Part shown: positions 1 to 64,000 of the stretch, one piece after another
How the letters are laid out: each line of letters opens with the position of its first letter
How positions within the stretch are numbered: position 1 is the stretch's first letter
NCBI RefSeq assembly: GCF_026151205.1
Contig: NC_087082.1
Span: 17,825,401 to 17,889,400 of the forward strand
Direction of reading: 5' to 3'
Source: Bolinopsis microptera
Lineage: Eukaryota > Ctenophora > Tentaculata > Lobata > Bolinopsidae
DNA length: 64,000 nucleotides
Translations under genes and position numbers: made by a program
Notes under the pieces: model-generated
Told to the model about the DNA's origin: nothing
Seen by the model: only the letters and a program-made list of their open reading frames with translations
The model's database searches: none

Positions 1-635
1 CCTGTATCCTTGGCCGGTACCACATGATTGCAGAGTTGGTAGCACATGCTTCGGCAATCTACCTGTACCTCAGTGAACCGGTGGGTGAACGGCAGCTTGC
101 TTGCAAGCTGTTGGGTACAGGGTGATGTAGTGTGCGAGTTCCCTTAATTGGGTGCGACAAACCTCAGGGAAATCGGACTGGGGATCCGTCGGCCTGGGCA
201 AGGGACGGAACACAGGAACTGGTTACAGAGTGTATAAAACAGTGATTCAGCAAGTACCCATTGGGTATTGCTGAATCTGACCCACAAAATACCACAATCA
301 ATACAAGAATATACAATATAACAAACATCATGTTTATACAAGAATCAGGGCATGCAGAGCAAGAGAAGAAAAATAAGAGAAAAACTCCAACACATGTATA
401 CCCCTTAGTCCAGTAAATAACAATAATTACTTGTACACAAAACTGTATAATATAAAATACATAACAAATACACAGTCTACCCAATATACGAGTTAAAAAT
501 TGTATAAACAAGAGACAGGGTTTGCATAGCAAGGGAAGAGATATAAGAGGACCAGGTAAAAAGTGTTTATTACAGTATCCAGTGAAGAAAAAACTAAATA
601 TAGAGTATCTACAGTGTAATATACTCTCAATAATA
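1..635 (-). other. 3' UTR of the R4-like element, with hairpin and internal repeat
   Basis: No ORF is credible here. At 242-276 the sequence folds into a near-perfect hairpin (GATTCAGCAA paired with TTGCTGAATC, loop around CCATT). Two similar segments (about 260-380 and 430-555) share a GCAAGRGAAG-like core, suggesting an internal duplication. 3' UTR structure is what R2-like reverse transcriptases recognise, but binding here is only inferred. Confidence 0.5.
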
Positions 636-860
636 TCATATGTCTAAGACCATCCTGAGAATTCTGGCTGATCCAATCAAAGCTGTCTTCTGGAGATTAG
701 AGATGCTCAGATGGCAGTGGACTGCGTCGAGGTGTTTACGAAAGTTAATGGTGATAGTTCCTAATGCGCCTATCACCACAGGGACGATTGTGACCTTTCG
801 TAAATTCCAGTTCTTCTTAATTTCTCTTTTTAGGTCTTGATATTTCAGTATCTTTTCTTG
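636..860 (-). pseudogene. C-terminal tail of the R4-like ORF after a nonsense codon
   Basis: In frame with the main ORF, this segment encodes the conserved end of the restriction-like endonuclease region. Visible pieces are KYQDLKREIKK, VTIVPVVIGALG and SARILRMVLD. Only the TAA at 861-863 separates it from the upstream protein. It ends at a TGA (636-638). Confidence 0.8.
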
Positions 861-3800
861 TTATCTATCCAGGATCCGGGTATCTCCTGGGACTGCAACG
901 TCAATGATGGTTGCTGCGTTGGTTACCTTGTCTACCAGGAGGAGATCCGGTCTGCAGTGTTCGATAACGTGGTCCGACTGGACATGGAAGTCCCACAATA
1001 TCTTGACTTTTTCGTTCTCCAGCACCTTCTCTGCCCGATGTTCGTACCACCTTTTACTGCGTGGGAAGCCGTATTCCTTGCACAGACTCCAGTGCAATGC
1101 GGCAGCTACTTTGTCATGCCGACACTTATATTCTGTCTGTGAAAGTTTTGGGCACCCATTCAGTATGTGGTCTATTGTCTCGTAATGATTTCTGCAGAGT
1201 CTGCAGAGGGGAGAGGAGCCAGGTGTTTTGTCAATCCTGTGCTTCACATAATTAGTCCTAAGTGCTTGGTCTTGGGCTGCTATCAACAATCCTTCTGTTT
1301 CCTTCTTCAAGTCTTGTTGAGTGAGCCAGTTCCAAGAGGTTAACGGGTCCGCTATACCCATCATCTGCCTTGGGAACTGTCCGTGCATCACTTTAGCAGT
1401 CCACTTCTCCTTGCGGATTTCCTCGCGTTGTGTTCGGTCGATATCTTTCTCTATCTCTTCACCCAAGAGTATCTTGTCTTTGACAAAGTAGTCCTTCAGA
1501 GCAATCAGTTCTGGGTCTCTACTTCTCACCACATAAGTGGTGAGTGCATTCTCCTCTCTCTTTATGACTTCCTCTATACTATGTAGCCCACGGCCACCCA
1601 GTTGACGGCTGACGTATAACCGATCAACATCTCCTTGGGGGTGGTGAGCTCCATTTATCCTCATCAGTTTCCGGGTCTTGACATCTAGGGCTTTGGTCTC
1701 TCCAGCATTCCATGAGAGAATTCCAGCTCCATATCTTATCACAGGTACAGCCCAGGTGTTAATTGCTTGTATACTATTCCTGCCATGAAGCTGGGATTTT
1801 AAAACCTTTTTAACTCTTCTGATATACTCTTTTGTAACCAGTGCTTTCATCTCTTTGTGTAGTATATCATTGGCTTCTAGTATTCCCAGATACTTATAGC
1901 CCTCGTCCTCCAACTCATGGATCTGTTCACCTGTGGGTAGGGAGATGCCTTCGAATACGGCTCTTGCTCCCTTCTTCACCTTCACCACGGCACATTTCTC
2001 TAGCCCGAATTCCATTTTTATGTCACTGCTGAACTCTGCTGTGGTATTAACCAGTGTTTGCATTTCATCTTCACTCTCAGCATAACGCTTGAGGTCGTCC
2101 ATGTATAGCCTATGTGACACTTTTGGTCCATCTTTTCTATCCAGAGAATATCCTATGTCGTGCTTAATCAAAAGAATGGAAAGAGGTATAAGACTAATGA
2201 TAAAGTGAATAGGTGATACTGAGTCTCCTTGGAATAGACCTCTATTAATTTTAATTCTCCCAAGGGAAACTTTACCAAGCATCAGGTTAACATACGATTG
2301 TTTGAAGGAGGCTTCAAACAGGTCTATGATGGATGAAGAGATACCACACATGGTCAAACAAGACAGAATCCAGGAGTGTGGGACGCTATCATACGCCTTC
2401 TTGTAGTCTATAAATGTCATGTTCAGGTTCCGCTTCCTTCGTTTACAGTTCTTCAGAATGAGTTTGTCTATCATTAACTGTTCTTTACATCCTCTGCTCT
2501 TCTTCTTGCACCCTTTCTGCTCAGTGGGGAGGAGTTTTTGCTGGTCTAAATGGTTGTATATGGAATCTGAGATTAGACCAGTGAACAGTTTCCACATAGC
2601 TGATAAGCATGTAATAGGTCTGAAATTGCCTGGGATGGGTCCTTTGGAGTGGTCCTTTATGAGCAGGTACGTGCGTCCCAATGTCATCCAGTCTGGGATA
2701 TCAGCGTTGGTTAAGCAATTCATAAGTTGATCTGCAATCCTATTGTGGAGTTCTTTAAAGTGCTTTATCCAATAAGCATGCAGTCCGTCTGTACCAGGAG
2801 AGGACCAATTGGTCATTTTCTTCACTCTATCTGCAACCAGGGTGTTAGTTATAACGAACTGTCGCTGTTCATCTGCTGAGGCTAGTGCTGTTCTGACATC
2901 CGGTAACCATTCAGCATCACTGTTGTGTTCAACCGGCTGCTCCCATATGTTCTTCCAGAACTTCAAACAAGAATCCTTGTCAGCCTCAGGGTGGGAGATA
3001 TCCTGTTCTTCAGGGTTTGTTTGAAGGTTTCTGTAGAACTGCCTCTGGTTGTTTCCAAACAACTTGTTCTGGTGGTATCGTTCGCATCTTTTATTAAATC
3101 TCTTTATCTTAGCTGCTTTTGCACGAAGACGTTGCTTGAGCTCCTCAATGATGCATGATATACCCTTTTTCTTCAACAGGGGGTGACGTCTGTTGAGCCC
3201 TTCTAGTATTTTTTGTTTAAGGGTAATACCTTTCTTCTTCTCCTCAAGATAAGAGATGTCTTTCCTCACCTGGGTAATCTTATCTTCGATTCTTCTTTTC
3301 CATAGCGGAGTTTTCCGCGTCTCTGTATTCTTATTTGCAGGTTTTTCATCAAGTCTTTCGCTGACTAAATGTGCTCCTGCAAGCAATAAAGTGTTGGTTT
3401 CAGTGATTGAAGAAGTAGGAATCTCTGCTATACATGAGTTGATGAGAGATGTTTCCTCCATAAGCTTCTTTCTGTTCACATGTCTCAGGGGCTTGGTTTC
3501 TATCAGTGAAGGGTCTTCTAAGAGGGTTTTTAGCCGCTCAATGGTTGCCTCCTTGTCAAAATCAGGTACTGTTGCGGTGGGGGTGAGTTCTTCGGCGGCA
3601 ACAGTTGGGATAGTTGCATCCCTCAACGTCCTGATTGCTTGGGAGACTGTGGGTAAAGCTTGAGTTGTCGTTGTTGGAGCCTCTTCCACTACGCTGGGTG
3701 GAAGAGTACCTCGAATCTCCAGTAGTTCTATGTCTGAGAGGAGATTATTATTTCTGATTGACCTTGCTTGGTCTGCCAATCTTTGTTCTGTACAAGTGAA

Positions 3801-4043
3801 GAGTCCGGCATCATCCCACAGTGACCGGAGTCTCCTTCTGTAACCAGAGCGGGATGGTTTGCTCTGGTAATACAGCGTCATGAGCTGTATGTTGTCCTCC
3901 TTGCTCCACGTGTGACGAGTGGAAGTCTCAGTGCGAGCCTTCCTCTCACGGCGAGCTGGAGGGGCGATGTTAGGTTGCTGATCCTGCTCTGACCCATTAG
4001 TAGGGAGAGTAGGAGAGTTTGAATAATTTGAGAGAGAATTCAT
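861..4043 (-). CDS. Retrotransposon polyprotein: Myb-like, RT, CCHC, RLE
   Basis: The minus-strand frame is open from 4100 (a GTG) to the stop at 861-863. The first ATG is at 4043, 20 codons in, and is the likelier start because an in-frame TAG lies upstream. Counting from 4100, residues 64-118 resemble a Myb/SANT domain (HTWSKEDN, GYRRRL, CTEQRLADQARSIRNN). The RT covers about 430-800, with FIDYKKAYD, GLFQGDSVSP and YMDD at 666-669. A CCHC knuckle (CX2CX7HX4C) lies at 966-983. The RPD motif is at 1050-1052 with its partner D at 1067. The protein makes the target-site nick and primes reverse transcription from it. The same frame continues after the stop for 74 codons to a TGA at 636, and that tail contains the family-typical VTIVPVVIGALG and LQKTALIGSARIL. 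The element is therefore inactivated by one nonsense codon but otherwise well preserved. Confidence 0.88.
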   Translation of the reverse strand: MNSLSNYSNSPTLPTNGSEQDQQPNIAPPARRERKARTETSTRHTWSKEDNIQLMTLYYQSKPSRSGYRRRLRSLWDDAGLFTCTEQRLADQARSIRNNNLLSDIELLEIRGTLPPSVVEEAPTTTTQALPTVSQAIRTLRDATIPTVAAEELTPTATVPDFDKEATIERLKTLLEDPSLIETKPLRHVNRKKLMEETSLINSCIAEIPTSSITETNTLLLAGAHLVSERLDEKPANKNTETRKTPLWKRRIEDKITQVRKDISYLEEKKKGITLKQKILEGLNRRHPLLKKKGISCIIEELKQRLRAKAAKIKRFNKRCERYHQNKLFGNNQRQFYRNLQTNPEEQDISHPEADKDSCLKFWKNIWEQPVEHNSDAEWLPDVRTALASADEQRQFVITNTLVADRVKKMTNWSSPGTDGLHAYWIKHFKELHNRIADQLMNCLTNADIPDWMTLGRTYLLIKDHSKGPIPGNFRPITCLSAMWKLFTGLISDSIYNHLDQQKLLPTEQKGCKKKSRGCKEQLMIDKLILKNCKRRKRNLNMTFIDYKKAYDSVPHSWILSCLTMCGISSSIIDLFEASFKQSYVNLMLGKVSLGRIKINRGLFQGDSVSPIHFIISLIPLSILLIKHDIGYSLDRKDGPKVSHRLYMDDLKRYAESEDEMQTLVNTTAEFSSDIKMEFGLEKCAVVKVKKGARAVFEGISLPTGEQIHELEDEGYKYLGILEANDILHKEMKALVTKEYIRRVKKVLKSQLHGRNSIQAINTWAVPVIRYGAGILSWNAGETKALDVKTRKLMRINGAHHPQGDVDRLYVSRQLGGRGLHSIEEVIKREENALTTYVVRSRDPELIALKDYFVKDKILLGEEIEKDIDRTQREEIRKEKWTAKVMHGQFPRQMMGIADPLTSWNWLTQQDLKKETEGLLIAAQDQALRTNYVKHRIDKTPGSSPLCRLCRNHYETIDHILNGCPKLSQTEYKCRHDKVAAALHWSLCKEYGFPRSKRWYEHRAEKVLENEKVKILWDFHVQSDHVIEHCRPDLLLVDKVTNAATIIDVAVPGDTRILDR

Positions 4044-4100
4044 ATCATAACTGGGGGACTTGAAATACCCCCTAGAGAGTTGGCAGGGAAAACAGAGCAC

Positions 4101-4890
4101 TGAGCGTTGCCCCGCGTCGCCCAGCTCCCCAGGTAGCTACCTCCTGGGTAGTAGACCCGTTAGTAACCATTTAACCCATGGCCACACATCCTTTTGTCAC
4201 GAGTCCACAACTTAAGATTGGGGGACATCTGCGGGTCAGTCCATGCCCGGAAAGAAAACCACTAGGTGTCAATTGCACCTAGTCAAGAAACCAAGAGCTA
4301 GAGCAGAAGGATAAAAGATTTTCACCAACGAGAGGCAAGAAAGGGAATTAACCATGGGGACAAGTAAAAACAAAACAATGAAATATAATATACAATGAAA
4401 TATAATAATATGATTACAATGTTATAATTATTCGAGTGTGCTGGGTATGGTAACATTATAGAAAGTAGTATTTCCAAAGGAATGATATTCTTTCAGTACC
4501 AGCAGTCTGTGCTGCTATGATATCGAATAAAAATCAGGAGATATATTATCTTAAAATCCTAAAATACTGCTGTCTCAGTTACAGATATTTTTCTTGGTTT
4601 TTCCATTTTGTGCTTTTTTTTTCTTTTTTTCTTTTTAACTTTTTTTTGTAATTTTCTTTTCTTTTTCCCTCCTAAACATGAATATTTAGCAAGTACAAAA
4701 TCTCATGATAGCATTAAGTGATGTTGAGAAGGGACATAAGAGCCTGAGGTTCTGGTGGTCTACAGGTGTTTCACCAGCTGTTTGGTCAAGTTCTAGCCCG
4801 TTACTTGGACTAGTAACGGGGGAACTAACAGTGTTAATAGTTTAAACTTTGTGCTATAACTGAACCTCAGGAAGAAGACATCTGGCAATG
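4101..4890 (-). other. 5' UTR of the R4-like element
   Basis: This non-coding stretch lies between the proposed ribozyme fold and the ORF. It contains a poly-T/C tract at 4610-4670 on the plus strand and no open frame of note. Confidence 0.45.
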
Positions 4891-5019
4891 CCAGGGAGTG
4901 AGTAGCTCTAGCCGGCAGCCATCCAATGGACTGCTGCCGTTACCGACCCCGGGGGTGCTGACCACGAGTATCAGCCTCGGACCCACTACTCACTAGCTCT
5001 GGTGTTCTGAGCGGGGGCC
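4891..5019 (-). ncRNA. Candidate HDV-like self-cleaving ribozyme at retrotransposon 5' end
   Basis: Read on the minus strand from 5019, segments occur in the HDV order P1-P2-P3-P3'-P1'-P4-P4'-P2'. P1 is GGCCCC with GGGGTC (one G-U pair). P2 is AGTGAGTAG with CTACTCACT, extended by CCAG/CTGG. P3 is GCTGA with TCAGC. P4 is CGGCAGC with GCTGCCG. The joiner between P4' and P2' is GCTAGAG, which offers a candidate catalytic C followed by purines. HDV-like ribozymes at the 5' end are known for R2, R4 and RTE families, where they define the exact transcript start. The fold was made by eye; the P1 length of six pairs is short. Confidence 0.6.
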
Positions 5020-5036
5020 TTATTATTATTATTATT
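5020..5036. repeat. TAA/ATT microsatellite, presumed insertion target
   Basis: A run of ATT on the plus strand (TAA on the minus strand) touches the first base of the proposed retrotransposon 5' end. Confidence 0.7.
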
Positions 5037-5147
5037 TGTATCAAAATAGACTGTCTAGTATCTAGCGCGAAAAAAACCACATGGAATATTACTTTAATAT
5101 TTTCTTATAATGCTTTTAGAATGGATAATTTATTCGATAGTTTAGTC

Positions 5148-6168
5148 TGATATTGATATTGATATTGATATTGATATTGATATTGATATTGATATTGATA
5201 TTGATATTGATATTGATATTGATATCGATATCGATATTGATATTGATATTGATATTGATATTGATATTGATATTGATATTGATATTGATATTGATATTGA
5301 TATTGATATTGATATTGATATTGATATCGATATCGATATTGATATTGATATTGATATTGATATTGATATTGATATTGATATTGATATTGATATTGATATT
5401 GATATTGATATTGATATTGATATTGATATTGATATTGATATTGATATTGATATTGATATTGATATTGATATTGATATTGATATTGATATTGATATTGATA
5501 TTGATATTGATATTGATATTGATATTGATATTGATATTGATATTGATATTGATGTTGATGTTGATGTTGATGTTGATGATGATGATGATGATGACATTGA
5601 CATTGACATTGACATTGACATTGACATTGACATTGACATTGACATTGACATTGACATTGACATTGACATTGACATTGACATTGACATTGACATTGACATT
5701 GACATTGACATTGACATTGACATTGACATTGACATTGACATTGACATTGACATTGACATTGACATTGACATTGACATTGACATTGACATTGACATTGACA
5801 TTGACATTGACATTGACATTGACATTGACATTGACATTGACATTGACATTGACATTGACATTGACATTGACATTGACATTGACATTGACATTGACATTGA
5901 CATTGACATTGACATTGACATTGACATTTACATTGACATTGACATTGACATTGACATTGACATTGACATTGACATTGACATTGACATTGACATTGACATT
6001 GACATTGACATTGACATTGACATTGACATTGACATTGACATTGACATTGACATTGACATTGACATTGACATTGACATTGACATTGACATTGACATTGACA
6101 TTGACATTGACATTGACATTGACATTGACATTGACATTGACATTGACATTGACATTGACATTGATATT
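5148..6168. repeat. Compound hexanucleotide satellite, two blocks
   Basis: A 1-kb pure microsatellite. The first block (5148-5551) is TGATAT repeated about 68 times, with a few TGATATCGATATCG interruptions (near 5222 and 5326). A short transition of TGATGT and TGATGA units (5552-5594) leads into a second block of TTGACA repeated about 95 times (5595-6163), with one TTTACA variant near 5928. The blocks differ at one base per unit. The Met-Ser, Ile-Ser and Thr-Leu polymers encoded on both strands are artefacts of the repeat. Confidence 0.97.
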
Positions 6169-6934
6169 ATTGAATGAAGCTAACTTCAGACATAAATAAT
6201 ACTACTTCTTTTAACAAAGGGACTTGGAATATAAACGACCAAGTTTGCATGATTGTCTATCCATCCAAAAATTCAGGAGGGAAGGGTGGGTGCATAAACT
6301 TTACGGTCTGTACTCTCCGATCCTGTATCACCCTGATTTCTTTTCGACGTATTTTCGTTAAAGGTATATATTTGTTTTTGTTTAGTTCTAATGTACCGTC
6401 ACAATAGTGACTTTGATATAATACCTTCTAGTCACTTTCTTGCTACTCCAAGTTCCCTAAGATATCTGGTCTAAAGTTCTTGCTAGTTATATGTATAAAA
6501 TATATTTTTGTCTGCTTTAATAGATGTGGATTCCCGTGGGGAGATGAGGCAAATTTGTTTATTTTAATAGTAGATTACCTGTTCAGCAGGTTGAAGAGGT
6601 GATGCATATTTTGTATTATGGACCGCTCGTAACGTTTGTAACTCCTTTTTGTTACCCCGCTTTGAAGGCCCCGAATTATTTTCTTAAGTGTGCGTTAACC
6701 GTGCGTTAACCGTGCGTTAACTGTGCGTTATGTGACCACCGATAGTTTACCGAATTGCCGGCTATTGTAGTTGGACGGGGTATTTTAAGCCTAAGTCATA
6801 CACGATCCTCTTATGAGAGATGTAGTAGCTACATTTCAATCATTGTGGATATCGTAAAACCGTAGAATACCCTTGTTAACTCGATATTTACATTTTTTTA
6901 AATGGATCTTTGTTTTTATAACCTCTAATTACAG
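6169..6934. other. Spacer upstream of the Ig gene's first resolved exon
   Basis: No convincing exon is seen. An 11-bp unit GTGCGTTAACC is repeated about four times at 6689-6731. The first exon and signal peptide of the downstream Ig gene should lie here or further left, since the exon at 6935 starts in mid-codon, but I could not identify them. Confidence 0.5.
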
Positions 6935-8351
6935 CGCTATCTATAATGGATACGGTGTACTACAGCCCCACGAGTATAGAGGTGTCGGTGGAAGGACGTT
7001 ATGAACCACACATAATTTGGTTCATTGGAGGACAGGCGTACAGTTCTCAAGATAATCCCCATTTGACCCCAACAATTTCATCGGTATGGTCTGGGTCCAA
7101 AAAGACCTTTAATCTGGCGTTCAATATGAGTGGGTTTGAAACATCTATGTCGCCGTTCACAGTTCGAGGGACAGTGTCTTTCGGAGACGCCACTGATCCA
7201 ACCTTCGACACGGTGACAACCAACATCTACAAGAGAGGTTTTCTATTTGTTTTCTTTTCTTATTCATTGTCTCATTTAAATTTATGATCCGATATTGCTG
7301 AAGCTTTACTGATATCTAACTCTTATTTCACTTTAAGATTTCAATTTTAAATATGAATTTATTTTCATAGCTGTATTGTTATGTACCTAATCTTATGAAG
7401 TTGTTTATAACCTTAATGCCCATCCCAGAGTTTGTTGAGAGCCTTCCAGCCTCAACAATATTCCGCAACGCTGACATCCCGAAAGCATTCTTGTGCTCTG
7501 CTTCGGGTGAAGACAAGGAATTACTTACGTTGTCTTGGAAGATAGGTTTGTTTCTAACGATCTCCTGTTGCTCACATTTAATGTAATATACACCTTGCAA
7601 CTCGCTCATTTGAATGTGATACGTACGATACATAAAATTTATGACCGGTCAGTTTTGTCAACGCAGAAATATAAGTATTATTTTTCTCGTGATAACTGAA
7701 ATTACACACTAAAGAACGATACCACCACTCAACAGGAGATGTACTAGTAGATGATGAGGTAGAGCACGTGACCCTAACAGATGAGTCAGACAGCAGCTCA
7801 ACCACCACCAAGATCAGCAAGTTGACAATAACAACCAACAAACCAACTTTCAACGCTCAGTTCAAATGTATTGCTACCTGGAGTGGCGTAAATGGAAAGT
7901 CAATCGAGTCGACGACTGACGTTAACGCTGTCGGAGTAGCAGTGGATGAGAACACGTTCAGCACCGGTTCCTCTGGAGACGGAGTAATAAGTTGTGTGGT
8001 GTGGGGTGATTCACCCCCATATTCTGTCACGTGGTCTAACGAAAGGGAAAAAGCTATCACCAACCAACCTGATGAGGTAACTGCCATAGATAGCCGAGAA
8101 TTAATGATCTCAATGAACGATTTATGAGCATGATTTTGATTATCTTTTTTGATATCTTCCAACTTTTAGTTTAACGAAATGACCCAACTTTCAGACAGAA
8201 ATTGCAGACAGTATAACAGAAGGCATTACTTACACCCACACGCTCACTGTTAAGAAGATGACGTTTGGGGATCAAGGAAAATACACCTGCTCAGTTGTGT
8301 TTGTGGAAAACGAAACCCTCGTTAATGTCGTCACAACTCTTATCAAGCTTT
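6935..8351 (+). CDS. Ig gene exons 1-4: Ig-like domains 1-3
   Basis: Exon 1 (6935-7237) encodes an Ig-like fold with a C-strand Trp (HIIWFIGG) but no B or F cysteine. Exon 2 (7429-7545) supplies the B/C half (AFLCSASGEDKELLTLSWK) and exon 3 (7736-8076) the F/G half (FKCIATW) of domain 2, then the start of domain 3 (ISCVVWGDSPPYSVTW). Exon 4 (8195-8351) finishes it (GDQGKYTCSVVF). Splitting Ig domains by an intron after the C-strand recurs through the gene. Confidence 0.8.
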
Positions 8352-11300
8352 GTAAGTTGGTTATCAGTGATCATATTCAAACATCTATCCATCCTGTTGC
8401 TAAAACTTATATTTATATATTATTGGTATTGTTTTATAAATATAATGAAACGGATCGTTTGCCCGCCAATTTGATTGTTCTCAATTGTTCGAAATATACA
8501 TACATATATATTCAAAATAAATTCACTGCTAAGTGATGTGATTTTCAGCTGCAAGGTTCGAACCAGCAACACCATATTTCGTCCACGAGAAAACTGTCCA
8601 GTTCTCCTGCGTGTACAACGGTTTGGATGACCCACAGAAGATCGAATGGTTCAGGGTAAATGAATACGCCATATTAAACCGAAATAAACTGAAAATCTAA
8701 AATATCTTGGGAAGATATCTTGTGAAAAAACTACGTTTTCTTTTGTTTTTGTTTCATTGACTTGTTAAAACCATCACCATAAAGAGCTACGATCTCAGAG
8801 TTCAACAGACGATGCTGAAACCCTAATCAGCAACAGTGATGCTAAGTACACCATTGCCACTGGCAACTTCAACAAGGCCTCCAGAACGAAGACTAGCGTT
8901 ATCACTGTAGAGAATGTTGAAGTTACTGACAGTGGTGACTACACCTGCAAATGGACCACCTGCAAACTTCAATCCTAAGTCAACAATGGTAGTCTCTGTT
9001 CGATGTAAGTGATTTTGTATTTAGCATGGCGTTCCTCATGAGTTGTGATCCTTATCATGATTTTTATAATTTCTATATTGTTCCAGAATTTTCTGCTTTA
9101 AAACAATTTAATCATATTACAAACAGAAACAATTTCAGTGCTGACTACTCCCTCTACAACGGTAAACAGCACTGACGGGTCAATAAAGATCACGTGCAAC
9201 TACGAGGGTACAACGAGTGGCACCATGGAGTGGTACTATAATAGCCAGAAACTGGATGATGCAGCTAATGATGCCATCACCATCAACCCTGGTTCCCTGC
9301 TGAGCAATGCTCAGCAGTACACTCTGACAATTACTGACGTTACTCCTCCTGACAATGCGGGGTTTTACAGCTGTGTTCTGTCGTTCACAGACGGGGACAG
9401 TCTGCGTGCAAGCACGGAGGTTGTGGTGCGAAAATCATCCTCAGTCGACAGAGCGGGCACTGCTGAATCCACCATAGTTGTAACTGGTAATGACCTTTCT
9501 GCCAGATGCCTTATGGAAGGTGACAAGGTTCCCTCTGGAGTGACATGGACTAAAGGTGGCGATAATATCGTGTTTGATGGATCCGCTAAGATAGAAAACA
9601 CGAATACCAAACAACTGGAAAGCAGCATAAAGTTTTTCAGCAACATAACTATAAAAAGCTTCGATTTTGCTGACGAGGATAGTTACATCTGTAGCTTCAA
9701 TTTTGGGGACGGTATCAATGTGCAATCAACAATAGAGGTCGTGTCTGCTAAAATTACCAACAATGAATGTGAGTTTGTGGACATCCGAACCGACTCCAGC
9801 AAGACCCTTACCTGTGCTTACCATGGTAGTAGTGCTGCCACTGCTGTTTCCTTTACTCTACCAGACGACTCAGTTGTTGCTGGAGTATTGGCTGAATTCA
9901 GCGCTGGAGGGGATGCCAGTACGGCAGGTTCCCAAACGGGTAGTTACGCTGTATCTAGTGTGAGTGAAGCGTCCAGTGGTTCGTACAAGTGTACCTTCAC
10001 GTTAACAGGAGGGAAGACTGTGGAGTTCATTCAGAGACTAACTGCAAGGAGTAAGTAAACACTGAAATGTTTATATAATGTCCATTTGCTTCTCCGCGAA
10101 ATGTTGACTCCAGAAATTAAACATAAAGTGTGCTTATTAACCTTGAATGATCTTCGTGCAGTAATAACAAACGTTATTTCAGAGGCTGTCATCGAATCAT
10201 CAGCTGGTCTAAATGCAAATCTCATCGTACAGGATTCTATAACTCTGACTTGTACCGTTGCCTCTGGTGCACGGTCCTTAGACTGGTTAGTGTAGAACTT
10301 GTTTCAGAACTATTCAGGTCCTTCATAATTTAAATTTGATCCAAATTTCAGGTTTCAACATGTTCGTCCTCCGATGTGCTAGCACATTCCATCCATTTTA
10401 TTAATTTTAGGTACAAGGGAGCGGTCAAGCTGATCGAGGAGGAAGATTACGAACGAATAAAAGTGTCAGAATCAGACGACTTGGTTTTCAAAATAACTTT
10501 TGACATCGCTGACGACAGCGCAGGGTCATACACGTGTCGTGCGGTGCAATACGACGACTTCTGCCCTACCGAAGAAACGTTTGACTCGGAACCGGTTGCG
10601 GTGTCAATCATTGCGGCAGCTCCGATAACAAACCCTGCTAGTGCCACCGCTTATGGTGGTGCAAGCCACGTGTTTGAATGCGTGTTCCCTAATCCATTCG
10701 GAACTGATTATAACGAAATCACGTGGTCTTTCAAAAGTGCTGGGGATTCTGTTGCTAGGGTAAGTTTTGGTCCTACCAAAAATGAAAATGAAAATATCGA
10801 ATCTCGTCGTAAATCTGATGTACATTTTTTACCGAAGCACTGATCACATCTAATGAGCAAACTCATGTTTCATGTTAGCAGTATATTATAGTGACTGCAA
10901 CAAATAAAATCCGGTGCCTTCACTAATTCGTTTCTCACTCAAATTTATCCTATAATCGCAGCCGATGATAGGAAATGGAGATGTGTACAATGACCAAAGT
11001 GAGAGAGTAATCGATGGAACAAAGGCATCCGACAGCTCAGTTGCAAATAAAATCTCCACCACCCTCACCATCGGAAGTGTTAGTCAAACCCTTCAAGTGA
11101 TATCTGAGATAGCTGTTTAAGTATTTGCCGTTTCAGAGGTTTCTTTGACTAACTTTCGGACGCATTTAAAAGCTGGATTATCACCAAGCCTTTGCTGATA
11201 TTTGAATTGTTAACTTTACAGGTAAACTCGGACGCAGCAGGAGAGTATATCTGTTTCATAAAGTGGGGAACAATATCATCAAGTCCGCAGCCGCCACACT

Positions 11301-14300
11301 AACAGTACGAGAAATCTCTTCTCCACCCGAAACAACTAACGTGGCCAAGGGAGGAGAGGCTAAGTTCACTTGTAAAACTTCCGGTGACAGCGCAGCGTTA
11401 ATCACCTTCCACAAGACAATAAGTGATGAGTCAGTTGGTACAGTTGTTGTGACTGAAGCTACATCTGGTGACATTGTGACTACCACTGGAATATTGACCA
11501 TTGCTGGTGTCACAGCTGTAGAGCACGGTATTGAGTATTATTGCAAAGCAGCTTGGGGTGAAAACAGAGTGGAATCAGGTAACGTGTTCTTATCTGTTTT
11601 GGATATAACGAGCTCAACAGAAACTGTGTGGGGCCTCGCTGGTTATGTACTGGTTTTCAAATGTTATTCAGATGCTTTGCTCAAAGCAAACGCGAACGGC
11701 GATCCGTATTTGGTCAACAAGCAGAAGACATACGCCGATGCTCAAATAAGTTGGGAGTTTTTTGACACTTCAGACACATCCTGGAAATCAACTGCTTCAA
11801 ATTCACGGTGAGTGCATGCTTGAAAATATGACCATTTTAAACTTTATTAAGTAAGATAGCAGCTGAATACTAGGGGTATAAACTCCCTGCGTTGTGGCTT
11901 GTTTGCTGTACATAATCTAAGCTAAAGCGAGTGGTCGCTGAACTTAAGTTTAAATCTTCCCGAATGGAAATTCGTGTATTTTATTCGAAAACTAAATCTT
12001 AAACTTGCCCCCAGATTCGTGGTTAAGACATCGATGAGAAGCGTTGATGGAGTAAGTTTGTCTCCTATGTCTCTCAATAACCTGGAGGAAGGTGATAACG
12101 ATCTGAAAGTAAGATGTAACATCGCCTACCAAACAGATGCAGCCAACAACTTCTACGGAGGTACAGTCACCTCAGGAGAAATGACCATGAAGATCAGTTC
12201 CATCACATCCTTCACTTCCTCTAAATCCGACCCACTGGTTGGAGAAACCATCACTCTAACCTGTACTGCAACCGGAGAAACTGCTCCTACTTTCTCTTTT
12301 ACAACCCAAGGGAAGAACCATTTCGACACTACTTTCTTTAAGTTGGTAAAGGCTGCAACTGTTACTTCAGTCGATTCAGTACACACTGCGGAATACACTA
12401 CAGAGACTCTCAGGGTTAACACGATGATAAATGGACAAGTTTTCAACTGTCTGGTAAGAAGATAATTAATAAAAAAGATTATTGAATACGTTTCAAACTT
12501 TACAGAATACAGCAATTATAACGTATAAAATAAACTCGAATAAATTATTGCCCCAGTCTGTAAAATCTGACGGGAGACCAAACATGGTACTGCACAGTGT
12601 GTGTTGTACTGTACAATGTGCCCGCAATTACATGGCCTTGATATGATTACAAAAATGTGAAACAAAATTGTGAAAAAATAAATGTGTGGCGAAGAATGTG
12701 AAACAGTTCAAATTTCTTCAGACGATGCTGATACACTGTTTTTATCAAAGCTGACAATCTTATTGTTCCTTATTAAATGAACTCTGTTAGGCTCTGAATT
12801 CCTCTTCTCTTTCAATTCCTCCCAGAGCTTCTTGAAAGCTTTCCTTTTCTTCCACTGATCTGTCCGGGAAAATGTAGATACTTTTATAGCCCTCTTTTGT
12901 GCGTAGAATTTCAGCACCTCTCAGCACCTAAGCAGCCATATCAGATAGCTTAGTAGGTCGTGATGTGTCGGCTCTCTTCAGACCAACTCTACAACAGTCA
13001 CGAAATGAAGTTGTCTCGTTTATCTCACCAAGAACTTCAGCAACTTTGTTTTCTAACTTCTCAACGTCGGATTCATTTATCCCATAGATTATGGTTTCTG
13101 CTTCTTTCATCCTTTTGAGCTATTGTTTTAACAGCAGTACATATCTTCTTTGGCGTAAGAGCAGCAGCACAAGTCTTCTTCAGGGCAGAAGAATATGATT
13201 TCATTTCTGTCTGCACTGTTGTTTGGACTGACTTGAGTTCTTCGTCCTTCTTTTCAATGAGCTTCTTTTGCAAATCAATGACAGTTTTCTGCTCCGCGAT
13301 TAATGAAATATTTTGTTTATATACTCTCTCCGCAACCATTTGCAAATGAGGGGCTGCATAACGATTCAGAATGAAACAAACAGTTTTCAGCCAATCACAC
13401 AGTTTTTCTTTCGAAACTGATCGCTTGTTCAGGTTTTTTAATACAAGATCACCGTATTCTTTAACATCCAGTTCGTGGCACATTTCATTAAAATCACTGT
13501 TTGTAGCTTTCGCTACCTGATCTGCATTCCTAATCTTGGCATTGAACAGATCTTCATTATCGGGGTCCTCGACCGAATCGACCAAATGCTTCGTATGTTC
13601 ATGGTATGAGTGCTGCATCGTGTATATTCCAACGTACAGTTCTTGTATACAGGCTTGTATACAACTACAATATTTTTGTAAATAATCAATATTTATTGAA
13701 AATGCATAAATCGTGATTGATAGAACAGTGCAGTTCAGTACTTTTTATCCATTTTTCTTATCGAGATTCGCTATATTATTTCAGGCTGACTACGGATTAG
13801 CTCAGAAAACAGAGAAAGAATTGAAAGTCACAACATATTTCAATTGTGCATATTTCAATACATGGAAATCATTAAATCCAGGTATAGCATCACTCCTGAT
13901 CCTAGATCATAGAACTTAAAAAAAAAATTATATTAACAATCGCCCTGCAAGCATTGGATTTAATAACGCTCTGGTTTTGGTTTCTCTGGACCGACCTCTT
14001 GCCAAGAGTATATGCAACTTCAATACATGTACTTGTAAGTAGATCTACGATAGTCAAGTTAAGGGTTGAAGGGTTCCAGGTTCTGGGCAGAATAACGTAA
14101 ACCTATCAACATGCATTTGAGTCCAGATATGCAAAACTTTTTTATTTTTACTTAAAAACTCACCTATCCTTCCATACAGATGGAAATGGAGCGACAATAG
14201 CACAGGAAGATCTTGGTGATGGTTCTCTGAAGCAGACTATAACCTGCCCTGTTAACTCAGACCAAGCTAGATTTGAATTAGTTACCCGTGAGTATTATTA

Positions 14301-15946
14301 CTAAACTCACGGTATAAGCATAATTACACATCAAATTAATGTTATCTTTAGAACCTTGCCTGCGTTCTATTATTGTGAATTGTGATATCACTTTCCCTAT
14401 TCATAACTAAAACCTAAGCTTTTTTCCTCATTTTCCAGCGCCCGGTTCGGCTGCAGCAATAACTTGCACCAAGGAGACTGGAAAGTATGACAACTCCCTT
14501 GCCCGGTGCAAAGAAACAAACCCATTGTCCACTGGCACGGGAATGCAAAAGATGGTTATTGCAAACTCTGTTGAGCAGGTGCTTTTTTGTTTATTTGTTA
14601 ATCTGTTTATATGCTTTATATAATATTTATTACATTCCATTTATTTTTAAAGTTTTCACAGGTAAGAAAAAGAGGCTTGTAAATAAACCGCTTTTTCTAT
14701 ATATAAGCCGCTTTTTCTATACATAAGCCGCTTTCTCGCTTATATATAAGCCGCTTTTTAAAATATAAGCCGCTTTTTCGTCAAAGAAACAATTGTACTC
14801 GTTGTAGAATGTAGATATATACCTGTCACAACTTTAACAGTAGGTATATATTTCAGCCAGCGCCTTGCACTGCCGAAGCAACTGGTGAATATTCGATTGC
14901 AAGTATGAAAGAAAAACTGAACTCACCGAACGATGGTGCTTGTGGTTTTAGACATCAAGTTACGTGTTTGGGTGACGGAAGTAAGTGTTTTCTGTAGTTT
15001 TACGAGTTTATAAAATTATCGCGGTGACTGTTGACGATGATAATAAAACTGGTACATTCGCGTGTTTATAAATCAAGAGGCTTGCATATGAACATATTGA
15101 CATGGGTGTAGAGTTGAGCCTGTACGGAACCTAGTAGTTTCAGTTCCTTGTTTAACTTACCGTACAGCAAGGACATCCACTACTTTAGCCCGGCGAGGCA
15201 CATAGCTCACTCCACAACTCCGTGTCAAATGTTCCATATATACTAGCCAAGAACACAAGATATATCCTTGTGTGTTTGGGAAGCGCTCATTACCGGTCAT
15301 TACATCATTACTGATGCAGTCAGGCAGAACTGCTTCCTATTCCTTCAGTTTTCCCACAGTCTCTCGAGCTTCGTAACTGCCAGAGAAGTCTCTTAAACAA
15401 TTACTAGACCCGGTGATTATAAATCAAGAGGCTTGCATATGAACATATTGACATGGGTGTAGAGTTGAGTCTGTACGGAACCTAGTAGTTTCAGTTCCTT
15501 GTTTAACTTGCCGTACAGCAAGGACATCCACTACTTTAGCCCGGCGAGGCACATAGCTCACTCCACAACTCCGTGTCAAATGTTCCATATATACTAGCCA
15601 AGAACACAAGATATATATGACGCATATATTCTCATTACTTATTATCTAAAATGCACCATAAACTTAATAAAGTGCCAAGCGCAAGCGAAGGCACTAACGT
15701 GACTTTAAAGTTTAAGTGACCATCTATGAACCATCATTGTACCGCTTACTACAAAACACTCCCGTCACAGCGTGTACTCTGGATACAGACAAAACAGATT
15801 GTCGTTACGAGGACGGCAAGGTGATTTTAGAGTACTTTGTTAACTTGACACCTGGTGTTTGGACTCTCGCTGAGAGAGAGCTTCTCATAGTATTGAAAGA
15901 TACAATTCAGTTCTGGAGCTGTTCAAACGATTATAATAAAAGATAG
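6935..15946 (+). CDS. Multi-Ig-domain protein gene, 17 exons, 5' end unresolved
   Basis: Exons by GT-AG sites and phase: 6935-7237, 7429-7545, 7736-8076, 8195-8351, 8549-8655, 8799-9004, 9139-10050, 10183-10285, 10411-10759, 10962-11078, 11222-11807, 12015-12453, 13785-13881, 14180-14287, 14439-14578, 14857-14980, 15717-15946 (stop 15944-15946). They encode about 1,480 residues: 12 Ig-like domains, 11 of them with B- and F-strand cysteines and signatures such as DSGDYTC, then a cysteine-rich tail. No TM segment follows, so the resolved form looks secreted, although the start and signal peptide are not identified. Two one-base frameshifts break the frame: an extra base near 8957-8964 and a missing base in a G run near 11263-11267. 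Both leave the Ig pattern intact on each side, so they are either recent lesions or sequence errors. The role is not recognised; adhesion or recognition is typical of such proteins. Confidence 0.82.
8549..9004 (+). CDS. Ig gene exons 5-6: domain 4, frameshifted
   Basis: Exon 5 (8549-8655) carries FSCVYNGL and EWFR. Exon 6 (8799-9004) carries VTDSGDYTCKW. The acceptor at 8798 keeps frame; the AG a few bases earlier would give an immediate stop. After GDYTCKW the frame hits a TAA. The G-strand text ANFNPKSTMVVSVR continues one base out of register up to a good GTAAG donor at 9005, so exon 6 has one base too many. Confidence 0.75.
9139..10050 (+). CDS. Ig gene exon 7: three Ig domains in one exon
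   Basis: A 912-bp uninterrupted exon (TTTCAG acceptor, GTAAG donor) encodes domains 5-7, with cysteine pairs ITCNYE/YSCVLS, ARCLME/YICSFN and LTCAYH/YKCTFT. The fusion of three domains in one exon contrasts with the split domains around it and may reflect a retroposed or intron-loss segment. Confidence 0.85.
10183..11807 (+). CDS. Ig gene exons 8-11: domains 8-10 and start of 11
   Basis: Exons 10183-10285, 10411-10759, 10962-11078 and 11222-11807. Cysteine pairs are LTCTVA/YTCRAV, FECVFP/YICFIK and FTCKTS/YYCKAA; FKCYSD opens domain 11. In exon 11 the frame breaks just after YICFIKWG in a GGGG run. The continuation NNIIKSAAATLTVRE lies in another frame, consistent with loss of one G. Confidence 0.78.
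12015..13881 (+). CDS. Ig gene exons 12-13: domains 11-12
   Basis: Exon 12 (12015-12453) completes domain 11 (VRCNIAYQ) and opens domain 12 (LTCTATGE). It ends at GQVFNCL, and exon 13 (13785-13881) continues ADYGLAQKTEKELKV in the right phase. The 1.3-kb intron between them holds a minus-strand LINE ORF1 relic. Confidence 0.8.
12708..13618 (-). pseudogene. LINE ORF1-like relic in an intron of the Ig gene
   Basis: Three minus-strand frames read in succession (13618-13073, 13110-12928, 12917-12708) make one broken protein. It has a coiled-coil-like middle (IDLQKKLIEKKDEELKSVQ), then an RSRN...IIYGINE segment and a basic C terminus (KFYAQKRAIKVSTFSRTDQW). This resembles ORF1 proteins of L1/CR1-type retrotransposons. 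Frameshifts lie near 13090 and 12935. No EN or RT is attached. A host origin cannot be excluded. Confidence 0.6.
14180..15946 (+). CDS. Ig gene exons 14-17: cysteine-rich C-terminal region
   Basis: Exons 14180-14287, 14439-14578, 14857-14980 and 15717-15946 encode a non-Ig tail with scattered cysteines (ITCPVNSD, ITCTKETGKY, PCTAEATGEY, HQVTCLGDG, CRYEDG). The spacing is loosely sushi/CCP-like but not diagnostic. The last exon ends QFWSCSNDYNKR then TAG; an AATAAA overlaps the stop region. The last acceptor (TTTAAG at 15716) is weak and the preceding 736-bp intron carries two 200-bp direct repeats, so the final exon is the least certain. Confidence 0.65.
14683..14783. repeat. Short tandem array, ATAAGCCGCTTTTT unit
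   Basis: About five copies of a roughly 20-bp unit with core AAGCCGCTTTTTCTATA, in the intron between exons 15 and 16 of the Ig gene. Confidence 0.85.
15066..15265. repeat. 200-bp direct repeat, copy 1
   Basis: Starts TTATAAATCAAGAGGCTTGC and ends CACAAGATATAT. It is matched almost base for base by 15417-15616 (I saw two differences). The copies flank 151 bp. Confidence 0.92.
15417..15616. repeat. 200-bp direct repeat, copy 2
   Basis: Second copy of 15066-15265 at an offset of exactly 351 bp. The arrangement fits either a recent partial tandem duplication or a miniature LTR-type element. Termini lack TG...CA and I see no primer-binding site, so duplication is favoured. Confidence 0.92.
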
Positions 15947-16002
15947 TTATTAAAAAAGTTATTATTTATATTAAAATAGTTATTATATTTATATATAGAT
16001 AT

Positions 16003-16112
16003 GAGTTTATTTTAATGGTGTGGACTGTTTATATATGTTTCTTATTATAATGGTGTGGACTGTTTATTTGAGTTTCTTTTAATGGTGTGGACTGTTTATA
16101 CGAGTTTCTTTA
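16003..16112. repeat. 34-bp tandem repeat, three copies
   Basis: Core AATGGTGTGGACTGTTTAT is repeated three times at about 34-bp spacing, just downstream of the Ig gene stop codon. Confidence 0.85.
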
Positions 16113-17036
16113 AAAAAGATTACATGATGCTTTTTCGTTGTTCCCTGGTGCATAGTTGACATTTTTGTTTTTATGAACCTTTATAAAGCTCCAAAGATTG
16201 AAATAATCGTTTCGTCCTCTAGGTAAAATTTGTCAAAAAATTTTCAAATGTTGATAGGATAGTATGACTATTAATGTATGACTATTATCTACATATTAAA
16301 CAACTTTTTGTTAAATGGTACCCTTAGATCATAAAGAAACTGATCTACTCTCTCTCTTAAATCAACCACTTGCCATGATTAAAGGAATTTTCAAATCAAC
16401 ACTCAACAGTCCTTACTTTTTAATGTGAGCCGAGCCATTATAATATTTATAATGTTTGCAATATATGTTAATCATGATCTCATTTTATCATCAATGTTTC
16501 GAAATTTAACCTACTTACGATTTCGTATCATTTTTGTGACAATGTTGACATCAACTGCCCTTAATTTGAAACAACTGTATCGTTCTTATATAACTTTTTC
16601 TGGTATTTCAGACCAAAATAAGATATAAATGATTTCGGCTATTCACCCAAAAATACCTTCCTTTAAAGCTTTAACCAATCAATAATACTATTATTGATTG
16701 GTTGCCTACCACCAACAAGAAATTTTCTTTCTGAGCATTGGAGTATAATGGGTCACGGGGCTAATGTTCAGTACTTCTGAACATGTTAGGTTAATTATAG
16801 ATGCAAAAATTAAGCCACTAATGTCGTAAACGTTATTTTTTTTGTGTGTACCAAATACCAATATTCTCAAATGAACATGTCTTTATAGTTATAGGAAACA
16901 AATTAAAAATACGTAAGTTAACAAGTATGAGCTGAAAATGGATAATTACAAACAAAATAAATACAGTAGCAAGATTTAAGCAATAAATAAAAATAAATGT
17001 TTCATACAATTTCAAACAAATCAAAAAATTCGAGGC
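16113..17036. other. AT-rich intergenic stretch, nothing recognised
   Basis: Only short spurious frames occur. A small inverted pair AATCAATAATA/TATTATTGATT lies near 16676-16700. Confidence 0.5.
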
Positions 17037-17073
17037 ACGCAATGTGTATTGTATATATATACATATCACCGGA

Positions 17074-17222
17074 GACTCGCGGGCGGAACAAAATATTGCA
17101 CGCGCACGCGCGTGCAATATTTCATATGTCCCCGAGGGCGCTAGCCCGAGGAGGACATATTTTCGTATAGCACGGAGGGCCCATCGGGCCCGAGTGCTAT
17201 ACGATTTTTCCGCCCGCGGGTC
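17074..17222. other. Four-stem palindrome cluster (cruciform/cloverleaf)
   Basis: An outer stem pairs 17074-17088 (GACTCGCGGGCGGAA) with 17208-17222, 14 of 15 positions. Inside are three consecutive hairpins. 17091-17122 has a perfect 14-bp stem, AAATATTGCACGCG, loop CACG. 17124-17160 has an ATATGTCC stem with an inner GGGC/GCCC. 17164-17203 has a CGTATAGCAC stem with an inner GGGCCC/GGGCCC. GC-rich stems stand out in AT-rich surroundings. No ORF. It is far too large and regular for a tRNA. Confidence 0.85.
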
Positions 17223-17236
17223 GAGGTGATGTGGAT

Positions 17237-17785
17237 TATATCCACCAGCGTGAGCTTTACAGTTAATATATAATTTTATAAATAAACAATGGATCAGCTT
17301 GTATAAAAGTTAACTCTAGAAAAGGTCGCCACTAATTGTTGTAACCATGGTAACACGTCACGTGTTCAATGTAAGCCAATCATAAAGGGCTGTGTCGTAT
17401 ATAGGGGCTGGCTAGATAAGAGATACATACTGGCACTGCATTCCTGGGCCTTCCTCCCCAGACACTGCACGGTAATTTAGAAACAGAAACTACACTAATT
17501 AGCTCACTATACGATTATTGCAATTGAATTCATCGTTATAAATGAATTAAACCGGTTTCAACTATAGTTCTAAGTAACTTGTAAGTTGTTGTCTTATGGA
17601 ATTTCGCATGGAGACGATACAGAAACTGAAAATATTTTAGAGAACTCCGGGCTATATTTCTACTGGACAAATTAAATGTCACTTGTTAGCGGGCTATATC
17701 ATGAGCGGGCTGTAGAGATATCGGGCCCTTTGACAGCGGGCTGGTGAGAGCCCGCTATGCGAAAAAGCGCACGCTGGTGGATATA
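17237..17785. repeat. Inverted repeat pair enclosing promoter-like sequence
   Basis: The 16-bp TATATCCACCAGCGTG at 17237-17252 is found inverted at 17770-17785. Between them lie the promoter-like cluster and, near the right end, three AGCGGGCT boxes and a hairpin AGCGGGCT/AGCCCGCT (17734-17755). The two repeats and the palindrome cluster to the left may be one mobile unit of about 0.75 kb. Confidence 0.65.
17341..17430 (+). promoter_or_regulatory. Promoter-like cluster: X-box, CRE/E-box, CCAAT, TATA
   Basis: GTAACCATGGTAAC (17341-17354) fits the RFX X-box palindrome. CACGTCACGTG (17354-17364) combines a CRE half-site and a CACGTG E-box. CCAAT lies at 17376-17380 and TATATA at 17398-17403, placing a start near 17428 on the plus strand. 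The order X, CRE, CCAAT is the arrangement bound by RFX, CREB/ATF and NF-Y in animals. No ORF follows; a transcript would run antisense into the GPCR gene. Confidence 0.55.
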
Positions 17786-17812
17786 GTATATAATATATAT
17801 ATTATTGAAAAA

Positions 17813-19849
17813 TCAAAGAGCTGAAACCCTTTGATCGGGATCATTTATTTTTGTCATCATTTCATCCTCGGTTCCGGAACTGAGTCTCATCATAACATCC
17901 TCCCCAACCGACAAGCTGGTGTTACATCCCCTGTCCACTGTCTTGGCCAACAAAAACTGTCCGTTAGCAGAGCACTGGAGCTGAAGAGTGTTCCTTTCCG
18001 GCTTGAATATAATGATGTAAAGTCTTGGGAGGAACAAAGCAAAGTAGGTCATGTAATCTCCCACAATGATGCAAACGACTGAGTATCTGATGTACGAAAT
18101 GTAGTCCAGCTCTTTGAAGCTCATGAAAAATATGACACTCTCGAAGGTAAGGATGGTTATCGTGAAGATTATGTATCGCGACTCATTGTAGTTTGATGGA
18201 ACCTGGATATTAGACAGTTAATTCACAGTTTACAGAGTTTATCATGCATTTACATCCTGATCCTAATTATGTCGTCAGTAAGTTCTTTAAAAATGTAAAC
18301 CTCAACACACATCACTTAATCAATTAAGAATCCCATAAATATATTTTCTGAGCTACGCTTCAATCTTGACTTCACAAGTCGTTGTCTGATGATCAACTTG
18401 AGGTTTTCAATCAATCAATTATAATATTTAATGAACGATTTCCCAATTTATTGTTTAATCACAAGCCAAACTCAATTAATCACTCTTACGTCGTCCATTT
18501 CTAGATTCCCGAGAGAAAACAATACGAGCTAAATAGTTTAAGAAACTAAAGATCATTGATCCAGTTAATGCTAGCTTACACGATAAGTAAGGGATAACTG
18601 TATTTGATACTCTAAATATACACTAGTTAAGCAGGTGCTACTACAGCACAGTTGCTCCCTAGACTTGTTTATCAACGTAAGGACTAACAACCTATTGTGT
18701 GGACATTATTTTTCTAGCTTGTGCGGTTGAAAATAAGATAAGTAAGCCGGTGATGCTGTGTATTGTGGTTTCAGCACACCATTCCAACACTTACCTTTCT
18801 TATTCTGAGAGCAAATATTCCACATAATATTGTTAACATCCCAGGAAAAATGAACGTCAGCATGATGTCCTCCTCTGGCATCTTGCATTCCAGTGTTATT
18901 GACTGAAAATGTAATCACCCTCACAGTCTAGAAATAACAAAATATGAACATTGATTTTGGGCAAGGGAAATAGTAATTTTGTTAATGTTAAGAGTTGTCA
19001 CTTTAACCCCGATGCACTTTAACATAATATATGCAAATCCTAATAATTCCGTTTCTCACCTCGTAGTCCTTCGTATCGTTCCTTGGTTTGGAAGGCATGG
19101 ACACGATTATAATGGACTCTATAAACAGCTCAATAACGATAAGGAAAGCAATTGTCAGAAGCACGAGTCTCTTACTCAGTAATCTCTGGCGCACTCCTGG
19201 GTGCCTGAAATTGATTTGTCAAACATTCGTGTTTACTTTGTAACCATATAACTTTATCAGCATAAAATCCACTGAACATTAAAAGGATTAATGATTAGTC
19301 TGGAACACACGGGAAACGAGACGGCGAAATTATTAAGCTAACTATACTATAATTATTTTAATTTAGCTTACCTGAATATCCTGTCAATGGAAAAGGTTCT
19401 TACAAGGCAAGCTGCAATGATGCCTACCGTAGGACCAGCCACGACTACTCGCTGCACCATACAGATAAACTTACTCGGTTCTGGGGATGTTCAATCACCG
19501 TTATCGATCATCTTAATCAAAATTGAGGTCATGAACCATAATTTTATTTGAACTATCAACCTTCTGTTTAAGAGTAAATGTTTATATGTATTACTAAACA
19601 GGTAGTTTGAATGTTGAAGAGACAAACATTTTTGATTTGTAATCGTTATGTTGGTGGTGACTGAAACTTATTTCTGAAAGTCACATGTGTTTGGTACCTG
19701 AAGGGTGAACATACCGGCAAAAAGAACTAGTGGGCTGGTGAAGATAAGACAGGTGCAGATAGCTACCAGTAACATATAAGATCTTCCAGAGGCTCGGGCT
19801 ATTGGAGAGTAATTGTACACAAACATATACCAATACGTCATGGACACAC
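17813..19849 (-). CDS. GPCR exons 15-19: TM1-TM7 and C tail
   Basis: Exon 15: first intracellular loop YSPIARASGR and TM2. Exon 16: class C TM2-TM3 EPSKFICMVQR, with the conserved Cys and the glutamate split across the junction. Exon 17: TM4 LVLLTIAFLIVIELF. Exon 18: TM5 after LECKMPEED. Exon 19: VPSNYNESRYI, TM6, TM7 ending FLPRLYIIIFKPERN, typical of the mGluR branch rather than GABA-B, then about 50 residues of tail. Confidence 0.9.
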
Positions 19850-22800
19850 CTTGAGGAGGATTAAGATGAGAAATCATCATTTGAAAATGCAACAGTTTTA
19901 CTTTATTCGTTTTATGTATTTTATCAATAAATGCTACTAGCAGCAACAAAACAACAACAAAACAACAAAAACTTACATATGATTCCAAGAAAAGAAAACA
20001 CGAGGACTGTTGATTCCAGTGGATCAGAGAAGGATATACGGCTGATAGCAATATCCTCGCAACCCGTACTGGTGATAGATGTGAAAGATAAGAAAAAACT
20101 TATCACCGTTAAGCCTTAGTTGGTAAGTCACTGCACTCTTGTTAAAAAAAGGTTCTAAATATGAATTAAGTTATAAACAAATATGAATTAAATTATAAAC
20201 ATGCGAGAATGAAAAGACTGTATGGTAAGAAACTTCACTCATGTACCCGTTGATAGCACGTTGTGATGTCGAGCAGTTGTGACAATTCTCAAAATCGTTT
20301 GGTTTGGTATACTGGAACAGCTCAAACTCACACTTGACACAATCGTAACAACACTGATCTCGGACGGTGTCTACGACCTGTCAAATGGTTATCCATTGGA
20401 GTATTGGTTGGAAGGCTTTCGTTTTAATACTGTGAGTGTGAAAAATAACAACAAGGGGATCATGTTTGATGATCGCTGATCTTTGAAGCAAAGAAGTGGT
20501 AAAACAAGTCATACCCAGCCTGGTTTGCATTTCTCGCACTCGGACGATGTTTCAGTCATGTCCCAAGAACGGAGAAGCTCCTTCAACTGTGTCTGAAACA
20601 AAAATATTGTCTTCAAGTTTATTTATTGAATTGAATTTGAGTTATCTAAACGTTCCGAATGCGTTTATAATGAGAAAGATGCAAGATATTACCTTATCGG
20701 ACCTTATTTGGACGGACATTACATGAACGGACATAATTATGAACGGACATTAATATGAACGCTCGAAGGCATTCAAAACCATCAAAAATCCGAATTTTTT
20801 TCAATTTTTTTGACGTTTTTTAAATTTCAGCAAGTGATTTTTAAATCCATTTTTTATACAGTAAGTAAGAAAAGCAGTCATTAAGCAGTAAAAATGTTAA
20901 AATATGTGTACATGATCAATTTCTAATATCACATATCATCTTCATCAAATGGGTTTTCGTGCATGAAATAGTCCATGCTTAAAGCATCAGTGATTTTTAG
21001 CTTTATGGAAACTTTTTTTTATCAAACTACCCCGGTCCTGCATTTCAGTGTTAACTTTTACAAGCCATTCGGCGTGAAGTGGTTTTATCTTAAACAACTT
21101 AAGGTAAACCTTAACATCACGTGGAGCTTTCCTAACACTGTTTCATTACCGCCCCCGAGTAATATGAACTATAACAACGTCGGACAATGTCCTTGGAAAC
21201 ACGATTTACCGTAATATCTAGAGGCTGGAACAAGTTTGTCATGTTGGCTGGGACTAGTTCATGAACTATGTTGTTGAGTGCCATAATTTCGTTGACTTTT
21301 TTCCGCCAAGTGACCCTTGAAAATATACTAGTAGAGTTTTCTGTGCCTCCGGCAGACCAAGTAGAACCTTTCCGTCGTTAACTTACGGCACAATAAAGTT
21401 CTCAAAGTTGTCATATTCTGGACAAAAAGTTCGAAATGGAAAAAGTTTTGAAAAATTTCAACGGACTTTAACTTGGACGGACATTAATTGAACGGACTTT
21501 ATTTGAACGGACATTAAGATGAACGCTAGGGCCTCCAGCGTTCAAGTAATGTCCGTCCAAATAAGGTCCGATAAGGTAATCATGATTAGCACTTGATCCG
21601 ACTTCCATTACATTTTAATGGTTCACGATGAAAGGAAAATGCTTTTCAGACCCTTCTATTCACATTGATTAGAAAGGTCCTTACCTGATTAATATTAGTC
21701 GCTGCTGAATCTCCAGTTTGCCATGACCCGATAACCCAGGGCTCTGGTGCTTCCGCGCTGAAAACGAAGTACTCCAGCTGTATGTTTGTAATGAATGGTA
21801 TTATACAGGAATTGATTAAACTTTAAACATGAAATGACCAAGGATAACACTAACGAACTCGTCTTGGTATACAGGTTATTCTACCATTACGAATTCAAAT
21901 TATTAAAAAAAGCAATATCAAACATGAAGGTATTTTCACATAAATAATCTGACGGCAAAAAAAGTAAAAATCATCATACAATCACGGCTTTTAAAAATGA
22001 TCAGTTAAAAGAATGTACAGTAATCTAGTTTCCCAGTCTACGTGATGTTACAGAGACACTCCGCTGTCATGCTCGCACTAAAACAAGCTGGTGCTGCACT
22101 GCTGCTAAAATGCCACTATTATAGCGGTTACCCATGCTTTGTGGGGAAATATGAGTGCTCTCATAAAGTGTTTATATCCAGGCGAAGCTTGCTTTCTCAG
22201 CGTGTTTGTACTGTGATCGCTCCGATCAACAATATCTTGCAGCCCCTTACCTCTTCACAACCCTTTGATTGACATCATAGGAGTTGCTTTTATGACTCCA
22301 TGAGCGCTGTTTCTGATTAGGGCTTATTCTAAAATATATAGAACATTTGCAGACAGGTCAAGTGGTTATTTACTCTGCATTTTATGGAACCGATATCATT
22401 TAGTTATAACACTTCGCTTTTCAAAAGGCTAATCGTGAATAAACATATGAACAGTGACGAATATTCTGATAAGCAAGAAAATGTTAATATGTTTGTAATA
22501 AACAACGTCTCTCCAGTAAGTGGAAGAGTTTGTTTCTCTTACCTGTACGCAGAGTAGGAGTAAGCACCGTAACTTTGGTCACCGTAAGTTAGTCTTTCTA
22601 TCATGCTGTGGCTGTTGCCTTTGATTTCGAACACCTTCGATACGTTGTAGCTGATAAGTGAGTGGTTTTGTTTAATAAACCTCCTACGTGGGTCGCCTCA
22701 TTTTGGAAACAAATGTAGTTGATATAGTGTAACATGGTTTTCAGTTTCAGTAAAGATTGAGTTATTCGTAAAAAGTAAGCTGCATGGCATACAAATTATT

Positions 22801-25800
22801 CATCACTTACTGTAGATCCTGGAGTTTTGTGCTCAGGGATAGTGAGGATTCGTTGTTCAGGGCTTCTGCAAAGGCGAAAACTGCTTCAACAACCGGAGTG
22901 ATGTAGCTTATCTATAAAATATTAGTTGTTAAAACCTACAATTAGTTAACTCAGTAAGTAATGTAGCTTATCTATAAGATATTAGTTGTTAAAACCTACA
23001 ATTAAGATAAGATATTAGTTGTTAAAACCTACAATTAGTTAACTCAATAATATAATAGTAATGTAGCTTATCTATAAGATATTAGTTGTTAAAACCTACA
23101 ATTAGTTAACTCAATAATATAATAGTAATGTAGCTTATCTATAAGATATTGGTTGTTAAAACCTACAATTAAGATAAGATATTAGTTGTTAAAACCTACA
23201 ATTAGTTAACTCAATAATATAATAGTAATGTAGCTTATCTATAAGATATAAGTTGTTAAAACCTACAATTAGTTAACTCAGTAAGTAATGTAGCTTATCT
23301 ATAAGATATTAGTTGTTAAAACCTACAATTAGTTACGTAATGTAGCTTATCTATAAGATATTAGTTGTTAAAACCTACAATTAAGTAACTCAATTGTAGC
23401 TTATCTATAAGATATTAGTTGTTAAAACCTACAATTAAGTAACTCAATTGTAGCTTATCTATAAGATATTAGTTGTTAAAACCTACAATTAGTTAACTCA
23501 ATAATATAATAGTAATGTAGCTTATCTATAAGATATTAGTTGTTAAAACCTACAATTAGTTAACTCAATAATATAATAGTAATGTAGCTTATCTATAAGA
23601 TATTGGTTGTTAAAACCTACAATTAAGATAAGATATTAGTTGTTAAAACCTACAATTAGTTAACTCAATAATATAATAGTAATGTAGCTTATCTATAAGA
23701 TATTGGTTGTTAAAACCTACAATTAGTTAACTCAATAATATAATAGTAATGTAGCTTATCTATAAGATATTAGTTGTTAAAACCTACAATTAGTTAACTC
23801 AATAATATAATAGTAATGTAGCTTATCTATAAGATATTAGTTGTTAAAACCTACAATTAGTTAACTCAATAATATAATAGTAATGTAGCTTATCTATAAG
23901 ATATTAGTTGTTAAAACCTACAATTAGTTAACTCAATAATATAATAGTAATGTAGCTTATCTATAAGATATTGGTTGTTAAAACCTACAATTAGTTAACT
24001 CAATAATATAATAGTAATGTAGCTTATCTATAAGATATTAGTTGTTAAAACCTACAATTAGTTAACTCAATAATATAATAGTAATGTAGCTTATCTATAA
24101 GATATTAGTTGTTAAAACCTACAATTAGTTAACTCAATAATATAATAGTAATGTAGCTTATCTATAAGATATTAGTTGTTAAAACCTACAATTAGTTAAC
24201 TCAATAATATAATAGTAATGTAGCTTATCTATAAGATATTGGTTGTTAAAACCTACAATTAGTTAACTCAGTAAGTAATGTAGCTTATCTATAAGATATT
24301 AGTTGTTAAAACCTACAATTAGTTAACTCAATAATATAATAGTAATGTAGCTTATCTATAAGATATTAGTTGTTAAAACCTACAATTAGTTAACTCAATA
24401 ATATAATAGTAATGTAGCTTATCTATAAGATATTAGTTGTTAAAACCTACAATTAGTTAACTCAATAATATAATAGTAATGTAGCTTATCTATAAGATAT
24501 TAGTTGTTAAAACCTACAATTAGTTAACTCAATAATATAATAGTAATGTAGCTTATCTATAAGATATTAGTTGTTAAAACCTACAATTAGTTAACTCAAT
24601 TCATTGAAAAGTGGGCTTTTGGTGGTGAAGAAGCGATTTAATCTTTAATCCAGTCAATCACATATTGCTAAACGGTTTAAACAATACTTTAAGCAAACCT
24701 TGTCTTCAGTAGAGGGATCCATTGTGAGCAATTTTTTCATTTCAGCATTATCCTGGAATCTTTTGAATATCTTTACTGTTTGGTCGTTTTCATGGTAAGA
24801 AGAGCTGTTACTGATCAGTTTATCCATCGTTTTATCGTAAAATTCGCTGAAATTTGCCAGAATGCTTGCGTTAAAGGTTGTTCCGATGACTTTCTCTGAA
24901 AACATTGGGCATTAACCGATAGTTATATTTAAAGTATTGAATCCTACTATATTACTGTGAATTATATCATCAATTAGGTGTGCTGCATACATTTCTTTCA
25001 CTATAAGTATCTGGACCCAATTTAACAAAAGAAGAAGCCAAAATTACTAACTCAATCCCGGGTCAGTGTCGAACTGAGCCCAACCGTCGCTAGCTATCCA
25101 AATGTAATCGTCAGCACTGCGCTCTCCCGTTTTATTCAGCGCTGCTTTCACCTAAAATAAGCAACATTTATAAGTGACATATTGCTTAGCAAAGTAAGAA
25201 ACTGGGGTAACATATTTTGATATTTGGCTGCGCATATAAAAAGACTCAAAATAATTAAGTCTGATGGTTCCAACCTTCTCCAAGTCTCCTTTATAGCCAA
25301 AGACGGCGATTGCTCCAATAGTGTCCTCTTGGATGATTTTGTTGATTTCATACTTGTAAGTGTAATCTTCGTCTAAACTTATCATATAACCTCCATCCAG
25401 CAAGCAAACTTTGTCTGGACCTAAATCTAGTTGGTGAGGATTGTGAATAATTTTAATGACAATATCTTACTATATGGACACGTTCATTGAAGTTTGAGGA
25501 AATTGGTAAATTTCTAAAACAACGTTTTTGACGATAGTGGTTTAATTTTAACATATATTAATCTAGCGTGTTCATAAGTTCTGAACATTAGCCACGTGAC
25601 CCATACTCCCATATGCACTGCTCAAAAATAAAATGTATTGCTTTTAGGCACTATTATGTAAAAAATGTCACATTTTTGTGACATTGTTTACCATAGCTGC
25701 CCAATTAGCATTTTTTGGTCTAAAATATAGTAGATTAGGTCAATCTAACAATTATGATACAATGTAGGCCTAAAGGGCACTGATCGAACGGCTTTAAGGC

Positions 25801-28800
25801 AACTTTTCGTAAACTTTGTCACACTCAGAATACGAGACCTCTTTTCTACTGTGAGGTGTCCTCAAAACCCTTTCAACTCATTATTTGATAGTTCTTCTGC
25901 CAATCATAGCCCTAAAATATGCTGTTTTGAAAAGTTAAAAAATACATGCACTTGGCTAGTTGGCTATTGGGAAATGATGTAAATTCTGTCACATTATATG
26001 GAATTTGAAATTCTGGGTGAATTTCCGAAATCATTTATATCTGATTTTGGTTTGGAAGGCGGGAAAACTCTATATGAGGACGATACACGGATACAGTTGA
26101 TTGAAGTATAGGGCAATTGATGTAAACATCGTCACAAAATGATACGAAATCGTAAATGGACACGTTCATGTTGAAGTTTAAGGATATTGGTAAACCAAAA
26201 AAAATAACGTGTTCAGAAGTTCTGGACATTAGCCACGTGACTCATACTTCCATATACACGGCTCAGAAATACAATTTATTGTTTTTAGGCACTATAATGT
26301 AAAAAATGTCACATTTTTGTGACTGTGTTAACCATAGCTGCCCAATTAGCATTTTTTGGTTTAAAATATTATATATATAGTAGATTAGGTCATTCTAACA
26401 ATTATGATACAACATTTGGCTAAAGGGCAGGGATCGAACGGTTTTAAGGCAATATTTTGTAAACTTTGTCACACTCAGAATACGATACCTCTTTTCTACT
26501 GTGAGGTGTCCTCAAAACCCTTTCAACTCATTATTTGATGGTTCTTCTACCAATCATAGCCCTAAAATAGGTTGTTTTGAAAAGTTAGCAAATACATGCA
26601 CTGGGAAATGATGTAAATTCTGTCACATTATATGGAATTTAAAATTTTGGGTGAATTGCCGAAATCATTTGTATCTGATTTTGGTTTGGAAGGCGGGAAA
26701 ACTGTATATAAGGACGATGCACGGATAGAGCTAATTCAAGTTAAGGGCAGTTGATGTAAAAATTGTCACAATAATAATAAGGGCAGTTGATATGAAAAAA
26801 AATCTATCTAACTAATGCAATGGCTGATGTGACGAAATTTACATTTCTTGACCCTATTTTGAAGAAACATGCCTCGATTAGAATTCAATATTCTTCCAGG
26901 AATTATTAGTAGGTTATTATTCAGCAAATCAGAACTCAAGTTTAACAATTCTGAGTTTAATTTTACTAAGTTACCGAAATGTGACGAAATTCACTTTTCC
27001 TGCCCCAACAGTATAATTTCAATGTGATGAAAAATGGGCATGGGTTTCTATATTTCCTTATCTCTGAATTAATCATTTCAAACTATAATTAGGACTGTTG
27101 ATGTGAAAGAAAATGTATCTAAATTTTACAATGACGTATGTGACGAAATTTACATTTCTTGACCCTATTTTGAAGATCCATACCCCGATTAGAATTCAAT
27201 ATTCTTCCAGGAATTATTAGTAGGTTATTATTCAGCAGATCATCAGAACTCAAGTTTGACAATTCTGAGTTTAATTATACTAAGTTACCGAAATGTGACG
27301 AAATTCACTTTTCCTGCCCCAACAGTATTATTTCAATGTGATGAAAAATGGGCATGGGTTTCTATATTTCCTTATCTCTGAATTAATCATTTCAAACTAT
27401 AATTAGGACTGTTGATGTGAAAGAAAATGTATCTAAATTTTACAATGACGTATGTGACGAAATTTACATTTCTTGACCCTATTTTGAAGAACCATACCCC
27501 GATTAGAATTCAATATTTTCCAGGAATTATTGGTAGGTTATTTTTCAGCAAATCAGAACTCAAGTTTAACAATGCTGAGTTTGATATCACTAATTTACCG
27601 AAATGTGACGAAATTTACTTTTCCTGCCCCAACAGTATAATTTCAATGTGATGAAAAATGGGCATGGGTTTCTATATTTCCTGTATAAATCCATTCCAAC
27701 TATAATATGGGCAGTTGATATAAAGAAAATCTATCTAACTAATGCAATGGCTGATGTGACGAAATTTACATTTCTTGCCCCTATTTTGAAGAATCATACC
27801 TCAATTAGTATATAATGTTACTTTATCACCATCACTATGTCGATTGGTGGCAAGAGATTATTTTTAATCTCAGGGAATAGTGATCGTGTCACTGATAACC
27901 TCTCCTATTCCAATGACCATAGTGCGTGATGAAGAATCACATCCTTTTCGAGGTGCTACTATTAAGCATTGTAATCTGTCCTGGGTGACTCCAGTTTAAA
28001 CAGATGACGTGCAACAAAACACTATGGATCTAGACAGGCAAAGGTCGATAAAAAACCGGGTGCGAGATGCTGGCAACTTTTCCTCTCTAAAAATTTGCTG
28101 CAGATACATCACAAAGTAACAACAAGAAACGGTGTGTGGCTCCCTCTGCAAGGACGGATGATACCAGTATAAAGTTGGCGGGGCAAAGCCTAAGGGACCC
28201 CCGTGGCCAGATGAGTGTTGGGAGAACACGTCATTGTAGCAGATTTATTTCTCCACAGATCACCCATGTGGACTCCGACTCTAATAAGAAACAGCCAGCG
28301 AATTATTCTAAAACAGGTCTTACATTTGTGACATGGAATGTATTATCTCTGACAAGTAGTTCAAGTCAGTTGTTCCAGCTATCAGAGAATATCTCTGAGT
28401 ATAAGTTGGACTTGCTGGGTATAACTGAGACCCATATGCCTGGTACAGGATCAGAGCTACTGGATAATGGCTCCTTACTTATTTATTCAGGGAGGACGGA
28501 CGGTATAAGAAGGAGAGGTGTCGGTCTTACTCTTTCAAAGAGGACTAAAAATTCATTAATTTCCTATCTACCAATATCTGACCGTTTGTTGAGTGCAAGG
28601 CTGCATAGTCAACACCTGAACATCTCTGTTGTTGTGGCATATGCGCCAACTGAGGGGGCTTCAGATAATGATAAGGATGAATTCTACCAGCAGTTGTCAA
28701 GTGCATTCGATGAGCTACCCCGACATGATTTAAAATTACTGCTCGGTGATCTTAATGCTAAGGTCACATCGGACTGCAGTTCTATGTCAGGTGTCATTGG

Positions 28801-31800
28801 TGGACACTCGCTTCACAGCTCATCAAATGACAATGGTACCCGATTGTTGGACTTTTGCATTGCCCACCAACTTACCATCGGTGGTACTATGTTTCAGCAA
28901 AAGGATATACATAAAGGTACGTGGAGATCACCTGATGGTCGTACTGTAAACCAAATAGACCACATCTGTATCAGTAAGAAGTTTGGAGGCTCCTTGCTAA
29001 ATGTAAAAGTTTGTAGGGGGGCTGACATTGGGTCTGATCACTATTTGGTAAGAGCACGGCTGAGAATGAAGCTTATGTCAGTGAAAAAGAAGCAGGATCG
29101 TAAGCTTGAGATTCCTGCTATTGAGCATCTGCGTGATCATTCACTTGTTTCCGAATACAATATTGTTCTGAGAAACAAATTTGACTGTTTGGAACCTGAG
29201 GTTGACTTGGAATCAATGTGGGACAACTTCAAGACAACTGTCCAACAAGTTTCCATGGAAATCCTTGGGCAAAGACCTCGAAAAAAGAAGGACAGGCACC
29301 AATCTCAGAAGACAAAAGAATTATTGAAGAACCGTAAGGAATTTAAGCGTAAAGACCCTAATTCCGACGCTAACAGGTCAGAGTATTCTAGATTGAATAA
29401 GCTCTTTAAAAAAAGTAGCAAGGTGGACGATAACAACTGGGCACGTAGAATGGCCAATGACTTGGAAGAAGCTGCTAGAAAAGGTCAGCAACGTGAGGTA
29501 TGGCAGAAGATCAATGTCATATCTGGAAAGAAGAAGAAGCAGTCAACTGCAGTTAGAGACGTATCTGGCTAGTTGATTGCCGACCCACATGCCCAGAAAG
29601 AAAGGTGGAAAGAGCACTTCTCTAGGCTATTGAACCCTCCCCCGCAAGAGGCCAATATTTCTGACCTAGACAACATCCCTCCGCAACCCAGTTTTGACGA
29701 CCTTTCCGATTCGGATGAAGCTCCTACAAGATACGAGATTGTTGATGCCCTCAAAAAACTCAAGAATCACAAAAGTCCAGGAGTGGACGGTATCACCAAC
29801 GAGCAACTTAAGTATGGACAGGATGGGTTGGTCGATCAACTAGTTGTGTTGTTCAAGAAAGTGTGGGAAGATGAGAAGATTCCTGAGGATTGGTCCAAAG
29901 GTGTTATTATCATCGTTGGAAAGAAAGGTGACACCTCTCATTGCGCTAACAACAGAGGCATTACATTAAGATCCACAGCCTCGAAGCTCCTGCAGATGAT
30001 ACTCCTGCGGAGACTTAGCAATGGCATGGAAAAATTCCTCCGGGAGAATCAAAGTGGTTTTAGACAGAATCGCTCATGTATTGACCAGGTTTATTCACTC
30101 CGCTGTATTATACACCAATGCATTGAGTATAATATCCCTCTGTATATTAATTTTGTTGATTTCAAAGCAGCTTTTGATTCAATTGACAGGCAGTTGATTT
30201 GGAGAAGTATGCAGCACTACGGCTTACCTGACAAGTACATTAGAATTATGAAGGCGTTCTTCACTCACACAGTTAGTGCTGTTAGGGTCAATGGAGAGGT
30301 CACAGGTTGGTTTGATGTCAACTCGGGTACTGGGCAAGGTGATATACAGGGACCACCAGTCTTCAACTTTTGTTTGAATTTTTCGGCATACCTTATGGAA
30401 CTGAACAAGGTCATTAGCAAAGGGGCTTTATTACAGCTGCCAGCCCCCGGGGTAGAAGAGAAACATCTTTTGGACACTGATTACGCTGATGACATGGCCA
30501 TGTTAGATAACTCAAAAGAGGGGCTGCAGGAAACCACTGACCTTCTCTGCAAATACAGTGCCTATGCGGGTCTGAAGATTAATGCTTGCAAAACACAGAG
30601 CATGGTTGTCAGCAAAAGTGCATCGCAGAGGCCGTATTCTAAAGACGACACTATGGACATCAATGTGGAAGGTCTCCCAATACAGCAGGTCAGCAATTTC
30701 ACTTACTTGGGTGCAATCATCAGTGCGAATGGAACAATTGACAAAGAACTGTCAGCTCGAATTCAAAAGGCCTCTGGGGCATTCTATCAGCTCAGCAGTA
30801 TATGGTACAGTCGCAACATCAAAACTCCAACTAAAATCAGGATTTACAAAGCGGCTGTTCTTGCACTATACTGCTTTATGGAAGTGAGGTATGGAATACC
30901 ACACAGACGCAGATGAAAAGATTTGAGGTGTTCCATCATAAATGTCTGAGGAGAATCCTGAAAATAAAATGGTTTTATCATGTATCTAATGCTGATGTAC
31001 TTAAGCGGGCTAACATCGCCCCTGTTGATACTTTCGTACGAGCAGCTAGACTCCGATGGTTTGGCCATGTGGTGAGGATGCCAGAAGAAAGAATACCCAA
31101 CTATCTTCTGCACTGGATCCCAAAGCATGGTAAAAGGTCAAGAGGTAGACCTCGGAAAAACTGGTTGTCATGTGTCCGGGAGGATGCAGCAATCTTCACA
31201 GGTGTCGATAACATCACGATAGAAGATGCAGAACAACAGGCTACAGACAGGGTTCACTGGAGAGGTCTAATACACCGGAGAAAGGAGTTACTATGTGGTG
31301 CAGGCCACTCCAACGACTAGGAGGAGACCTTTTCAAGTACAAGTAAGTACTATGTCGATAAATTAGTTATTTTGCCAACACGGAGCAAATAAAGTTATAA
31401 TATTTTTTTGTGACGAAATTTACAAATTTTTACCCTGTTCAGGTGTTGAAATTTATCCAATGTTAACATATCACTGCCATATGATAATTTATATGACCGG
31501 CGTATGGTTGAAATCTTACTATATATAAAGCGAGACGATATATATATATCTGTGCCATTTTACTGACACCACGGCATCAACTTTAACGCGACTTTCCGCA
31601 AAAACCGTAAAAGATATACAACTGGAACTTTTTTGGCTGGGTCAAATGCTTTAATGGCCTTCAAATCAGCATGAAAAAATAAAAAATTGGCCAAGGAATA
31701 ATGATTTTAGAGCCGAAAATTTGGGCCCCCAAGTGGTGTCAAAAACGCCGATTAAATAGGTAATAATTATTTTAGTATTTTGAGTCTTGACACCGTTTAG

Positions 31801-34070
31801 GGTTATATTATACGGGTTCCTGCTAGTATTGTTAATTGATTAAGTTGGTATACTAATATTTACTCAATTTCACACATGTTGAGATATCATACAAATTTAT
31901 GTGACTAAATTTACCTATTTCTGCCTTCTGTATTTGTATAATTGTATTTGCCTATAAAAATGAAATATGTGAACAATTCCAAACACATTCAGCTCACAAA
32001 ATAATGCTAGACTATTCGGCATTTCTTGTCACGATGTCATAAACATCTCTCATATAAATTTCTTAAATGTGTGACGGAGTTTACATGGTGCTACCATTTG
32101 AGGAAAAAAGTCGCTAAATATGTAGATAATAGTCATATACAGCTATTCTATGAATTGTAAATTCGAAAATTTTGTCAAACACGGCAACAAGGGGTCCATA
32201 TAAAGTCCGTCACCATTTTATAGTGTGACAAAGTTTACAACTCACTGCCGGCCGCATTTAAGCGATATCTTATCGTCTGATAAAGATTTAGTTATGTGAC
32301 AAAGTTTATCTAGAGGATGAAACGATTATCTTAGGGTTAGAGGGTTTATATAGTTTCATAGTGTGACACATTTTACATCATCGTGCCATTCAGTAGGGTC
32401 ACTAATATTTACCAATATCCTCAAACTTCAATGAACGTGTCCATATATAAAGCGAGACGATATGTATTTTTAGTGCAAATTTTTGCCTTTACAACATTTA
32501 AATATATGCGCTGTTTGCCTTAAGAACGATGCAAAAAAATTGAAATGGAAAAATAATTCGAAAGGATATTAAAAAACAATTGTTACCCTTTTGGTCCTTG
32601 TCGAGCATTTCTTTTAAGCCAACACCATACGAGCTTGAGTCATAAAACAGGGCAATGTAGGTCAAATTGAGCTCCGCTAGAAGGTTTTTCAGAGCTATGG
32701 CCTGGAGATCATCGATTGGGATTGTCCTGAAGTATATCTATTATTTGCTGCCAATAAAGAAAGTATGTACTTCTGTTATCTGAATGAATGAATTAGATTC
32801 ATCAGCAAAAAAATACCCTATAATTCACAACACTCTGCTATCAGCTATTAAGTGTTCGGTCATATTATTATTACCGTTGCAAATTCACGATATTTAGTAG
32901 ATAAAGACCTCGGTCACTAAAAACTTGAAAACTTTTAAACTAAGAAAGTGAAACCCCACCTGAACAAGAAAGGAAAGTAGTAGGTGTCACTGATGGAGGT
33001 AGCACTGCTCTGATAAGATATCATGGGGATCTCATACATGGTTGAAGCGTGAGCTGCTATCTTGCTGTTTGAGCTGTAGGAGGCACCCACTATTCCCGAT
33101 ACATTGAACTGGTCCGATTGTATGATCTGGATAGTGATAGGGGTACGGTAATTAAAGTTGGTGTCGCTGTCGTGTAGGTCTAATAATGGTAAACGTCATG
33201 TGACATAAGCTTAAGAATATATTATGCATGTATATCAGTTTCAAGGGAAATTCGTCAATGAATTACCCCAAATCTAAAGTGAACAATTTAAAAAAATTAT
33301 AATATTAATAACAATTATAATTTCATACGGAAGTGAAGTCGTTCAACCAGAAGGCTGTTTCGTAAGTACCGCAAGTGTCTAATTTGATACTCTCTAATTC
33401 AAAATTGTAGTCTTGACGTTCATTTATTTTCTCAATTGCGAAGTCCATAGCCAGCATCATATACCATCCGTCACTGCGGAAGAGTTTACAGATTGTTTTT
33501 TGATGTTGACGACTGACAAAAGTAGAATAACGTCAATTTTAAATTTTAAAGGAAAAGAATATGGATACATAGTAGTAAAAACACAAAGTAATTAAATTAA
33601 CGTATTATTATGTATCTTACTTTTCAAACTGCTCGCAAACACCATCATTGGAAGCAGGAGACTTTGGTTCAGAAGCTACGTCTGGGGACACGTGCTTGGA
33701 CACGGGAAATAATCCAGCTAGCGTGTGCAATGGCTTATTTCTGATGTTCCTTATGAACCTTCTGGGGAGGAAAAAATAGATGATTTATTTATCATTGAAT
33801 CGTTTGAAAAAACACGAATAGTTAAAACAATTATGATGCCTAATTTGTTTGAAAATCATCATCCATGAGAACCCTACAATAATTATATAATATACATTGT
33901 GGTCGGATATCAAGATGTTCTATGAGATAAGAACAACACATCATACCGAGATAAAACATTTATTTGAACACTAAAACGAGGTGTTTAAAGTAAGAAAATT
34001 ATGGTGCTTACTTGTTGGTTGCTTGTCCGCGATCTAATAGAAATATAAGAACGATCCAAGTATTGATCAT
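17813..34070 (-). CDS. Metabotropic glutamate receptor-like class C GPCR, 19 exons
   Basis: Exons, 5' to 3' on the minus strand: 34070-34012, 33761-33621, 33473-33329, 33126-32960, 32726-32587, 25420-25275, 25151-25052, 24895-24699, 22911-22811, 22650-22543, 21757-21685, 20592-20515, 20377-20247, 20068-19977, 19849-19715, 19480-19372, 19204-19060, 18902-18795, 18202-17813. All phases close to give about 854 aa, the usual mGluR length. Order: signal peptide, Venus flytrap ligand domain, nine-cysteine linker, seven TM helices, short C tail. It is a plasma-membrane receptor probably for glutamate or a related amino acid. The SDGWA motif (exon 7) matches the mGluR1 region whose Asp contacts the ligand amino group, and a Tyr is kept in SSYGVGL. 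Ligand and G-protein choice are inferred. The C tail is short and ends RVSAL. Confidence 0.9.
19977..20592 (-). CDS. GPCR exons 12-14: cysteine-rich linker and start of TM1
   Basis: The NCD3G-type nine-cysteine region reads CEKCKPGW, CCYDCVKCEF and ENCHNCSTSQ across 20592-20515 and 20377-20247. Exon 14 (20068-19977) gives GCEDIAISRISFSDP and opens TM1 (STVLVFSFLGIIC). This linker couples flytrap closure to the membrane domain in mGluRs. Confidence 0.87.
20689..21579. mobile_element. TIR element (MITE-like) in a GPCR intron
   Basis: A perfect 34-bp terminal inverted repeat, 20689-20722 against 21546-21579, begins TTACCTTATCGGACC. Subterminal GAACGGACATTA boxes repeat near both ends. No transposase ORF. 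The superfamily and target duplication are unclear (TA or AT possible). Confidence 0.88.
21685..25420 (-). CDS. GPCR exons 6-11: Venus flytrap lobe 2
   Basis: Key text: IGAIAVFGYKGDLEK (25420-25275), YIWIASDGWAQFDTD (25151-25052), VIGTTFNASILANF (24895-24699), ITPVVEAVFAFAEALN (22911-22811), YNVSKVFEIKGNS (22650-22543), AEAPEPWVIGSWQTG (21757-21685). The last exon uses the strong TTCGTTTTCAG acceptor; the AG 20 bp upstream breaks phase. The intron before 22911 is filled by a 67-bp tandem array that repeats this exon's acceptor. Confidence 0.88.
22896..24600. repeat. 67-bp tandem array containing a copied splice acceptor
   Basis: About 25 copies of a unit, most often 67 bp with shorter variants of about 50-60 bp, core GTAGCTTATCTATAAGATAT. 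On the minus strand each unit reads TCTTATAG then ATAAGCTACAT, which matches the GPCR exon 9 acceptor (TTTTATAG) and the first 11 coding bases. The array lies in the intron immediately upstream of that exon and ends on the exon itself. Confidence 0.95.
26788..27810. repeat. About 305-bp tandem repeat, 3.3 copies
   Basis: Units begin near 26788, 27093, 27405 and 27710 and share GTGACGAAATTTACATTTCT and CCTGCCCCAACAGTAT. The short open frame at 27427-27651 lies inside the repeat and is not judged coding. Confidence 0.88.
27834..27844. repeat. Target site duplication, left copy
   Basis: ACTATGTCGAT, identical to 31349-31359 across the RTE-type LINE. Confidence 0.8.
28136..29572 (+). CDS. RTE-type LINE ORF, endonuclease part
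   Basis: The EEP/APE-like endonuclease domain shows FVTWNVLS, LLGITETHM, LLGDLNAKV, NQIDHICIS and GSDHYLV (catalytic N, E, D, D, H positions). No ATG opens the frame at 28136; the first in-frame ATG is at 28208. The frame ends in TAG (29570-29572), after which the same frame continues into the RT, so this is a nonsense lesion rather than a natural end. It would nick target DNA to prime reverse transcription. Confidence 0.85.
   Translation: MAPSARTDDTSIKLAGQSLRDPRGQMSVGRTRHCSRFISPQITHVDSDSNKKQPANYSKTGLTFVTWNVLSLTSSSSQLFQLSENISEYKLDLLGITETHMPGTGSELLDNGSLLIYSGRTDGIRRRGVGLTLSKRTKNSLISYLPISDRLLSARLHSQHLNISVVVAYAPTEGASDNDKDEFYQQLSSAFDELPRHDLKLLLGDLNAKVTSDCSSMSGVIGGHSLHSSSNDNGTRLLDFCIAHQLTIGGTMFQQKDIHKGTWRSPDGRTVNQIDHICISKKFGGSLLNVKVCRGADIGSDHYLVRARLRMKLMSVKKKQDRKLEIPAIEHLRDHSLVSEYNIVLRNKFDCLEPEVDLESMWDNFKTTVQQVSMEILGQRPRKKKDRHQSQKTKELLKNRKEFKRKDPNSDANRSEYSRLNKLFKKSSKVDDNNWARRMANDLEEAARKGQQREVWQKINVISGKKKKQSTAVRDVSG
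29573..30916 (+). CDS. RTE-type LINE ORF, reverse transcriptase part
   Basis: In the same frame as the endonuclease, after the TAG. RT landmarks: KSPGVDGITNEQLK, FVDFKAAFDSID, GTGQGDIQGPP, DYADDMAML (catalytic YADD) and FTYLGAIIS. The frame is lost near 30865-30875; the expected LYGSEVWNTTQTQ text continues in another frame, so the terminal residues up to 30916 are spurious. Confidence 0.85.
   Translation: MIADPHAQKERWKEHFSRLLNPPPQEANISDLDNIPPQPSFDDLSDSDEAPTRYEIVDALKKLKNHKSPGVDGITNEQLKYGQDGLVDQLVVLFKKVWEDEKIPEDWSKGVIIIVGKKGDTSHCANNRGITLRSTASKLLQMILLRRLSNGMEKFLRENQSGFRQNRSCIDQVYSLRCIIHQCIEYNIPLYINFVDFKAAFDSIDRQLIWRSMQHYGLPDKYIRIMKAFFTHTVSAVRVNGEVTGWFDVNSGTGQGDIQGPPVFNFCLNFSAYLMELNKVISKGALLQLPAPGVEEKHLLDTDYADDMAMLDNSKEGLQETTDLLCKYSAYAGLKINACKTQSMVVSKSASQRPYSKDDTMDINVEGLPIQQVSNFTYLGAIISANGTIDKELSARIQKASGAFYQLSSIWYSRNIKTPTKIRIYKAAVLALYCFMEVRYGIPHRRR
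30875..31320 (+). pseudogene. RTE-type LINE ORF, C-terminal part in shifted frame
   Basis: After the frameshift the text LYGSEVW, KCLRRILKIKW, RLRWFGHVVRMPEERIP and SRGRPRKNWL is the standard RTE C-terminal region. It ends in TAG at 31318-31320. Confidence 0.8.
31349..31359. repeat. Target site duplication, right copy
   Basis: ACTATGTCGAT, second copy of 27834-27844. Confidence 0.8.
31360..32470. repeat. Foldback/satellite region, right part (GTGAC-rich)
   Basis: Continuation of the region split by the LINE. Motif GTGACRAARTTTAC recurs at about 31410, 31900, 32069, 32223, 32296 and 32362. The right edge (32410-32448) is the inverse of the left edge at 25471. AAAGCGAGACGATAT occurs at 31527 and 32449, and inverted at 35475. 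Confidence 0.75.
32587..34070 (-). CDS. GPCR exons 1-5: signal peptide and Venus flytrap lobe 1
   Basis: Exon 1 starts MINTWIVLIFLLDRG, a signal peptide. Exon 2 has LAGLFPVSKH and VCEQFE, and exon 3 MMLAMDFAIEKINER and LDTCGTYE, both standard mGluR landmarks. Exon 4 carries VSGIVGASYSSNSK and IPMISYQSSATSISD (ligand-site loop). For exon 4 the acceptor after 33126 (TATCCAG) keeps phase. The upstream AG at 33180 does not. Exon 5 carries IPIDDLQAIALKNLL and YDSSSYGVGLKEML. Confidence 0.88.
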
Positions 34071-35634
34071 GCTGAGAGGAAGTTTAGTTTCAGTTATATT
34101 TTAAAATTTAAATCTGAATTTACACAAAACATTAAGAATCTCTTAAGATATCATAATGTTTTAATGGGACCAAAAGGTAATATCCACAGAAAAAAAAAGT
34201 TTAAAAGCATTAGCCGTTCAACAGCAACAACTACAAACTCTGGTGAGAAATTTATTACATTAAACACTACCTACCTACTCATGTAACCGTTGCAATTACA
34301 CTCGAAGTTTATTAGCAGTAAGGGACAATGCGAACAGTTATTACGCCTATAGCAGGCCAATCCTTCATCCAGGGGAAAAATGGGTGGGTGGTGCTACTAT
34401 CCTCCACTGTTGTTTCTACAAGGTATTTTATGTGCTACACAACGACAGAAATACAGTGAAACCTCTATATACCGGACCTCCTGGCAACAACAGAAAAGAA
34501 ATGATTGGATCGAAGTCTCGTATGAAGCTTGAAGTGAACAAAAGTAGAAGCTGTTCTTCTGAGTTTCTGTAGAAGTTAAAATGTTATTCATATCCGCATG
34601 ACAACGAAAGCATTTGGAAAATCTACAATTAATAAGACCCCCATGTGGACATATATCAACAACCATTACTAGTGCTACATTCCCACATTGTTCATGTCCT
34701 AGTCATCCAATTAAAAGTGCAATCACTGATCAGTAATTATGGACCTATTTACCGGCTGAATGCAATTTTGTAGAACTTACTAAATATTTACAACCGCGTG
34801 AAAGACAGTGTTGTAAAAATGGTTGCTAGCTGCCAACATATCTAATTTGACCTGCAACTGCAGAGTTCGCACAGCGAAGTTACTCACGGGTATCTATAAG
34901 ATTGTATGCTATACCACGTGACCAGTAATGTACCGTACATTATACACGTGATCATTTCATAATTTAGATTCTTAAACCCAGAAAAGATGGTGATCTTACT
35001 ACACTAGTGATGACCAGGTTGAATACATGAACACCAACTACTAAAACAGTAATACCAGTGTTGAATCATGACAAACATTACATTAACTACAACATAACAA
35101 CAGCAGAAGTAGTTGTAGAGACACAGACTTATCATATATCTCGCTACCACTTGCGTATAATATATATATCAGAAGAGCTAAATACTGTTGATATAATCCT
35201 ATAATCCTATAATCGGGCTGCAGCCTCCAATGGTTATTATAAGCCCAGATCCCCTCCTGCTATAATGAAGTTATCTAGTTACCAGTAAGTAAATACAGCA
35301 GGACGTTATACCATGATATGCACGTCAGACAGAGCGAGCTGTCAACCTAATTGTGGCGGATAATCGATACAAATTATCAAATGGTAAGCATTACCGACGA
35401 TTTTCCACTTCGGTGGAGGTGTCAAGTGGCAGGTGACGGTATGTACTGGATGAGTCGATGAGATCTGCTTTATTTATATCGTCTCGCTTTATAACTATAT
35501 ATAGAAATATGTGCGATATCAATGATATCATCGAGGATGGGGTGCATTAACGGACCTCTATCATGGTGCTAACTAAGATGCAATACCAGGCGCCCTTCTT
35601 TACAACCTTAAACACTAAACAGCAATGATACTTA
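34071..35634. other. Upstream of the GPCR gene; no gene seen
   Basis: AT-rich. No clear TATA or initiator could be assigned for the GPCR. Near 34456 a GTGAAACCTCTATATACCGG stretch looks like a fragment of a dispersed repeat, unassigned. Confidence 0.45.
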
Positions 35635-35638
35635 TTAA

Positions 35639-37671
35639 AGGACCAGTTAACTGAAAAAAAAGTTATCCTCATATTTTGACAGATTGTGACAAATAGCAAA
35701 CTAAGCAACGAGTCGAAATTCCTAAATCTCTAACTGCTCTCTAACGCGTGTAAATAGCGTTTGTATTATTTTGGCGATGACGTCATAAAGTCCCTCTTGC
35801 GCGCAGAATAGCTCGTGAGACTGTATTTTACAGGTAAAAATGGACATAATACAATCTTTTCCCCCGAATAACTCGAAAAGTAAGTAATTTAGGGTACATG
35901 TTGCTTCATAAGTTGTATATAAACATGGCCATTCTGCACAATTTGCACACATTCAAAAACCTTTAGGGCCTTCATAGCCCAATTAACCAGATACCCATAG
36001 TTTTGCATGATTTCTGGAACCGAAAATCAGTTTTTCGCCAATAACTGAAAAAGTAAGCACTTTAAGGCATATGTTTGTTCGTAAGTCATATATTAATATG
36101 CTAATTGCGGTTCTTTTGCATCCTGTCTGAAGACTCCATCACGATCATATCGAAAATGGGCTTAGCACCACGCCCAAAATGGTTTTTGGCGAATTTATCG
36201 AAAAGTAAGGATTTTAGGCCATGTGTTGCTCAATAACTCCTATATAAACATGCATATGCGGCTTCGTTCAAGCCTATTTTGAAGTCTCTACGACCTTCAG
36301 AAGCAAGGAGTCGGTTACGTTATTGGGTCAATATGGGCGTGGCCCTCCTGGGTTTTCTCCACGGTCAAAAAGATGTCTCCAAACGAAAATCGTTTAATCA
36401 TAACTTCGGGAAGGTCTGTGCAAAGTTTCGTGAGTATTAGAACATTTGCAGGTTCATTTCCATAAATGTCCATAAATGACTGGACTACACAACTTAAGAG
36501 TTAACTTTAGAGAAACTCATAAGTCATTTATCTCAAATTAAGCTGTTAGTGTCCATGATCAACCTCTGGCAACAATGTTTTACGTGAAATGTAAAAATCA
36601 GGAGTAATATAAAAAAGGTATTTTTAGATTAAAGTGCTAGCTCATAGTTTTAGAATTGTATAGATTAACGTTGGTCATTTAGCCATCTAACAATCGATCG
36701 TGCCGTAATATATGGCCAGAGAATAATAGGGTCTTGGAAATTCTATAGTTGTTCAGTGGGTCGATCGACTGAACACGTTTGCACTTGGTATTTAAACTTA
36801 CCAGTAGTTTATTTATGTTATGCACCGATGATAATGCAATTAGGATAACAACTAGGTAAGCCGGAAGTCTAATTCAAAACACACCTCACACCGTACACAC
36901 CTCCAATCAGTAATTTTACTATTTGGTAGACCGGGTATTTTGGCGGGAATTCTGTTCCCACGGCACTGTTCTGATAGAAGCTACTTCTACTAATGGTCCC
37001 AGAGGAACGGCCGTAAAGTAGCCAGACTTCTTGTCTCCTGTACTGGCAGACACTTGCAGATTAAAGTTAGAAATTTCGCTATGCTATAAATATAATTGCT
37101 CTCGGAATTGAACAAACTCCTACTTATCTGTTGTCTGTATCCTTTCTAAATTCGTTAGAGTTTCATGGACTGGGGAAAAAGAATCGGTACAGTCTCCCTG
37201 CTTGTGTAATTAAGCAATGAAAACAATCCAAAATTATCACATATGACATAAGTTGTAATAGCAGAAACTTTCTAACCGTACATTCACCCGCCACTGTTCA
37301 AGAACCTATATCACTGTTTAAAATCATGACGTGAGCACTGTACATCCAATCAGCTATTCCTTTAGTTAGGATGATAGCCAAAACTATAAGGATTTTGGAG
37401 AACTAGGGTAATAGTCATAATTCTAAAATTTGAGTGAGTTACACGTGTTTTATTGACGATGATAAACATTTGTAACGTAAATTACGCTATGCAAGCGCGC
37501 ACTGAGGGACTTTATGACGTCACGAGGCCACAGCTTATTATTGCAATAACACGCGTTACACGTACGCTAGAGAGTTGGTTCTTTCGGCGATACGATTCTT
37601 TACCAGTTTGTCACAGCTGATTTAAATCTTAGCCAAATTGGAGACTACAAATTTTTCAGTTAACTGGTCCT
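35639..37671. mobile_element. TTAA-flanked TIR element, non-autonomous
   Basis: TTAA at 35635-35638 and 37672-37675 flank inverted ends beginning AGGACCAGTTAACTGAAAAA, identical over 20 bases. Looser inverted similarity extends about 180 bp, including TGACGTCATAAAGTCCCTC on both sides. TTAA duplications suggest piggyBac or Kolobok type. There is no transposase ORF. The left interior has three diverged repeats (about 35866-36450) around CGAAAAGTAAG and TATATAAACATG. Confidence 0.82.
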
Positions 37672-37675
37672 TTAA

Positions 37676-37975
37676 CTTTCCGACAGTAAAGTAAGGGCGT
37701 TTCTTTACCAAACAATACACAACTTAATGTACATGAGCCAGCAGCCAGCTAGCTGGTATCCTAGCCACATAATAACAACAACAGCAGCCCCTTTAGGACG
37801 AGGGATCTGTGAGGCTAGACATTGGTAATAAGATATTACAGAGCACCTCACTATATGGGGACATGCTCGTTGGGGGTATTCCCCATGTGTTAGTAGTGTC
37901 CTTCAGTGTACCCAGCTGTGGGTGGTAGTGTTATGGAACTACCCCTGTTAAGAGGCAGGTGTCTTCATATCCAGT
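37676..37975. other. Short spacer, nothing recognised
   Basis: No ORF or repeat identified. The sequence looks clean up to about 37975, where the noisy triplicated block begins. Confidence 0.4.
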
Positions 37976-40900
37976 ATTGTAAGACTTTGTGGAAAATAAT
38001 AAGATCATTCAAGTCAAACTTTTGAGACAAAGGAGAAGTCGTGACAAGCTTGCACTTTTTGACATATTGTCTGGTGGATAAACTGCGGCCCTCTTCAGAC
38101 AGAATCCATTTATAGCTCTCTTTGGTGGGCTTTCTTATTTATCACTAAGTGATTTATTACAAGGGCGCCAGATTATGGAACAATTTTCGAATTGGCTACG
38201 AACCAGGGAGAGGTAAAGAGCCCGCGACGTTTCTGATCAATGTCAATATGCATTTCTTCTGGACCATACCAAGTTGTTGGCAGGCTTAGTATAAATTTGG
38301 TCGCATGACTATTCCACTTAGTTAGGAGCTAACCATCGACCTCCTAGATCTTTTTCTAACTCTACCATACACAAGAGGAGAGCCATCAAGTTGTATGCGA
38401 ACTGGAGAGATAAGATGGTTTTCTGAATACAATAGCACTTTAACATTTTGCTGGATGGATCGCATTTTGTTCTTAGTGCCAGTCTGAGAGATAGTCTATA
38501 TCATTTGTAAATTGTATTATCAGAAGATGGAATGTATTTTTCGCCAGATTTTGGTTTCATCGGCATACAAAACAATATCGTATTATCCGAAAGGCAAGAG
38601 GAATTCATTGATAAACAATACAAAAAGTAGGGACCAAGAATAGAGCCCTGGGGACACAGAATTAACTGAGAGGTAGATGACATCTATTTCCAATACCACT
38701 CTTTGGTAAGGCTTGAAGGTTATTGGTAAGAAATTTGAGAAAGTGTACCATCATGTTATATAAGGTCTTAGCTTAGAGAAGGTTATATGATTTAACAGAT
38801 CAATGCACTTAGCTAAATCAAAAATACACACCTGATTGATAATGTTTTCGTTAAGAGACAATGCCAGGCTATCACAAAGTCAACCATATGGTTGTGCATG
38901 ACTTGTCGCTATAGAAAAACCATGCTGCCTGGGAATCAAGAAGGTATTGGTCAAAGAAAAGCAGTTACGTTTAACAATTGCGCTCAAATAACATTCATGA
39001 CTAAACCAAGTAAGGGATTATTGGTCTTATAGTTTTTCAACTCACTTTTTTTTTCCCTACCTTTCTTAAATTTTGGGACAACATTGGCAAAGTTTCCATT
39101 CTTGTGGAATGTTGGCCGCTGTTGTAAGATCCACGAAAAATGCATGTTAAGAGGCGTAGCTAACCTACGGAACAATTTTGAGAATTTTACCGTGTATGCC
39201 ATCTGGTCCTGGGATTTATTTGAATTAATATTTAAAGAGCTTACGAAAACATCCCGATGAATCGTAGTCAATATCAAAAATCAAACATCATTGAATAGGA
39301 GATGATCAGTGTCATAAAGTGAAGGATCCGAAAAACTGGTTATAAAAAGAAAGATTGAAAACGTTCAGCTTGAGCTATGGGTTTTAACCGAAGCTGTCCA
39401 GAATACTAACACAATTAGGAATACGGAGGAGTTAGAATTATACTTATCAGTGACCAAAACTTCTTAGTTATTAGCGCTGGATCATCACTATTGAAAAGAT
39501 TGTCTCTTTTTTTGGCTGATGAAAGCCTCTTAAAATCTTTAGGCCTAGTAACAATCTTTAACTCATTCAGAAGTAGAACCAGAAATTTTAATTTAGATCT
39601 GAGTTTTCCTTTTACGGCATGAAGAAAAAAGTTCACTATCGAACCACGGGGGTTGAAACTCTGATTTAAATAGTTACTTTAGGATATGTATATCAACTAA
39701 ATTCATAATGAGTCTTTATCTAACTTCCAAGACGAATCAGGATCTAGGGCATTCTAGGATTGCAAATAATCGAGCATAATTCACGAATTAATAGTCAGAT
39801 TTGCTTTCTTATAATATAGATTTTACGTTTAGGAGTTTCTTGCGGGAAAAGGAGCTTTTAATTTGAAAAAGTGGCAGAAAAGATAGATTGCAACAGGGAA
39901 TGGGATAACAGAATTCAAGTTATCGTTGTGTTATCATAATTATGAGAAGAATGGTCTATTGTATTACCTCTTTTTTTGGGTGGAGTGATGTGATCAACTG
40001 GCGAGAGAGAAAGATCACTGAATGTTCTATGAAGGATTGACTCAATTGAGTACGGTACTGGATGAAGATAGCCTAAGTTGTTTGCGGGGAGATTAAAATC
40101 ACCAATACATAAGATTTTAGGGGGGATTCTTTTTGGAAATAGCTTGCGATATAACTAACTATGACATCATGATTAGGTAACCAAGAGTTCTACTCTTAAC
40201 AAGTACAGATTCAATACTCTCTTGTTGGAAAAGCAATTTTAAACGGCAAGCATTTCTGCATCTAGGCTAACTTGGTAGTCGGGTTGTAGTGGCATCGAGA
40301 TTCAGACCGAACAGCCAAAAGAACACCACCTCCTCACCCCCCCCAACAACCCACCCTCCTTTTTCCTAAAACTTTTTAGGGTTATTAGGATCTTGAGGAT
40401 GGAGTCTTTCTCGTGCGTCATTGCGGTAGATTTCATATTGAGAAGAAGGAAAGATTTCGTTGCTAGAAATAGATTTTTTGAGCCAAGTCTCATTTAGGGC
40501 AATTTGTCAGGTGCTCTATGTTAGCAAAGGATTGAAGTTCGGTATTCTTTTACATCAAGAAGGGGATGGGACGGAGCTTAGGTTACTGAAAGGAAATAAG
40601 ACCTTGGACATTTTGGTTAGGGAGTATTGATAGGGAGTTGGACCTGATTTAAGCATAGAAGGATTAAAAAAGGTTATCAAAGAAGTTAGGAGAGAAACCA
40701 AAGAATGAATAAAGATACTAGACGCCGAGGCGGCTGGAATTATTGATCTATTCATCTTACCAGGGAGAAGAATTTTTTATAAACTTGAGGAGATAATTAC
40801 AAAGAAAAGTTTCATGTGGGAGCAAGCAAGAAATGTATAAGATAAGTGGGGCTGTCAGGGAGTAGCGAGGAATGAATATTAGAATTAGGGGAATTACGGT

Positions 40901-41872
40901 GTTCATGGACCTAGTCGTGGCAGAGAAGAATTGGGAGAGGTAAGGTAATGATGAGAGATTAGAAGAGAAACATATGATTATGATAATTGTAGTTGATGTG
41001 TTGGGTTGATGGAGAATTAAATGTGTAAATTTTGTTAGGTATAAAGTGTTGATATGTATATGAGCATTTCTTGACTGTGTACGAGGACTTTTGCATGCTA
41101 ACAACCTACTCTAAGTCTAATACGATTCATTGTCTAACATATGGTAAAATGGGCCGTGACGAATGTACCTGAAATAGGTGCCCTTAAATTTGAGTAAAAG
41201 ATTAAATCAGAGTTTTGTTTGAGTTTTAATTTTGGCAACGTTTTAATCAAATATTAAATGAAAGAAAAGATCAAAGATTTAAATTCCAGAAGATTATTTA
41301 CAACCCTGTCAAAACTGTGGTCGTTTACAACTAAACTTAGCCAAGTGGACAGTAAACCTATTTCTCATGTTGAGATGAAGCAATCATGGTATAGGGAAGT
41401 TCATTAACATGATTAAAAGTCTCGAGTTAAAAGTTTGAGAAACTGTCTAGGAACACGGCAATTATTCTTTAGGCATAGTCTTTAAGTAGATTGTTAAAAT
41501 TAGAACATTCTTTGCTAGTTAGATATTAAACACTTAATTGGAAAGAAAACTTTGGACAATTATAATTGCAGCGGGAAATATACGCTTAGTGGTGTCAATT
41601 AATTCATAAGATACTCCTTAGAAACTGAACCCCATACTTAGATGTGTTAATGTCATTAGTACCAACACTCAAATAATTTTTCAATATCGTCAGGCATTCT
41701 GCAGCTGCATTGAGTTTTATGAAATGATCGTAGGAGCTTGTAAGGAAAAACATGGATTCTATTAATTTAATATGTTATTCTGACATGATGATCTGCATTT
41801 TGACATGAAATCTCTGAGTTTGTAGTAATCGGTGTTTTATTATATATATATATATATATTATATTATATACA

Positions 41873-41903
<31 letters not shown>

Positions 41904-42400
41904 CTATTATCTATATTTTAAACTTGACGAAATTTCCCCGGCAGGGGACCATAGAAGAAAAAATACACCGCAAAATCGACCTCAAAATGGACCTATGGTG
42001 ATGCAAAACCAGTCGCAAATGGGTTGAAACCTCGCCATTTTTTAGCAGGTTGTGAAAAAGGATAGGCTGGCTATAGCATTCTTAGATTTTTGAGTTAGGC
42101 TTTAGATTTTTTAATTAACGTCGGAAGTGAGGTTAAATAATCGTTAGAATAATGGCGTTATTTAAGCAAATGGTTTACTGCGCTGTTTCGTGAGCAACGT
42201 TAAATTGCACGTGCGCGAGCAACAACAGATTAACACGCGCGTTGTTATGCTGTATGCTACGTCATAATTTCAAAACTAGCTAACATTTACGCTCACGCTA
42301 TGACTTTTATACTTTGTTTGTGTTTGGTATTGTTTGATTTGGGCCAGGTTTTGTAAAAAGTATCGTTTTGGGGAATCGAATACTAACAACGCTGTCGCTT
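37976..42400 (-). mobile_element. CR1/Jockey-like LINE locus, copy A (noisy)
   Basis: Reading minus, fragments include a degenerate endonuclease near 40130-40080, KNGNFANVVPKFKKG near 39100 and CPQGSILGP near 38640. Many frame breaks; see the comment on the whole block. An AT dinucleotide tract lies at 41838-41911. Confidence 0.65.
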
Positions 42401-42934
42401 TGTTAGATAATTCCATTATGTCGACAGCCGTTGTTAGTATTCGGATTCCAAAACGATACTTTTTACCGGCATCAAAATACCAAATCACAAACAAAGTTAT
42501 AAGAAGTCCATAAGGTGAGCGTAAATTGTGAGCTAGTTTTGAAATTTTGACGTTGCATTCAGCATAACACGCGCGTTGTTAATCTGTGGTTGCTCGGCAC
42601 GTGCATTTTATCGTTGCTACGCAACAGCGCAGTAAATACCTTTGCTAAAATTATCCGCAATTATTCTAAACGATTATTTAACTCACTTCCGACGTTAAGT
42701 ATAAAAAAATCTAATGCCTAAATCAAATTTCTAGATTGTATCGCTATTCTATCCTTTTTCTACAACCCTGCTAAAAATGGCGAGGTTTCAATCCATTTGC
42801 GAGATGGGTTTGTGGATCACCAGAGGTTCTTTTTGAGGTCGATTTTCGGTGTTTTTTAATCTATGTCCCCGTTGCCGGGGAAAATTTGCTTCAAGTTTAA
42901 AATATAATATGATATATATATATATTTATTCTCA

Positions 42935-42976
<42 letters not shown>

Positions 42977-45900
42977 TATATATAATGAAAACTAACGATT
43001 CTACAAACTCGTAGGTTTCATGCTATATGCAAACATCAGATGTCAGAATAACTTATTAAAATAATAATTCTTGTTTTCCTTACAAGTCCTTCATCATTTC
43101 ATAAATTCATGAGTGCAGAAGCTGACGCTATTGAAAAAAATATATTGAGTGTTGGTACTAATGACATTAAAATTTAAGTATGAGGGGGATGTTCAGTTCC
43201 ATAGGAAGTTTTCTTTTACTGAATTAATTGACACACTAAGCTGTTATTTCCCGCTGCAATTTAATTGTCATGTTGTCTTCCTATTAAGTGTTTATATTCC
43301 TACATAGCAAAGAATGTTCTAGATTTTAACTAATCTACTTAAAGGACCTTATGCTAATGACTAATGCGTGTTCTAGACTGTTTCTCAAAATTTTTAATCG
43401 AGGGGAACTTTTGATCATGTTAATGAAACTTCTATACATGATAGGCTTCCATCTACAACATGAGAGGAGTAGGTTTACTGTCACTTGGTTAAGTTTGTTT
43501 TGTAACGAACTAACAGTTTTGACAGGGTTGTAAAATAATCTTTTTGAATTTAAAGCTTTGATCTTTTCTTTCATTATATATTTGAATTAAGACGTTGCGC
43601 GAAAATTAAAAACTCAAAAAATTCTGATTTAATCTTTTTCTCAATTGATGCCTCCTATTTCAGGTAATTCGGTTCACTGCCCATTTTTCATATGTTAGAC
43701 ATGAATTCGTTTAGACTTAGAATAGGTCTTTTTGCATGCAAAAAGGCCTCGTACACAGTCAAGAAATGCACATTTACATATCAACACGGTTTAATACTAA
43801 CAAAATTTACACATTTAATTCAACATGCACCCACACATCAACTTACAATTATCATAATATATGTTTCTCTTCTATTCTTCATCTATGACTTACCTACTCC
43901 CAATTACTTCTCTCCACGACTTGTCATGAACACCGTAATTCCCCCTAGATTCTATATTCATTCCTCTCTAATCATTGACAGCCCACGTTATCGTATTCCC
44001 ATTTCTTGCTTGCTCCCACATCAAACTTTCTTGTAATTATCTCCTATGGTTTATAAGAATGTTCTTCTCCCTGTAAAGATGAATAGAGTCAGAAGTATTC
44101 TGCCGCCTCAGGGGTCTAGTATCTTTATTCAGTCTTTGCGGTTTTCTCTATTACTTTCTTTTGATACTCTTGTAATCCTTCTATGCTTATTCCAGGTCCC
44201 ACTCCCTTTCTATACTCTACCTCAAAAATGTCCAGGTCTATTTCCTTCAGTAACCTAAGCTAACTCCCTTCACCTTCTGGATGGTAATAAAGATTTCGAA
44301 CTTCATCCTTTGCTAATTGAGCAGCCTGAATATTTGCCCTATTGAGACTTGCTCAAAAAATCTATTTTAGCAACGAAATCTTTCCTTCTTCTCAATATGA
44401 AATCTTCGCAATGACCGCACGAGGAAAGATCATCCTCAAGATCCTAATAACCCTAAACATGTTTAGGGGAAAATGGAGGTGGTGTTCTTTTTGGCTGTCG
44501 GTCTGATTCATGGCCACTACAACCCGACTACAGTTAGCTAGGTGCAGAAATGCTTGACCGTTTAAAATTCTTTTAATAACAAAGAGAGTATTGTAATTGT
44601 ACTTTGTTATTGAGTAGGAAAACTCTTGGGTTACCTAATCATGATGTCATAGTTAGTTATATTCGCAAGGCTAGTTTCTAAAAAGAATCCCCCTATAATC
44701 TATGTTATGGGTGTTTTTAATCATCCCCCATAAGCCTGGCTATCTTCATTCCAGTACCGTACCTATTGAGCAAATCTTCATAGATTCTTTCAGTGATCTT
44801 TCTCTCTCCCAGTTGATCACATCACCCACCCATAAAGTGGTAATACATTAGAATTCTTCTCAGTAATTATGATAACACAATCGATAACTTGATTGTCTGT
44901 GAGCCTCATTCCGTGTGCAAATTGATCATTTTCCTGTCACTTTTTCAATTAAAAGCTCTTTTCCGCAAGGAAAACTCCTAACGTAAAAATCTATAATTAT
45001 AAGAAAAGCAAACTGGACATGATTAATCGTGAATTTGCGTGATCGATTAATAGGCAAGTCTAGAATGACATAGATCCTGATTCGTCTTGGAAGTTTAGTT
45101 TAAAGACTGCATTATGAATTTAGTTGATATACATATTCCTAAGTAACTATTAAATCTGAGTTTCAACCCCGTGGTTCGATAGTGAACTTTTTTCTTCATG
45201 CCGTAAAAAGGATAAGATACTCAGATCTTAAATTTAAAAATTTTGGTTCTATTTTGATGAGTTAAAGGGTTTGTTTACTAGCCGTAAAGATTTTAAGTGC
45301 TTTCCATCAGCCAAATAAGGAACAATCTTTTCAATAGTGTTTGATCAGCGCTATTAACTAAGAGTTTTTGGTCACATGTTTAAGTATAATTTTACTCATC
45401 GTATTCCTATTGTGTTAGTTATTCTGGACAGCTTCGGTTTCAATACCAAAGATAAGCTGTCATCTTTTCATCTTTGCTTTTATAACCAGTTTTCGGATCA
45501 TTCACTTTATGACACTGATTTCTATGTCAATGATGTTGGTTTTGATATTGACTTCGATCATCGGGATGTTCGTAAGCGTCTTTCAAATATTATTCAAATT
45601 AAAGCCTGGGACAGTGGAATACACGGTAAAATTCTCAAAATTTGTTCCGTAAGGGTTTAGCTTACCTCTAACATGCATTTTTCGTGGATCTTACAACAGA
45701 GGCTACATTCACAAAGAATGGAAACTTGCAAAGGTTGTCCCAATATTTATGAAAGGGTAGAAAAAGTGAGGTTGATAACTTATTGACCAATATCCCTTAC
45801 TTGTTTAGTCATGAAGTTTTTGAGCGAATTGTTAATGTAAACTGCTTTCTTTGACAAGTACCCTTCTTGATCCAAGGCAGATGGTTTTCTAGAGCACAAG

Positions 45901-48290
45901 TCATGCACAACCAATATTGGTTGTCTTTTGTGATAGCCATGGCTTTGTCTTTAACGAAAACATTATCAATCTTGTTGTGTATTTTGTGTTTGCTAAGGCA
46001 TTTGTTCTGTATCATGTAGCTTCTTCATATAGACTAAAAGACTTATATTACATTGAATGGTTCACTTCTCAATTTTTACCAATTACTTCAAGGCGTTACA
46101 AAGAGTGGTTATTGGTAATGAGATGTATCTACCTCTCTCAGTTTAATTCTGGTGTCCCACAGGGCTCTTTCTTGGTCCCTTATTTTTGTATTGTTTATCA
46201 ATGATATTCCTCTTGGCCTTTGGAAATACTGATTATTGTTTTGTATTGCGTGATACAAAAATCTGGCGTAAAATACTTTCATTTCTGATAATACTAATTT
46301 ACAAATGGATATAGATATCTCTTGACTGGGCACTAGCAACAAAGCGATTCATCCAGCAAAATGTTTAAGTTGCTATTGTTTCATGAAAACCATCTTTATC
46401 TCCTCCATTTTCGCATACCAATCTTGATGGCTCTCTCTTGTGTATGTAGTGTTAGAAAAAGATCTTGGAGTCGGATGTTACTCCTAAAGCTCTAAGTTGG
46501 AATAGTCAGTGCACAGAATTTATTACTAAGGCCTGCCAACAACTTGTAATGGTCTGAGAGATGGGCCCTATTGTCATTGATCAGAAAAGAAACGTCGACG
46601 GGCGCTTTACCTCTCCTGGTCCGTTTGCCAATTCGAAAAATTGTTTCATAATCTGGGCGCCCCTGGAATAATGCACTTAGTGATATATTAGAAAAGTCTC
46701 AAAAGAGAGCTATTAAATGATTCTGTTCTGAGAGGGCCGCAGTCTATCCACATGAGCAATTTGTCAATAAAAGTTGCAAGCTTGTCGACATTCTCACGTT
46801 GTCTCAAAAGTTTGACTTGAATGATCTTATTTTTTTCACAAAGTCTTACCAATTTAATTCCTGTATCACTGCCTCAATAATCTCTCTTTATATCAGGCAC
46901 TTCTCGACTAAGACGTGGCACTCGACGTCTGTCTATTGTGTCATACAATTTTACTAAGTTAAGTCAGAATTCACACACCACATGTACCTCAAATAGCCCA
47001 CTGGCAAAATCATTTTTTACAGAACACCATATACTGTGGAATGGACTCTTTACAGGTAAGGGACGATTGTGTCTACTAGTCTTTTCAAAAGATGAGGTCA
47101 CTAAGCATCTTGGAAATGTTTATTGGATAGTGAAACAACAGTCTCGCCTAGTCGCTTTGCTCCCCATATTATTATTATTTTTGTTATATTAATTTTTTTT
47201 ATCTACCTTCTATACTTTCAACATTTTCACACTTCACCCGCACACTTCTAACACATTTATGACCTTTCAATCCTTGTATCTAAGTTTCTGGGATTTGAGT
47301 ATTTGAAATAAAATTTTGACTTATATCCACTGTTATTCACATGGAATTGGTTTGTTATTAATAGTTTTTCATAAATTTTTGGATTTAGATTAATTCGATG
47401 TAATGGGTTCCAAGTTACTGCGGACATAGTTCACTATGTGTTACCGTTGTTTGTGTTGCCCATCATATCTTTACAGATGGGGGCGATATTTTGAACGATT
47501 CTATTTATATTTCATCTATGCTGTACCTGTAAATTGAAAAGTATTTACTAAAAAAAAATAAAATTTACTTAACTTAACTAAATCAAAAAAAATCAAACGA
47601 AAACGACAACTCGAAATTGAAACGAAAATGAAATACAAGAACATAAACAAAAACTAAAATTAAATTAAAATTACTAAAGCTTTCTTCTGCATAACCTTTT
47701 TGGTGTGCTCCATTTAACTTAGAGTTCCCTCCTCCTATTAATAGATTGCCATCTTTATTTAAAATAATATAAAGTTTTTCAGTAAGCAGAGATGACAATC
47801 TTTCGTAACCACTGCTACGATGAGATGTTTGATTATTTTACAAGATATTTTATATGGTGTTGTTTATCTTTCAACTCACTTATTTTTTAGATAGTTCGTT
47901 TGATTCGTAGCTTCTCGAGTTTGAAAGGCTTGTGTGTGACACTGAAAGGGTTCTTAAAAAGTGTTTTCAGTAAGCAATATATTTGTGCTCTTTCTTTCCA
48001 TTTTTCCTGAATAGTTGCTTCATATATCATGCTGCTTCAGGCAATTGTCGTTCAGTGGGCAAATTTCCGGTTTCTGCAATTGCAGTTTTCGATTTAATTG
48101 TAGGTTCCTTTCTGAGCTTGGTTGTCTGCGGTGTCGCTAATATGGATCCCTACGTTGGGTAGGCACTGTCTGATAGCTTAATTGTGTTTCTGTTGAAACA
48201 TTTTGTGGAAATGGTGTCCTCTGGGGAAGTGCTCTTGCTTTTCATTTTCCATGAATAGTTGCTTCATATATCACTGCTGCTTCAGGCATG
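42400..48290 (+). mobile_element. CR1/Jockey-like LINE locus, copy B (noisy)
   Basis: Plus-strand fragments in order: endonuclease-like text around 44700-44830 (a GDFN-like motif, then a TSPTHK-like end), IHGKILKICS near 45620, SGVPQGS near 46145, and a WNGLF-type C-terminal end near 47040. AATAAA occurs near 47307, followed by TTAACTT-type sequence. An AT tract at 42907-42985 mirrors the one in copy A. Confidence 0.65.
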
Positions 48291-51200
48291 TCCGTTCAGT
48301 GGGCACATTCGGCTTTCTGCAAATGTATCAACAAATAGGCAAGAGATTCTCCGATTATAGAAAGCACTTCCCCAGTGGACACCAATTTCACAACATGTTC
48401 AACAGAAACACATTAAAGCTATATACAGTTGCCTACCCAACGTAGGATCATCTTAGCGAGCACCAGAACCAAGCCTCAGAAAGAACTACAATTAATCGAA
48501 AACGTGCATTGCAGAAAGCCGGAAATGTGCCACTGAACGGACATGCTGGAAGCAGCAGTGATATTTGAAGAAACTATTGCGTGGCAAATGAAAAGAAGAG
48601 CACAAAATATATTTGGCTTACTGAAAACACTTTTAAGACCCGTTTAGTTCACACACAAGTCTTGCAAACTCGAGAAGCTACGAAATCAGACGGGCTATCT
48701 AAGAAAATATGGGAGTTAAAAGATAATACAAAACACATATAAAATATCTTGAAAATAATGAACATGCTCATCCGTACAAGGGGGGTACGAAAGATTGCTC
48801 TCTGCCTTACTGAAAAACTTTTTATTATTTTAAACTAAAGATGGCAATCTATTAAATAGGAGGAGGGAACTTCATAAGTAAAAATGTAGGCACACCAACA
48901 AGTTTATTGAAAGTAATGCTTTTTGGAATTTTATTTTAATTTTAGTTTTGTTTTGTATTTCATTTTCGTTTCAATTTCGTTTCGTTTCGTTTGATTTGTT
49001 TTTGATTTAGTTAAGTTAAGTTAATTTTTATTTTTTTTATTAAATACTTTCAAATTTTACAGGAGTACAGCTTGATGAATATAAAATTGAATCGTTCAAA
49101 ATATCGCCCCATCTGTAAAATATGATGGGCACCCAGAATACACGGTAACATAGTGAACTATGTCGCAGTAACTTGGACCATTACATGAATTAATTAAATC
49201 AAAAATTTATGAAAAAAATTTAATACAAACAATCCTGTGAATAACTGTGGATATAGAGTCAAATTTTGTATTTCAATAACGTCAATTTCAGTACATTACG
49301 ATACAGGTTGAAATGGTCATTAATGTGTGAGATGGAGTGCGGGTGAAGTGTGTTTTGAGTTGAACAGTATAGGACGGTAGATAAAAAAAAATTAATAAAA
49401 CAAAAATAATATTAATATGGGGAGCAAAGAGACTAGAGGTGCTAGACTGTTGTTTCACTATCAATAAACATTTCCATAGATGCTTAGGACCTCCGCTTTG
49501 AAAAGACTAGTAGACACAATCTGTCTTACCTGTAAAAGGGAGTCCATTCCACAGTATATGGGTTCTGTAGAAAATGATTGTTGCCAGGGCTATTTTGAGG
49601 TTTGTGGTGTGTGAATTCTGACTTAACTTGGTAAAAGTGATGTCCACAATAGACAGATTGTCGAGGGCGGCAACGTCTTAGTCGAGAAGTGCCCTGATAT
49701 AAAGTGAGATAGTGAGGCAGTGATACAGGAATTAAATGTTAATGAACTTTGGTGGGAAAAACTAGATCATTCAAGTCAAACTTGAGACAAAGGAGATGTG
49801 ACAAGCTTGCATTTTTTGACTATTGCTCAGGTGGATAACTGCGGCCCTTTCAGACGAATCATTTAATAGCTCCTCTTTTGGAGACTTTCTAATTGATCAT
49901 AAGGTGATTTATTACAAGGGCGCCAGCTTATTGGAAAACAATTTTCGAATTGCTACGACCAGGAGAGGTAAAGCGCCCGGCGACGTTTCTGATTAAAAGT
50001 CCAATATGGCCTTCTCTTTCTGACCATTCCAGTTGTGGCATGGCCTTAGTTTAAATTCTGGTCGCACTGACTATTCCACATTAGCTTAGGAGTAACATCG
50101 ACTCAGATCTTTTTCTAACTCTACTACACAAAGAGGAGAGTCCTCTAAGATTGTATGCGAATGAGGAGATAAGATGGTTTTCCTGAAACAATAAGCACTT
50201 TACATTTTGCTGGATGGAATCGCATTTTGTTTCTTAGTGCCCAGTCAGAGAGATCAGTCTATATCCATTTGTAAATTAGTTTTTCTGAGATGAATGTATT
50301 TTACGCCAGATTTTTGTTCATCGGCATACAAAAAATTTCAGTATTATCCGATAAGCCAAGAGGAATATCATTGATAAACAATACAAAAAGTAAGGGACCA
50401 TGAATAGAGCCCTGGGGACACCAGAATGAACTGAGGGTAGATGAATCTCATTACCATAACCACTCTTGGTAACGGCCTTGAAGGTTATTGTAAGAAATTT
50501 GAGAAGTGTACCATCAATGTTTAAATAAGGTCTTTAGCTTATGAAGAAGGATAATCATGATTTCAGAATCAAATGCCTTAGCAAAATCAAATACACAACA
50601 TGATAGATAATGTTTTCGTTAAGAGACAATGCAAGGCTTCACAAAAAGTCAACCATATTGGTTGTGCATGACTTGTGCTTAGTAAACCATGACTGCCTGG
50701 ATCAAGAAGGTACTTGTCAAAGAAAGGCAGTTTACGTTTTAACAATGCGCTCAAAAACTTTCATGATAAACAAGTATGGGATATTGGTCTATGTTTTCAC
50801 CTCCTTTTCTTCCTTTCTTAAATTTGGGACAACATGCAAGTTTCATTCTTGTGGAATGTTGCCGCTGTTGTAAGATCCTCGAATAATGCATGTTAGAGGG
50901 GAAGCTAAACTACGGAACAATTTTTGAGTATTTTACCGTGTATGCCATCTGGTCCTGGGCTTTATTTGAATTAATATTTGGAAAGAAGCTTACGAACAGT
51001 CGTGATCGAAGTCAATATCAAATCACAACATCATTGACATAGGAGATATCAGTGTCATAAAGTGAAGGATCGAAAAATGGTTTATAAAGAAAAGAATTGA
51101 AAAGGTTCAGCTTGGCTTTGGGTTTGACCGAAGCTGCAGAAGAACTAACACTTAGGAATACGGCCAGGAGTTAGATTTATACTTAACAAATGTGAACAAA

Positions 51201-53466
51201 AACTTTTAGATATTAGCGCTGGATATCTCTATTGAAAAGATTGTCTCTTTTTTGGTGATGAAGCCTCTTAAATCTTTACGGTAGTAACAAACTTTAACAT
51301 CAGAAATAGAACAGAATTTTAAATTTAGATCTTTGGGGGAGGGGGTCTATTCCTTTTTACGGCATGAAGAAAAAAGTTCACTATCGACCACGGGGTTGGA
51401 AAACTCTGATTTAAATAGTTACTTTAGGAATATGTATATCAACGAATTTTCATATGCAGTCTTTAACTAACTTCCAGACGAATCAGATCTAGGTTTTAGG
51501 AATTGCAATTAATCCGAGCATAATTCACGATTAATCATGTCCCTGTTTGTTTCTTAATTATAGATTTTACGTTTAGGAGTTTTCTTGCGGGAAAAGGAGC
51601 TTTTAATTGAAAAAGTGACAGGAAAATGATCAGAATTTGCACACGGATGAGGATCACAGACATTCAAGTTATCGATTGTGTTATCATAATTACTGAGAGA
51701 AGTCTAATGTATTTACACTTTTATGGGGGGTGATGTGATCAATGGGAGAGAGAATGATCACTGAAAGTATCTATGAAGGTTTGCTCAATTAGGTCGGTAT
51801 TGGATGAAGATAAGCAGTCTGTATGGGAGAGATTAAAATCACCATAACATTGATTTTAGGGGGAGTCTTTTTGGAAACTAGCTTAGAATATAACTACTAT
51901 GACATCATGATTAGGTAACCATGACTTCCTACTCTTAAACATGTACTGATTTACAATTCTCTCTTTGTTAGATAAGCAATTTTATAAGGCAAGCATTTTC
52001 ATGCACCTAGGCTAACTGGTTAGTTCGGGGTTGTAGTGGCATGAGATCAGACCGAACAGCAAAAGAACACCACCTCATTTTCCTAAAACTTTTTAGGGTT
52101 ATACTGGATCGTGAGGATGAGTCTTTCTCGTGCAGGTCATTTGCGGATGATTTCATATTGAGAAGAAGGAAAGATTTCGTTGCTAGAAATAGATTTTTTG
52201 AGCCAAGTCGCATTTAGGGCAATTATGTCAGGCTGCTCGATGTTAGCAAAGGATGAAGTTCGAAATACTTTTACATCAAGAGGGGATGGGAGGAGCTAGG
52301 TTACTGTAAGGACTAAGACTTGGACTTTTGTAGAGTATAGATAGGAGTTGGGACCTGATTAAGCATAGAAGGATTAACAAGAGTTATCTAAAGAAGGTAG
52401 AGAGAAACCCAAAGAATGATAAAGTTACTAGAGCCTGAGGCGGCTGGAATACTTGACCTTATTCATCTTACCAGGGAGAAGAACATTTCTAATAAACCAT
52501 GAGGAGATAATTACAAAGAAAAGTTTTGATTGTGGGAGGCAAGCAAGAAATGGTATTAAGATACGTGGGTGTCAAGGAGTAAGAGTAGGAATGAATTATT
52601 AGAATTAGGGGGAATACGTGTTCATGAGACTAGTCGTGGAGAGAAGAATTGGGAGAAGGTTAAGTCATGATGGAGAATAGAAGAGAAACATATGATTATG
52701 ATAATTGTAGTTGTGTGTGGGGTGCATGGAGGAATTAAATGTGTAATTTTGTAGTATAAAGTGTTGATATGTATATGTGTTTTTGACTGTGTACGAGGCC
52801 TTTTGCATGCAAAGGTCCTATTATAAGCTAAACGAGTTCATTTGTCTTCACATATGGAAAAATGGGCAGTTGACCGAAAGTACCCTGAATAGGAGGCATA
52901 AATTGAGATAAAGCTTAATCAGAGTAATTTGTTTGTTTTAATTTTATGGGAACGTCTTAATCAAAATATTAAATTGAAGAAAAGATCAAAGAGTTAAATC
53001 CCAGTAGATTATTTACAACCCTGTCAAAACTGTGTTCGTTTAAAAACTTAAGCCAAGTGGACAGTAAAACCTACTCATCTCATGTTGAGATGAAGCATTA
53101 TGGTATAGAAGTTCATTACATGATCTAAAGTCTCGAGTTAAAAAGTTTGAGAATACAGTCTGGAAACAGCAATTATTTCTTTAGCATAAGTCTTTAAGTA
53201 GATTGTTAAATCAGAACATTCTTTGCTATGTAGGAATATATATAGCACTTAATAGGAAGTCAACATTGGACAATTATAATTGCAGCGGGAATACTGCTTA
53301 GTGGGGTCAATTAATTCAGTAAGATCTTCCTAAGGAACTGAACCCATACTTAGAATGTTTAATGTCATTAGTCCAAACTCAATATAATTTTTTCAATATC
53401 GTTGCTTTCGCGCTTGCATGAGTTTTATGAAAATGATTGAAGGAGCTTGTAAGGAAAACATGGATT
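48290..53466 (-). mobile_element. CR1/Jockey-like LINE locus, copy C (noisy)
   Basis: Minus-strand repeat of copies A and B; the PQGS region is near 50420. The copy stops abruptly about 53466 and passes straight into PGAM5 coding sequence. The short run ACATGGATT is the last shared sequence. Confidence 0.65.
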
Positions 53467-53469
53467 TAT

Positions 53470-54006
53470 AAAAGCAGCTTCAATACGTGCTCCATCTGTA
53501 AACTCCCATGAATCTGGTTTGAATCTACTACTGGAGGGCACAGAATCAATTGGATGCCCCTCACGTAGCAGGTCTGTTTTTTCAATTTCAAAGCTTCCAT
53601 TTAAAACCTCCATACCAGTTTCATTGAGCTGTTTCAGAATGATTTCACCAGTTTCATTTGCTCTGGTCATAGTGCTGATAACTAAATCAGAATATTTTAC
53701 ACCCAACTTAGCAAGATGCTTACCAGTGCACTCAGCTTGTTGACGACCCAGCTCAGTGAGAATTTTCTCTTTATCATGCTGTTTATCTAGTTCATACTGA
53801 CCATGTCTAATGAGATATAGGGTCCGTCTGGTGGCTGATTTTCTTTTCTCAAGATCCTCATCTGGTGAGTTAGGTTTAACAAGAGATGATGGCTGGCGGA
53901 AGTCCCAATTGTAATCCCATGCTTTTGATTTGCACTTTGCATGAACGCTAAGAGCAGACACTGTTCCAGCTACTGAAGCAAGACAAACTATTGCTGCTTT
54001 CTTCAT
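53470..54006 (-). CDS. PGAM5: PGAM5-like mitochondrial Ser/Thr phosphatase, N-terminal part
   Basis: Starts MKKAAIVCLASVAGTVSAL, a hydrophobic N-terminal anchor as in PGAM5. The WDYNWDFRQP motif, which lies in the region of PGAM5 that governs its multimerisation, follows. The phosphoglycerate-mutase-fold active site follows as TLYLIRHGQYE (RHG with catalytic His), then TELGRQQAECTGKHL and STMTRANETGEII. The family protein is about 290 aa; only some 179 residues are present, up to DGARIEAAF. The frame then runs 15 codons into unrelated LINE-locus DNA and stops at 53425, so the gene is cut at the junction of the suspect block, not at a splice site. The visible part has no intron. Confidence 0.85.
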
Positions 54007-54630
54007 GGTGCCTTATAGTAATAAGTTATATTATTATAAGGAAACATTTTCAAGAGTTTTTACTGTGATGACACAAAATTTACTCATGTATCAGATCATT
54101 TCTAAGTCAACAAAATTACACTTTGGCTACCCAAAACATCTGTCTAGCCTAGAGCCCTGGACCTGGCCCCTGAGAGCAAATTTCTTATAGCTAGTAATTT
54201 GGGTAATCAATCTCATTATTATTATTAAATCTAAAATAGCTAATAATTTAATAAATTATTAACAGGCCCCTTAACGTGGGCAATAATATACGCTTAATCA
54301 ATCTCTAAAGACTGTATAGATCAAATCGTAATACTCTCGAAAAAAATGGAAGTGAAAAATGTTCAACTTTTTTCTAAAAACTACTTTTCTCCGTGTTTTA
54401 AGCTATTCCAATCATTTTGAGCCAATAAAATTTTTTTAGAATTTTGCTAATTAGTTAATTGATCCAATTAACTTATTATGATCTGACGTAAAAATTGTTC
54501 GAACAAAAGTTTTTTCTCCTGATAATTTGAACACACTCGATTGATCTGCAACCTTTTACGATGTTCACAACTAAAGATATTTGACAAACAATAAAGGTGA
54601 TAAAAAGTGGTAAAGTGGCAAAAAGTGGCC
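54007..54630. other. Spacer upstream of PGAM5
   Basis: AT-rich; no ORF. It presumably includes the PGAM5 promoter, which I could not delimit. Confidence 0.4.
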
Positions 54631-54634
54631 TTAA

Positions 54635-56272
54635 AGAGATCATGAAGTGTAAATTTGCGAATTCTTCAAAAATACTCGAAACTTGGGTAGTGAGCTAGGC
54701 TTGGTAATTCTGCCACAATCCCAAAATAGCTCCGTCGTAATTGCTTCACAAGCTGAGATAATATGGGGCATATCAATTACATTTTTCCAAGTTGTGGCTA
54801 GGTGACGGGATAGCATATACGACATGTGTAAAAACACCTGATTTTAATTGTCCATAACAAGTTTTCTGTTGGTTTTTTTGTTGAACCGACAAGATTACCA
54901 TCAGGTTTAAACCATTATATTTCACATATCTTCCTAAATTTGGTGTACAGCGATTAATCTAGTTCCTACAAGCAATTAAAGACAGCTCACTTCATGGAAT
55001 TTGAATGTAGCACGATCAGTGTTCAATTTGTTTACTTTCGTTCTGTACGGTCTTTGTATTTTAAAGCTTGCGAATGTGTGCTTTCTTGAATAACGTGTAA
55101 TGTGTAGACGCGAACCTAACATATGTATCCGTAGTCTGTACCCCGTAGATAAAAGTCTTATCTTCCAATTAAAGAATTAATAACTAAGTCAGAGGCTGTT
55201 ACAAATTTTCGCGTTTGTTGTCGACTGCGGCACGTGTTTTCAGAGTATAGTAGCTCAAGCTTTGCAATTATGACATTACTAAATATATTAGTTTAGCTTC
55301 ATTCCATTATCACTGCAACAACTCTTTACTAGTTAAAATTTATCAAAAGACGGTTAATGGTAAGTCATTGTGCAGTCGGAGGTTGTAACAACCGTGAGGG
55401 AAGAGACACCAGTAGTAGGAGAAGCTTTCTGGTTTTTCATTCCGTCCCAAGCGATGCAAAACGTCGAATATCATGGGATAAAAGAGTGAACAGGGCCGAC
55501 CATGACGTTAGGAGGTTAAAAACCTATAGAGTCTGCAGCGACCACTTCAGCGACTGTGACTACAAAGAGAAGGACTGGGAGCACTATGTAAAGACAGGGA
55601 GTGTCACACGTTATCGCATGAGTGATGAGGTTGAAGGACACATGCATCCCCAACACCGACCCCAAAACAGGCGAAATTCGTCTATATATACCGGGCCAGC
55701 CAGCCGAGAAACGACCCAGACGGTCTATCATGAAGACAGTGGCAGTAGAATCTGATGATGGACATATTTTGCCATGAACTTAACAAGTAATTGTTTGTAT
55801 CAAGAAATAACTATTGATAATTTAAGGTTAGTTTAAGTAATAGGTTCTTACTAACGTGTATTGTTATTTAGCGTTTGGTAATTGAATGTTTTTCTTCCTA
55901 CAACATTACACAGCAGTACGTAAACTTGTAAGACAATTATTTGATGCTTGTGTATATTATGCACATTATACAACCACAATTTTCGAAAGATAAAAGTCAA
56001 ATCTATCAAGAGTCGTTAATTTGAAGATTTTATCAATTAAATTGGCGCCACAGCACATGAATAAAAATGTGCATTTTAACATTGTTTCTATTGCGTTGTC
56101 TGACAGTTAGCCACAATCCAACAAATTAAGGCGATCTTCCTGTATCGATTTCACGCGACATAATTAAGTTACGAATCTGGGAATTCCGAGCCCTATTCTT
56201 ATATTAGTGTTTCTATGTGATAGTATATGTGAAATGTTTTGACGATTAAGTCAGGGACACTTCATGATCCCT
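54635..56272. mobile_element. TTAA-flanked TIR element carrying a THAP gene
   Basis: TTAA at 54631-54634 and 56273-56276 flank 16-bp ends AGRGATCATGAAGTGT (inverted, one mismatch). The only credible ORF inside is the THAP protein. Kolobok elements use TTAA targets, and THAP zinc fingers are the DNA-binding domains of several eukaryotic transposases (P element). A Kolobok- or P-like non-autonomous element is therefore a reasonable guess. Confidence 0.75.
55357..55755 (+). CDS. THAP-domain zinc-finger protein, 132 aa
   Basis: The C2CH THAP finger reads CAVGGCNNREG (first two Cys), FHSVPSDAKRRISWDKRVNR, and VCSDHF (third Cys and His). The domain fills residues 2-85; a short basic, disordered tail follows. 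This is a sequence-specific DNA-binding module. It lacks a transposase core, coiled coil or HBM motif. The start ATG is followed by GTAAGT, which also looks like a splice donor, so use of this ATG is not certain. It lies between terminal inverted repeats. Confidence 0.8.
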   Translation: MVSHCAVGGCNNREGRDTSSRRSFLVFHSVPSDAKRRISWDKRVNRADHDVRRLKTYRVCSDHFSDCDYKEKDWEHYVKTGSVTRYRMSDEVEGHMHPQHRPQNRRNSSIYTGPASRETTQTVYHEDSGSRI

Positions 56273-56429
56273 TTAAGACACGTGGAAAAGTTTGGAAAAG
56301 TTGGTCAGCCATAAAGGGCACCTAACGGGACTCAAAAACGTCAAAAAATCCTCTGAAAGCTTTGAGTGTCAGCAGATCGATTTTTTCAGACAGATTTGTC
56401 TGTACTACAATGCAATTGGCAGAGCACAA

Positions 56430-58127
56430 TCGTAAATCCTGAGGATACAAGGATACAAGGATACAAAAGTGATAATTACTTTATTGAGTACACAATAGTT
56501 GTAATTCTGAAATAATTTAAGTTACACAATTCTAATTATTTACAAGTGTGTAGGGATAATTTAGAAATGATATATAATGCTAGTTTTAGAAAAATAGATA
56601 AATCGAGTTTGTATGGTTCAATCTTATTTTAAGGTCCTGTAGCATTATGCACTTGCCAGTATTTGAGTGGAAATCTGGGCTCTTATAGTAGGCTGTATAA
56701 TTTTCGTTCACAGAGAGAATTGAATGGATTGCTCTTGCTGTGGCAGTGAGTGTGGTAGGATCTAGAGTTTTGTTGGAGAGCAAACCGACTAGGTCAGTAA
56801 TGTTTAGGGGATGGAAATTGAATTTTTCCCTAACTGAGGAGTAGAGCAAACAGTCAATCAATACGTGACTTTCGTCCTCAATAGGCTTGAGCCCTTTGCT
56901 GAAAAAGCAGTAGGTGCACCAACGTTCTTCTCTTGGTACAAGGGGGGTTTCGTATCTGCCCCTTTCGATGTAGAGGTTGTGGCAGCTGATACGAAACCTT
57001 GTCAGACTTTTTCGAACATCCGGTATTTTGATAATTCGTAGGTATGCCTCTGGTTCGAAATCGTGTTTAATTAAGTTATAGAATTCTAGTTTTGGCGAGG
57101 AGGCCTTGGCAGCTTTCCAGGTATTCACGAATTCTTCCCTCATGTTATGACTGATTTGGGTGGAGAGCTTAGATTTTGAGGAAGATGAGGGGGTGAAGTT
57201 GTATTTGGTGAGAAGCTTTGAGATGTTGGTATACCAAGGAAGTCCCAACATGATTTGTTCGTGAAATGCAGCACAGAGTAGTTCGTTTTCAGTGTTTTCA
57301 AGGCGACTATAGTAATCTATTGCAAGTTTGCAGGCTTCAAAGAATAGAGGGTGGCGCCCGCTTTCACCCCAGCAACCTATATTTGATGCTTTTGAATGTA
57401 CAGACAAAGACCACTTGATAAACTTTAGGTGGAATTTTTCATAGTGGTCTTGTGCAATGTACTTCAGGGTATGCTGGGGGCTGGCTTTGTCATCTATTTT
57501 TGAAAGGTATCTCATGGTTTTTGAGTGGGGGCATAAGACTTGACAGCCATAAAGCAGGATTGGTTTTATTAAGGAGTCAAATAGAATATTAAGGGCACGG
57601 TGTGAGAGGGCATCCTTAACTATTTTGCCTTTGAGGCCATAGAGAGCACGGAGAGCCTTGGCCCTCAGCTCAGTATTTGCTGCTGTAAACGATCCATTTC
57701 TGTGGAATATTATGCCAAGATAGCAGTATTTATCGGTGTGCTGGATGGGCTGACCTCCCAATGTGAATGTTTCATAGGACTGCTTTCGTTTGGGAGGGCT
57801 GAATATTACAATCTTAGTTTTCTTAATATTTACTTCAAGGCCCATGGAGTTACAGAAATCAAATAGAATGTTGATATTGACTTGCAAGGCCTCGGGACTT
57901 AGAGCAAGAAGGACAAGATCGTCAGCCCACAGCAGATGTGATATCAGAACGTCAGCAAGAACTGGATAGTCACCAACAGATTTCAGGAGAGATGAAAAGT
58001 CATTAATGTAGATTTTAAAGAGGTCTGGCGATAGGGGGTGTCCTTGCTCCGTTCCTTTGCCAATATCAATTTTAGGCGACAAGAGTTTGGAAATTTTTAT
58101 ATAGGCAATAGAGTTTTTGTACATATC
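56430..58127 (-). mobile_element. 5'-truncated LINE with 8-bp-repeat 3' tail
   Basis: The minus-strand element ends with AATAAA (near 56487) followed by three TTGTATCC units (56440-56468), a microsatellite tail of the type seen in CR1-like LINEs. The 5' end stops within the RT palm around 58127, as expected for incomplete reverse transcription. Confidence 0.75.
56586..58124 (-). CDS. LINE reverse transcriptase fragment, 512 codons
   Basis: An open frame from 58124. Landmarks: GTEQGHPLSPDLFKIYIND, LLWADDLVLLA (catalytic ADD), MGLEVNIKKTKIV, YCYLGIIFHR and PILLYGCQVL. The C terminus has a zinc-knuckle-like C-X2-C...EDESHVLIDC. The fingers and any endonuclease are missing. The frame is free of stops over 1.5 kb, so the insertion is recent. 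The ATG at 58124 is fortuitous. Confidence 0.85.
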   Translation of the reverse strand: MYKNSIAYIKISKLLSPKIDIGKGTEQGHPLSPDLFKIYINDFSSLLKSVGDYPVLADVLISHLLWADDLVLLALSPEALQVNINILFDFCNSMGLEVNIKKTKIVIFSPPKRKQSYETFTLGGQPIQHTDKYCYLGIIFHRNGSFTAANTELRAKALRALYGLKGKIVKDALSHRALNILFDSLIKPILLYGCQVLCPHSKTMRYLSKIDDKASPQHTLKYIAQDHYEKFHLKFIKWSLSVHSKASNIGCWGESGRHPLFFEACKLAIDYYSRLENTENELLCAAFHEQIMLGLPWYTNISKLLTKYNFTPSSSSKSKLSTQISHNMREEFVNTWKAAKASSPKLEFYNLIKHDFEPEAYLRIIKIPDVRKSLTRFRISCHNLYIERGRYETPLVPREERWCTYCFFSKGLKPIEDESHVLIDCLLYSSVREKFNFHPLNITDLVGLLSNKTLDPTTLTATARAIHSILSVNENYTAYYKSPDFHSNTGKCIMLQDLKIRLNHTNSIYLFF

Positions 58128-58651
58128 ACTAGTGATAGTGACAGAGAAGATCTACGTATGTTGTGCAGCGACGGGGAGCTTACTGGTTCAGCTGTAGACT
58201 TGGGGGCAAGTACAGTTCGTGAGTACAGGTTCGCAAGTACAGGAGTGATATGCATCTCAGTAAGAGGTGTAGATAAGGCGTTTCTTTCACGCAGGAAGCT
58301 GGAGCTGCAGGTCCTATAGGTCACTGATGTGCGTGCAGCAGTGATTGCATTGTCTTTGGGTATTTGGTGAGTTTACTTTTTTTGGAAATCAGTACCATGC
58401 ATAACAAGAACTGAACCTTGGTCAAGTTTAATTGTGATGGCATTTCCAGAGTTCTTAGCCTCTCTAATGAGCATACAGCGTTGTTGTCCGAGTGACAGAG
58501 TAACAACAGGTTTTGAGAGGTCGACTTCTGGCTCATTATCGCTATGTTTGCCGCAAGAATCCAGACCTGTTCTGTACTGGTTGATCAATCGAATCGTTGA
58601 AGGAGACATTGGATATATGGGGCGGTCCATGCCTTCTTTGCCTTCCCACAT
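58097..58651 (-). pseudogene. AlkB-like Fe(II)/2-oxoglutarate dioxygenase relic
   Basis: Minus-strand frame with CGKHSDNEPEV (HxD iron ligands), VVTLSLGQQRCMLIRE, GSVLVMHGTDFQKK, a TAA at 58373-58375, then in the same frame THQIPKDNAIT (distal His) and ARTSVTYR (the RxxxxxR 2-oxoglutarate-binding pattern). All catalytic residues are present; the stop sits where AlkB-like proteins usually have Trp before the His. The N-terminal part is missing and an upstream in-frame stop follows. It overlaps the 5' edge of the LINE RT fragment on the same strand. AlkB enzymes remove methyl groups from nucleic acids or proteins; this copy cannot be active as it stands. Confidence 0.7.
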
Positions 58652-58730
58652 ACACCTCTATGCAAGCACCAGGTGTGCTTGCATATGCTTTGTGCTTGTG
58701 AATGTAGGTGTAAGTACAGCTGTACTGTAG

Positions 58731-59701
58731 TTTATACCTAATTAACCCCTATACACTATAGAAACCGAAAATTTATTTCTGACAGAAAGCTAGAAATTTA
58801 CCAAATTTATTGACATTGTTATAAATTTAACGTGTGTCAGCCCTTATGCATTAGCTGTCTCAACTGAAAAGACCTAAAAAGTAGTTACTGGAGGGAGAAG
58901 TGCCAAGACTACCTGCGCTACATAGACGCTGTTGTCAGCACTGCGCGCGCGCACGAACCTTCCCATCGGGCTTCGTGGATATGGGATAGGCCTAGGTGCT
59001 TTTCTTGACTTGTGAAACAAGCGCGCCCGCAGTGGCGCGAAAGCACATGGTTAGGTGAAGTATAGTAGCCAATTCAATGTTGAATGTATTGTGTATTGGC
59101 TCTAAATTTATGTCTAAGTCTTTTATTTTTACTGCAATATTACTTTCTCTAACCACAAACCAGAGCCTTTTCGCCTGCAGTAGTGCGCAACCACCGAAAG
59201 CGTCACAGGAGGGCTTTATTTGACCATTGTTAATGATCTGGCCCGGCGCGCGCTACTTCGTAGCACTTGCCATCGGGCCATGGTGCCAACATTTCGAGAA
59301 GAAAGCGGCGCGCGCTACTTCGAAGAAATTTAGACGAGTAACATCCGTCAAGGCTTTATCCAAGGCCACAAACTGGCACCACAAATCGTATTTGGGATAC
59401 GTAACATGTATCAAAGTTGCATATCTAGTTAGGTCCGTGCATTGTGGTTGTAATATCGGTAAACAATATCAAATATATTTTCTCATCGGATTAGATTTTT
59501 TTAGGGAGCTAATATACTTTCTTGATTATGCACTCCATTTAACAAATTTTAATCCCTACTCTTGCAGAAAGCAAAAAGATCGTAGGGAATAAGTAATCGG
59601 GTTTGGATATATGAAGTGGCCTGATGGACCTACGATGTCGACAAAAGTCTGCTCCTTCGCAATATAGACCACTCTCCTATAATTATGTGTATAAAAGGAG
59701 T
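58731..59701. other. Spacer with GC-rich patches; no gene seen
   Basis: Alternating GCGCGC runs occur at 58941, 59020, 59246 and 59309, and CGGCGCGCGCTACTTCG or close variants occur twice (59243, 59307). The frame at 59227-59592 has no recognisable features. Confidence 0.4.
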
Positions 59702-59709
59702 CTATTTTG

Positions 59710-60211
59710 CAAGGTTGTTAAATACGTATTAGGAGGGAATACGTATAGTAATACGAATACGTATTAATCCTCGAAAATTGACGTATTACGACGTATTCTT
59801 TATTCAAAAAATTCAAAAATTCAAATATGTTGAGGGGACTGAACTTTAGAAAATGGTCTTAAACTTTGATAATTGCGAGATCGTTTTAGGAAACGAAATC
59901 ATTAAATATGTATTAATATGTAATTGATAATTTCGCAAAAAATGTTAGCTTATTATCCATGAAATTTGATTACAAATTTAAGTTATCATGTATAACTGCA
60001 CTCCTTTAATGCATGATCAATGATGAGGGTGGCACGCAGCTGTAATGTTTAATTTTGACAAATCAGCGTACTACGGCGTATTATGGCGTATTCGTGGACG
60101 TATTTAACAATCCATAGAAATTACCGTATTCCGGCGTATTACGACGTATTCTTTATTAGAACCAAATACGTCGTATTCTTTCACGAAAATTTGACGTATT
60201 TAACAACCTTG
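59710..60211. mobile_element. hAT-type MITE, 502 bp
   Basis: Terminal inverted repeats CAAGGTTGTTAAATACGT are flanked by an exact 8-bp duplication CTATTTTG (59702-59709 and 60212-60219), the hAT hallmark. Both ends are packed with ACGTATT/GCGTATT boxes, likely transposase-binding repeats. No ORF. Confidence 0.92.
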
Positions 60212-60219
60212 CTATTTTG

Positions 60220-60832
60220 CGCGCGCGACGCCAGTTATGTGTTAATCAATTACAGGCATACATGATACAGCATAGCAACCAGTTTTTGGTGCTTGACGAC
60301 TGTTACACACGGATCAATCATCAATTTAAGTGTTATTCTAAGTGAAACAAACGTAATAAATTACCTAACCTGGGGACCTCAGGCTATCATGTTCATAAAC
60401 ATAAAGATTAGGCGGATCGGAATGACAGGCTGAGCGCGGCCCAGTAATAAATTACCGAGTGATAAAACTCAGCAAGTCAAAACAAATAAAACATAAAAAT
60501 TATGATATCAGCTGATAAACTCGTGGCTGTGGGCTGATTATTTAACAGTTACAAGTTGATCGACACTGAATGGTAAAAAGCAAGGAATACATAGTTGAGA
60601 ACATATGTTACTTTATATTTACATTAAAAAAGCAACTAATATCAAGATTGCGGTATTGGGTATGCTTGTAAAGAATCGTATATCAAATAAAAGGCTCGAA
60701 AGTCGATGGTGCTGTAGATGTGTCGAGTAAGCATCAAAAAGCATTAGTTTATGTTAGATACAAATAATAACTAAGACTAGACAGAATATTTTTAATTTTA
60801 TTACACTTACAGTCAATAAAGTTCAAAGTTGA
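60220..60832. other. Spacer, nothing recognised
   Basis: AT-rich, without ORF or repeat of note. Confidence 0.4.
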
Positions 60833-61490
60833 CAAATGGTCGTGTTTATAGTGTTTTGTGTTGTTCACGTCCCGACTGTTCGACCAATGCTAGCTTTGTT
60901 GTTCATCTACGTACTAGCACTTATCATGACTCAATTCCTACTATACTGACTATCAGTATCAATATTTCGCATATGCTTGAAATCTACATTGTACACACCG
61001 ATACGAAGAGCATGCCATGTCTCCAGTGTTTTCTTGAAATTGTTGTTTTCTTGTTAGCAATAACACGTAACATTTTACGTACTATGAAGTTTAACTATAA
61101 AGCACGTGATTTTTGTAAATTTTTAAAAGCCTGTTCGGTCCCCAAATAAGCTAATAAGGTACTGTACTGGTTGCGTTTATTTACAGCTGTCGCGTCATCC
61201 GTCAAATGACTATTTGAATACGTCCCTATGTTGTATTGACATCGAGCAGAAGTTCTTTGGGGTCTGGAGTTGTGTAATACTATAATACGAGGTATTCATT
61301 GTTCTGAGAACGGCTGGCGCCATCGCTTCTAATTCTGGTTTAACATTTTGCTCATTGGTACATTAACGTACAAAATAATGATCGTCGGTAGGAATTGAGT
61401 CATGATTAGTGCTAGTAGATTAACAACAAAGCTAGCATTGGTCGAACAGTCAGAACGTAAACAACACAAAATACCATAAACATGGCCATT
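60833..61490. mobile_element. Foldback element with about 105-bp inverted ends
   Basis: 60833-60938 is found inverted at 61389-61490 with scattered differences. Shared cores are GACCAATGCTAGCTTTGTTG and ATGACTCAATTCCTAC. About 450 bp lie between. The open frame at 60829-61149 is a by-product of this structure. Confidence 0.85.
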
Positions 61491-61944
61491 TTGATTTCGT
61501 GATTTACATTATAATTATGGATATAACATTGTTCCTATTTAATTGGCAGGTTTTAACTGTTTAACATTGACTTTCTCAACAAACAAGCGCGCTTACGTTT
61601 CTAACTTCATCCCAGTGACTCATCCCTTGAAAATGAGATTAAACTGGCTATAGAGACGGAAATCAAAAGCAAAAGCTTTCCTTCCCAGGTAAGAATGTTC
61701 TTATTTTTATTACATAAACATATACTATATTACATATATTGAATATTTTTTTAAACTATTTAAACGGGATAAAGGGTGGCTTAACAAGGTTAAACTTGAA
61801 TAGATGCCATATTTCAAATCAGTAAGAGAACTTTCTAGATTAGATCATCGCATCATGGGACTGGGAGACCTAAATAGTATCTAGTGCTCACAACGTATTA
61901 TCTTTCTTTGGTCATAACTTATTTGACTCTTACTGCACTATATA

Positions 61945-62335
61945 GTTCGGAGAGTACTGGTGCGCTACTGTTCATAGCATAGCTGTACTGGTACTCTACT
62001 GTTCATAGGAGTGTACTGGTGCTTTTCTGTTCACAGGAGATGGTGCTCCACTGTTCATAGGAGAGTACTGGTGCTCTACTGTTCATAGAAGAGTAATGGT
62101 GCTCTACTGTTCATAGGAGAGTACTGGTATTCAACTGTTCATAGGAGAGTACTGGTATTTTACTGATAATAAGAGAGTACTGGTGCTCTACTGTTCATAG
62201 CAGTGTTCTGTTCGTAGGATAGTACTAGTGCTCTACTGTTCATAGGAGAGTACCGGTGCTCTATTGTTCATAGCAATGTACTGGTGCTCTGCTGTTCATA
62301 GGAGAGTACTGGTGCTCTACTACATTCATAGCAAT
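61945..62335. repeat. Minisatellite, about 27-bp unit
   Basis: Roughly 13-14 degenerate copies of GAGAGTACTGGTGCTCTACT + GTTCATAG. Several units are partly deleted. Confidence 0.9.
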
Positions 62336-62758
62336 CGTTTACAAATCGAATTCATTCCGTCAGATGTTGGCACTGAACGACCTTGAAATCACTCATGGTG
62401 TATTCAAATCAAAGGTAAAAAAGTTATTCTCTCGTCCCATGGTAAAGGTGACCAGAATACCTGGGCCCCTTTGGCAAACTTCCTGAACTCAGGCAGCTTG
62501 AACGACTTAATTTGAAAAGTAAAACTTCTTGTCTGAATGAACTATTAGAACCTCAAGAAGCTGATCCGCATATCTCCGCTACTAAAATGTTTAATGAGCC
62601 CAATCACTCATCACTTAACAGTTTTATCTTCAAAGTGAGTTGTACAATCTAGGTTGTTTTACTTTTAATACTTTCAACACTACTATATAACAAATAATTT
62701 GAGGTTTCTATTGTTACCATACACACCCAGATCTACGTTTCTGTAGCTGTTTAAGATT
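62336..62758. other. Spacer next to the unnamed pseudogene
   Basis: No secure ORF; it may hold a decayed end of the neighbouring element. Confidence 0.35.
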
Positions 62759-63921
62759 TTATAAAAACTTACAGTATAACATTACCATTCCATTAAATGA
62801 CCGGTAGTAGTGACTTCCATTTATAACTGTCTCCACGGATTTTGGTCCAAACAACCCACATTCAATAAACGTATCAGCTACACCACTTCCTCTTATAAAC
62901 TTGCCAGCACATTTGAGGGCAGTTTTAGCCGTATGAAAACTGCCCAGCATGAAGAATAAGTCATCAAATAATTCGGGTCGATCTAAGTATATTTTGGTGA
63001 CCAAATGGTAGACCCCTTCATCGCATACCACAGGAAGTACCTTCTGTTTGAACTGAGAGGCGATATTCTTAAAGTTCAATATGCAAGTATACACTGTTTC
63101 AATTTCTGTAATAGGATTTTGGATGAACTGTAAAAACCCTATCTTCTTGCGAACCAGGAATTTGTTCAGATGTCAGAGAATGCATTCCTGACCATGTGGG
63201 CGTCCCTTGAAGCAGTTCATTTTCGAATGCCCCAGCTCTAGCAAGGCTTGCAACTCTTTCCGAGCTATTTGTTTCATAGTGGTAGCTACAACTTTAAAAA
63301 TCGTTGGGTAGTGGCATCATGCGTTTGCTGTATGGATATCCTATAATCTTTTGACAGCTTAGCTCCTTGATATACTTTCTACTTTTCAGATTTACAGTCA
63401 ATTCTGATATCTTGACTTTCGGCTTGTTAGGACTGATGTCATTTTGATATACTACAATTGCAGTGTCATGACTGTCTTTTGGTGCGATCAAACTTGATTT
63501 ATCTGAATGGTCAAAATTGTCGAAGCCCCCCATCCCAAAGTCCTCCTCATTAAAGTGGCCAGGCAGTGGTACGTCTCCCGTTTTACACTTACTTATAGTA
63601 TTAGCTCCCAATTTTGATCTATCCCGCATAATCTCTGGATAGCTGGGACACAATCCCAAGTGATTAAATGAGGTTATAAGTTCCTTACTATGTGTCTTTT
63701 CGTACAGAGTATGACCAACCATTGTTGGTAGAGGAGATCCCTTTCTTCCATTGTGGACCATGTTGTGCATCGTTTGGTAAAGACTGTTCACTTTCAATAT
63801 TTTGTTGTTGTATTTGATCGCATGAACGATGTGGTCCTTTAAATGTTGCCCAACTTCGATTTCGTCATCATCTTCTTCATCTTCGACATCAGAAGTTCCA
63901 TCATCATGATTTCTCGGTCAT
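62759..63921 (-). pseudogene. Broken copy of an unnamed, probably transposon-borne gene
   Basis: The minus-strand text runs from an acidic stretch (EDEEDDDEIEVGQ) through HNGRKGSPLPTMVGH, HSKELITSFNHLGLCPSY, VPLPGHFNEEDFG, GGFDNFDHSDKSSL and KDSHDTAIVVYQ to a TAA at 63294. It continues in the same frame (AGAFENELLQGTPTWSGMHS), then after a frameshift near 63140 as PITEIETVYTCILNF, LPVVCDEGVYHLV, MLGSFHTAKTALKCAGKFI and RSFNGMVML. I do not recognise a named family. FDNFD, CDEGV and IECGLF could be a DDE-type triad, which would suit a transposase; that is inference. The upstream end is unclear and may continue past the window. One nonsense codon and one frameshift disable it. Confidence 0.6.
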
Positions 63922-64000
63922 CAGTCTTGTTTTCGGGATGTTAAGAAGAGCCGACATGAAAGTCATTACTATCTCCGGGACTTTAGTTTCATGATACGCA

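Follow-up and report, generated by a model that had tools for sequence, protein, structure and literature searches.

The window analysed here is a 64,000-nucleotide stretch of contig C11 of the ctenophore Bolinopsis microptera. Within it, a block at positions 37976-53469 (C11:17863376-17878869), made up of three inverted copies in the order A(-) B(+) C(-), is almost certainly uncorrected raw-read noise, whatever the molecule it came from. That molecule was probably a closed one of 5.8 kb, with slices of its uncorrected single-molecule output being pasted into the genome during assembly. Because the block is the raw output of sequencing that went to and fro along a short DNA template, neither its giant mirror repeat nor its broken genes are real. 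The initial annotation had warned of a giant inverted repeat and of LINE relics that may not exist, and the presence of similar output on five other chromosomes bears this warning out.

Comparison of the window with itself revealed an inverted match between A and B spanning 37976-46853 (83.1% identity), another between B and C (43072-48233 against 48363-53460, 83.8% identity), and direct matches of A with C (85.1% and 85.7%). Pass A (37976..42397, minus strand) starts within the LINE, which it carries in antisense orientation (37976-41728), and continues into flank 1. It is followed by the unpaired loop 1 (42398..42421), which is 24 nt long here and derives from a high-copy repeat whose clean copies span the loop. 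Pass B (42422..48233, plus strand) is the full 5.8-kb stem, comprising the flank 1 repeat, (TA)n, a 5'-truncated LINE (43090..47556, plus strand) with its frame broken by private noise, and the flank 2 repeat. Beyond the unpaired 129-nt loop 2 (48234..48362), pass C (48363..53469, minus strand) runs through flank 2 and the antisense LINE (49032-53441) to the end of the slice. The palindrome centres, located by eye at about 42410 and 48298, fall close to where they had been placed before (42400 and 48290), and the inverted copies, 83-84% alike, differ mainly by one-base indels, in keeping with the arrangement originally proposed. In the LINE, mismatches and indel events per 100 bases number 4.9 and 10.0 for B against C and 4.5 and 10.7 for A against B; the corresponding figures are 4.8 and 9.8 for B against C in flank 2, and 6.0 and 8.3 for A against B in flank 1. 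The earlier claim of dense indels, equal in coding and spacer sequence, is thus matched by about one indel per 10 bases in LINE and flanks alike. The partial-full-partial pattern of passes is likewise present, but the partial passes do not have to mark where a read starts or stops, since the same template and loops recur, variously cut, at six other places. Rfam gave no match anywhere in the window. As for the element itself, a GDSL-like ORF1 and a frame for endonuclease and reverse transcriptase are present in its clean relative at the locus L001; the copy in the block is without the start of ORF1. A LINE with a GDSL-type ORF1 is one that we take to be CR1/L2-like.

Clean copies of the LINE, in place of the GPCR coding sequence to which the initial annotation had pointed, provided the yardstick for clean sequence: among eight copies of the same element, identity is 98.2-99.8%, and no comparison over 4.8 kb needs more than 3 gap openings. 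The noisy passes compared were 19 in number, three from the window and sixteen from four other loci. Their majority sequence differs from one clean LINE copy at 5 of 4,489 positions, and each pass has about 10% errors of its own (deletions 4.22%, insertions 3.34%, substitutions 2.50%). Each pass thus departs in its own way from one template, and the breaks in the LINE frame are private to each copy, as had been claimed. Columns with a minority base in at least three passes number 6, against an estimated 3-4 expected by chance. The type of error is set by the reading strand and is independent of the sequence copy: along the reading strand C is deleted in 10.2% of cases versus 1.9% for G, and in all 19 passes the strand bias changes sign wherever a palindrome centre is crossed, for both deletions and substitutions. 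In the window alone, the balance of A>T and T>A changes distinguishes A from B (p=5e-15) and B from C (p=2e-14), with p=0.54 for A versus C. Star-like private errors, a strand-specific spectrum that flips at both centres, and the reuse of identical noise elsewhere in the genome together point to raw long-read noise, as first suggested from the sequence.

The platform was most likely PacBio. Nanopore noise tends to concentrate deletions in homopolymers and to favour transitions; a Nanopore origin is disfavoured by a deletion rate that is flat with homopolymer length and by an excess of transversions (1494 to 182 transitions), yet deletions exceed insertions (4.2 versus 3.3%), whereas PacBio raw reads are expected to have more insertions than deletions. 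According to the available part of its description, the published B. microptera assembly was made with wtdbg 2.4 on PacBio data, with TGS-GapCloser for gaps and pilon for polishing; the library description there mentions CLR and HiFi jointly for three species rather than species by species. The assembly analysed here has 232 contigs versus 346 scaffolds as published.

Six other places, on C5, C13, C7, C9 and C1, which the initial annotation did not see, likewise hold noise from this template, complete with its two loops. In all, the affected sequence amounts to about 243 kb (74 kb of which we infer) at no fewer than seven places on six contigs. More noisy places may exist than were counted, since the genome search with pass B omitted the window itself among the matches listed. 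The noise is 100% identical at two places on C5 and on C13, over 15,485-28,896 bp. Moreover, the last 645 bp of the C13 slice are the start of the C7 slice, and these two contigs hold consecutive pieces of one noise string. The chain as directly read is about 62 kb of a single noise string, and longer chains probably exist. The slice in the window is an exact match to none of the other slices. A single read, rather than a few, may have supplied all of them, that of the window included.

The noise ends sharply, the sequence being clean from 53470 rightward and up to 37676 leftward, with 299 bases (37677-37975) that have no repeat yardstick. The clean sequence on the left (36500..37676, plus strand) belongs to a repeat of high copy number; at the 39 other places scored, the repeat is 96-99% identical in its main piece. 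That on the right (53470..54048, minus strand) is a truncated copy of PGAM5. When translated by eye, its frame (54006 to 53470), which the genome search also recovered, matches His_Phos_1, and the block indeed cuts the gene in mid-exon, as the initial annotation had stated. An intact copy on the same contig (around C11:17,798,300-17,798,880) is 98.96% identical over 579 bp (6 mismatches, 0 gaps), with the match beginning exactly at the right block edge, 53470. Fourteen clean edges (0.5-4.8 kb each) searched against the unit yielded no match at E 1e-3. About 250 kb into C13, a tract of telomere-type repeats is directly followed by one of the slices. We also considered and rejected pasting guided by similarity to copies within the window. 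To the right of the block, the window has no LINE or flank copies able to guide it; to the left, there are four matches, all to the clean locus L001 and none to pass B. Three of these lie in L001's own flank past the end of the LINE (window 16530-16655, 25829-26140 and 26479-26769), and the fourth (window 12479-12589, 112 bp) is 77.7% identical to the final 115 or so bases of the LINE.

The two loops are of genomic origin and remain the same in every copy aligned (six of loop 1 and nine of loop 2). Loop 1 is 26 nt long in the majority of its copies. Loop 2 is composed of a second copy of about 47995-48080 followed by an inverted piece, with two switch points that, judged by eye against clean copies, share 5 nt (GTGCT) and 3 nt (CAA). 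Turnarounds at ordinary SMRTbell adapters missed on a 5.9-kb insert, implied by the earlier talk of passes, would still mean raw-read noise from another source molecule. They would yield precisely such alternating passes, and missed or missing adapters are named as a cause of palindromic PacBio reads in the available text of the study describing them (PMC6218980). However, loops of 26 and about 130 nt of genomic origin do not look like adapter, and a scan of eight noisy stretches for the 45-nt SMRTbell adapter uncovered no adapter-like site: the best matches were 12-19 per strand, compared to 14-17 in three shuffles and 31 for the lowest of 200 simulated noisy adapters. This makes missed adapters a quite improbable source. 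Strand-displacing copying before sequencing, which gives fold-back ends and concatemers, would again leave the noise as that of a raw read. It could account for the two switches at short shared bases in loop 2, and whole-genome amplification has been described as producing palindromes in 40-50% of the reads of Arabidopsis samples, with up to 15 per read (PMC6218980). Nevertheless, we regard it as unlikely: the available method description of the assembly does not mention amplification, and loop orientation and error strand keep one and the same relation in five of five loci tested, although these comprise at most three independent noise strings, so that a constant relation would arise by chance at least one time in four.

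If 11.7-kb units really formed a palindromic tandem array in the genome, left unpolished owing to ambiguous read mapping, this would fit the regular spacing of units on C5 (11.65-11.78 kb) and the occurrence of slices at seven places. It would also fit the results at the two LINE junctions, where none of the 40 candidates scored, of 113 and of 480, is a clean filled locus; clean empty sites are present (e.g., C1:19292084-19292194 next to 19292193). Against it, there is no sign of inherited variants between units beyond the few minority columns noted above, identical noise recurs at distant places with C13 and C7 consecutive in one string, errors track the read strand, and the edges are cut at various positions of the unit. 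We reject such an array as very improbable. An old, decayed inverted duplication of the LINE locus has in its favour the roughly 17% pairwise difference between copies, but one-base indels dominate this difference, the 19 passes have no shared lineage, and the error sign reverses at the centres. It is refuted, and has next to no probability left, given that the majority of the passes restores the clean LINE save for the 5 positions.

The closed molecule that we favour would have been a 5.8-kb double strand with both ends sealed by single-stranded loops, forming one 11.7-kb circle; the loops may have arisen by fold-back or template-switching synthesis. Lacking an adapter, such a circle could be read round and round to give very long reads, with sense and antisense passes left unsplit. 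The assembly pipeline, most likely at gap closing, would then have set slices of these reads between unrelated sequences. Several points count against this account. A gap closer requires a read that aligns to both edges, as described for TGS-GapCloser (PMC7476103), yet no tested edge resembles the unit. Without an adapter, the priming of sequencing is hard to account for. Further, a survey of fold-back reads reports, in its available text, next to none for PacBio HiFi and a share of 0.03% for Iso-Seq data (PMC12870357). A source in the animal itself has little probability; this would be a linear element of 5.8 kb outside the chromosomes, closed by hairpins and amounting to a single-stranded circle of 11.7 kb. 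Such an element would have originated by fold-back and short-homology template switching at a repeat-LINE-repeat locus and, as a naturally closed circle, would have been read repeatedly.

To the extent that the available texts describe them, known artefacts show partial likeness to the block. Palindromic PacBio reads (PMC6218980) also consist of alternating passes of one insert at the raw error rate and harm assemblies; here, instead, there is no adapter-like sequence at the turns, the loops are fixed and genome-derived, and the chain extends to about 62 kb. With fold-back reads (PMC12870357) and amplification palindromes (PMC6218980, PMC13265396) the block shares an inverted repeat, a short unpaired spacer and turns for which an adapter is not needed, but it turns at two fixed points each time, as with both ends closed. 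TGS-GapCloser (PMC7476103) inserts read segments between scaffold pieces, with several candidates per read and correction being optional; here, unlike there, none of the edges tested could be aligned with what was inserted.

The chromosome-scale ctenophore assembly that carries this raw noise is apparently a published one. As a result of the noise it contains spurious giant inverted repeats and LINE relics, a PGAM5 cut short and, possibly, sequences wrongly joined. The test of errors against the read strand requires only an assembly and a clean copy of the repeat, and could be used to screen other genomes for pasted reads. Since the linkage of ctenophore genes serves arguments on the root of the animal tree (PMC10232365), false joins of this kind should be flagged.

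Self-comparison of the window (C11:17825401-17889400 in the 264.65-Mb, 232-contig genome compared here) resolved the block at 37976-53469 into three passes over one locus, as the initial annotation had proposed, namely A (37976-42397, minus strand), B (42422-48233, plus) and C (48363-53469, minus), which are 83-84% identical as inverted repeats. Indel events between these copies outnumber mismatches (~8-11 against 4.5-6 per 100 bases), and both rates are similar in the LINE and in the flank 1 and flank 2 repeats on either side of it, bearing out the earlier impression that coding and spacer sequence are affected alike.

The LINE forms the central 4.5 kb of the repeated unit. In a genome search with pass B (36 candidates scored, 38 matches listed, the window itself absent from those listed), 8 of the 13 near-complete LINE matches listed were taken as a clean set, L001-L008, whose members share 98.2-99.8% identity with at most 3 gap openings per ~4.8 kb. 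Against this set, pass B shows 262-267 and pass C 251-256 gap openings over ~4.6 kb each, and pass A 147-150 over ~2.4 kb. In L001, an endonuclease/reverse-transcriptase frame is open over 1171 aa; a GDSL-like frame of 217 aa (ORF1) is also present, and the LINE copy of the block is 5'-truncated within it. The clean copies represent a young LINE family.

We aligned 19 passes to L001: three from the window, six from contig C5 (at 9.54 Mb), four each from C9 and C7, and two from C1, with identical copies on C13 and at 15.25 Mb of C5 counted only once and one 598-base pass lying outside the LINE excluded. Individual passes depart from L001 by 1.8-4.0% substitutions, 2.4-4.4% inserted bases and 3.5-6.6% deleted bases, with one-base events making up 78-95% of the indels per pass. 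Their majority differs from L001 at just 5 of 4,489 positions, including a tie in which both states are unlike L001; this agrees with the earlier claim that the frame breaks are private to each copy. A minority base recurs in at least three passes in only six columns, including the tie, where we estimate 3-4 by chance. Because the majority is nearly identical to L001 and so few minority bases are repeated, all 19 passes are error-laden versions of a single sequence.

Error type also depends on the reading strand. Expressed in LINE-sense coordinates, passes A and C lose G (8.6% and 8.9%) more than C (2.4% and 2.6%), whereas pass B loses C (9.2%) more than G (1.9%); A>T to T>A counts are 4:41, 43:7 and 7:46 in A, B and C, respectively (Fisher p for substitutions: A vs B 5e-15, B vs C 2e-14, A vs C 0.54). 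The sign matches the reading strand in 19/19 passes by both the deletion and the substitution measure; this strand was assigned by loop orientation, reversed in C5 (9.54 Mb) and C1, a setting of which the window's own comparison is independent. Over all passes, read-strand deletion is 10.15% for C, 4.45% for A, 1.97% for T and 1.91% for G, is no higher in longer homopolymers, and totals 4.22% against 3.34% insertions; transversions outnumber transitions 1494 to 182. Homopolymer-independent deletion and an excess of transversions point to PacBio rather than Nanopore, although PacBio raw reads are expected to carry more insertions than deletions, the opposite of the order measured here. With one template, private errors and strand-dependent error types, the original reading of the block as raw long-read noise and not genomic structure holds.

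Searches with the palindrome ends recovered the unit in arrays on five further contigs, namely C5 (two places), C13, C9, C7 and C1. C5:9540519-9569414 equals C5:15252023-15280918 over 28,896 bp (100.000%, no gap), part of which recurs inverted as C13:16099780-16122432 (22,653 bp, 100.000%, no gap), and a 645-bp end stretch of the C13 slice is the start of the C7 slice. Therefore, these slices follow one another along a single noise string, and C5, C13 and C7 chain into ~62 kb, read directly throughout. The C9 and C1 slices match pieces of C5:15285919-15363241 by equal scores and positions, C9 also overlapping its start exactly over 82 bp; since this C5 part was read at its two ends and is otherwise (~74 kb) supported by regularly spaced matches, we infer a second chain of ~78 kb. 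Exactly 5,000 N (C5:15280919-15285918) separate the two C5 parts. Loop 2, one of the two turns closing the unit, recurs on C5 every 11,646-11,777 bases (mean 11,725, seven intervals); across the N run the spacing is 23,590, within 140 bases of two circuits. As the phase continues, a single read of ~142 kb likely lies behind both chains. The window's slice has no exact match to the other slices in the stretches compared.

The clean sequence bordering these blocks had no match to the unit at any of 14 edges tested (E 1e-3). As noted in the initial annotation, the block cuts PGAM5; the right edge begins mid-gene, and the next 579 bp match an intact C11 copy at 98.96% without gaps. Elsewhere in the window nothing matches the 8-kb intact locus at ≥97% over 300 bp, so the left edge does not carry the remainder of the gene. 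The near-identical partial duplicate (window 53470-54048) lies ~80 kb from the matching stretch of the intact copy (L009:3302-3880), which is a single open frame of 262 aa. On the left, a high-copy repeat extends to 37676, its main piece 96-99% identical at 39 other scored places. The C13 block is immediately preceded, ~250 kb short of the contig end, by a TTAGGG tract; at C13:16099600-16099780, (TTAGGG)n in chromosome-end orientation passes at once into the noisy slice, possibly a false join. Elsewhere, the window holds tandem arrays (5148-6168, 22897-24600, 61949-62335; many overlapping self-matches) and, by eye, long frames resembling reverse transcriptases of other retroelements (861-4100, 28136-30916, 56586-58124) and a 306-aa open frame resembling a chain of immunoglobulin-like domains (9138-10058).

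The published Bolinopsis microptera genome is described as 265 Mb in 13 chromosomes, the largest of 26.2 Mb (PMC11797021); C1 here has 26,206,493 bases, and 346 scaffolds were published against the 232 contigs compared. The assembly methods name wtdbg 2.4 and HiRise, gap closing with TGS-GapCloser 1.1.1, then Purge Haplotigs and pilon, and list PacBio CLR and HiFi libraries jointly for three species (PMC10232365); the assembler used suggests that the Bolinopsis library was CLR. As its description states, TGS-GapCloser excises gap-filling segments from long reads, may take several candidates per read and treats correction as optional (PMC7476103). Multiple candidates from one read could yield identical slices at several places, but this route does not explain the acceptance of a read without edge similarity. 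Missed or missing adapters have been documented as a source of palindromic PacBio reads (PMC6218980), and a survey of fold-back reads reports virtually none in PacBio HiFi data (PMC12870357).

The turns themselves do not appear adapter-like in sequence: a scan of eight noisy stretches with the 45-nt SMRTbell adapter sequence gave scores of 12-19 per strand, whereas three shuffles scored 14-17 and none of 200 simulated noisy adapters scored below 31. Loop 1 (26 nt, majority of six copies) is contiguous with a clean high-copy repeat. Loop 2 (~130 nt, nine copies) runs, by eye, from the stem end into a duplicate of a 90-100-nt piece, with GTGCT shared at the junction, and ends in an inverted piece joined at a common CAA. 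These turns may have arisen when a short molecule underwent fold-back or template-switching synthesis at each of its ends; with both ends folded, it would form a closed circle. Flank 1 (42422-42920; L023-L024) falls in a ~620-bp high-copy repeat, mostly 97-100% identical among scored copies and in places arranged as inverted pairs; flank 2 (47558-48233; L025-L028) belongs to a repeat that in places forms facing inverted pairs 0.8-4.5 kb apart, reminiscent of a DNA transposon's long terminal inverted repeats. Clean copies join the pre-LINE sequence straight to flank 2, which places the LINE within a copy of the flank 2 repeat; a clean filled locus was not among the 40 candidates scored per search, being absent from the assembly or missed. 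It is very improbable that the animal itself contained the closed molecule. The block in the window is part of a larger artefact on six contigs, affecting ~243 kb when the ~74 kb of C5 supported by spaced matches is counted (15.5 + 36.1 + 77.3 + 32.0 + 23.0 + 26.5 + 23.5 + 8.7).
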